Positions 1 to 34,578 of a stretch of 34,578 nucleotides of DNA are shown one piece after another. The notes beneath the pieces were generated by a model. That model ran no database searches and was not told where the DNA came from. It worked only from the letters and a program-made list of their open reading frames with translations. Position numbers and translations under genes: made by a program. Numbering within the stretch: position 1 is the stretch's first letter; each line of letters starts with the position of its first letter. This DNA comes from a bacterium (GTDB taxonomy: Bacteria; Armatimonadota; Chthonomonadetes; Chthonomonadales; JAMCWF01), in the NCBI GenBank assembly GCA_021842405.1, contig JAKBZR010000030.1:1-34578 (forward strand). Reading direction: 5' to 3'.

Positions 1-607
1 ATGTCCAAAGAAACACCGGCCACAAAATCAAGAACTTCATACCTTTCGGCGCTCGATTATAGGCGCGCTTCACTTTCCGCCATCGCCGACTGCTCCCGCC
101 TTGGTCGTTATAAATTGAAATAAACAATTTCCCGTCATGCGCCACCGGAATCGCGGCGTACTCCAGCGCCCGCCACATATCGCCGGTGTGATGCAGAACG
201 CCCCACGAGTAGACCACATCGTACTTCCCCAGCGAGGCCAGATACTCCTGATCCAAAGCGGATCCCGGCTCGATCACCCAGTTTGGATCGTCCGGGAAAT
301 AGCGACGTTTCAGCTCGGCGGTGCAGGCGACCGATTGTGGGTCGTAATCAAACGAATGCACATTGGCGCCCAGCCGTCGGGCAGCCAGCGAGAAGAGGCC
401 GCTGCCGCTGCCGATATCGAGAAAGCGCTGACCGGCGAGGTCGCTCACCCCTAACTTTTCCTTCAGGGAGTTCTCCGCGATCTCAATCCTCTGATCATTG
501 AGACTCGATAAGAAACGTTGCCAGTTCTTGCCGAATTCAAACCGCTCGCCGCGGGCGACTTCGGTCGCATGTTGGTTCACCGGCGCATTTGATGCGTCAC
601 TCGACAT
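1..607 (-). CDS. Class I SAM-dependent methyltransferase (partial, cut by window start)
   Basis: The frame is open from the ATG at 607 to the window edge (about 202 codons seen, no stop), so the C-terminus is missing. The SAM-binding motif I is visible as FLDIGSGSGLFSLAARRLGA, followed by an acidic motif II (SFDYDP) and a motif IV-like stretch (YDVVYSWGVLHHTGD). This is the layout of small-molecule or glycan methyltransferases. It is the last visible gene of the exopolysaccharide operon. Its start lies 31 bases inside the end of the upstream glycosyltransferase gene, which indicates translational coupling. I infer that it methylates a sugar or lipid-linked intermediate of the surface polymer; the substrate cannot be read from sequence. 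Confidence 0.88.
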   Translation of the reverse strand, partial: MSSDASNAPVNQHATEVARGERFEFGKNWQRFLSSLNDQRIEIAENSLKEKLGVSDLAGQRFLDIGSGSGLFSLAARRLGANVHSFDYDPQSVACTAELKRRYFPDDPNWVIEPGSALDQEYLASLGKYDVVYSWGVLHHTGDMWRALEYAAIPVAHDGKLFISIYNDQGGSSRRWRKVKRAYNRAPKGMKFLILWPVFLWT

Positions 608-1710
608 ATCACATCCTCCCACAGTCCCATCACCTTTTCCATACCGAACCGCTCGCACACCTCAGGGGCCCTGGCCGCCAATCGGTCTCGTTCTTCTTTA
701 TCCGACATCAGGCGCCCCATCGCAGCGGCTAAGGCATCCACATCGTTCGGCGGGACCAGCAGCCCATCAACCCCATTCCGGATAATTTCCCGTGGCCCGC
801 TGGGGCAGTCGAAGCTGATGACCGGCAGCCCACAAGCCATCGCTTCCAGCAGCGCGTTCGGAAAGCCTTCGGTTCGGGAAGGAGTCACAAAAAGATCGGC
901 GTCATTTAACGCCTCCGCCGGTTTTTTGGTTGTGCCCGGCAACTGCACCCGGCCATTCAGCTCGAGATCGCGCCTTAGCTCCTCCAATGCGGCACGCTCC
1001 GTTCCATCACCGTAGATCACCAGCGACCATTCAGGATGATCGCTGGCGCATTTCTGAAATGCTTTAATCAGCAAATCGAACCCTTTTTCCCTGCTCAGCC
1101 GCCCCATACCTATTATCACGTTATGATCAGGTGCCTTGCAATTTGATGGAGAGATATCGGTTTCAGATACTATTTCAACTGGATTAGGAATAATAAAGAG
1201 TTTTCGATCGGATATAAATTTTTGCGCCCACTGGCGAACTCCCTCACTTTGCACCACTATCGCAGATGCTCTTGGATAAAATTTCGTTCTTAATATTTCA
1301 TAAATACGATTGCCGATTGGTACGCTTAATGGATCGCACCGTTCAGAGACAATAACTGGGATTTTTAGGCCGATTGAAGCGATAAGCGTCAACACATTAG
1401 TACGATCGAGAAAGCTAATAACTAATTGTGGGCGCGTTGACATAATCGCCTTACGCAATTGTATTACACGCCAAATTAAATTTTTAATTGTCCAGCCGAT
1501 GTTCGGTGATTCCCTCATTAAATCAAGCCCAATTCGGCGAACATCGGAATTTAATTTATAGAAGTCTTGTTTGGCTAAGCTATATGTAATCAACGATATT
1601 TCATGACCACGCTCAGCCCAGTAGTTGGCCATTTTGGACATCACCCGCTCGGCGCCGCCCGGTCCTAATTGGGATATGACGAGAGTTATTCGCATGGTAG
1701 GGTTTTTCAT
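577..1710 (-). CDS. GT4-family glycosyltransferase
   Basis: The protein has the two Rossmann halves of a GT-B enzyme. The N-terminal acceptor side starts with the glycine-rich loop LGPGGAERV. The C-terminal nucleotide-sugar side carries GMGRLSREKGFDLLIKAF and the EX7E signature in SRTEGFPNALLEAM, followed by GLPVISFDCPSGPREII. These are hallmarks of retaining family GT4 enzymes. It should add one sugar to a lipid-linked repeat unit at the cytoplasmic face of the membrane. I chose the ATG at 1710 because it overlaps the stop of the upstream methyltransferase in an ATGA arrangement; the ATG at 1695 (MRITLV) is the alternative, and a start at 1734 would overlap further. The gene is visibly more AT-rich than the export genes upstream, as often seen for exchanged polysaccharide genes. 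Donor and acceptor are unknown. Confidence 0.92.
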   Translation of the reverse strand: MKNPTMRITLVISQLGPGGAERVMSKMANYWAERGHEISLITYSLAKQDFYKLNSDVRRIGLDLMRESPNIGWTIKNLIWRVIQLRKAIMSTRPQLVISFLDRTNVLTLIASIGLKIPVIVSERCDPLSVPIGNRIYEILRTKFYPRASAIVVQSEGVRQWAQKFISDRKLFIIPNPVEIVSETDISPSNCKAPDHNVIIGMGRLSREKGFDLLIKAFQKCASDHPEWSLVIYGDGTERAALEELRRDLELNGRVQLPGTTKKPAEALNDADLFVTPSRTEGFPNALLEAMACGLPVISFDCPSGPREIIRNGVDGLLVPPNDVDALAAAMGRLMSDKEERDRLAARAPEVCERFGMEKVMGLWEDVICRVTHQMRR

Positions 1711-2525
1711 GTAGAAATCTTCTGTGCTACGCAATAGATATAAGGCGATGTAAAGCGATTGGGTCGAAAAAGCCAGGGTAATTTGTCTTCAAAAACCCAG
1801 CATAGTTTAGTTAATCTAACAATTGATTTGTGGAGGAATGGATATAACAATTGGTTACGGTATCTATCATAAACTAAAACTCCAAGATTTAAAAATAAAA
1901 AATACCTGCAATCAATGATATTAAATCCGTTTTCTTTATGGGATCTGATTAAATCCACATTACTCATGGGTACATGAATGTCATAAACCTCACGATCCAA
2001 TCTTTTTTGCAGCCATCCCGGCAGCCCTTTGAGATTTGGTATATTGGTTATGAGGACGCCGCCCGGTTTCAGGAAATTCTTTATTGAGGCTAGCGCTGAA
2101 TCAGTGTTCTTAAAATGCTCCAGCACGCCGAAGGATATCACATAATCATACGCGCCGATACACCTTTCGGGTGGGTCGAATAGGTCAGCCTGAATGATAT
2201 CCCCTTTGATTTTTTCTCTCTCCAATATTCTTCTTGCTGAATCGCAACCGATTTCTGAATAATCCAATCCGGAAACTTGCATGCCGAACTGGCTAGCGAA
2301 GTAGGGGAGCCATACAGAGCGCGCGCAACCAATTTCCAATAACCTTTTCCCGCTAGTGGCATCTCTGCCAAATACAGACACCAGGTAATGGTGAGTTCGC
2401 CAGTTCACGTAATTATCCCAAAATGCTGTCACCTCCCTTTTTTCAGGATACAATGGGCGTGGTAGAGAAGTGGTATCCCATAGGCGATCCCAATAAGTTT
2501 TTCCAGCCTTGTCATTGTCGTGCAC
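1707..2525 (-). CDS. Class I SAM-dependent methyltransferase
   Basis: A 272-residue protein with a Methyltransf_11/23-like core. Motif I is RLLEIGCARSVWLPYFAS, followed by VSGLDYSEIG (motif II), GDIIQADLFDP and YDYVISFGVLEHFKN (motif IV), then LKPGGVLITNIPN (motif V). Motif I has Cys-Ala-Arg where Gly-x-Gly is usual, so the SAM loop is slightly degenerate, but the rest is intact. It overlaps the flippase gene by 14 bases and the glycosyltransferase by 4 bases, so it is cotranscribed with them. A role in modifying the surface polymer or its lipid carrier is inferred from context. The gene is AT-rich relative to the flanking export genes. Confidence 0.88.
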   Translation of the reverse strand: MHDNDKAGKTYWDRLWDTTSLPRPLYPEKREVTAFWDNYVNWRTHHYLVSVFGRDATSGKRLLEIGCARSVWLPYFASQFGMQVSGLDYSEIGCDSARRILEREKIKGDIIQADLFDPPERCIGAYDYVISFGVLEHFKNTDSALASIKNFLKPGGVLITNIPNLKGLPGWLQKRLDREVYDIHVPMSNVDLIRSHKENGFNIIDCRYFLFLNLGVLVYDRYRNQLLYPFLHKSIVRLTKLCWVFEDKLPWLFRPNRFTSPYIYCVAQKIST

Positions 2526-3942
2526 GAATCACCTCTTTTCGGAAAACGATCATTAGAACAGTAAATAGATAGGCAAAAGAAATAATATATACAAATACAG
2601 TAGAAAGCCCGATCCCCGCCACACCCATTCGAATCATAAAGATATAGTTTAGGACGGCATTGATGATAACATTGATAACCGCACCATACATCAGCAAGCG
2701 GTTGGCTTTTAACGCCGAGATTAACCTTACTACCAGTATCCCCAGCGTGTAAAACGGTATCTCCAGCAGCAGCATCATCTGTACCCGTGAAACCACCTGG
2801 GTATCGGCGGCGGTGAAGGCGCCCCGCTGGTAAAGTAGCCGCACGATCGGCTCGGATAATACCACCAATCCGATCGTCAACGGAATAGTGGTCAGCACGA
2901 TCAGCCGGAAATAGGTTTTCAGGGTGTGCCGAACCGCCGCCCAATCCTCATGAGCCACCATCTTCGAGAAATGCGGCAACACCGCACTACCCAGCGCGGC
3001 CGTTCCGATGGCGGTCACCACCGCTACAATTCGGGTACCGTAGCTCAACTCCGAAACGGCGCCCCGACCCAGCATCGCCGCCATCGCCTGATCAATGAGT
3101 GGGGACACACCCATGATCAGGGCGCCCGCAACCATCGGAGTGAACTGTTTCAATACGATCTTGGTATTCGGATCGAGTTCCGGCCGCCGCAGTATCAGCG
3201 AAAGCTCTCTACGCCGAAGCGCTCTGCCCAGCAATGAGGCTTGAATCACGGCGCCCAGCAAAGTTCCGACCGCTACCGCATAGATTCCCCAAATTCGGGC
3301 CAACACGATGACGAAAATCATCGAGCCGAGCGAAGGCAGCGCCGGAACGAGCGCGGCCAGCGCAAATTTCTCATCCGCATTCAGCACCGTGGTCCAGATC
3401 GTCGCTAATCCATTGATCACTAAAATCGGGATCAATAGATAGAAAAGATGCTCGGCCAGCGCCAGTTTTGTTCCGCTGAAACTCGAACCCAATAAGCGCA
3501 ACAAAACTGGACTCAATACAATTAGCAAAAGAACTAAGCCGCTGAGCAACCCCACCGTCAAGGTCATAATGTTGGAGAATAGGCGCTGGGCGGCTTCGTT
3601 CCCATCCCGTTCGCGCACCTGTATGAAAGTCGGCATAAAGGCGGCGTAAAAAGACCCGGCCACGATGTTGGCGCCGAAATTGGGGATGATAAAGGCGATT
3701 AGAAAGGCGTCCATCGCGTCGCCGGCGCCGAATTGACGGGCCACCACTATTGTATTGCCGATAGAGAAAAGCCGCACCAGAAGCGTCATACCGCCAACCG
3801 TGAGCGCGGCCGAAAAGATGCGCCGGTTTACGGAGCGCTCTTGCCAGCGATTCCAGCGATTAACATGTGCCCGTACCGTTTCTATCATTTCTATTGTATC
3901 TATCGGATGCGGCCGATCATAGGCGGCGATTTCCGCAGCCAC
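2512..3942 (-). CDS. murJ: MurJ/MviN-family lipid-linked oligosaccharide flippase
   Basis: A hydrophobic protein of up to 476 residues with about 14 predicted membrane segments and the MurJ/MviN pattern. The start includes FSIGNTIVVARQFGAGDAMD and FIIPNFGANIVAGSFYAAFM. The middle carries the family stretch MVAGALIMGVSPLIDQAMAA, and the later SEPIVRLLYQRGAF matches MurJ helix 10-11. MurJ proteins flip undecaprenyl-linked lipid II. Inside a polysaccharide operon, a MurJ homologue more likely flips the polymer repeat unit, acting like Wzx, so the symbol is used in the family sense. Two starts are possible: 3942, which overlaps the epimerase end by 43 bases, and the ATG at 3888, just after the epimerase stop. 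Neither has a clear ribosome binding site. Confidence 0.88.
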   Translation of the reverse strand: MAAEIAAYDRPHPIDTIEMIETVRAHVNRWNRWQERSVNRRIFSAALTVGGMTLLVRLFSIGNTIVVARQFGAGDAMDAFLIAFIIPNFGANIVAGSFYAAFMPTFIQVRERDGNEAAQRLFSNIMTLTVGLLSGLVLLLIVLSPVLLRLLGSSFSGTKLALAEHLFYLLIPILVINGLATIWTTVLNADEKFALAALVPALPSLGSMIFVIVLARIWGIYAVAVGTLLGAVIQASLLGRALRRRELSLILRRPELDPNTKIVLKQFTPMVAGALIMGVSPLIDQAMAAMLGRGAVSELSYGTRIVAVVTAIGTAALGSAVLPHFSKMVAHEDWAAVRHTLKTYFRLIVLTTIPLTIGLVVLSEPIVRLLYQRGAFTAADTQVVSRVQMMLLLEIPFYTLGILVVRLISALKANRLLMYGAVINVIINAVLNYIFMIRMGVAGIGLSTVFVYIISFAYLFTVLMIVFRKEVIRARQ

Positions 3943-4877
3943 TCCGCATACTTTTTCAGCCCCTCCTCAATGGAGGTGCGCGGCCGGTAGCCCAGCAGGG
4001 ATGCCGCCTTGCTCACATCGGCATAGGTGATCTCCACGTCGCCCGGCTGCATCGGCTGGTGAATGAGGTTCGGCTCAAGTTCCAGCGTCTTGTAGATCGT
4101 CTCAACCAGATAACTCAGCGAAACCGTCTTTGAGTTTCCCAGGTTGATGATCTCGAAACCCAGGCCGCCCACCCGGTCCAACACGGCAGTCACACCATCA
4201 ATTATATCCTCAATGTAGGTGTAGTCGCGCTGGGTGGCGCCGTCGCCGAAAATCTCGATCGGCTCACCCTTCATCGCCCGCCGGCAGAATTTCGAGATCG
4301 CCATATCGGGGCGCTGTCTCGGCCCATAGACAGTAAAAAACCGCAGGCAGGCGATATGCATCCCATAGAGATGATGAAACACACCGGCGACCAGCTCGCC
4401 GGCTCGTTTGCTGGCGGCGTAGGGCGAGATGGGCAGGTTGACCGGATCCTCCTCACTGAATGGGACTTTGGTATTGGCGCCGTATACCGAAGAGGACGAG
4501 GCCAGCACCAATTGGTTGACGCCGGCTATCCGAGCCGACTGTAAAATATTGGTGAGCCCCTCCACATTCACGCGCTGGTAACCGGCCGGGTCCTCCAGTG
4601 AGGGTCGCACCCCAGCCTTGGCCGCCAAGTGGACGATTTTATCCGGCTTCAATTTATTGAATAGGTTGCCAAGGTTTTCCGCATCCAAAATATCGCCCCG
4701 AACCAGCATAAACCTATCCTCTGATAGCGACCTTTGAAGATTGGCTTCCTTCAGAGCCACATCATAATAGGGATCGAAGTTATCGTAGCCGATGACCCGG
4801 TCTCCCTGCTGCAGCAACCGCTCACAGAGGTGCGAGCCGATGAAGCCGGCCGCACCCGTAACGAATATGGTGGAAAT
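3900..4877 (-). CDS. NAD-dependent sugar-nucleotide epimerase/dehydratase (UDP-glucuronate 4-epimerase-like)
   Basis: An extended short-chain dehydrogenase. The NAD-binding Rossmann motif TGAAGFIGSH is encoded at about 4859-4830. The catalytic Ser and YxxxK follow as LASSSSVYG and YAASKRAGE, then LRFFTVYGPRQRPDMAI, typical of UDP-glucuronate/UDP-galactose 4-epimerases of capsule loci. An ORF restricted to ATG, GTG or TTG would begin only at 4817 and would lose the NAD motif, which cannot be right. The frame stays open upstream, and a strong Shine-Dalgarno AAAGGAG (4893-4887) lies 9 bases before an in-frame ATT at 4877. That gives (M)STIFVTGAAGFIGSH, a textbook N-terminus, so I place the start at this non-standard AUU codon. 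The likely product is a UDP-sugar precursor for the polymer. Confidence 0.85.
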   Translation of the reverse strand: MSTIFVTGAAGFIGSHLCERLLQQGDRVIGYDNFDPYYDVALKEANLQRSLSEDRFMLVRGDILDAENLGNLFNKLKPDKIVHLAAKAGVRPSLEDPAGYQRVNVEGLTNILQSARIAGVNQLVLASSSSVYGANTKVPFSEEDPVNLPISPYAASKRAGELVAGVFHHLYGMHIACLRFFTVYGPRQRPDMAISKFCRRAMKGEPIEIFGDGATQRDYTYIEDIIDGVTAVLDRVGGLGFEIINLGNSKTVSLSYLVETIYKTLELEPNLIHQPMQPGDVEITYADVSKAASLLGYRPRTSIEEGLKKYAEWLRKSPPMIGRIR

Positions 4878-4939
4878 GAATGGTCTCTCCTTTCGATAAA
4901 ATGGGAGGCTCGTGCGACTTGACCAAGGAATGAAACTGC

Positions 4940-6379
4940 TTACGGGGTGATTTTGTCATTCATGCGCGAAGGCGTATCCGAATCGGACTTGATATCGGTC
5001 AGCGATTCGGAATCAACTAATGCGCGCCCGGCCATAAACGCCCCGAAACCAATAATGATGCCGATGAAGCCGGCCGCCACCGTATCGAATAACGTGCGGG
5101 GTGAGTAGGGGGCGGTCGGAAGTCCGGGTTTATCAATTGTTACGAATGAGGTGGCGTCACGAGCTTCGGCGATTCGAGCCAACTCGGTTTGGGTGGCCAG
5201 CAGTTCGGTGAGATTTTCATTGGCCTGCAGCTCATGCTGAATCTGCTCCTCTTTTATTTTCCAGGCGGGGAGTTTTGACAGCTCATTTTTCAGCTTGTCC
5301 ACCACCTTACTCATCCCTGCTGTCTCAGCGTCAGCCTCAACCTTTTTCGCGTAGAGCGCAGCGACCTCCGGCGCGATATTCAGCTTTAATGCGTGGGCTT
5401 CGCGTATCGCTTCGGCTCGAAGCTGTTTTCGAGCGATATCGAGCTGCACTTTCAATTGCCGATACTGGGGATTATCGGGACCAAAGCTGGCGCCGGCCAG
5501 CGCCACCTCTCCCTCGAGCTCCTGAACCTGCGCCCGCTCATGTTTGGCAAAAGGCTCGGCCGATGGCAGTGCATTGATTGAGTTCACCGTATTCCACGCC
5601 GCACCGGTTGACCACTTAAGTTGCGCATTGATAGACGCATCGGTTATTTTCGCCTGGGTATATTGCGTCTCCAGGTTGGATACCATCTTAGCCAGATCGC
5701 TGTTGGAGCTGGACATCGTCATCAACGTTGAGGGCGCCATCTCTTCGATATCGAGCAGCCGCTCCCGTAATGTTTTATTTCGCTCGCGCGCAAGCCGAAG
5801 TCTGCCCTCCAAAAAGACCCTATTTCGATGAGCTACGTTCAGGCTGAGTACATTGGATAGCTTTTGAAAAGTTTGAACGAAGCTCTTAGCGATAATGGAG
5901 GCGCGGTGAGGGTTTGTATCCTCCGCCGCCACATCCAGCAGACCGTTTTCATCAATTTTGAAGCTGACATGGGTGCTGAGACGTTTCCAGGCCGCTCCCG
6001 CATTCATGTGCCACACTTTAGGTAGGTCGAGCTGCTTCATCACGATGTTCTTTGCCCTGGCGCTGGATAGCACCGCGATGGCCACGTCGGGCCCAGTTCC
6101 AATCAACGGGGAGCTGACCAGTCCGCCCAATAGGGGCACCTGTGACGAGGCGCCCGAAGCACCGAGCACGTGCTCGCCGCCGATTCTGCTCAAGAGGGAT
6201 TGGGCGCCGCTTTGCATCGCGTTGGGGAAGAACAGGGTGGTATCCGACCGGTACCAGGGAGTGAGAAGATGGCAGATCACAAAAGTGATAAGCGCCGCCG
6301 CAATTCCCAACCCTGGAATAATCCAAATCGGCACCAAAGAGGTCTCTCGAAACGAAAACCGCATTATGCCCGTGCCCAC
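4940..6379 (-). CDS. Wzz/GumC-family polysaccharide chain-length determinant (no kinase domain)
   Basis: A 479-residue polysaccharide co-polymerase. A first membrane helix lies near residues 15-37 (VPIWIIPGLGIAAALITFVI). A long periplasmic, largely helical coiled-coil domain follows, with many Lys/Glu/Gln heptads at about 180-400. The proline-rich segment GLPTAPYSPRTLF stands just before the second membrane helix near 430-450 (VAAGFIGIIIGFGAFMAG), as in Wzz and GumC proteins. No Walker-A BY-kinase domain is fused. Such proteins sit in the inner membrane, set polymer length and dock to the outer-membrane exporter, here the SLBB protein upstream. Start choice is open between GTG 6379 and ATG 6364; neither has a strong ribosome binding site. 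Confidence 0.9.
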   Translation of the reverse strand: MGTGIMRFSFRETSLVPIWIIPGLGIAAALITFVICHLLTPWYRSDTTLFFPNAMQSGAQSLLSRIGGEHVLGASGASSQVPLLGGLVSSPLIGTGPDVAIAVLSSARAKNIVMKQLDLPKVWHMNAGAAWKRLSTHVSFKIDENGLLDVAAEDTNPHRASIIAKSFVQTFQKLSNVLSLNVAHRNRVFLEGRLRLARERNKTLRERLLDIEEMAPSTLMTMSSSNSDLAKMVSNLETQYTQAKITDASINAQLKWSTGAAWNTVNSINALPSAEPFAKHERAQVQELEGEVALAGASFGPDNPQYRQLKVQLDIARKQLRAEAIREAHALKLNIAPEVAALYAKKVEADAETAGMSKVVDKLKNELSKLPAWKIKEEQIQHELQANENLTELLATQTELARIAEARDATSFVTIDKPGLPTAPYSPRTLFDTVAAGFIGIIIGFGAFMAGRALVDSESLTDIKSDSDTPSRMNDKITP

Positions 6380-6467
6380 TCAAAGGAAGTTTTTTGAGAT
6401 TGCACGGTGAGGCCATCGCTTCCAGTGCCGGTAGATCCTGGTCGGTGTTGCAGAGCTTGCTTGATCA

Positions 6468-9400
6468 TCACAGGTTCAATACTCTTGAAACAATGGCGTA
6501 GATCAGCGCCGAGCTGGTCAGGGTGCGAATGATGCTGTCAATCTGGCTGGTGCTACTGGTAAGCCGAGCGGCCATCACTTTGGTGGGAACTACGATCATA
6601 TCGCCGGGCTGTATCTTACCGGCGTGTTTCTGCAAGAACATACCGCCGCCTAATCGCACCACCTCAATTCGACTTTTCGCCGCATCGGGTGAAAAGCCGC
6701 CGCAGTGATTTACGTAGTATTGGACACCCTGCCCCTTCTTATACGGCACCGCTTGATTGACCCCTATCGCGCCGACAACCTGTACGGTTGAGGGTATTTC
6801 CGGAACATCAATTGAATCGCCGTCTTTCAGCAAAATATCTGCGCTCGATTTAGGGTCTTTCAGCGCCTTCTCCAGATTTATCGTTACATTGCCGTTCGGC
6901 GCCAGATCAGCGGCGGTGAGCGGTCGGGCTGGAGTGACGAGCTGAGTGGCGTAAAGCTGTTGAGCGCCGGCCGCGATTCCGGAATTGGTCGTTCCGGCAG
7001 CCGGAGTTACTCCCAGACCGGAAATTGGTATCGGCAGTTGTGGCTGAGCGGCTTTTCCGATCGCCTTGATCCGCTCCACATCGGCCTGCGCTTGCTCACG
7101 ATGGTAGTCCGCCTCATTGATGATAGCGTTTAATTGATTGACGATTGACGCCATCTTTTCTTGGTCGGCGGTGGTCAAGTATTGCGATTTGCGATGAAAT
7201 GAAGCGCCTTGCGGAAAGGCATCCGAGCGCAGCCCGCCGGCTTCTTGGATCGCATCGCTGAGTCGGGTTAGTCGCCCGGTCAATATAACCGGACCTGGGT
7301 GTTTGACGGCTCCATCCACGGTGACTACAAATGGCTTTGGCTGATAGTTGCCCTGGCCTTGCACGGTAACCACGTCACCATCCCGCAGCACCGGGTCGTC
7401 GCCAAGCGGAAGTGATGGCCCGGCGGCGCCGCCGATCAACTGAATCTTGACCGGCTTGGTGTTGGTGTTTTCACGCGCGTGGCCGATGTACACTTCGGTT
7501 GCCACATTGGGCAGAAATCCACCAGCCAGCTTTATCAAATCACTGAGATGCATTCCGATGCCGCGAGGATAGTTGCCCGGCATCAAGACTTGGCCTTTGA
7601 TTGAGACCTCATGCTGCGGAACGAAAGCGGCCTGATTTGCAGAGTAAACGATCAAGGTATCGTTGTCCTTCAAGACCGGACCATCTTCGTTACCGGCAAC
7701 TATCGGATCGAGGTCTACGTAGTCGTATGAAAACTCACCGGTACCCGTCTGATGGAGCAGCACGGCGCGATGGGTGTAAGCATCCGGTGTGGGTCCGCCC
7801 GCCTCCAAGAGCAAATCCTTAAGGTGCATATCGTGAGCGAGATAGTAATCACCCGGTCGCTGAATCGCGCCATTGATCGTCACCGTTCGGCTCCCAATCC
7901 ATGAGACCTGGTCCCGGGCATAGACTTTCAGCGAATCCCAAGGCTTAAGCTCCACATCGGCTGCCGGATCGCCAGCTAGCGCCTTCTTTAAATCAATCGG
8001 AATAAGCGCTAACGTGTTATCGGATCGGTAGCGGTACAGGTCGGCGCGGGCGGTGTAGGCTTCGTCCCGAAGGCCCCTTGCCAGCATCAAAAGATCGGAA
8101 ACTTTCATTCCTGGATGATAGGCGTACTCGCCTGGTAGCTCCACCGCCCCCTGAACGGTGACTTTATTGGTAATGACTGACCGAACGGAAAATACATCCA
8201 CCCGATCTCCATCATAAAGGGGCGTTTTGGCGGCCAGCACCGGGTTGTTTGCATCCACATCCTTAATGATGCGAGACTGGCCCGGGTTTACGGTCGTGAT
8301 TTGCACCTGCTGAGCGACGCCGGAAGGTTTAATCCCGCCCGCATACTGGAGCGCATCGGCTAAAGTCTCACCGGGCTTTAATTCATAGATGCCGGGATTT
8401 CGTACCTCACCGCTGATGCTCACCTGGGTGCCTCTCGGTGGGATGTAGAGGACATCACCGGGTTGCAAGACGATATCGTTGATTTTGGCGCCGGTTATCA
8501 GAAATTTATAGAAGTCAATATTGTCTATAACCTTTCCGTTTCGGCGCACCTCAATATCGCGGTAACTTCCATTCGGCGAGGGGCCGCCCGTTGCGTAGAG
8601 CAAATCCATCGCGGTCACAACCGCTGGAACCTGGTAGGTGCCCGGCGCGTAGGATTCTCCGCTGACGATGACCGGCATGGTGCGCAAGTCTTTCAGCGTT
8701 ACGCTGACCTGTGCATCCCGATAGACCCGCCGGACCTCATCCTGTATCACCATTTGCGCCTGTGACAACGACTGCCCGCGCACAACGATCCGCCCAACTC
8801 CATCCAGCGTGATGCCGCCCTCTTGATCCACCGTCACCGTCTGGGAGTGCATCTGCATCATGGGGCTCCAGTATCGAATGGTGAGCACATCGCCCCCGGA
8901 AAGCTGATAGTTTGAAGGCGCCGATGCGGCCACGTTTTGATAGAGCATCGCTAATGGGTCCACAACCATCCGATAGGCGTTTAGGTTCTCACCGCTAGAC
9001 GCTCCGTATTGATTGCTCGGCGGGGAATATGGACTGGTAAATGGGTAACTTGGGCTGCCGGATAAATAGGGCAATCCGGTTGCTCCCGGCGTTGGATTGC
9101 CATAAGGTTGAGCGGGGTAGGGTGTCTGGTCTGGAACTTGGCTGTATTGATTAGGGCTTACCACCGGAACCGAAGGAGCTGCGACCGTGCCGCTGGTTGC
9201 GTTCAGGTTGGGCGTCGGCAGAATCCCGGCCGCTCGAAGGGTGGCTATATCTTCAAAGGTGGCTTTGGATGACTTGACCCTCTCTACCGCGTTTGGGACG
9301 TTGGGTGGATACAGGCGCAGATCGAGATTGGCCGGTATTTTGTAGGTGGCAAGCTCCGCCGGTGTGAGGGGCGCGGTAGATGATCCCGATAGCGGCAGTA

Positions 9401-9959
9401 ACCCAACCGATTGCAATAGGGCGACATCGGACGCGGTCGCCATTCCGCTGTCCAGGCGAATCGCCGACGTCTGGACAGCTACCGGAAATTTGCGCAAATC
9501 GAGGTTGGGCGGAAGTTGCATCATTGCCGCCTGCTGAGGGGTGATCGGCGCATTTGCCGCCGTACCCGGCGCCGCTTGCAACTGGCTGAATGGAGCGGGA
9601 GCATACATTTCTTGCAGCGCCCGGCGGCGTGCGTCAATCAACTCCCGCGCGGGCTGGAAAAACGAATCCCCGAAAACCTTTAACTTAAGCGGAGTAGCCA
9701 GCGAATGTTTCTGGGCTTGCGGCACTACCTGTGAGCGGTAATCGGTAAACGGCTTAGGCTGGGGGAGGATGCCGCCGGTCGGTGAAGCTGGCTGCACGAT
9801 ATCACCAAACGGATTTTGTGGCGGAGACGGTGCTCCGCTTGATTGGGCCGAGGCTGGATACATCCCAGCCTCGAGCATCAATAACAACAAGGTGAGCCCT
9901 ATTGCGCCGCGCTTTATTGAACATAAGGATGAAATGGTCTTTTTGATGCATTCACGCAT
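6468..9959 (-). CDS. SLBB-domain polysaccharide export protein (Wza-like, extra long)
   Basis: About 1163 residues from the ATG at 9959; a TTG at 9986 would add nine. A signal peptide is visible: KKTISSLCSIKRG, then a Leu-rich core, then PASAQS. Next come an N-terminal region with a tandem duplication of about 53 residues and a Pro/Tyr/Gln-rich linker at about 258-330 (numbered from the TTG). A Poly_export domain follows at about 356-433 (YQLSGGDVLTIRYW). I count seven SLBB-type repeats, including VIVSGESYAPGTY, VSISGEVRNPGIY, VTVQGAVELPGEY, VTINGAIQRPGDY, VSIKGQVLMPGNY and VTVDGAVKHPGPV. Wza has only two or three, so this is an elongated exporter expected to span periplasm and outer membrane. 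The end carries a hydrophobic segment (ALIYAIVSRVLNL). It is the first gene of the operon. Confidence 0.93.
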   Translation of the reverse strand: MRECIKKTISSLCSIKRGAIGLTLLLLMLEAGMYPASAQSSGAPSPPQNPFGDIVQPASPTGGILPQPKPFTDYRSQVVPQAQKHSLATPLKLKVFGDSFFQPARELIDARRRALQEMYAPAPFSQLQAAPGTAANAPITPQQAAMMQLPPNLDLRKFPVAVQTSAIRLDSGMATASDVALLQSVGLLPLSGSSTAPLTPAELATYKIPANLDLRLYPPNVPNAVERVKSSKATFEDIATLRAAGILPTPNLNATSGTVAAPSVPVVSPNQYSQVPDQTPYPAQPYGNPTPGATGLPYLSGSPSYPFTSPYSPPSNQYGASSGENLNAYRMVVDPLAMLYQNVAASAPSNYQLSGGDVLTIRYWSPMMQMHSQTVTVDQEGGITLDGVGRIVVRGQSLSQAQMVIQDEVRRVYRDAQVSVTLKDLRTMPVIVSGESYAPGTYQVPAVVTAMDLLYATGGPSPNGSYRDIEVRRNGKVIDNIDFYKFLITGAKINDIVLQPGDVLYIPPRGTQVSISGEVRNPGIYELKPGETLADALQYAGGIKPSGVAQQVQITTVNPGQSRIIKDVDANNPVLAAKTPLYDGDRVDVFSVRSVITNKVTVQGAVELPGEYAYHPGMKVSDLLMLARGLRDEAYTARADLYRYRSDNTLALIPIDLKKALAGDPAADVELKPWDSLKVYARDQVSWIGSRTVTINGAIQRPGDYYLAHDMHLKDLLLEAGGPTPDAYTHRAVLLHQTGTGEFSYDYVDLDPIVAGNEDGPVLKDNDTLIVYSANQAAFVPQHEVSIKGQVLMPGNYPRGIGMHLSDLIKLAGGFLPNVATEVYIGHARENTNTKPVKIQLIGGAAGPSLPLGDDPVLRDGDVVTVQGQGNYQPKPFVVTVDGAVKHPGPVILTGRLTRLSDAIQEAGGLRSDAFPQGASFHRKSQYLTTADQEKMASIVNQLNAIINEADYHREQAQADVERIKAIGKAAQPQLPIPISGLGVTPAAGTTNSGIAAGAQQLYATQLVTPARPLTAADLAPNGNVTINLEKALKDPKSSADILLKDGDSIDVPEIPSTVQVVGAIGVNQAVPYKKGQGVQYYVNHCGGFSPDAAKSRIEVVRLGGGMFLQKHAGKIQPGDMIVVPTKVMAARLTSSTSQIDSIIRTLTSSALIYAIVSRVLNL

Positions 9960-10068
9960 TCTGAATGGTGGTACTCCCTCTGACAATACCGGACGTAACT
10001 TAGTTGGTAACCGCAGAAGATGTTCGCCGAACCGTCAAACTCAGTTCTGGCAGTCTACTAATGGGGTC

Positions 10069-10098
10069 AGTATAACCTTAATCGGTTGTGACTGTCAA
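10069..10098 (-). promoter_or_regulatory. Sigma70-like promoter of the exopolysaccharide operon
   Basis: On the minus strand TTGACA (10098-10093) is followed after 18 bases by TATACT (10074-10069). This is six of six and five of six consensus bases. Transcription would start near 10062 and leave a leader of roughly 100 bases before the export gene start at 9959. No other gene in this direction lies between. Confidence 0.65.
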
Positions 10099-10120
10099 CC
10101 GGAAGAATGAGTTCAAGTTT

Positions 10121-10150
10121 GCGGGAATGATTTTCGTTCGACCCCACCCC
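10121..10150. repeat. Dispersed repeat end, degenerate copy
   Basis: The stretch GCGGGAATGATTTTCGTTCG followed by ACCCCACCCC recurs with one substitution and one extra C at 26334-26363, where it runs directly into the full GC-rich hairpin element. Here only the edge of the element remains, upstream of the exopolysaccharide promoter. It marks an old insertion of the same repeat family. Confidence 0.6.
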
Positions 10151-10253
10151 GAGTCTGGGAGAAGAAGGGAGGTCTTGGGAGCGCGTTAGGCCGACCCCCA
10201 TCCCGCCCAAATTGCCCACAGAACTGAACTCTTACCTCTTTCCCTATGCGTTA

Positions 10254-13151
10254 TTACATTGCCGGGTTAATAGGATAGGGTAAATGAGCCTCGATTCGGG
10301 CGAGCGCTCCCTTTCCTAAATGGAAGCCGAGTGGATCGCTCACGCCGACCGCCTGCGCACCCTCAGTCGAAATTTTGGTGAATTGGCTGGCTTCGACGGG
10401 CAAGCGGAGATCGGCTGAAACCGCGGTCGGCAACTGAACCTCGATGGAAAATGAATCAGCTTGCAAATGCCATTCCACCGATATTTCACCGTGCGGCGTT
10501 GGAACGCGGCCGCGCGTCCAATCCAGGCCGGCCGGCACCGGTTCAATCAACGCCCGTTTGAAACCCGGCTCGATCGGTGATACCCCTAACTGGTATCGGC
10601 TTAAGAAATAGGTGGGGCCGGCGCTCCAGGCGTGGCAGTGGCTGCGGGTGAAACGACCGTGCGCCTCAAATCCCGGAAAAACCTCCCAGCAGGTGGTGGC
10701 GTCTTGATCCAGCATAAACCCCCAGTGATGCCGGATCATATCGAGGATGCGCCGGTATTCACCCAGCCGAGCCAGCACCTCAAAGGTGAAGAACATAAAG
10801 AAAGGACTGCCGACTCTCACGATGCCCTCCGGTGCATCGGTCAGTAACTGCTTGATTCTGGCCTCACGCTCAGGTGGTGCGCAATTCGCTAAATAGATTA
10901 CGGTGTTGGTGCCCTGGCTAAACACGGTGCTGAGCGTGCCGTCGGCATGGATGCTGTCTCGATAAGCGCCCCGCTCCTCATCCCAAAAGTGGCGGTTGAG
11001 CGCGGCCGTCAGCGCTTGTTGGGCGCCTTCAATGGCCGGTATGTCCTCCGATTTGCCCAACACCTTGGCCAGCCGCGCCTGCCTTTCCAGCGCGATGATG
11101 AACCAGGCCTGAAGATGGGCGCAGGTGGCGTCTCGAGGGGTATCAATCGGCGCCCAATCCAGCAGGTTCCAAGATTCCAGCTTGAAAAGGCCCCGCTCAT
11201 CCCGCTGCTTGAGGCAGTAGGCGTTTTGCTTCGCAATGGCGGGATATACCTCTTCCACAAACTGACGGTCGCCCGTGATCTGGTAGTACTCTTCACACGC
11301 CATCTCCCAAAGGAAGCAAAAGGTGCTGAGGATATCCTCCCAGGCGGATGGGACCTGCGATTCGATCACCGGCGATCGCCGCATGGATTCGGCAGCCAAC
11401 AGGAGGCACCGCCGCGAAAGCGGATACTCGCCGAAGGTATAGTGGTTCGCCGCTCCTTCGTTACGGGAATCGCCTAGCCAGAAGGTCTGCTCATAGGTTG
11501 GGCAATCCACGTAGGTGTCCTCGCTGCAGAGACGGGTCGTCCATTGTCCCATTTTCCAGATTTGATTGAGACGAGGATCGTTGCAGGTGAACGCGCCGCG
11601 CTCAACCACCGGGTAGGTATTGACCACCGTGCGCAGGTTGCGGATACGGAGGGGAGCGGTTAAATGCCTCACCGTGAGAACCAAATAGCGGCATCCCCGG
11701 CGGACGAACGAGCGGAACGTCTGGCGGCCGGCACGGGTGATGTAGCGCATCTCGATATTGGCGCTCCAGGCAAAATCAATGACCCCTTCCTGGATCGATT
11801 CAAATCCGACGATGTCTATGACGGCATTGGCCGGCCCCTCCACCTCAAACTCCCAGTATCCAACCGTCATCTTTTCGAACTCGAGCAGAATCTCGGTATC
11901 TCCGGATGGGTTCGGCGCAATTTCCACTGCGTTCTCGCTTGGGCTGCAAAGCGCGGCGAACGGCCTGGTTTCCAGCGGTGCAACCTCCCTTGCATAGGCA
12001 ACCCGCGCGAAAACGTGGTCGCGATAGATATCCCTCTCCTCAACCGGCTTTTGGAAAGCGAGGCAGGGTTTTAGATCGTTGGCGGTGCGGGCATTCCAAA
12101 CTAACTGGAAAACGGAATCCTCCGGGTTGTGAAATGGACCATAGATGACAAATGGATGTTTACCGCTGGCCGGCATGCCGATCTCCAACACCGGATCCGA
12201 TTCCACGATAAGCGCAAAGCCCCATTCATGGAGGTGACCGGTAAAATCCATCAAGATCAGGTTTTCACCGGCTGAGAGCCGGCCATGAAAAGTATAAGAG
12301 CGCAATCGCTCGGTCCAAATGGTCTCTTCGCGCGACAAATCTTGGCCGTTGATGCGGATTCTGACCGGCAGATGGGGCCACATCGTGTGGAAGGTTACCG
12401 GCGTTTCGTGCTCAACGTGGACCGTGGTCGCAACGATGCCGCAGATCGGCTTTGGGTTTGCTTCAAGGTAGCCTGGCAGCAAGTACCGGCGCAGATCCAG
12501 CCCCCAAACTTGCTCGGGCGCGCGAACGGTTCTGGCGCGCAGCACGTTGACAGGCGACATCAGCTCCTGAGTTAAAAAGGGGATATCGCGAGGTTGCAGG
12601 CTTGTCCAGGGCTCACAACCGACCGGCCCCACCTCAACCGCCCTTTTCCATCCGCCATCATCAAATCCAGCCGACTGCCAGCCGGATTCCTCCTTGGTGG
12701 CATCGTAATGCTCGACGAAAGCTTGTTGGCAGGAGATGCGGGCGGTGCGACGCTCGTGGGCCGTCATTTCGTTCAACCGCCAGGTGGCGTCGGTTTTGAC
12801 CAGCACCTGCCCATCCGCTTTAAGCTGCGCCAAAAGTCCTGCCGGCGTCGGCAACGATTGAAACGTGCCGACACCGGTGTGTTGCACCAGTACGGCGATC
12901 ACATTTTCGCCGGACCGCAATCGCCCCCGCAAGTCGTAGCTGTCATAGCGGTAGGCAAACGGCCACCCTCTCACCGGCCCCTCGCCCAATCGCTCCCCGT
13001 TTACCCAGAGCACGTAGCGGGTGTCGGCGCTGATATGCAGGGACGCATCCGACGGCATTTGATCGAGGTGAAAGGCTTTGCGGGCGCAAAGCCAGTAGTT
13101 CCAGGGGTTGGGATCACCGCCATCCCATATCCAACGCGCTTTCCAATCCAT
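10254..13151 (-). CDS. GH78 alpha-L-rhamnosidase-like glycoside hydrolase
   Basis: 965 residues with the multi-domain layout of GH78. The N-terminal beta-sandwich domains begin WKARWIWDGGD and include LHISADTRYVLWVNGERLGEGP and the family stretch YDLRGRLRSGENVIAVLVQH. An (alpha/alpha)6 catalytic domain starts around residue 520 (FTCNDPRLNQIWKMGQWTTR). The predicted general acid lies in DCPTYEQTFWLGDSRNE and the base in ATTCWEVFPG, matching the conserved Glu positions of bacterial rhamnosidases. The Rha78-type C-terminal beta domain follows (PIEPGFKRALIEPVPAGLDW). No signal peptide is seen, so it probably acts in the cytosol on imported rhamnosides. The ATG at 13151 has an AGGA nine to ten bases upstream. 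The exact substrate is not certain, because GH78 also holds other activities. Confidence 0.92.
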   Translation of the reverse strand: MDWKARWIWDGGDPNPWNYWLCARKAFHLDQMPSDASLHISADTRYVLWVNGERLGEGPVRGWPFAYRYDSYDLRGRLRSGENVIAVLVQHTGVGTFQSLPTPAGLLAQLKADGQVLVKTDATWRLNEMTAHERRTARISCQQAFVEHYDATKEESGWQSAGFDDGGWKRAVEVGPVGCEPWTSLQPRDIPFLTQELMSPVNVLRARTVRAPEQVWGLDLRRYLLPGYLEANPKPICGIVATTVHVEHETPVTFHTMWPHLPVRIRINGQDLSREETIWTERLRSYTFHGRLSAGENLILMDFTGHLHEWGFALIVESDPVLEIGMPASGKHPFVIYGPFHNPEDSVFQLVWNARTANDLKPCLAFQKPVEERDIYRDHVFARVAYAREVAPLETRPFAALCSPSENAVEIAPNPSGDTEILLEFEKMTVGYWEFEVEGPANAVIDIVGFESIQEGVIDFAWSANIEMRYITRAGRQTFRSFVRRGCRYLVLTVRHLTAPLRIRNLRTVVNTYPVVERGAFTCNDPRLNQIWKMGQWTTRLCSEDTYVDCPTYEQTFWLGDSRNEGAANHYTFGEYPLSRRCLLLAAESMRRSPVIESQVPSAWEDILSTFCFLWEMACEEYYQITGDRQFVEEVYPAIAKQNAYCLKQRDERGLFKLESWNLLDWAPIDTPRDATCAHLQAWFIIALERQARLAKVLGKSEDIPAIEGAQQALTAALNRHFWDEERGAYRDSIHADGTLSTVFSQGTNTVIYLANCAPPEREARIKQLLTDAPEGIVRVGSPFFMFFTFEVLARLGEYRRILDMIRHHWGFMLDQDATTCWEVFPGFEAHGRFTRSHCHAWSAGPTYFLSRYQLGVSPIEPGFKRALIEPVPAGLDWTRGRVPTPHGEISVEWHLQADSFSIEVQLPTAVSADLRLPVEASQFTKISTEGAQAVGVSDPLGFHLGKGALARIEAHLPYPINPAM

Positions 13152-13274
13152 CTCAGTAAATCCTTCTCAGTTGAAAAATCCGTTAACATCCACCGAGCCG
13201 CGATACCGGGGCCGATGTGCGAAGCCCGGAATCCAGTCGAGTATCTATCCGAAAATTCGAACCCCTCGCCGTCT

Positions 13275-13364
13275 TGTCATTGCGAGCGACCGTAGGGAGC
13301 GAAGCAATCCCTTTCGATGAGAGGAGATTGCTTCGTCGCCGCTTCGCGGCTCCTCGCAATGACA
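13275..13364. repeat. Dispersed palindromic repeat with nested inverted repeats
   Basis: Outer arms TGTCATTGCGAG (13275-13286) and CTCGCAATGACA (13353-13364) are a perfect 12-base inverted repeat. Inner arms GAAGCAATC (13301-13309) and GATTGCTTC (13326-13334) nest inside. This TCATTGCGAG/GAAGCAATC pattern is a repeat type found between genes in many bacterial genomes. There is no coding capacity, and a MITE-like origin is likely. Confidence 0.85.
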
Positions 13365-13403
13365 GCAGAACGTCAGAATATAAACATGCCGGTAGGCAGG
13401 GCT

Positions 13404-13449
13404 GGATTCCCGCCATCCACTCCACTGGAGTGGAGCCATGCGGGAATGA
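13404..13449. repeat. Second hairpin repeat (ATTCCCGC / GCGGGAAT)
   Basis: ATTCCCGC (13406-13413) pairs with GCGGGAAT (13440-13447), and the inner CTCCACT (13420-13426) pairs with AGTGGAG (13429-13435). It lies 40 bases after the first repeat, and this pairing of elements looks like a composite intergenic mosaic. Confidence 0.75.
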
Positions 13450-13713
13450 CGACACGGTGGGCTCCAGCGATTTTTCAATAGCCTCTTATGCGAATTTTTT
13501 CAACCGCCCTTTCCAAGTCACAAGTTTTTGGGATGATTGAACATCAGACGGCCTTTTTCCTACTTCTTTGGTAAAACAAATTTAATCTTTGTATCCAGTT
13601 GGTAAAGGAATTTCGAATGCCGGCGGTGAAACACCAGCCTGAAAGCTCGCGCACTCAAAGAACGTCTTCTCTCGGAATCACACCGGTTTAACCTTTACGT
13701 TCATGGCAAGGTA

Positions 13714-13741
13714 TTGACAGGGGCACAACTTTGCGCAGAAT
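13714..13741 (+). promoter_or_regulatory. Possible promoter for the DUF6785-type gene
   Basis: TTGACA at 13714-13719 is followed after 16 bases by CAGAAT at 13736-13741 (four of six matches). A transcript from near 13748 would reach the ATG at 13824 after about 75 bases. The -10 is weak, so this is tentative. Confidence 0.35.
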
Positions 13742-13823
13742 CATCGTTCCGCTGCCGCGCCGCGAGAAGCGGAATGGAGAGCCAACCCCGTATGAAAACT
13801 GATTGACGGATGAGGATGTATGT

Positions 13824-15836
13824 ATGGCGATAGAATCGGGTGAACCTAAAGTGAACGATACGACGGTGTCGAGCACGTCCCGTCCAATCGCCACTCGGTT
13901 TGCCAGCGCCGTCACCTGGCGATCACTGTTGATCTCTTTCATATTGATGCCGATAAACTCCTACTGGATCGTTCAGATGGAGGTGATTCGTTACTCCGCT
14001 CACCCGACCACCATCGCGCTGCTGTTTAACGTCATTTTCATACTTTTTATTCTCACCCTCATCAATCGGTTGGTTGCCCGCTACTGGCCACGCGCCAGTT
14101 TGAGCCGAGCGGAGCTGCTCTTCATCTACTCCGCCCTGGCGATTAACTCAGTGCTCACCGGTCACGACAGCCTCGAAGTGCTGGTGCCGATGTTGGTCTG
14201 GCCATTCCGTTATGCGGATACCAGCAATAATTGGAACGGGTTGTTCGGTAAGTACCTGCCGAAATCCATTATGGTGAGCAGCCGCCGCGTCTACCATGGC
14301 TATTTTTCCGGGAACAGCACCCTGTATACCTACAATCACCTGATCGGCTGGCTAATCCCGGCGTTTGCCTGGGTCGCCTTCATCGTGGTGCTCTTCTTCT
14401 TGATGCTTTGCATCAACTCCATTTTACGAAAGCAGTGGACCGATAACGAGCGCCTCAGCTACCCAATCATCCAGCTCCCGCTGGAGATCACCTCCAATAA
14501 CGCCTTTGACCGGAAGAACGGCCTCTTTTTCAATCGTCTGTTTTGGGCTGGGTTTGCGATCGCCTTTACGATTGATCTGATTAACAGCCTCAACGTCTAC
14601 TACCCCAGCGTGCCCACCATATTGACGCCGGGCCGCGGGCAAAGCTTCATTGACATCAGCCAGTACGTCACCCAAAAGCCCTGGTACGCCATCGGGTGGA
14701 CGCCCGTCGCCTACTACCCGTTCATCGTCGGCTTTGGGATGCTGATGCCGCTCGATTTCCTGTTTTCCTGCTGGTTTTTCTTCATCTTTTGGAAGCTGGA
14801 GAGCGTGCTGGTGGTCGGTATGGGCTGGGACAGCGATCCTCGATTTCCCTATCAGAACGAGCAGATTTTCGGCGCCTACCTGGGTATCGCGATCTATTCG
14901 CTTTGGTTAAACCGCAACTATTTCCAGCAAGTACTTAAAACCGCGCTGGGCCGTCCCGGCGGGATTGATGATAAGGATGAGCCGATCCGTTACCGTTGGG
15001 CATTCATCGGCGTGCTGGTCTGCAGCTACGCGGTCATCTGGTTTTTCCGATGGCTTGGGATGGTCTGGTGGGTGGCAATTGTGTTCCTGGCGCTCTATTT
15101 GGGACTCGGCATCGCCTTTACGCGACTGAGAGCGGAGACCGGTTCGCTGATCAACGATATGGAGATGACCGGCCCCGATTTCATATTGACCGAAACGATG
15201 GGGGCTCGCAACTTCAACGCGCCCACCCTGACCGCTTTTTCTATCTGCTACTGGTTTAATCGCGCCTATCGCTGCCAACCGATGCCGCATCAGCTCGAAG
15301 CGTTCAAGCTGGCGGAGCAGTCGCACAGCGAGTATCGCCGCTGGTTTTGGGGATTAACGGCGGCAGCCGCGGTGGGTGCGTTGGCCGGCTTTTGGGCGTG
15401 CGTTCATCTGATGTACGTTTACGGCGCCTCCGCCAAAGCCTCTTTTGCCGAGACCGCTTTCGGCTCGGAGGCTTACAACCGGCTGGCCGGCTGGCTCCAA
15501 TCCCCCCATCTGGGCAACTTCAGCGCCCTGATGGCGATATGCTTCGGAATTTTTGTGACCTTCATGCTGGAATTCATCCGCATCCGATTTCCTGGTTGTC
15601 CGCTGCATCCGATGGCCTTCGCCGTTACCTACAGCTTTGAGATCAACCTGGTCTGGCTGCCCCTTTTCCTCGCCTGGCTCCTGAAAACTTTAATCCTACG
15701 CTACAGCGGCCGGCAGGGATTTCAGAAATACCTGCCCTTCTTTTTCGGGCTGATTTTAGGTGAATTTGTGCTCGGCAGCTTCCTTAACATCTACGGAATT
15801 ATCGCACAGGTGCCCACCTACCAGTTCTGGCAGTAG
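13824..15836 (+). CDS. DUF6785/DUF6784-type multipass membrane protein (OPT-like)
   Basis: About 670 residues with a dozen or more hydrophobic segments. It has a long N-terminal half with conserved-looking loops (LLFIYSALAINSVLTGHD, WTDNERLSYPIIQLPLEIT) and a C-terminal half including GIAFTRLRAETGSLIND and GCPLHPMAFAVTYSFE. From memory this matches the paired DUF6785 and DUF6784 families found in Armatimonadota, Planctomycetota and Verrucomicrobiota, distantly resembling oligopeptide transporters. No substrate is known. I chose the ATG at 13824 because GAGGAT stands seven bases upstream; a TTG at 13803 is the longer alternative. It is divergent from the rhamnosidase, so uptake of a plant or microbial glycan product is possible but unproven. 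Confidence 0.8.
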   Translation: MAIESGEPKVNDTTVSSTSRPIATRFASAVTWRSLLISFILMPINSYWIVQMEVIRYSAHPTTIALLFNVIFILFILTLINRLVARYWPRASLSRAELLFIYSALAINSVLTGHDSLEVLVPMLVWPFRYADTSNNWNGLFGKYLPKSIMVSSRRVYHGYFSGNSTLYTYNHLIGWLIPAFAWVAFIVVLFFLMLCINSILRKQWTDNERLSYPIIQLPLEITSNNAFDRKNGLFFNRLFWAGFAIAFTIDLINSLNVYYPSVPTILTPGRGQSFIDISQYVTQKPWYAIGWTPVAYYPFIVGFGMLMPLDFLFSCWFFFIFWKLESVLVVGMGWDSDPRFPYQNEQIFGAYLGIAIYSLWLNRNYFQQVLKTALGRPGGIDDKDEPIRYRWAFIGVLVCSYAVIWFFRWLGMVWWVAIVFLALYLGLGIAFTRLRAETGSLINDMEMTGPDFILTETMGARNFNAPTLTAFSICYWFNRAYRCQPMPHQLEAFKLAEQSHSEYRRWFWGLTAAAAVGALAGFWACVHLMYVYGASAKASFAETAFGSEAYNRLAGWLQSPHLGNFSALMAICFGIFVTFMLEFIRIRFPGCPLHPMAFAVTYSFEINLVWLPLFLAWLLKTLILRYSGRQGFQKYLPFFFGLILGEFVLGSFLNIYGIIAQVPTYQFWQ

Positions 15837-15946
15837 CGGTTCACTTCACCGAAACCGCCGCTTCTATCAGAAAACCGATCTGGCTTATTAACAGGGACGT
15901 CAAATATTAGACATAATCTCCAATTGCACTTAAAGTAATACCTAAG

Positions 15947-15963
15947 ATGAGATTCCATCTCAT
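15947..15963. other. Perfect small hairpin between convergent genes
   Basis: ATGAGAT (15947-15953) and ATCTCAT (15957-15963) form a 7-bp stem with a 3-base loop. It lies in the 296-base space between the convergent DUF6785-type and antiporter genes. No T-run follows on either strand, so a Rho-independent terminator is not supported. I see nothing else in this space. Confidence 0.4.
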
Positions 15964-16132
15964 GTTGATTGAAGGGATCTCCCGATTTTCAGCCGGGTTC
16001 AAAAAATCAACGTTGTTCTCAATAAACCTACTGCCAGGCTTTAAGGTCTTTTGGTGTCGTGTCACACCGGGAGGATGCCTGAGCTCATTAATCATGGTGA
16101 ATACATTATGTCCTGAGTAATAACGGTACTAT

Positions 16133-18025
16133 CTACTGGATGTTGGGATTTGCCGCTTTTCCGCCGGACTGCAAGTGAGCGACCGCGATCTTCATTTCGA
16201 CTCCTTTACCCACCAAGGTTAAGCGGTCTCCCAAACGAAGCAGGGTCTCGCCGTTTGGCAGCAGCCGCTGTTGGCTGCGGGTTATGGTGATGACCAGGAT
16301 GCCGGGGGGCAGACCGGCCATCCGCAGCGGGCGATCGTGCAGGGTTGCATTTAATAGCACCGCTTCACGCAGCTCACCTACCTGGTTTCCGGCTTCGATC
16401 AGCTCCAGCATGCGGGGCGCCCGAACCGCGATTTCTAGCAGGGCGAGGGCGGCGCCGGCGTGCTGAATCACGTAAATACCGACGTCTGAGAGTGACTTGC
16501 CCGCCCGCATATCCTCAAGGCAGGTGACCACATTCAACGCCTCGAAATGGGAGCGGGCGTGATTCGCCCAATGGACGTTGGCGTCCTTTTCCTCGAAGAG
16601 GATCACAACGGTTTCCGCTCCAGTCGCCCCGGCCTGATGGAGAGCGGATGATGGATCGGCGGCGGCCGGAATCACTGAAACCGTTTCCGGGAACGTCTGC
16701 TCGCTCAGCCGACCCGAAGCAACCAGCATTACCCGCTTGTTCGCATCAGCCATCCGGCGAGCTAAAAGCCCGGCCAGCTCGGTGTCACCGGCGATAATGA
16801 CGCCGCCCCCTTCGCCTACGCGCATTTCAACCAACCGATTGAAGACGATCGGACCAATCAAGCAAGTAACGATCGCCATCAGTATAAAAGCGGCTACCGT
16901 GGCGGAGTTGAGTATCCCAAGTCGCAGGCCGATGTTGGATGCCGCAACGGTAAGGCTAAGCTGGGTGGAGATCAAGAAACCACCCGCTATTGTTTGCCGC
17001 CATGAGAATCGAAAACGATATAACAACGCCGGAATCAGCTTGGATAGAAAAGCAACCCCCAGAATCGGGAAAAAGATCAGCCAGGTATCATGAGATCGGA
17101 CGGCCGCTACGAGGTCGAACTGAGCGCCGAACATAATGAAAAAAATCGGCACAAAAAATCCGTAACCTATGGCATCCAGCTTGTGATGCAGGAGCTCACG
17201 CTCTTCGCTCGATATCAAGGATATGATCGTGCCAGCCAGAAACGCCCCGACAATGCTGGTTACGCCCGTTTGGTGGGCCAAAGCGAGAAATATCAGAATT
17301 AGGGTCAATGAGGCACGGATATCGAACTGGTTCGAAGCGGTATTCACCAACCTGCGGATTAGCGGCTGTTGGTTGAGCAGTGCACTGGCATGATAGAGCA
17401 CCAGGAACGCAATGGAGAAAAGAAGTAAGAATACCAGATCAATGGTTTTACCGCTGTGCAGCGCCAGGTAAACGGCAAGGAGTATCATCGTGCCAAAATC
17501 GGCGATTGAGGTGTAGCCCAGCAGCATCTGGCCAAAGGCCGTTCCGACCAGCCCCCTTTCCTTCAACACCGGCAGCACCACCCCAACCGAGCAAGTCGCC
17601 AGGATCAGCCCGGAGAGCCAAAACGAGGATAGGAGCCGGTAGCGAACCATCAAGTAGGTGGATCCCAGCGCACCGGCGAGGGTCAGCGCGAATATCATGC
17701 TATTCAGCATCGCCGGGCTTGCGAACCACCGGCGCCACGGCCGCCGGCCGTCTTGATTCGAGCGCGGCAGCATTCCCATGATGTCCAGCTCCAGGCCGCA
17801 TAAAAACATCAGGTAAGCAAGCCCGAAATCGGAGAGGAAGTCCAGCACCGGATCCGGGTTGGAAAGCAAGCCGAAACCGCTTTTCCCAAAGATGATGCCG
17901 GCGATCAACTCTCCAAGCGCGACCGGAAGGCGTATCTTATTGAAGTAGGTCGTAAAGATCGGTACGATGAATGCCAGCAGCGCAACAAGCAACAAAGATA
18001 AGTAGACGGGTGAAGTGTGGTGCAA
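16133..18025 (-). CDS. CPA2 (Kef-type) cation/proton antiporter with RCK-like C-terminal domain
   Basis: 630 residues. The first ~400 form a Na+/H+ exchanger-type membrane domain of about 12 helices: RLPVALGELIAGIIFGKSG, DFGLAYLMFLCGLELD, GVVLPVLKERGLVGTAFGQM and GAFLAGTIISLISS. A cytosolic part follows, with a TrkA-N-like Rossmann domain (GGGVIIAGDTELAGLLARRMADANKRVMLV) and a TrkA-C-like end (RLLPNGETLLRLGDRLTLVG). The nucleotide-binding loop is AGDTELA, not the usual GxGxxG, so ligand binding may be lost or altered. The start is a TTG at 18025 with AGGAG nine bases upstream. It lies on the same strand as, and 297 bases beyond, the Ehr operon, so cotranscription is possible but not shown. 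The transported ion is unknown. Confidence 0.88.
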   Translation of the reverse strand: MHHTSPVYLSLLLVALLAFIVPIFTTYFNKIRLPVALGELIAGIIFGKSGFGLLSNPDPVLDFLSDFGLAYLMFLCGLELDIMGMLPRSNQDGRRPWRRWFASPAMLNSMIFALTLAGALGSTYLMVRYRLLSSFWLSGLILATCSVGVVLPVLKERGLVGTAFGQMLLGYTSIADFGTMILLAVYLALHSGKTIDLVFLLLFSIAFLVLYHASALLNQQPLIRRLVNTASNQFDIRASLTLILIFLALAHQTGVTSIVGAFLAGTIISLISSEERELLHHKLDAIGYGFFVPIFFIMFGAQFDLVAAVRSHDTWLIFFPILGVAFLSKLIPALLYRFRFSWRQTIAGGFLISTQLSLTVAASNIGLRLGILNSATVAAFILMAIVTCLIGPIVFNRLVEMRVGEGGGVIIAGDTELAGLLARRMADANKRVMLVASGRLSEQTFPETVSVIPAAADPSSALHQAGATGAETVVILFEEKDANVHWANHARSHFEALNVVTCLEDMRAGKSLSDVGIYVIQHAGAALALLEIAVRAPRMLELIEAGNQVGELREAVLLNATLHDRPLRMAGLPPGILVITITRSQQRLLPNGETLLRLGDRLTLVGKGVEMKIAVAHLQSGGKAANPNIQ

Positions 18026-18217
18026 AGCTTTTTTCTCCTGGTGTCATCACCGTTCCTTACGAGAACATACGGAAACGATTTTCAAAAAATGCGGAATTGA
18101 CTTGGTTTACCGGAGATCGGACTGGGTCTGCTCCCAGGGAACGCTGCTGATAAACTATCAACTCTAAGCTACCCTATTCTCATTTTCAGGGTCAACCCGA
18201 TATTGTGCGATTTCATC

Positions 18218-18246
18218 ACTGCTTCATTGGTCAAGAACGAAGCAGT
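18218..18246. other. Inverted repeat in the gap between Ehr operon and antiporter
   Basis: ACTGCTTC (18218-18225) and GAAGCAGT (18239-18246) form an 8-bp stem with a 13-base loop. It could be a processing or attenuation hairpin between the last Ehr gene and the antiporter, or an operator. No T-run follows. The rest of the 297-base gap (18026-18322) shows no gene and no convincing promoter. Confidence 0.45.
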
Positions 18247-18322
18247 ATGAATGGGCAACTCCCATTGGGCTCGACGGCAAGAAAGTCGTTCGCCCATTTA
18301 GGAGGCGGTAGTCAAGGTGGTT

Positions 18323-20449
18323 TTATCCAAACGAGGCAATGACCAGTAACAGTAAAAGCGCCAGCAACACATAACCCGCGTAAGCATTGACGCGGCCGTT
18401 GTGCATTCGTGCCAAGCCATCCGAAATCCATGCGGTCGCGGCCGACACCGGGTTCAACACGAGGCGGTCTATCAAGTAGACTTCATCGCGGCGACGCCTA
18501 ATTGCGATCCGGAAGTATTCGGTAAGGGTTTCACGGTGCTCCACAACTTGGGGCCTCAGTATCGCTTCAAAAATCACCCGGACCGGTTGGGCGAAGCCGG
18601 TCGCGGTGTAGGTCATCTCCGGCAGCAGATCCCTTACTCCGCCATCCCATTGCCGGCGACGCTCAACTTTACGGCGGCGGGAAACCACCAGCGCGACCAC
18701 CCCGCCGCTCACCGCAAGCAAGAATAATAACATAATAAACATGTATGAAGTGGACATCGCAAAAACGACCGGATTTGCCGTTCCTCCACGGTGAAGCACG
18801 ACCAGGCCCGGACCCGGTATCACGTTGCGGCCGATTTGAGCGCCCAGATTGTGAAACTGGGCAACAAAATCGGAGGGCAAACGACTGCCAGTCTCATTTG
18901 GCGTAAAGAAGTTCGGTACCAGTGCGCCGGTTCCGCTCGCGCCGGTAATCGGTACAACCACACGATCCAGCATCGGTATCACAGTGGTCGGCAATACTCC
19001 CAGCAGCAGACAGACCGCCGCGAGAAATACCATTGGGGTGAGCACCGCTTTGGAGGCATCGTGGGCACGGCTTATCGCTTCTGAACGGGCTATACCGAGG
19101 AATCCCATCGCGAAAGCCCGCACAAAACAGGTTACCGCCAGGCCGGCCGTGAGTGCCAGCCCCACACCTGCTGTTACAAATGCGATCTTAATGCTGAAGG
19201 AGGATAATACCACACTGCGCAATAGAGCTTGAAGGGTCAGCCATTCGCTCACAAAGCCATTGAAAGGCGGCATCGCGGAGATAGAAAGCACCGCGACCAA
19301 AACAAAAAGGCCGGTGTAGGGCATTCGCTTCAATAAGCCGCCCAGACGGTCAAGACTCCGGGTTCCGGCTGCGCCTTCAACCGCCCCGCTTCCCATAAAG
19401 AGCAGAGTTTTAAAAACCGAGTGATTGAGCAGGTGATAGAGGGCAGCCACGAAAGCCATTGCGGCCAGGGTATGGTGGCCGGTTGCCAAAAAGATGAACC
19501 CGGCGCCCAAGGCGGTGGTGATGATCCCGGCGTTTTCAATTGAGCTATGGGCCAGTAAGGTCTTCAGGTCATCCTCGATCGTCGCGTAAAGAATGCCGAT
19601 CAGCGCAGTGGCCGAACCGATAATCAGCACCATCACCCCGGCGCCGATAGGAGGATGGGGCAACAGGCCGGCGTTGATCCGAATGATGCCGTAAAGTCCC
19701 AAATTGAGAGTTGCGCCGGCGATCAACGGTATGGCTGGAGAGGGGGCGTTCGTATAGGCGCGAGGCAGCCAAAAGTTGAAGGGTATCAGCCCTGCTTTTA
19801 TCCCGAATCCAAAAAAGGAGAGTAAAAACACGGTCCATCGCAGTCCGATTCCGAGGTTGGAACCATTTGACTTGAGCGCGCTGAAGGTGAGACTGCCATG
19901 ATCACCCGACATCAACAGAAGGGCGATCAACACTGAAAGCGTGCCCAGTTCACCGATTGCCAGCATCAAATAGGCCGAGCGCTCGCGCTCACTACTGGTA
20001 ATTATCAGGTAAACGATGATTGACATTGATTCCCAGGCAATGAGAAATAGATAGATATCGGCTGCGATGATGACGAGGGGTATTGCGATCAGCAGAGCCA
20101 GATAGAGCGCCGATAACGCCTTTGGATGGCGGATGGGGTGGGTTTGCAACTGACCGGCCGCGAAAATGGACGACGGCAATGCAACCAATGCGGTGACGAT
20201 GAGAAAAAAACCGGCCAGATGGTCTGCTGTGATGGTTATGGTTCCGGCGTTGAAAATGGACCATAATGCGGCACGGAATGAATGAGCGCGGAATAGGGCA
20301 TCGAAGCCGGCCGGCAACAACGCGAGAGAGCCGGCCACCCCAAAGCCAGCCAGCATGGACCGGCACATTTTGCTTGGAACGGTTAAAACGGCGGCGATTC
20401 CCAACCCGTAAAGCACAAAACCGATCAGCAGCCAGAGCCCGATGCCCAT
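18323..20449 (-). CDS. HyfB/NuoL-like antiporter subunit of an Ehr-type complex
   Basis: 708 residues, a proton-pumping NuoL/M/N-type subunit of the HyfB class. It has about 14-16 membrane helices. The conserved channel residues are visible: Glu in FLIAWESMSIIVYLI, Lys in GFGIKAGLIPFNFWLPRAY, TLLAHSSIENAG, and AALYHLLNHSVFKTLLFM with His/Lys. A C-terminal tail near residues 590-650 (WDGGVRDLLPEMTYTATGF) is typical of HyfB/HycC proteins. The ATG at 20449 overlaps the upstream stop by one base and has GGAGG nine bases upstream; a GTG at 20452 is also possible. It is the last gene of the six-gene operon and should form one of two ion-translocating arms. Confidence 0.92.
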   Translation of the reverse strand: MGIGLWLLIGFVLYGLGIAAVLTVPSKMCRSMLAGFGVAGSLALLPAGFDALFRAHSFRAALWSIFNAGTITITADHLAGFFLIVTALVALPSSIFAAGQLQTHPIRHPKALSALYLALLIAIPLVIIAADIYLFLIAWESMSIIVYLIITSSERERSAYLMLAIGELGTLSVLIALLLMSGDHGSLTFSALKSNGSNLGIGLRWTVFLLSFFGFGIKAGLIPFNFWLPRAYTNAPSPAIPLIAGATLNLGLYGIIRINAGLLPHPPIGAGVMVLIIGSATALIGILYATIEDDLKTLLAHSSIENAGIITTALGAGFIFLATGHHTLAAMAFVAALYHLLNHSVFKTLLFMGSGAVEGAAGTRSLDRLGGLLKRMPYTGLFVLVAVLSISAMPPFNGFVSEWLTLQALLRSVVLSSFSIKIAFVTAGVGLALTAGLAVTCFVRAFAMGFLGIARSEAISRAHDASKAVLTPMVFLAAVCLLLGVLPTTVIPMLDRVVVPITGASGTGALVPNFFTPNETGSRLPSDFVAQFHNLGAQIGRNVIPGPGLVVLHRGGTANPVVFAMSTSYMFIMLLFLLAVSGGVVALVVSRRRKVERRRQWDGGVRDLLPEMTYTATGFAQPVRVIFEAILRPQVVEHRETLTEYFRIAIRRRRDEVYLIDRLVLNPVSAATAWISDGLARMHNGRVNAYAGYVLLALLLLLVIASFG

Positions 20450-21204
20450 CACCGCACGCCTCCTTCCACCGGATTAGCGGGTTCAATGAATTGGTGTGGC
20501 TCACTGCGTCCGGCCAAGACCAGTAAACCGTGCAAGATGGCTAGCGGGGGCGGCGGGCAGCCCGGCACTTCAACGTCAACCGGAATTAGATCGGAAACGC
20601 CGGAACCGACGATGAATCCGGAGCGAAAGACCCCTCCGCTCAGGGCGCACACGCCGACCGCCATGACCCTTTTCGGATCAGGCATCGCCTCATAAGCCTT
20701 CAGCAACGGAATTTTCATGTGGTCGGCCACCGGTCCGATGACCAGCAAAACATCGGCTTGGCGTGGAGTCGGCGTAATGAAAAAACCAAGCCGGTGCATA
20801 TTGTAATAGGGGTTGTTGAGGAGCTTCACCTCATTAAGGCAAGCCCCGCAGTCACCCGCATCAATAACGCGAATGTGCAGTGAGCGTCGAAAGGAGGGTG
20901 GGAAAACCGAGGCTTCACTCATTAAGGAAGCCCATTCAAATCCGCTATCCCATGGAAACGGCTCGCCCGCATTTCGCACACAACGAAAGCAATGGATGCA
21001 TCGCCGCTGATCCACCTTTATAGGTCCATCGGTCGGTTGGAGAGCATCGGTCGGGCAGCGCGATGCTATCGTGTTGTTGTCATCCTGTACTTCAGCGCCC
21101 GCATCCGGCAAACCGGGCGAAATGCCTGCCGCCTCATCTCTTCCTTTCGGATAGGGCGTGGTCACCACGCCGGTCCGCAATCCCTTTTCAATCCATTTGT
21201 TCAT
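20449..21204 (-). CDS. Fused ferredoxin-NuoB (HyfH-HyfI-like) small subunit of an Ehr-type complex
   Basis: About 251 residues joining two electron-transfer modules. The N-terminal part is a reduced ferredoxin with an ASRCPTDAL half-site followed by CIHCFRC. These are exactly the four Cys of one [4Fe-4S] cluster; the other four ligands of a normal two-cluster HyfH are gone. The C-terminal part is NuoB/HyfI-like with CGACLNE, then GVCALSGG and VPGCPPPPLAILHGL, the four ligands of the proximal cluster N2. In hydrogenase-4 and complex I these are separate proteins. I prefer the ATG at 21204; a TTG at 21228, directly abutting the upstream stop, is the longer choice. It would pass electrons between the NuoD-like subunit and an unknown partner. 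Confidence 0.9.
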   Translation of the reverse strand: MNKWIEKGLRTGVVTTPYPKGRDEAAGISPGLPDAGAEVQDDNNTIASRCPTDALQPTDGPIKVDQRRCIHCFRCVRNAGEPFPWDSGFEWASLMSEASVFPPSFRRSLHIRVIDAGDCGACLNEVKLLNNPYYNMHRLGFFITPTPRQADVLLVIGPVADHMKIPLLKAYEAMPDPKRVMAVGVCALSGGVFRSGFIVGSGVSDLIPVDVEVPGCPPPPLAILHGLLVLAGRSEPHQFIEPANPVEGGVR

Positions 21205-21228
21205 AACCACTTTTCCATTACCTCGCAA

Positions 21229-22809
21229 TCAGCGATCGTTTTCAGACACCGAAAGCCCAAAGGTGGCTAAAACGATGGGGAAATCTTGAAAGGCGAAACT
21301 TTCAACCGCCAAGTGCAGCCCATGCCAATTGGCAAACGAAGGGGTGATCGGCCGGTAGCGGGCGATTTTCCCATCTTCAGCGACACGCACCCAGTGCCAA
21401 GTTGCACCTCGTGGCGTTTCGACGCCGGCTACCGCCGCGCCGGGAGATACCGAATACGGGTTGGAAACCGGTCCCGTAGGCATGTTTTCGGTAACCTGAT
21501 CCATAATGCGCAGCGACTGGTTCACTTCTGCGAAAAGCAGCCGGAGTCGGGCGTAGCCGTCACCCTCTTGCTCGCAAGGAATCTCAAAGTCATATTGATC
21601 GTAAAGCAGATAGGGCTGCGCTCTCCGCAGGTCGTTGCAATAGCTCGAGCCCCTGGCCACCGGACCGACCAGCTCGTAGTCGCGAGCCTGGCTTTCGGTG
21701 ATAATGCCGACCTCTTCAATTCGATCCAGGAAGCTGCTGCTGGCGGTCAATGCCTGATCGAGATCGTTGAGCCGTTGCACGATCCCTTTTAATTTGTTAA
21801 CCGCTTGACAACACCTATCGGTATCTAAATCGCAGCTCAGACCGCCTGGCACAACCAAGCCGAACAGGTAGCGATGGCCGGCAAGCTCGCACGCCAGCCG
21901 CAATGCGTCTTCTTCCAAAATAGCGGCTTGACTGGCCGCCACCGCCAGGCCGGTCGAGTTGCAAATGGATTCAATCACGCCGATATGATGCCGGCAGCGC
22001 TCCAATTCGGCAAAGAAGACCCTCAGCGCCACGGCTCGCTCAGGCACGACGGTTGGACCTATTTTCTCAACCGCCATGCAAAAGGCGAGCGCGTGCGAGA
22101 AGGCGGTGGTCCCCGCGAATCGCTCAGCCAGCAGGAGCGCCTCATCAACGCTTTGACCCTCGGCGATCTTTTCCACTCCGCGGTATTTGAAAAAAAGCCG
22201 AGGGAATACGCGGATCACCTCCTCACCGACGGTTTCCAAATGGAAATGAACCGACTCCGCATCCCCGGAGTAGACCGGGCCGACCGGCATAATAAAGGAG
22301 CCAGGCGCCCTCACGATCCTTCTCGGCCGCCAATCCCGTTTCGGCTTGTGATTTTCCAGTGCCGCGCCGATGTTAAACCCCGCCCGCATAGGCTCAACGC
22401 CCTCCTGCCACACATCATCGTGTAGAATGAAGTCGCCCAGGCGGGGATGTCCTTCGAACACCAGGCCAAAGAGATCCTCGGCCTCTCGTTCGTACCAGTC
22501 AGCCGCGTGGATCGTGCGGCTGATGCTCTGAAACGACTTTTGATCGAGCGGGCCGCCGGTTTTTACCAGAATTCGGACAGCCACTCCCTCCTCATAGAAA
22601 AGGTAATGGATATCCCACCGGTTCGACCTCTCTTCGACGATCATGCCGGCAAAATGGTATATCTTTTGATGGTGGAGCCAGTTGCAAAATTCGTTCATTC
22701 TATCCGGCTTGCAATGGAACTCGGCCTCTTGTGGGGAGATGTTGAACGCCGCTTCCAGCGCATCCTCCCAGATCACTTTCGCTTGTGCGATCAGCTCGTC
22801 TATCCTCAT
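21229..22809 (-). CDS. HyfG/HycE-like large subunit (NuoC-NuoD fusion) lacking Ni ligands: Ehr-type
   Basis: 526 residues. An N-terminal NuoC-like domain (about 1-150, ending RTIHAADWYEREAEDLFGL) is fused to a NuoD-like domain, as in HycE and HyfG. In [NiFe]-hydrogenases the L1 motif reads RICGxC; here it reads RFAGTTAFSH, so both Cys are replaced. The C-terminal L2 motif DPCxxC is replaced by QDFPIVLATFGLS. With all four Ni-Fe ligands gone it cannot be a hydrogenase. This is the defining feature of Ehr complexes, evolutionary intermediates between group 4 hydrogenases and complex I. Starts at 22809 with GAGGGG eight bases upstream and a 4-base gap to the preceding gene. The redox substrate is unknown. 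Confidence 0.92.
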   Translation of the reverse strand: MRIDELIAQAKVIWEDALEAAFNISPQEAEFHCKPDRMNEFCNWLHHQKIYHFAGMIVEERSNRWDIHYLFYEEGVAVRILVKTGGPLDQKSFQSISRTIHAADWYEREAEDLFGLVFEGHPRLGDFILHDDVWQEGVEPMRAGFNIGAALENHKPKRDWRPRRIVRAPGSFIMPVGPVYSGDAESVHFHLETVGEEVIRVFPRLFFKYRGVEKIAEGQSVDEALLLAERFAGTTAFSHALAFCMAVEKIGPTVVPERAVALRVFFAELERCRHHIGVIESICNSTGLAVAASQAAILEEDALRLACELAGHRYLFGLVVPGGLSCDLDTDRCCQAVNKLKGIVQRLNDLDQALTASSSFLDRIEEVGIITESQARDYELVGPVARGSSYCNDLRRAQPYLLYDQYDFEIPCEQEGDGYARLRLLFAEVNQSLRIMDQVTENMPTGPVSNPYSVSPGAAVAGVETPRGATWHWVRVAEDGKIARYRPITPSFANWHGLHLAVESFAFQDFPIVLATFGLSVSENDR

Positions 22810-22813
22810 CGAA

Positions 22814-24268
22814 TCAACCCCTCATCGAGATTGCGGCCAGCACGATCAGTTTATGCAGAGGATTCGAAATGAAAATCCCCAATACGATGACCGGTACCGC
22901 CGCGATGACCAGCGTGATTTTGCAGCTTGTGGGAAGCGATCGGCACTTCATTTCGCTGGGCTTGGTCGCTTCACTGGCCCCAAAAACCATCCGGCTGACG
23001 TGATTCAGGATGGCGAAAAATGCAATTGAAATAAAGATTGCGAGCAACCCTACCGCCAGATATTCACCTCGTCCCAGACCGGCTTTCAAGATGGAGAACT
23101 CGCTGAGGAAAAGGGTAAACGGCGGAGCTCCGGCGATGGCAAAACCACCCAGCAGCAGCGCCGTTCCGGCAATCGGTGCCCGCCGAATCAACCCCCTGAT
23201 TGAGGCGATATCCCGTGTGCCCAAGAGCAGTAGCACAGTGCCCGCTGAATAAAAGCAAAATGATTTGGTGACGGCGTGACCCACGATTTGCAAAATAGCA
23301 GCCAGATGGGCCGACATCCCTCCCAATCCAACCGCGGTGAGGATGATCCCCATGTGCTCCACAGTTGAGAAGGCGAATAGGCGCTTGGTGTCGCGCACAT
23401 TGAGCAGCAAAAAGGCGGCCGTGCCCGCCGAAATGAGGCCGAACACCAGCACCCAGCTTCCGGCGTGCGTCACCGGTGAAGCCTGCAAAATGGTCAGCAC
23501 TCGAAGTATCGCATAGAGCACCGCGGTCGTTTCGACGCCGGAGAGCAGCGCGCAGACCGGTGTCGGCGCTTGACTGTGGGCGTCCGGTAGCCATGTATGC
23601 ATGGGCACCAGCCCAACCTTGGCACCGAGGCCAACCAGGATGAAGATGAAAGCCGCCTTCAAAAGTACCGGCGACATCTTCGGTGCCGCGGCAACCAGCC
23701 CCGACCAAGTATAGGGTTGAACGGCGCCGGCCTGCCGGGCCGCCCAAAAGAGGAGCAGGAAGCCCAGCAGCGCAATCGCTGCCCCCATTAGTGTGAGCAC
23801 GATGTACTTCCAAGCCGCCTCCAGCGCCTCGTGACTATTTTCAAAGCCGACCAACAGGACCGAAAAGAGGGTTGTAAGCTCCACCGCAATCCAAACGATG
23901 TTCGGCTCTTGCAGCATGGGTACGATCAGCATTGAAAAGACAAACAGGTTGTAGTTCAAGTAGTATCGAAGGCCGCTGCCGGACTGTTTGAAGTCCATAT
24001 ATCCCAGTGAGAAGATGGCGGCGGTAACGTTCACAAAGGCGACAAGCGATAGGATGATCGCCCCCAGCGAATCCAGCTCGATCCAATGGGATATCTCAAT
24101 AAGAACGTGGTGAGGTGACGTGATAACGCAGTGATCCGCCCAAGCCGATAGTGCCAGCGCTGCCAGCGCCCCAACCAAGGTGATGATCGCCCCGGCCGGA
24201 GATCGGCGGATTATGGCGCACAGCGCGGCGGCTGCCAATGGAATTACAATGATGGCGGTTAAAATCAC
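22814..24268 (-). CDS. HyfF/NuoN-like antiporter subunit of an Ehr-type complex
   Basis: 484 residues, the second NuoL/M/N-type membrane subunit. Key parts: a Glu in VWIAVELTTLFSVLLVGFE, the channel Lys in LVGLGAKVGLVPMHTWLPD, the discontinuous helix region PTPVCALLSGVETTAVLYA, and AFSTVEHMGIILTAVGLG. Together with the HyfB-like subunit it gives the complex two antiporter-type modules. The start is a GTG at 24268 with GGAGG ten bases upstream, located across the end of the HyfE-like gene (4-base gap). Confidence 0.92.
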   Translation of the reverse strand: MILTAIIVIPLAAAALCAIIRRSPAGAIITLVGALAALALSAWADHCVITSPHHVLIEISHWIELDSLGAIILSLVAFVNVTAAIFSLGYMDFKQSGSGLRYYLNYNLFVFSMLIVPMLQEPNIVWIAVELTTLFSVLLVGFENSHEALEAAWKYIVLTLMGAAIALLGFLLLFWAARQAGAVQPYTWSGLVAAAPKMSPVLLKAAFIFILVGLGAKVGLVPMHTWLPDAHSQAPTPVCALLSGVETTAVLYAILRVLTILQASPVTHAGSWVLVFGLISAGTAAFLLLNVRDTKRLFAFSTVEHMGIILTAVGLGGMSAHLAAILQIVGHAVTKSFCFYSAGTVLLLLGTRDIASIRGLIRRAPIAGTALLLGGFAIAGAPPFTLFLSEFSILKAGLGRGEYLAVGLLAIFISIAFFAILNHVSRMVFGASEATKPSEMKCRSLPTSCKITLVIAAVPVIVLGIFISNPLHKLIVLAAISMRG

Positions 24269-24272
24269 CGGT

Positions 24273-25007
24273 TTATTTCCTCCCGGAAGGGCGAGCGGCC
24301 GCTGCCTCGATGTGGGGAGAGGCCGTCTCCTTTATCTGGGTAAGTCGGCCTACTGCGGTAGTGCCGATCTTTTCGTGTACGGTTCGGGTCAGCACCCCCA
24401 TTACGAAGGTCAAGATGAGAATGTCAAAGGCTAGCGCCAGTTCTGCAATGAGCGGTAAATTGGGAGCGACGGCGACGCCGGCAAAGAAGGCGCTGTTTTC
24501 CATCGCCAGTATTCCCAGCAATTGCGGTACTGCCTCGCGCCGGGTGGTGAGCGTATAGGCGCCGATTAAAAGACCGGCCAGCCCGATCGGCAAATTGATG
24601 AGAAGGGCTCCTCCAGCCGCCGCCGCGTTTAGCCACGGACGACTCAGCCAGTATGCCGCCAGCGTCAGCATGAGTGCGATGATCAAAGAAGAGGGTATGC
24701 TGACCGCCTGCGTTATTTCTCGCCGCGTGTAGACCTCCTCCCGCACCAATTTTCGAAGTAGCCACGGCAGTAATCCCACCTTTGTGATGAGATTGATGGC
24801 TCCAACCGCCAAAAGATGGGGTGAGTAGGGTTGGATGCCCATCAAAACGGCGGAGGCGGCCAAGCAAATGGACTGGAAAATGAAGTATCGCAGACAATCA
24901 CCCACCTGACGGGTCGCTACTATACCGAACGAAGCAACCAGAAAGAGGCCGCCGGCCAGCGCGTTTAAGTTGGTGATGAGGGGTGTCAAGTTTTGTAAAA
25001 GGGTCAT
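24273..25007 (-). CDS. HyfE-like membrane subunit of an Ehr-type complex
   Basis: A small membrane protein (244 residues) with about seven helices. NLITKVGLLPWLLRKLVREE and LGILAMENSAFFAGVAVAPN match HyfE, the counterpart of NuoK in hydrogenase-4-type complexes, including the buried Glu in AMENS. The ATG at 25007 is preceded by TGAGGAT at a 7-base spacing, so I reject the longer start at 25034 that overlaps the HyfC-like gene. A low-complexity Ala/Arg tail ends the protein. Confidence 0.9.
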   Translation of the reverse strand: MTLLQNLTPLITNLNALAGGLFLVASFGIVATRQVGDCLRYFIFQSICLAASAVLMGIQPYSPHLLAVGAINLITKVGLLPWLLRKLVREEVYTRREITQAVSIPSSLIIALMLTLAAYWLSRPWLNAAAAGGALLINLPIGLAGLLIGAYTLTTRREAVPQLLGILAMENSAFFAGVAVAPNLPLIAELALAFDILILTFVMGVLTRTVHEKIGTTAVGRLTQIKETASPHIEAAAARPSGRK

Positions 25008-25017
25008 CGGGCAATCC

Positions 25018-25968
25018 TCAATGTGCAAAGGCACTGGTAATCATGGCAACAACCGCAATAACGAAAGCGGCGCTCATAAATTCACTGATGCGAAACAATC
25101 TCAATTTCGCCAGCGAGGACTCCACCGCAACCAGAAACAGGATGAAGATTAGCATTTTAAGGAGCACCAGCGGGATGGCAAGCAAGACGGCGCTGATTCG
25201 GGTGGTTGCGGCAAGCCCCCAGGGGGTGAGCAGCACGTTTAAAAAGACGATCATCAATACGAAGAACTTCATCCAGCCGCCCCACTTCATCAGGGCGGCG
25301 CCCCGCCCCGAGTACTCCAGCTCTTTCGACTCTTCAATCATGGAGAGCTCGAAATGGCCGGAGGGGTTATCAACCGGTATTCGTCCTTTTTCAGCCAGTA
25401 TCAGCATAATAAATGCGATGAGCAGCAGGATGTGGGAAGGGGTAAAGAAATTGGCGGCTGGCGTCACCCACTTTTGTTGGACGATGAAGGGGATGGTTGA
25501 ATTGGCGACAAAGGATACCGTAAAAAAAACGACCAGGAAGATCGGTTCGGCCAGAAAACCGACCATTCTGGTTCGGCTTGCGCCCATCGCCCCGTAGGGA
25601 TTGCCGGTGTCTATGGCGGCGAGTGCTGCGAAAAAGCCGGCCAGTGCCAGTACGAAACCGGCTCCCACCATATCGGCCATGAAAGCCCAAAAGAGCGGAT
25701 AGTTGGTCAGAACCGGTATCAGCAGCGTCACAAAGATGGGCGCTACAAATACGATATAGGGAGTGACCCTGAAAATCCAGGTGCTCTCATCCGATACGAT
25801 TTCATCTTTCGAAAACAGTTTTCGCAGGTCTCGGTAGGGTTGGAAGATGCTGGGTCCGCGCTTTGACTGCACGATCTCCTTCATGCGGTTCAGCACCCCG
25901 ATCGCCAGCGGCGAAAACCCCATCACCACCAGCACCTGAATCAGGTTATATAGAATGCTGACGCTCAT
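25018..25968 (-). CDS. HyfC/NuoH-like membrane subunit of an Ehr-type complex
   Basis: 316 residues with about eight helices. It carries KSKRGPSIFQPYRDLRKLF-type loop 1 residues (QSKRGPSIFQPYRDLRKLFS) and the acidic loop EKGRIPVDNPSGHFELSMIEE, which corresponds to the quinone-chamber loop of NuoH. It anchors the peripheral arm to the membrane arm. The ATG at 25968 has AGGAG five bases upstream and is the first gene of the six-gene operon. It follows a 260-base leader that contains the fluoride riboswitch. Confidence 0.93.
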   Translation of the reverse strand: MSVSILYNLIQVLVVMGFSPLAIGVLNRMKEIVQSKRGPSIFQPYRDLRKLFSKDEIVSDESTWIFRVTPYIVFVAPIFVTLLIPVLTNYPLFWAFMADMVGAGFVLALAGFFAALAAIDTGNPYGAMGASRTRMVGFLAEPIFLVVFFTVSFVANSTIPFIVQQKWVTPAANFFTPSHILLLIAFIMLILAEKGRIPVDNPSGHFELSMIEESKELEYSGRGAALMKWGGWMKFFVLMIVFLNVLLTPWGLAATTRISAVLLAIPLVLLKMLIFILFLVAVESSLAKLRLFRISEFMSAAFVIAVVAMITSAFAH

Positions 25969-26122
25969 GGTTGCTCCTGGAGGCAAAGATCGGGCGACGA
26001 AGGAAGCTTGTCGTGAGGGAGGCGTTGGGCGTCAATCGGATGCTCCCCATCGGTAAATCGGGTGCTGGAAAGAGGTTTTCCGGATCGCGCGATGGGCGGT
26101 GAAATGAGACGATATGATTCAT
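25946..26122 (-). CDS. Possible 58-residue leader ORF upstream of the HyfC-like gene
   Basis: An ATG at 26122 opens a 58-codon frame that ends at 25946, overlapping the start of the HyfC-like gene by 23 bases. GGAGGA (26139-26134) lies 11 bases upstream, slightly far but strong. The peptide, starting MNHIVSFHRPSRDPE, is polar and resembles no family I know. It may be a leader peptide coupling translation to the first Ehr gene, or chance. Confidence 0.3.
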   Translation of the reverse strand: MNHIVSFHRPSRDPENLFPAPDLPMGSIRLTPNASLTTSFLRRPIFASRSNHERQHSI

Positions 26123-26195
26123 TGAGTTTGGAATCCTCCACTTAAATAATCTCCCCGTGATGATCGTGCATGCCTGCAGCGCAGGTGCAACCCCC

Positions 26196-26232
26196 CCTAC
26201 CGTTTCAAAGGCAAGTTAGCCGTCACGGTAGG
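26196..26232 (-). promoter_or_regulatory. Expression-platform hairpin of the fluoride riboswitch
   Basis: CCTACCGT (26232-26225 on the minus strand) can pair with ACGGTAGG (26203-26196). Its left arm overlaps the last bases of the aptamer pseudoknot strand (GACTCC, 26236-26231), so the stem and the ligand-bound pseudoknot compete. A G-run, not a T-run, follows, so the output may be Rho-dependent or a longer refolding and not a simple terminator. Confidence 0.55.
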
Positions 26233-26273
26233 AGTCATCAGCCTGGGCGATTACTACGGGGGACTCCATCCCC
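26228..26273 (-). ncRNA. Fluoride riboswitch aptamer (crcB motif)
   Basis: Read on the minus strand, GGGGATGGAGTCCCCC (26273-26258) matches the 5' half of the crcB motif: stem P1 GGGG/CCCC flanks AUG and the pseudoknot strand GGAGTC. Downstream GGCTGATGACTCCTAC (26243-26228) matches the 3' half GGCUGAUG-[pseudoknot]-UAC. The pseudoknot strands GGAGTC (26267-26262) and GACTCC (26236-26231) pair perfectly over six bases. The layout parallels the Thermotoga petrophila aptamer. The P3 hairpin is short (GCCCAGGC). These RNAs bind fluoride and raise expression of downstream genes. The next genes on this strand encode the Ehr complex, and from memory formate-hydrogenlyase-like operons are among recorded crcB-motif neighbours. 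Confidence 0.85.
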
Positions 26274-26285
26274 ATTGGTGTAAAC

Positions 26286-26315
26286 AGTATACCCAACCGG
26301 TTGGCGGCAATGCAA
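26286..26315 (-). promoter_or_regulatory. Promoter of the riboswitch-Ehr operon, with palindrome in the spacer
   Basis: TTGCAT (26315-26310), 18 bases, then TATACT (26291-26286) on the minus strand. Transcription would start about 26280, immediately before the aptamer, which supports both calls. The spacer holds a perfect 12-bp palindrome CCAACCGGTTGG (26293-26304), a possible repressor or MerR-type operator. Confidence 0.6.
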
Positions 26316-26351
26316 CGAAAGAGCTCCGTTCTGCGGGAGTGATTTTCGTTC

Positions 26352-26538
26352 GACCCCCACCCCATCCCTCCCCGCAAGCGGGGAGGGCGCCGACCATCTC
26401 CCCCCGCTTGCGGGGGGGATCAAGGGGGGGTGCTACATCCACGCCGTCGCCGAGAAGCTCAACCGCCGCTGGATCGCCTGCGACCTGGGCCGCTTCGCCA
26501 TCCACACTCCCCGCTTGCGGGGGGGATCAAGGGGGGGG
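26352..26538 (+). repeat. Repeat cassette A: hairpin element, methylase fragment, half element
   Basis: A GC-rich double-hairpin element (26352-26430; stems CCCTCCCCGCAAGCGGGGAG and CCCCCCGCTTGCGGGGGG, then GATCAAGGGGGGG) is followed by a piece of DNA-methylase coding sequence (26443-26507). That piece would encode VAEKLNRRWIACDLGRFAIH. A second half element (26508-26538) follows. An almost identical block (cassette B) lies inside the intein at 28581-28768. The methylase piece has no start or stop of its own. Confidence 0.88.
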
Positions 26539-26748
26539 TGACGGCAGGCAGGAGCAGTGAGGTTAGGATAATTACCCAACTTAAGCATCGCATTGAGACC
26601 GTAATCGGACTTGCTCCTAAACTGAAGGTTGAGCAGCGATAAAAGCTGGTTAGGTATATCGTTGTGATGCTCGAAACCTCATGCCTGAGCAGGAATTCCC
26701 CGCTTCTCCGCCGAATGCTACCAAGTAAAAGCGTAATAAGGACACCTT
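26539..26748 (+). other. Leader of the restriction-modification island
   Basis: About 210 bases between cassette A and the Mod start. A run of codons here (ITQLKHRIETVIGLAPKLK) may be a gene remnant, but it has no own start and no family match that I know. AAGGA at about 26737-26741 serves as the ribosome binding site for Mod. No clear promoter was found. Confidence 0.4.
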
Positions 26749-29700
26749 ATGACCGAGATTATCTGGGAAGGCAAGTACGATAAGGATGGCCGAAAGACGG
26801 CGCCGCTGCGGGTGGCGCTGCCGTTTCAAACGGTGGAAACGGTCAACGAGAGCGCCCAGGAGCGGCAGAAGTCGCTCGATTTCTTTGCCCAGGGCCGCAA
26901 CCCCGAATGGCGCAACCGCCTGATCTGGGGCGACAAAAAGTACGTGCTGCCCTCCCTGCTAACGGAGTTCGCCGGCAAGGTGAACCTGATCTATATTGAC
27001 CCGCCCTTCGCCACCGGCGCCGACTTCTCCTACACCGCCACCGTGCCCGATGCGCCCGAAACCGGCGATGGCGGCGCCAGCTTTGTAAAAGAGGCGAGCG
27101 TCATCGAGCAAAAGGCTTACCGGGATACCTGGGGCCGGGGGCTGGATTCTTATCTGGAGTGGTTTTATGAAACGGTGGTGTTTCTGCGGGAGCTACTGGC
27201 GGAAAATGGAAGCATTTATGTGCATTTAGATTATCATATTGCTCACTATGCGAAGGTAGTCATGGATGAGTTCTTTGGAGAACAACAGTTCCTGAATCAT
27301 ATAATTTGGAGTTATCGTAGATGGCCATCTGTATCACAGAACTTCCAAACAATGCATGATGACCTTTTGGTATATGCTAAAAATCGTACTTCGGAACGCA
27401 CTTTCAATATAGAATACGAACAACCGTCAGAAAGTTATATCAAACGATTCAAAGGTAAAACACAGGTTCTAGATCCGGAAACCAAGACTCGAAAAATTAC
27501 GGTTGAAGAACCGACTAAAGGCCTTCCACTCAGGGATGTATGGGACATTTCAATAATTGCCGGCTTCAAGTCGGAACGTGTAAGCTACCCTACCCAAAAA
27601 CCCGAAGCCCTGCTTGAGCGTATCATCAAAGCCTCCTCGAATGAGGGCGACCTGGTGCTGGATTGCTTCTGCGTGAGAAAAGGCACAAAGGTACTGACCC
27701 CCCTTAATCCCCCCGTAAACGGGGGGAGAACTCCCTCCCCGTTTACGGGGAGGGTTGGGGTGGGGTCCACTCCTGATATGCCAGCGGGAGCGCCTGCTGG
27801 GGCATCTCAACGGGTTGGGGAGGGGTCTACTCCTGATATGCCAGCGGGAGCGCCTGCTGGGGCATCTCAACGGGTTGGGGAGGGGTCTACTCCTGATATG
27901 CCAGCGGGAGCGCCTGCTGGGGTATCTCAACGGGTTGGGGTGGGGTCTACTCCAATTGAAAATCTTCAGCCGGGAGATTGGGTGCTCACCCACGACGGCC
28001 GATGCCATCGGGTTGTCGGCATCTATCGTCGGCGCTATCGAGGGCGAATGTTAGGCATTCGGCGCGAAGGGAGCGAGCAGCTTCTTTGGGTCACCCCCGA
28101 TCATCGCGTGCTGGCCAATCGCCGCGTGGCCGCACTGAGTGAGAAGGGAGAGTGGCCCGGAGTTCCGGATGATCATTTCAGCCATGCCCGCGGTATGCGT
28201 CGTGGAATGACCCCGCCTGAAAGACGAGTATGGGAATATCTTCGTTCCGATGGCGCAGGAGTGAAATTTCGAAGACAACATCCCATCGGCCCCTACATTG
28301 CCGACTTTTATGCGCGCCAAGCTGGGCTGGTCGTTGAGGTGGATGGAGCAATAGCGCACGAAAACGCAGAGGCGGCCAATTACGATCGGGAGCGCGACGC
28401 TTTTATGCAGGGTCTTGGCCTACAAGTGCTTCGTTTTACGGCGCGCGAGGTGATGGGGAATTGCGATAAAGTCGCAAAAACGATCGCTGCTGCTTGTCTT
28501 GAACGGGTGCTGGAAGATTTACCCGATAAGCAATGGCGATTCGCGGGCAATTTGCAGCCGGGAGACGTCGTTTACGAATTGACCCCCACCCCATCCCTCC
28601 CCGCAAGCGGGGAGGGCGCCAACCATCTCCCCCCCGCTTGCGGGGGGGATCAAGGGGGGGTGCTACATCTGCCGCCGTCGCCGAGAAGCTCAACCGCCGC
28701 TGGATCGCCTGCGACCTGGGCCGCTTCGCCATCCACACCCCCCGCTTGCGGGGGGGATCAAGGGGGGGTGCTACATCCACGCCGTCTAGTAGCCATAGAA
28801 TCCACGGAAACGGATGAAGAAGTCTACGACCTGCAAATAGAGGGATCTCACTCCTATGTGACCGATGTCTGCGCCGTCCACAACTGCGGCTCCGGCACCA
28901 CCGCCGCCGTTGCCGAAAAGCTCAACCGCCGCTGGATCACCTGCGACCTGGGCCGCTTCGCGATCCATACCACCCGCAAGCGGCTGCTCGGCATACCCAA
29001 CGTGCGCCCCTTCGTGGTGCAAAACCTCGGTAAGTACGAGCGGCAACTCTGGCAAAAGGCGGAGTTCGGCGAGCAGGCGGACGCCACCATCCTTGCCTAC
29101 CGCCGCTTCATCCTCGACCTCTATCACGCCCGCCCCCTCAACGGATACGCCTGGCTGCACGGGCTGAAGAATGGAAGGATGGTGCACGTCGGCGCGGTGG
29201 ATAGCCCGGTCAGCGCCGGCGATGTGACCAACATCGCGGTTGAGTTCCGCCGTGCGATGGGTTCCGGCGAGAGCGCCCCTTCCACTACCGGAATTGATGT
29301 ATTGGGCTGGGACTTCGCCTTTGAGCTGAACGAGGTCGCCCGCCAGCAGGCTCAGCGCGCCAAGATCGAGATGCGGTTCCTGCGCATCCCCCGCGAAGTG
29401 CTGGAGAAGCGGGCGGTGGAGCAGGGCGACATTCGCTTTTTCGAGTTGGCGGCGCTCTCGGTGGAACCCGTTATCCAGGGCCGGGCCGTCACCCTGAAGC
29501 TGACCGACTTCGTGATACCGGTGGACGACGTGCCGGCTGATGTGCAGCAGGCGATCACCCATTGGTCGCAATGGATTGACTACTGGGCGGTGGACTGGGA
29601 TAACCGGAGCGATACCTTTCACAATGAATGGCAGTCCTACCGCACCCGCAAGAGCAACGATCTGCAAAAGCAGGTTGCGCACACCTATGAAGCGCCGGGC

Positions 29701-29778
29701 GAGTACACGGTGGTGGTGAAGGTGATTGATATATTGGGCAACGACACCACCAAAGCGCTGAAAGTGAGGGTGGGGTAA
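26749..29778 (+). CDS. mod: Type III-like DNA methyltransferase (Mod) interrupted by an intein
   Basis: 1009 codons. Exteins are residues 1-307 and 713-1009; joined they give 604 residues, normal for Mod subunits. Catalytic motif IV is NLIYIDPPF (D84-PPF87). A target-recognition region follows (about 170-280), then LVLDCF|CGSGTT, the SAM-binding motif I, placed C-terminally as in beta-class enzymes. The bar marks the intein, residues 308-712. The C-terminal end (HTYEAPGEYTVVVKVIDILG) resembles a PKD-like beta-strand pair. The Res partner lies at 31761-34322. It should methylate adenine (DPPF/DPPY class) in a short asymmetric site and also steer Res cleavage. The start at 26749 has AAGGA six to seven bases upstream. 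Without splicing motif I is broken, so activity should require intein removal. Confidence 0.93.
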   Translation: MTEIIWEGKYDKDGRKTAPLRVALPFQTVETVNESAQERQKSLDFFAQGRNPEWRNRLIWGDKKYVLPSLLTEFAGKVNLIYIDPPFATGADFSYTATVPDAPETGDGGASFVKEASVIEQKAYRDTWGRGLDSYLEWFYETVVFLRELLAENGSIYVHLDYHIAHYAKVVMDEFFGEQQFLNHIIWSYRRWPSVSQNFQTMHDDLLVYAKNRTSERTFNIEYEQPSESYIKRFKGKTQVLDPETKTRKITVEEPTKGLPLRDVWDISIIAGFKSERVSYPTQKPEALLERIIKASSNEGDLVLDCFCVRKGTKVLTPLNPPVNGGRTPSPFTGRVGVGSTPDMPAGAPAGASQRVGEGSTPDMPAGAPAGASQRVGEGSTPDMPAGAPAGVSQRVGVGSTPIENLQPGDWVLTHDGRCHRVVGIYRRRYRGRMLGIRREGSEQLLWVTPDHRVLANRRVAALSEKGEWPGVPDDHFSHARGMRRGMTPPERRVWEYLRSDGAGVKFRRQHPIGPYIADFYARQAGLVVEVDGAIAHENAEAANYDRERDAFMQGLGLQVLRFTAREVMGNCDKVAKTIAAACLERVLEDLPDKQWRFAGNLQPGDVVYELTPTPSLPASGEGANHLPPACGGDQGGVLHLPPSPRSSTAAGSPATWAASPSTPPACGGDQGGVLHPRRLVAIESTETDEEVYDLQIEGSHSYVTDVCAVHNCGSGTTAAVAEKLNRRWITCDLGRFAIHTTRKRLLGIPNVRPFVVQNLGKYERQLWQKAEFGEQADATILAYRRFILDLYHARPLNGYAWLHGLKNGRMVHVGAVDSPVSAGDVTNIAVEFRRAMGSGESAPSTTGIDVLGWDFAFELNEVARQQAQRAKIEMRFLRIPREVLEKRAVEQGDIRFFELAALSVEPVIQGRAVTLKLTDFVIPVDDVPADVQQAITHWSQWIDYWAVDWDNRSDTFHNEWQSYRTRKSNDLQKQVAHTYEAPGEYTVVVKVIDILGNDTTKALKVRVG
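27210..27590 (+). other. AT-rich target-recognition segment of Mod
   Basis: This part of Mod is clearly richer in A/T and in AT-ending codons than the sequence on both sides, while motif IV before and motif I after are GC-rich. It encodes the region between the catalytic motifs (NHIIWSYRRWPSVSQNFQT onward), where target recognition lies in this class. This looks like a domain swapped in by recombination. Confidence 0.6.
27698..27767 (-). repeat. Hairpin element inserted in intein loop, inverted orientation
   Basis: This is the reverse complement of the element at 26352-26430 with TAAA/TTTA in place of CAAG/CTTG in the stem centres: CCCCCCGTAAACGGGGGG and CCCTCCCCGTTTACGGGG. It sits in frame between the first strand of the intein (KVLTP) and PIENLQPGD, where a turn of a few residues is normal. 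Confidence 0.85.
27771..27950 (+). repeat. Three tandem 60-bp repeats inside the intein
   Basis: Units at 27771-27830, 27831-27890 and 27891-27950; the first two are identical and the third has two substitutions. Each contains an imperfect palindrome (ATGCCAGCGG...TGGGGCAT) and keeps the frame, encoding a 20-residue unit built on STPDMPAGAPAGASQRVGEG. Because the length is a multiple of three, copy-number change would not break Mod. Confidence 0.95.
28581..28768 (+). repeat. Repeat cassette B inside the intein
   Basis: Nearly identical to cassette A (26352-26538): full hairpin element 28581-28660, methylase fragment 28671-28736, half element 28737-28768. It lies in frame, but the methylase fragment is read in a different phase here (SSTAAGSPATWAASPSTP). 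It occupies a loop between GDVVYEL and block F. Confidence 0.9.
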
Positions 29779-29780
29779 TT

Positions 29781-30908
29781 ATGCGAAGCAAGAAAATATG
29801 TGACTGGCATCAAATCTTTATCCAACTATGGTATAGCATTGTGGGTGGCATAATAGGTGCAGCCATCGTTATTCTCGTAACTCCTTATCGTCACGGTTTT
29901 ATGCGCGTAGTATCAACTGAGGGAGTCGCTGGCTTGATCGCAACGGTCTGCGGATTACTCGCCGCGTTGCTGGGAATCAGTATTGCAGTCGTATTCGCAA
30001 TCCAATGGGCTTTTCTTGAAGATAAAGTGCAGGGTGCGTTGGAATTAGAAATGGTCGTATTTCAGAAAGAAATTAGAAAAAATATTAATAGTGCAATCCA
30101 TGGGATGGGAGCTTACCTACAGGCTTGGCTACGACCAGGTTTAAATGACGATGAAGTAGATCAAAGGGTGAAGATCGCCTTGAAACACTGGCCGGAAATT
30201 CCAAATGCCGCCGCATATACGAGTAGGTATTTTTGTTTCGAGACGAAAACAAGACGTGGTGGTTTATTCGGGGAGCCAATACCGCCTGAGCAGATCGAGC
30301 GATTAATATGCTTGGCGGAGTATTGGGCGGATGAAGCGTTTAAAGCAAAAGGCACTCATGACCCTGGGCATCCCGAATATGCGAAGGCGCGCACCATCGC
30401 CTTGCGGAAGGAGCCGATGAGCGCGATGGATTATCTGGAGAAGGCTTTCAAACAGAGTGATAACTTTCGCTCTGACGTCCTAGAGCAACAGGTAGAATGG
30501 GATGTGCTTACCGGAATGACCCATGGCGATAAGGATATAAAACTCTTAGATGAACTGTTGGACATGCTCGGACTGAAACGACCGACTGAAGAAGAGGTCA
30601 AGGCGCACTGTGAGAACCGAGATTCATGGCAACGAGCCAGTTTCGACGTTGTACTCAGAGAAAATGGTGACTCCAGTACCATTTTGGTGGAGGGGATATG
30701 CCTTCTCCCTAATGATAATACAATTCAATGGACAATAATTCCATCCAATTCCAAATCAATGTCGGAATATAGAAAAGAATGTCCCGATTCGTCAGAAGTA
30801 GTAAAGTATATATTCAAGAAATACATACCGACCCGTATCAAAGAGCATCCAATATACCCCAGCTTCGGTACCGGGAGTACCTTGAAGAACAACACAGGTG
30901 ACGGGTAA
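29781..30908 (+). CDS. Two-TM membrane protein of unknown function in the R-M island
   Basis: 375 residues, no family recognised. Two hydrophobic helices lie at about 18-36 (WYSIVGGIIGAAIVILVTP) and 46-75 (GVAGLIATVCGLLAALLGISIAVVFAIQWAF). The rest (about 80-375) is a soluble, mostly helical domain rich in acidic residues, with LEYWADEAFKA-like and LDELLDMLGLKRPTEEE helices and a beta-rich end. It starts two bases after the Mod stop, so it is cotranscribed. Its base composition is more AT-rich than Mod. A membrane-anchored helper or abortive effector of the defence island is possible, but nothing in the sequence proves it. Confidence 0.7.
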   Translation: MRSKKICDWHQIFIQLWYSIVGGIIGAAIVILVTPYRHGFMRVVSTEGVAGLIATVCGLLAALLGISIAVVFAIQWAFLEDKVQGALELEMVVFQKEIRKNINSAIHGMGAYLQAWLRPGLNDDEVDQRVKIALKHWPEIPNAAAYTSRYFCFETKTRRGGLFGEPIPPEQIERLICLAEYWADEAFKAKGTHDPGHPEYAKARTIALRKEPMSAMDYLEKAFKQSDNFRSDVLEQQVEWDVLTGMTHGDKDIKLLDELLDMLGLKRPTEEEVKAHCENRDSWQRASFDVVLRENGDSSTILVEGICLLPNDNTIQWTIIPSNSKSMSEYRKECPDSSEVVKYIFKKYIPTRIKEHPIYPSFGTGSTLKNNTGDG

Positions 30909-30933
30909 CCGAACCGTAAAAATATAGGATAGC

Positions 30934-31158
30934 ATGAAGAAATACACGATGCCGATTATTATCGAGAAAGACAAATACGGCTATTATGCGGAATGCCCGG
31001 CTTTACAGGGCTGCTACACGCAAGGAGCCACCTACGAGGAGGCGCTCGCCAACATCAAGGATGCGGTTGCGCTGCATATTCAAGACCGGAGGGCGAAAAG
31101 AGAAAAGATCGAGGTACCGGAGCTAGTGAGCGTGACCACACTGGAAATCGCATCCTGA
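30934..31158 (+). CDS. HicB-family antitoxin-like protein, solitary
   Basis: 74 residues: [22 protein letters not shown] followed by [22 protein letters not shown] is the HicB partial RNase-H-like fold. No C-terminal HTH or RHH DNA-binding domain is present, and no HicA toxin gene is next to it on either strand. Stand-alone HicB-like proteins are common. It starts 25 bases after the membrane-protein gene and overlaps the ORF6N gene by one base (TGATG), so it is part of the same transcript. AGGA stands seven bases before the ATG at 30934. Confidence 0.85.
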
Positions 31159-31727
31159 TGTCTCCCACCGGCGATGATTCCGAGATTTTGAGGTCACAAA
31201 CTGCAACCTCAGACATCACGATTGCACCGGAGCGGATTGAGCGCCGCATCCTGCTGATCCGCGCACAAAAGGTGATGCTGGATGCGGACCTCGCCGAGCT
31301 CTATGGCGTTGAAACAAAAGTCCTCAACCAGGCGGTGAGGAGAAACATCAGTCGCTTTCCCGAAGATTTTATGTTTCAACTTACTAACGAAGAGTCCGCG
31401 GTTTTGAGGTCACAGATTGTGACCTCAAAGGGAGGGCGGGGCGGACGCCGCTATAACGCCCTCGCCTTTACCGAGCAGGGCGTGGCAATGCTTTCGAGTG
31501 TGCTCCGCAGCGAGCGCGCTATCCAGGTAAACATTGCTATTATGCGTGCTTTTGTCAAATTGAGGGAGATGCTGGCCTCGCATCGAAACTTGGCCCGACG
31601 CCTGGATGAGATGGAAAAGAATTATGATGCGCAATTCAAAGTCGTTTTCGATGCGATTCGGGAACTGATGAGGCCACCCGAAAAACCGCGGCGTACCATC
31701 GGCTTTCGTTCGCCGCACGCGCGATGA
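31158..31727 (+). CDS. ORF6N-domain protein
   Basis: 189 residues. The ORF6N domain spans about 25-115: [49 protein letters not shown], then [22 protein letters not shown]-terminal coiled coil ([23 protein letters not shown]) follows. ORF6N is a DNA-binding domain of phage antirepressors and of genes accompanying restriction systems. I chose the ATG at 31158, overlapping the HicB stop by one base; longer frames upstream are read from the HicB gene. Two copies of a TTTGAGGTCAC-type sequence, one a perfect palindrome, are embedded in it. A regulatory role in the island is inferred. Confidence 0.88.
31403..31429. repeat. Perfect palindrome in ORF6N gene, with degenerate copy at 31187-31212
   Basis: TTTGAGGTCAC (31403-31413) and GTGACCTCAAA (31419-31429) are an 11-bp perfect inverted repeat around AGATT. 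The first codons of the same gene carry a degenerate copy (TTTGAGGTCACAAACTGCAA at 31187-31206). Both encode LRSQxxTS. Confidence 0.75.
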
Positions 31728-31760
31728 CATGCTTAGCTGGGCCTGCTGAAGGGAAGGTAT

Positions 31761-34322
31761 ATGGCACGCCTGAAATCAAAACCCACGAACCCCGATCAGT
31801 CAGACCTTTTTAAGGTCAAAACCAACACCGCCCCTTGCGTACCCGCCATTCGCCTGGCCGTCAATCAATGGCGGGAGGGCAGGTACAAGGGCGTCACCGA
31901 TACCACCCGCCTGCTTCTCAACCACTGGTTTTATACCGATCACCGCCTACCGAATGGACGCCGGTTTGAATATCACACCTCCCAGCGCGAGGCCATTGAA
32001 ACCCTGATCTACCTTTACGAAGTCGTGAAGGTTCGGCGCCAGAAAGAGTTGTTGGAAAGCTATGCCGATCGCCCCGATCTGCGCCTGCTGCAATACGATG
32101 ATTTCGCCCGCTACTGCATTAAGATGGCCACCGGCAGCGGCAAAACGAAAGTGATGGCGTTGGCTATCGCCTGGCAGTACTTTAACGCGGCGGCGGGCAG
32201 GCCGGATTACGCGAAGACCTTCCTGATCCTGGCGCCCAACGTCATCGTATTCGAGCGGCTCCGAAGCGATTTCGAGGGCGGCCGCATCTTTAAGTCCGAC
32301 CCGGTGATCCCCCAAGAGCTTCAGGTCTACTGGGACTTCGATTGCTACATGCGCGGAGAGGGCGAGCGATCCGGCTCAATCGGCGCCCTCTACCTGACCA
32401 ACATCCAGCAGCTCCACGAGCGAAACGGCGCCGCCGATGAAGAGGAGCCGGAGGAGATGACCGCCGTTTTAGGCCCCAAGCCGCCCGCCCAGCCGGTTGA
32501 GGTGGAGGATTTCGATAAGCGGATTGCCGCCCGCAACGGCCCCTGCCTGGTGATCAATGACGAGGCCCACCACACCCACGACGAGAAGCTGAAGTGGAAC
32601 GAGTTTATCCGCAATCTGAACGGCTCGCTGGACGCCGGCTCGGTCATTCAGTTGGACTTCACCGCCACGCCCCGCCATAGCAAAGGGGCGCTCTTTACCT
32701 GGACGGTCTACGACTACCCGCTCAAGCAGGCCATCATAGACAACATCGTAAAGCGCCCGATGAAGGGAATCACGACCGGCATACGGGAGCGACCCTCTGA
32801 TTATGCAAGCGTCAAGTATCAGGCGTATTTGACCGCCGGGGTGGAGCGTTGGCGGGAGTATCGGCAGCAGCTTGCCCGGCTCAAGAAAAGGCCGATCCTG
32901 TTTGTGATGATGAACGACACCGCCGAGGCGGATGACGTGGGCGACTACCTGCGCACCAAGTACCCCGATGAGTTCGGCGACGATAAGCTGCTCGTCATTC
33001 ACACCGATAATACCGGAAACGTTTCCAAGAAAGACGTGGAGAAGGCCAGAGAAGTTGCGCGGAAGGTGGATGAGGCCGAAAGTCCGGTCAACGCCATCGT
33101 CAGCGTGCTGATGCTGCGGGAGGGCTGGGACGTGCAGAATGTCACCGTGATTGTCGGGCTGCGGCCCTACTCCTCAAAGGCGAACATCCTGCCGGAGCAG
33201 ACGATCGGTCGCGGCCTGCGCCTGATGTTCCGTGATATGGGTCTCGGTTATGTAGAGCGGGTGGACGTGATCGGCAACCGGAAGTTTATCGAGTTTGTGG
33301 AGCAGTTGGAGCGGGAGGAGGAGCTTCAGCTTGAGACCTTCGAGGTCGGCAAAGACAAGCTGGAGATCGTCACGATTATGCCCGACCCGGAAAAGCGGGA
33401 TAAAGATATTGCAATACCGGTTCTCAGCCCCATTTTGGCTCGAAAGAAGACGCTGGCCGAGGTAATCGCAGGCTTGGAGCTTCCGGCCTTGGAGCATCCT
33501 CTGCCGAAGAAAGAGGGCGACCTGGCCGCCCAGCAGTTCCATTACGAGGGATACGATATTATCACGCTTCAGAAGCAGATCGAGCGCGATTACACGATCC
33601 CGGAGCCGCAAACGGCGCAGGAGGTGATCTCTTACCTGGCGAAGCGGATCGCCCAGGACGTGAAGCTGCCCTCTCAATTTGCGGCGCTGGTTCCCAAGGT
33701 GAGGGAGTTTCTGGAAGCCAAAGCCTTCGGGGAGCCGGTTTCGCTGGATAGCCCGGACATGATCAAGGCGATCTCCAGTAACGTGGCGCGGTATGTCACG
33801 GTGAAGACCTTCGCTTCGGCGCTTCGGCCATTGGTGGTGGATGAGCTGACGCCTCAACTGGTGAGCGAGGGCCGTTGCCTATCGGAGACGCCGCCGTTTC
33901 CCTTCTCGCGTCCAACCCTCAAAGCAGTTAAGACCGTGTTTAATTTGGTCGCTTGCGATAACGACTTCGAGCGGCGGTTCGCTCAATTCTTGGAGCGATC
34001 ACCCGAAGTGGAGGCGTTCGCCAAGCTGCCCTCGCAGTTTAACTTTGCAATTGAGTACACCGATGCGGCTGCCAACCTGCGCTACTACTGGCCGGACTTT
34101 GTGGCGGTACTATCAGACGGCACACGCTTCCTGCTGGAAACGAAGGGTCGTGAGGATATAGACGTGACGCATAAAGACCGGGCGGCGCAGATATGGTGTG
34201 AGAACGCCACGCTACTGACCGGAACCGATTGGCGTTATCTGAAGGTGCCGCAGTCGGAGTTCGAGAATCTGCAGCCGGAGGGGTTTGAGGAGTTGACGGT
34301 GATGAGGGTGAGTAATCGGTAG
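31761..34322 (+). CDS. res: Type III-like restriction enzyme Res subunit (SF2 helicase-nuclease)
   Basis: 853 residues. SF2 helicase motifs: I at MATGSGKT (122-129), II at NDEAHH (D267-H270), III at FTATP (300-304), and VI at QTIGRGLRL. A C-terminal PD-(D/E)XK nuclease is visible as YWPDFVAVLSDGTRFLLETKG with D779, E793 and K795. This is the standard Res architecture: ATP-driven translocation or sliding after recognition by Mod, then cleavage. It starts 33 bases after the ORF6N gene with GGGAAGG close to the ATG. The complete motifs suggest an active enzyme. It pairs with the intein-bearing Mod; the three small genes in between are accessory. Confidence 0.93.
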   Translation: MARLKSKPTNPDQSDLFKVKTNTAPCVPAIRLAVNQWREGRYKGVTDTTRLLLNHWFYTDHRLPNGRRFEYHTSQREAIETLIYLYEVVKVRRQKELLESYADRPDLRLLQYDDFARYCIKMATGSGKTKVMALAIAWQYFNAAAGRPDYAKTFLILAPNVIVFERLRSDFEGGRIFKSDPVIPQELQVYWDFDCYMRGEGERSGSIGALYLTNIQQLHERNGAADEEEPEEMTAVLGPKPPAQPVEVEDFDKRIAARNGPCLVINDEAHHTHDEKLKWNEFIRNLNGSLDAGSVIQLDFTATPRHSKGALFTWTVYDYPLKQAIIDNIVKRPMKGITTGIRERPSDYASVKYQAYLTAGVERWREYRQQLARLKKRPILFVMMNDTAEADDVGDYLRTKYPDEFGDDKLLVIHTDNTGNVSKKDVEKAREVARKVDEAESPVNAIVSVLMLREGWDVQNVTVIVGLRPYSSKANILPEQTIGRGLRLMFRDMGLGYVERVDVIGNRKFIEFVEQLEREEELQLETFEVGKDKLEIVTIMPDPEKRDKDIAIPVLSPILARKKTLAEVIAGLELPALEHPLPKKEGDLAAQQFHYEGYDIITLQKQIERDYTIPEPQTAQEVISYLAKRIAQDVKLPSQFAALVPKVREFLEAKAFGEPVSLDSPDMIKAISSNVARYVTVKTFASALRPLVVDELTPQLVSEGRCLSETPPFPFSRPTLKAVKTVFNLVACDNDFERRFAQFLERSPEVEAFAKLPSQFNFAIEYTDAAANLRYYWPDFVAVLSDGTRFLLETKGREDIDVTHKDRAAQIWCENATLLTGTDWRYLKVPQSEFENLQPEGFEELTVMRVSNR

Positions 34323-34393
34323 TGATGCCAGCAGAAAATTAGAATTGCAAAAATAGGGATGTTGTGGGTTTAATTAAGGAGGGGGAGTATACG

Positions 34394-34420
34394 ATGGCTG
34401 ATACACGCGGATATGATCTA
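34394..34420 (+). pseudogene. 5' end of an unknown gene cut by the IS630 insertion
   Basis: A very strong Shine-Dalgarno AAGGAGGGGG stands before the ATG at 34394, which opens MADTRGYDL and then runs into AT-rich sequence that leads to the transposase. I read this as a gene start separated from its body by the insertion. The product cannot be named. Confidence 0.4.
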
Positions 34421-34578
34421 GTACTAAGTTGCATAAGTTCATCATATATATTATACTATTGGTATGTCACGCCAAGCTACCGTTATTAAGATGTCGGAAG
34501 ACGATCGCCGAACCTTGGAAAGCTGGATACGGTCAGGTTCTACCGAGCAACGGTTGGTATTGAGGGCTAGGATCATCC
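34421..34578 (+). mobile_element. Left end of an IS630-family insertion sequence (partial)
   Basis: The AT-rich stretch from about 34421 (CTAAGTTGCATAAGTTCATC) leads within 45 bases into a transposase start. IS630 elements insert at TA, and a TA is present at 34419-34423. The exact left boundary cannot be fixed, because the right end lies outside the window. Confidence 0.6.
34464..34578 (+). CDS. IS630-family transposase, N-terminal part (cut by window end)
   Basis: 38 codons are visible from the ATG at 34464: MSRQATVIKMSEDDRRTLES, then WIRSGSTEQRLVLRARII. This is the start of the N-terminal HTH of IS630-type transposases (the pattern LxxxxxxGxTxQRxVxRARII). The DDE catalytic domain lies beyond the window. 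Confidence 0.85.
   Translation, partial: MSRQATVIKMSEDDRRTLESWIRSGSTEQRLVLRARII

Follow-up and report, generated by a model that had tools for sequence, protein, structure and literature searches.

The window analysed here is a 34,578-nucleotide stretch of contig JAKBZR010000030.1 from a bacterium of the Armatimonadota. Its minus strand carries six intact, closely packed genes for a group 4 hydrogenase-like complex, in the order HyfC-E-F-G-I-B, together with a leader about 250 nt long and a downstream antiporter gene:

26286..26315, minus strand: possible promoter, weak, TTGCAT-N18-TATACT, read from the sequence
26222..26282, minus strand: fluoride riboswitch aptamer (RF01734), from an Rfam match and pseudoknot covariation across related leaders
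26194..26234 (approximate), minus strand: competing hairpin, formed with the 3' strand of the pseudoknot and without a U-tract, from RNA folding
25018..25968, minus strand: HyfC/NuoH-like membrane subunit (Pfam NADHdh, E=1.8e-30)
24273..25034, minus strand: HyfE-like membrane subunit (NCBIfam hydrogenase 4 membrane subunit, E=2e-16)
22814..24268, minus strand: HyfF-like antiporter subunit (Pfam Proton_antipo_M; K217, H331, K335 and E390 kept)
21229..22809, minus strand: HyfG-like large subunit (30 kDa plus 49 kDa), lacking both the Ni cysteines and the loop histidine
20449..21228, minus strand: HyfI-like small subunit, ferredoxin-fused, from a domain match and residues
18323..20452, minus strand: HyfB-like antiporter subunit, last gene of the operon (E141, K219, H344, K348 and E403 kept)
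16133..18025, minus strand: CPA2-type monovalent cation/H+ antiporter with TrkA domains (Pfam Na_H_Exchanger, E=3.6e-57), after a 297-nt gap

An Rfam scan of the whole window matched one family, the fluoride aptamer, which scored 48.6 bits (gathering score 34, E=1.1e-10) over the full length of the model, at 26282-26222 on the minus strand. A preliminary description of this DNA had proposed a crcB-motif fluoride aptamer with a perfect 6-bp pseudoknot, and both were borne out: the six bases GGAGUC and GACUCC pair perfectly, and across 29 aligned aptamers, taken from the CEFGIB operon type and from neighbouring genes, 98.9% of the pseudoknot cells are paired, with both sides varying. Two other proposed elements, a competing stem and a promoter, stand only in part. 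RNA folding does predict a 10-bp hairpin (CUCCUACCGU/ACGGUAGGGG) that overlaps the 3' strand of the pseudoknot, but no U-run lies behind it, so that it is not a textbook terminator; U-runs do follow the expression-platform hairpins of some relatives' leaders. A hairpin that competes for the pseudoknot strand is expected in fluoride riboswitches. The promoter can be read where it had been placed, but it is weak (8 of 12 consensus positions, counted by hand), and a consensus promoter scan gave no match at 26286-26315. Both promoter and terminator are thus less certain in this leader. Repeated C-rich blocks (CCCCCCTTGATCCCCCCCGCAAGCGGGG) lie directly upstream of it, at 26380-26540. The same genome has two further fluoride aptamers, both with U-rich tails: one precedes a dynamin-family gene, and the other, with its U-rich terminator, belongs to a 154-aa ORF without a Pfam match (L004 4704-5168, minus strand).

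The gene content also agrees with what had been proposed: six genes for a relative of group 4 hydrogenases and complex I, no Ni site in HyfG (all four Ni cysteines are absent), and a CPA2-type antiporter after the operon on the same strand. Co-transcription of the antiporter gene with the operon is less certain, and untested. The HyfC reading frame extends to 25986, and an ATG with an AGGAG lies at 25968. HyfI contains both the proximal cluster cysteines (C127, C130, C194 and C224) and a single [4Fe-4S] ferredoxin motif (C58, C77, C80 and C83). Elsewhere in the window, a DNA methylase ORF (26749-29778, plus strand) has Hint, DUF559, and intein C-terminal matches, and resembles a methylase split by an intein with a DUF559 nuclease.

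A HyfG query against about 85,000 species genomes identified seven close relatives (54-63% identity) in the Thermodesulfobacteriota, Campylobacterota, Lentisphaerota, Planctomycetota, and Pseudomonadota. In every one of them a fluoride aptamer lies directly ahead of HyfC (six above the Rfam cut-off, the seventh at 31.2 bits), and in five of these seven genomes the operon's own is the sole fluoride riboswitch found. A HyfC query was run against class- and phylum-wide samples and plasmids, after which 46 loci, as well as plasmid regions, were read. Two gene orders occur among these loci: C-E-F-G-I-B, and an order with HyfB first (BCEFGI). Fluoride aptamers lie upstream of HyfC in all 29 operons of the CEFGIB order, which represent at least six phyla and include plasmid-borne examples, so that crcB RNAs ahead of genes for a Ni-ligand-less HyfG recur well beyond the window; they lie upstream of none of the 41 operons of the HyfB-first order, true Ni enzymes and other Ehr complexes included. 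(Some of the 29 operons, for example L010, L122, L132, and L135, end at a contig edge before HyfB or HyfI, and were classed by their remaining genes.) Scores exceed the Rfam cut-off for 27 of the 29 aptamers; those of L014 (31.2 bits) and L114 (24.5 bits) fall below it. Our own covariance model was trained on part of these aptamers; Rfam was used for positives and our model for negatives. Ten plasmid loci outside the training set divide in the same way, with aptamers at 3/3 of the CEFGIB order and 0/7 of the other. Both orders occur together in two genomes, G337 and G531, each of which obeys the aptamer rule; absence of the aptamer is therefore not merely a matter of hosts that lack riboswitches.

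The aptamer label switches once in a HyfG tree (SH-aLRT 99) and once in a tree from HyfC, HyfF, and HyfG (SH-aLRT 100), in which the 29 operons form one clade. Identity of HyfC is about 60-87% within the window's own subclade, and about 40% to the others. A Fisher value computed on provisional counts (27 and 39) is only descriptive, because related sequences are not independent. Among 291 genomes of the window's own phylum, the window operon is the only clade member found, which points to lateral gain. As for the HyfB genes themselves, two whole copies are present in L008, L114, and L115, whereas in L009 (12338-16744, plus strand) the region is broken into several ORFs, with possible frameshifts, spanning two copies.

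Could the riboswitch stand here by chance, or govern only a short leader transcript? A leader of about 250 nt whose hairpin has no U-run would permit this; 29/29 against 0/41, in one clade that spans many phyla, would not. The count rules out a chance aptamer, and we give the idea as a whole virtually no weight. The link of the CEFGIB operons to fluoride appears as firm as comparison allows, and on that basis we consider it very nearly certain.

What does the complex do? All four Ni cysteines (two CxxC pairs) are missing from every clade member but retained by the true Ni enzymes sampled alongside. The histidine that follows Gly-Pro in the active-site loop is present in 41/41 other group 4 relatives and in 0/27 clade members, and the column of the complex I quinone-site tyrosine is also altered. 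The ferredoxin cysteines of HyfI are invariant (23/23); three of the proximal-cluster cysteines are kept in 23/23 sequences, and the fourth in 19/23. Because the Fe-S cysteines are kept, along with the charged residues of the antiporter subunits, the complex looks able to carry electrons and to move cations, through an active site that looks unlike those of hydrogenase, other Ehr complexes, and complex I; residues alone support this inference. In HyfB, the channel has two clade-typical changes: the TM8 lysine is asparagine (N250) in 25/25 clade sequences, which might impair that channel, and a histidine is replaced by E168. The predicted structure of HyfG (mean pLDDT 62.5, active site below 50) allowed no conclusion.

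Three candidate signatures did not survive comparison. N250 is weakened as a clade marker, since 3/42 sequences outside the clade share it (L200, L202, and L208); the HyfC change from Glu to K234 was dropped as a sign of anion transport, since E. coli HyfC also has lysine there; and the HyfI-ferredoxin fusion is not unique to the clade, since nine outside operons, apparently the Ni enzymes of L149-L158, share its cysteines.

The E. coli Hyc and Hyf systems (formate hydrogenlyase; hydrogenases 3 and 4) share their core subunit families (B, C, E, F, G, and I of Hyf) with the clade, and the formate hydrogenlyase structure 7z0s is the best PDB sequence match for HyfC, HyfG, HyfI, and HyfB. The clade differs in its one-cluster ferredoxin fused to HyfI, its HyfB at the operon end, and its fluoride riboswitch, as well as in the absence of Ni cysteines and of nearby formate dehydrogenase, HycB/HyfA, or Hyp genes: tblastn with E. 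coli proteins, confined to the 29 loci, found no homologue of FdhF, HycB, HyfA, or Hyp. Genes for "formate hydrogen lyase" were listed under crcB RNAs by Weinberg in 2010 (PMC2864571), an association that the preliminary description had also mentioned, and a 2024 review accounts for it by formate oxidation in the course of fermentation (PMC11139923). A conventional formate hydrogenlyase or hydrogenase, switched on for a fermentation shift under fluoride, would fit this published name and the closest solved relative. It would not fit a clade in which no member has the Ni cysteine pair and no FdhF, HycB, or Hyp gene lies nearby; these absences rule out a true formate hydrogenlyase, and the true Ni group 4 enzymes in our set have no riboswitch. 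We therefore hold that reading to be highly improbable, and are confident almost to certainty that this is a dedicated, Ni-free complex. Because the relatives examined are not formate hydrogenlyase, the name is probably a misannotation; the published cases likely belong to this clade, although that is inferred. Text searches of the literature found no paper that calls the complex Ni-free or separate.

Ehr complexes are group 4-like, with antiporter subunits and no Ni ligands, and are thought to link ion translocation to a redox reaction not yet identified (PMC6349859). The clade resembles them in its group 4-like subunits without Ni ligands and its antiporter-like subunits with charged residues kept. 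It differs in its own gene order, in the fluoride aptamer of all its members, and in the loss of the loop histidine (27/27) that all compared Ehr sequences keep. The earlier label "Ehr-type" thus applies in a broad sense only: the clade stands apart from other Ehr complexes (SH-aLRT 99-100), although its nearest sister is not firmly resolved. Its subunits are likewise related to NuoB, C, D, H, K, and L/M/N of complex I, but the quinone-site Tyr and His of subunit D are not conserved, and no NuoF or NuoG homologue was found at the 29 loci (NuoE was not among the queries).

The known fluoride-riboswitch regulon includes Fluc/crcB, CLC-F, eno, ppa, Na+/H+ antiporters, and MutS (PMC11139923, PMC2864571, PMC5533749). 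The aptamer and the neighbouring genes are the same at the clade loci; the regulon lists a multi-subunit complex only as "formate hydrogenlyase". In G655, G564, and G337, HyfB is immediately followed by Fluc (PF02537); in G943, Fluc precedes each of the two operon copies. The G655 order is riboswitch, MutS, MutS, riboswitch, HyfCEFGIB, Fluc, DUF190. In L131, one of the G943 copies, a Na+/H+ exchanger gene lies between riboswitch and HyfC, and in L008 a divergent fluoride riboswitch precedes phosphofructokinase and enolase genes. In the part that was read, plasmids from Burkholderia and Mycobacterium branderi each carry four to five fluoride aptamers, interspersed with MutS, dynamin, pyrophosphatase, HAD, DUF190, usp, and enolase genes. 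In Enterobacter cloacae FRM, genes of several such kinds were shown to be induced by fluoride and to be part of an operon that resistance requires (PMC5533749). Overall, Fluc (6/28), DUF190 (10/28), MutS (6/28), and dynamin (5/28) genes occur at clade loci, and none of them at the 41 controls; the p-values overstate significance, because some of the queries derive from these very loci.

Some of these neighbourhoods merit notice in their own right. The four to five aptamers within 19 kb on each of the plasmids NZ_AP022607.1 (L204), NZ_CP073671.1 (L161), and NZ_CP143553.1 (L205) mark transferable fluoride islands. DUF6062 proteins lie near fluoride-controlled genes (L004 1669-2325, minus strand; L008 5735-6469, plus strand; L136 3251-3997, minus strand). 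Dynamin-family GTPase genes recur in the fluoride islands, several of them directly behind a fluoride aptamer, and no paper was found that brings together at least three of fluoride, dynamin, riboswitch, and DUF190:

L004 (window's own genome, C18) 2425-4332, minus strand: dynamin-family GTPase gene
L008 1-1649: dynamin-family GTPase gene
L010 691-2577: dynamin-family GTPase gene
L133 1-1403: dynamin-family GTPase gene
L161 3734-5839: dynamin-family GTPase gene
L205 3678-5795: dynamin-family GTPase gene

HF leaks into the cell, where fluoride blocks enolase, pyrophosphatase, and ATPase. We propose, with a probability of roughly 55%, that the operon encodes a redox-driven cation pump that supports fluoride export. 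The riboswitch association, the Ni-less site, the kept Fe-S and pump residues, and the linkage to fluoride-resistance genes are shown by comparison of sequences; pumping, its ion, donor, and acceptor, and assembly of the complex are inferred. Binding of Mg-F by the aptamer would let the pseudoknot prevent the competing hairpin, and so permit transcription into HyfC-E-F-G-I-B. The products would assemble in the membrane as a relative of complex I and group 4 hydrogenases. Electrons, most likely of low potential and with ferredoxin as the simplest donor, would pass through the one-cluster ferredoxin-like entry and the proximal [4Fe-4S] cluster to a HyfG site that is neither a Ni site nor the known quinone site, coupled to the HyfC channel and the two antiporter-like subunits, and would drive H+ or Na+ out. 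Such pumping could maintain membrane potential and cytoplasmic pH under fluoride, and supply the export force to Fluc (driven by potential) or CLC-F (driven by protons).

We count in favor of the pump the aptamer distribution, the single clade, the Fluc adjacency, and the kept Fe-S cysteines and antiporter residues. The membrane-energetics role suggested in the preliminary description gains support from two of these, the 29/29 against 0/41 sister operons and the presence of Fluc in or beside several such operons. Counted against the pump are the loss of the loop histidine and the Ni cysteines, the lack of a recognised electron donor nearby, the invariant HyfB TM8 asparagine, the proximal-cluster cysteine replaced in 4/23 sequences, the window hairpin without a U-run, and the exporters themselves: a Fluc match is missing from about half of the genomes, most of which also show no CLC-F signature, so that the exporter to be powered is not found there. 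Fluc matches occur in 9/22 clade genomes, and CLC-F (GREGT and GEVTP) in one more, with CLC-F classed by the signature from PMC11139923. No known exporter was recognised in the remaining clade genomes, which are mostly MAGs with some CLC loci that the motif cannot classify.

These gaps raise the possibility that the complex itself exports fluoride, with electron flow driving F- or HF through an altered membrane arm: a redox-driven primary fluoride pump. At 97% completeness, the window's genome contains three fluoride riboswitches yet no Fluc match, and neither of its two CLC proteins bears the CLC-F signature. Most of the 12 further genomes without Fluc have similar gaps, which direct export, if true, would explain, and the N250 and E168 changes alter the HyfB channel. 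Yet Fluc shares or adjoins the operon in four genomes, where a second exporter would be redundant, and for this reason we hold direct export unlikely. The residues of the cation path are kept, and N250 and K234, found in three operons outside the clade and in E. coli HyfC, respectively, are no mark of fluoride. The genomes are mostly MAGs, some CLC loci remained unclassified, and an exporter of unknown kind may be present.

Somewhat less unlikely, though still doubtful, is a vestigial redox arm: the complex would then be a fluoride-induced, Mrp-like cation/H+ antiporter for pH homeostasis. With the loop histidine and the Ni cysteines gone, the redox reaction could be lost, and no gene for an electron donor was recognised near the operon. 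Other Na+/H+ exchangers are placed with the complex (the window's CPA2 gene, and L131), and such antiporters are the next most common class under the riboswitch after exporters (PMC11139923). A vestige would not be expected, however, to conserve HyfG so strongly, or to keep the ferredoxin cysteines and three of four proximal-cluster cysteines in 23/23 sequences.

"Formate hydrogenlyase" has stood on fluoride-riboswitch gene lists since 2010, and was later explained as fermentation. The operons examined that fit this description all belong to a single clade, whose complex is a different, Ni-free one and travels with fluoride-resistance genes, on plasmids as well. Moreover, the riboswitch provides an inducing signal for studying an Ehr-like complex of unknown reaction, and so makes its redox partner testable. 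If the role of a redox-driven cation pump is true, fluoride tolerance would include a dedicated, powered ion pump, tying the export channels to the energy they need.

Follow-up and report, generated by a model that had tools for sequence, protein, structure and literature searches.

A Type III Mod methylase gene in a genome of the Armatimonadota (3.5 Mb, 174 contigs) is interrupted by a long in-frame insert, which raises two questions: can this insert leave the protein by splicing, and what does the nuclease domain nested in it do? The window analysed here is the whole contig C48 with a length of 34,578 bp. An original prediction had placed an intein at positions 27670-28884, in motif I of a restriction-modification methylase. 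The translation and an alignment of 15 family inteins (A3), which included decayed members, showed that these coordinates were exact and that all splicing and nuclease residues named at that time were present (Table 1). The codon of Cys308 begins at position 27670 and that of Asn712 ends at 28884, the insertion lying in frame between LDCF and CGSGTT, directly ahead of the Cys of motif I. Removal of the insert in silico left 604 residues (1009-405) and a frame reading ...LVLDCF-CGSGTTAAVAEKL..., in which motif I is uninterrupted.

Table 1. Features of the interrupted mod gene and its surroundings (positions refer to the window)
Feature	Position	Strand	Size or basis
Upstream composite repeat: palindromes and copy of captured mod fragment	26352..26540	.	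repeat analysis, comparison
Type III Mod methylase ORF, intein-interrupted	26749..29778	+	1009 aa
N-extein, residues 1-307, C-terminal end ...LVLDCF	26749..27669	+	PF01555 at 78-308
Intein, 405 residues, Cys1 ... His-Asn	27670..28884	+	translation, alignment A3, HMM
Intein block A, CVRKGTKVLTP	27670..27702	+	alignment; first ten residues pLDDT 96
Palindrome pair TCCCCCCG-TAAA-CGGGGGGA and CCCTCCCCG-TTTA-CGGGGAGGG, linker after block A	27698..27765	.	repeat analysis
Three tandem 60-bp in-frame repeats, linker	27752..27953	.	repeat analysis
Middle of Hint, with block B (T449/H452, 28093-28104)	27955..28140	+	alignment, Hint_2
DUF559/Vsr-like nuclease; E491 (28219), D519 (28303), E530 (28336), D532 (28342)	28180..28494	+	HMM, alignment, Foldseek
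Second palindrome-rich insert, C-terminal Hint part, ~61 codons	28581..28770	.	absent from other 14 aligned inteins
Intein blocks F and G, EEVYDLQIEGSHSYVTDVCAVHN	28816..28884	+	HMM, alignment
C-extein, residues 713-1009, begins CGSGTT (motif I)	28885..29778	+	ORF translation, HMM
Type III Res subunit (ResIII helicase + RE_endonuc)	31761..34322	+	ORF list, HMM

The insert possesses blocks A, B (TxxH), F and G, an N-terminal Cys, the terminal His-Asn and a +1 Cys. Residues C308, T449, H452, H711, N712 and C713 correspond to intein positions 1, 142, 145, 404, 405 and 406 of alignment A3, in which T142 and H145 were invariant across all 15 rows and H404 and C406 nearly invariant, while Asn405 was changed to Val in the relic L010. 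The HMM search for Hint and DUF559 that had been suggested beforehand detected both. Besides DUF559 (see below), the intein C-terminus model TIGR01443 exceeded its cut-off of 15.6 with 22.4 bits. Hint_2 scored 27.9 in the scan of the whole ORF, slightly below the cut-off of 28.4, and passed with 30.8 when the intein alone was scanned. Intein_splicing stayed under the Pfam cut-off of 35.8 with both the whole ORF (20.8) and the intein alone (23.3). Matches at E<=0.01 were obtained with DUF559 in 15, with Intein_splicing in 12 and with Hint_2 in 10 of the 15 members of A3. The AlphaFold model of the intein (mean pLDDT 73.4, pTM 0.62) was confident at the Hint ends (pLDDT >90) and in the DUF559 domain. 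By Foldseek, the predicted model matched intein splicing domains with E-values from ~0.002 and a probability near 1, its splicing part reaching a TMt of up to 0.69 with the Mtu RecA intein. We consider it highly probable that the insert is a cis-splicing Hint-type intein with a DUF559/Vsr-like homing nuclease inside a Type III Mod, splicing and homing both being predicted activities.

The host gene revealed the properties of a Type III mod gene. It encodes an N6 methylase (PF01555, N6_N4_Mtase, E=1.4e-42 in the HMM scan) with an IDPPF motif ahead of CGSGTT, and a ResIII helicase-nuclease gene follows, separated from it by a 375-aa ORF without clear family and an ORF6N gene. Relatives of Res were present at other intein-bearing mod loci, too. 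A paralogous Mod of the same genome (contig C12) reads ADFFCGSGTT and contains no intein; likewise without intein is the nearest Mod that we found (LDCFIGSGTT), which is 78% identical over residues 282-604 of the joined protein. At the C-terminus of the window Mod (29656-29772, residues 970-1008), PKD domain matches under their cut-offs were obtained, and a similar tail occurs in the Mods of L013 and L015.

Judging from conserved residues, homology and fold, the intein would excise itself after translation between Phe307 and Cys713 and join ...LDCF-CGSGTT..., by which the AdoMet-binding motif of the Mod would be restored. With efficient splicing, the restriction-modification (R-M) function should be unaffected. 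The original prediction had foreseen a self-restriction problem, as Res is made while Mod is still unspliced. This concern was not supported, since a Type III Res depends on Mod: as described in PMC3874151, expression of Mod raises the amount of Res, Mod has been proposed to stabilise Res and to shield it from proteolysis, and in the favoured model the site is bound by Mod, which directs Res there. Because of this role of Mod, a Mod that stays unspliced should reduce modification as well as restriction, and slow splicing would let both fall as Res needs Mod. An alternative is that the intein is dead or barely active, its DUF559 domain and repeats being passengers, and that Mod is inactivated and the R-M system a pseudogene. 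The model contains long disordered linkers (pLDDT <50 in 317-363 and most of 19-86, the repeat stretches), many relatives are broken, and the second insert in the C-terminal Hint part, missing from the other 14 aligned inteins, could slow down splicing. Against a dead intein stand the open frame of 1009 codons with its splicing and nuclease residues kept, and the frames of the C-extein and of Res, both of which are open in the window. Thus, we regard inactivity as improbable.

The identity of the nested nuclease was supported by several lines of evidence. PF04480 (DUF559) matched residues 478-582 with E=1.7e-26 and 92.7 bits (cut-off 20.6). E491, D519, E530 and D532 are intein positions 184, 212, 223 and 225 in alignment A3; the first three were invariant in 15/15 rows and D225 nearly so (Asn in L029). 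Foldseek placed 3hrl (TMt 0.88 with the nuclease model) and I-Bth0305I (TMt 0.80-0.83) at the top as the only matches with E <0.001, and a profile search found the same kinds of protein, among them I-Bth0305I (3r3p, E=4.2e-4). By its fold and its sequence relation to the catalytic domain of I-Bth0305I, the domain belongs to the EDxHD/Vsr-like nucleases, the conservation of residues having been compared within the intein family. As had been supposed, a DUF559/Vsr-like domain thus stands in place of LAGLIDADG.

Full-length (bifunctional) inteins usually carry LAGLIDADG or HNH nucleases. The intein studied here resembles them in the Hint blocks A, B, F and G, the Cys nucleophiles, a nuclease after block B and the insertion in a catalytic motif, but differs by the type of nuclease and by palindromic repeats after block A. 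It shares its nuclease fold, and the use of this fold by selfish splicing elements, with I-Bth0305I (PDB 3r3p) and with the 'fractured' genes in which, as reportedly noted by Dassa et al. in 2009, Vsr-like nucleases lie between the halves of split inteins. There, however, the domain belongs to a group I intron or a free gene between the halves, whereas here it is nested in a single contiguous intein that interrupts a cellular R-M gene. The family would add Type III mod to the classes of host genes and places a Vsr-like nuclease inside contiguous inteins. A review (PMC3943268) counts EDxHD as one of six group I homing nuclease families, and the nucleases of inteins are described as sharing one conserved site (PMC6801210). 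PMC9403480 names a DUF559-containing gene of the EDxHD family in two Thermosynechococcus strains in its section on intein-containing genes, with a wording that leaves its placement inside an intein undecided. Among the matches listed for the open-licence literature, we found no report of such a DUF559 intein, of a link between DUF559 and palindromes or of an intein in a Type III Mod.

The DUF559 domain probably acts as a Vsr-like homing nuclease, which would cleave empty mod alleles at the codons of motif I, and repair of the cut allele would copy the intein in. As these codons are conserved between Mods, such a target would explain crossing between Mod subfamilies. Alternatively, DUF559 might be a repair-type (Vsr-like) or structural domain that has been kept for another reason and does not serve homing. 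In PMC12907096, VsrA of Caulobacter, a DUF559 protein, is read as a putative mismatch-repair nuclease and reported to be responsible for the SOS response in cells without a cytosine methylase. VsrA and 3hrl of N. gonorrhoeae are free-standing members of the same domain family, but they lack Hint, and what has been reported for VsrA is damage to the DNA of a methylase mutant rather than homing. The intein domain, on the other hand, follows Hint block B in the sequence order, where intein nucleases lie, it matches the fold of the homing nuclease I-Bth0305I, and the intein occurs in divergent mods. We therefore judge a mere repair or structural role unlikely and retain the homing nuclease.

The original prediction had suggested a search for DUF559 within Hint domains, and it had missed how widespread the family is. 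We searched 291 genomes of the phylum and scanned species genomes (best 80 of 490), duplicates being merged by hand. This yielded at least 23 loci of the Hint+DUF559 family including the window, plus one different intein (L042). The loci belong to about seven phyla (Armatimonadota, Bacteroidetes, Nitrospira, Chloroflexi, Desulfuromonadales, Calditrichaeota and Hydrogenedentota), single assignments of which may be wrong because most of the loci stem from metagenome bins. Both Mod junctions were situated within one open frame at nine of the 23 loci (window, L027, L029, L023, L030, L031, L033, L034 and L036). Five of the nine are fully readable, since the frames of L030 and L034 close 26 and 70 residues past the intein and those of L029 and L036 are still open where their contigs end. 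Other loci were interrupted by stops or frame changes (L011, L015, L009/L024, L025), truncated by contig ends (L013, L016, L032) or apparent relics without a readable Mod (L010, L017, L026, L035, L037, L039); G033:C62 showed an internal stop. At every readable junction, the intein resides directly ahead of the Cys of CG(S/C)G. Empty sites, at which LDCF and CGSGTT adjoin each other, were identified in five relatives (L111, L112, L113, L117 and L123, the last one with CGSGTS). Thus, occupied and empty alleles exist at the same codon, as is characteristic of an intein. Since the same intein was found at the same Mod codon in other, independently assembled genomes, an assembly chimera, which had been named as a possible objection, is very unlikely.

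The many broken relatives are expected of a decaying selfish element, but they also mean that function has often been lost. One could also imagine the intein as a regulatory switch, splicing answering to the state of the cell and controlling the R-M system. Its location in the catalytic motif makes Mod activity dependent on splicing; the distribution and the pattern of decay, however, fit a selfish element, and we give a switch hardly any credence. For the selfish element, the family with its occupied, empty and decayed alleles offers material for testing homing by Vsr-like nucleases. In viral contigs, a pattern derived from the window intein had nine matches, none of which was confirmed. Phages gave two matches, which covered the DUF559 part, when the L023 intein was the query. 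None of 36 plasmid records covered 80% of the window intein, coverage among the ten matches listed being 24-41%. No empty site was found for the Azospirillum DUF559 loci, for which all seven records covering >=80% of the query covered 99-100%.

To the Bacteroidetes locus L023, the window intein is 52% identical over 243 residues, while the exteins share 30% over 376. The intein was closer than the extein in comparisons with seven of eight relatives, the exception being L029, whose extein match comprises just 84 residues. Of seven comparisons starting from L027, five had the extein as the closer part (e.g., 64 vs 57% with L029 and 69 vs 53% with L033) and two the intein (L030, L031); much of the spread among these LDPT-type Mods therefore looks vertical. 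The window genome harbors a second mod relic (L004 1423-1598, G000:C81:4913-5088) that carries the start of the window intein, in which 96 of 103 nt are identical as opposed to 58 of 78 in the adjoining extein. The likeness stops directly after the palindrome pair. Because of this relic and the closer relationship of the window intein than of its Mod to most relatives, we infer that the intein moves horizontally. Along with the occupied, empty and decayed alleles, these data bear out the earlier idea of a selfish element in a defence methylase.

It had escaped the original prediction that the N-terminal linker and the second, C-terminal insert of the intein consist of high-copy palindromic repeats of the kind flanking free DUF559 genes. 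The loops of the linker palindrome pair are complementary to each other. Despite consisting of repeats, the linkers do not break the reading frame. The window genome contains 257 copies of CCCTCCCC-N4-8-GGGGAGGG, the highest number among the 291 genomes; the reversed pattern, used as a control, gave no copy. Of 19 family inteins tested, 17 held palindromes with a TCCCC stem (all but L015 and L035), as did L042; for this test, the stretches of decayed loci were set by eye and L017, L025, L032 and G033:C62 were left out. At nine loci, 24 palindromes were counted in 9.2 kb of intein and 14 in 97 kb of surrounding DNA, an 18-fold difference in density. A captured fragment of mod (~70 nt, 28671-28742) lies between palindromes inside the intein and is 92% identical over 72 nt to the start of the C-extein at 28903-28974. 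A second copy (26431-26511), again between palindromes, precedes the mod ORF by ~240 bp. Template switching is suggested by the position of the joint, where the sequence of mod itself, CCCGCAAGCGG, resembles the centre of the palindrome.

The ORF that hosts the intein L042, in a Pyrinomonadaceae bin, is flavin monooxygenase-like to judge by its sequence. The DUF559 domain of L042 is situated between two CCCTCCCC palindromes within the intein. In the DUF559 tree, this domain forms a long branch of its own, and a supported branch (98/88) separates it from the Mod inteins. The intein copies were not recovered as one clade. A single origin of the intein DUF559 domains was not demonstrable, as the tree leaves the intein domains other than that of L042 unresolved among free ones. 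Inteins may thus have captured DUF559-palindrome units at least twice, once in the Mod intein family and once in L042.

Free DUF559 genes were inspected for palindromes at a distance of <=250 bp. Out of 53 usable loci (of 61 non-intein loci) in a discovery set, 36 had a palindrome on either side and 23 on both sides, compared with 189 and 2 of 8211 random intervals. Since the motif had been chosen after some of these loci were seen, thresholds for new loci were stated in advance (>40% either, >20% both). A first validation batch, from which two intein-type loci (L146, L149) and the weakly matching L150-L155 were left out and to which L018 and L020-L022 were added in departure from the prior plan, gave 5/19 and 2/19. 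A second batch comprised other DUF559 copies of 20 genomes already examined; 17 of 30 were dropped (already used or at contig edges), and the 13 usable ones gave 5/13 and 3/13. The pooled values (10/32 either, 5/32 both) missed the thresholds, with a clear excess over the controls (6/2174 and 0/2174). Because many discovery loci of sphingomonads and comamonads are orthologous, we recounted by synteny cluster. For 83 usable loci in 65 clusters, the expected numbers were 30.5 (either side) and 17.2 (both sides), while 5375 random intervals gave 109 and 2. In a stricter control, the flanks of the remaining genes at the discovery loci, neighbours of DUF559 itself included, gave 71/429 and 2/429. 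Compared to these, two-sided flanking was significant (17/65 vs 2/429, p=2e-14; validation clusters alone 5/29, p=1e-5), whereas one-sided flanking of the validation clusters was not (9/29 vs 71/429, p=0.07).

Repeats of >=14 nt from flank to flank were found at 31 of 55 loci once L053, an artefact produced by runs of N, was no longer counted. The other DUF559 gene of the window genome (C11:22469-22813) is bracketed by inverted palindrome copies at distances of 20 and 33 bp from its domain match. Palindromes were near all of four DUF559 plasmid loci picked from the plasmid records (two representing the same Azospirillum locus), one having an array of twelve. DUF559 occurred in 29 of 36 genomes with >=5 palindromes and in 136 of 255 with fewer (p=0.002, a hand tally that ignores kinship). 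Many DUF559 genomes contain few or no copies of the CCCTCCCC-N4-8-GGGGAGGG form.

The link between DUF559 and the palindromes is correlational. As the intein carries REP-like palindromes of the kind found beside many free DUF559 genes, its nuclease was probably acquired from, or has a common ancestry with, DUF559-palindrome units. Tentatively, we propose that DUF559 nucleases are the enzymatic partner of pan-bacterial GC-rich palindromes (CCCTCCCC-loop-GGGGAGGG, with a genome-specific loop): they might recognise or cut the palindrome, DUF559 genes would home into or between palindromes, and inteins that captured such units would be composite selfish elements made up of a splicing part, a homing nuclease and the target palindrome. 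It is a serious possibility, too, that the palindromes are incidental, i.e. high-copy REP-like repeats unrelated to DUF559 that enter any tolerated loop or intergenic gap. Their abundance in the window genome, similar translated repeats in non-intein parts of some Mod genes, seven of the 36 repeat-rich genomes in which no DUF559 was found, the missed validation thresholds and the insignificant one-sided flanking agree with incidental repeats; their presence in nearly all tested family inteins, their density there and the two-sided flanking of the clusters argue against this reading. If causal, the partnership of DUF559 and palindromes would provide a job for a common domain of 'unknown function' and an enzyme for widespread bacterial repeats. 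It is possibly new as a kind. REP/RAYT elements (REPtrons) likewise combine high-copy palindromes with an enzyme gene nearby, but their partner is a Y1 transposase, whereas here a Vsr-like nuclease is proposed and mobilisation is putative. Like the window intein, free DUF559 genes often adjoin CCCTCCCC-type palindromes (as counted at loci other than those of 3hrl and VsrA).

Some individual loci were conspicuous. On plasmid pGJ3-1 of Photobacterium sp. GJ3 (L231 2364-3936), the array of twelve palindromes begins 70 bp past the DUF559 match. Two Sphingobium loci differ by the presence (L056 5851-6700) and absence (L067 1521-2060) of DUF559 at the same intergenic site, beside an identical palindrome, which fits a gain of DUF559 beside the palindrome or a loss. 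Finally, DUF559 was observed between in-frame palindromic repeats without Hint, in a 2024-aa ORF that is DNA methylase-like by eye (L101 6001-6573) and in a frame beginning like murD (L019 56-595).
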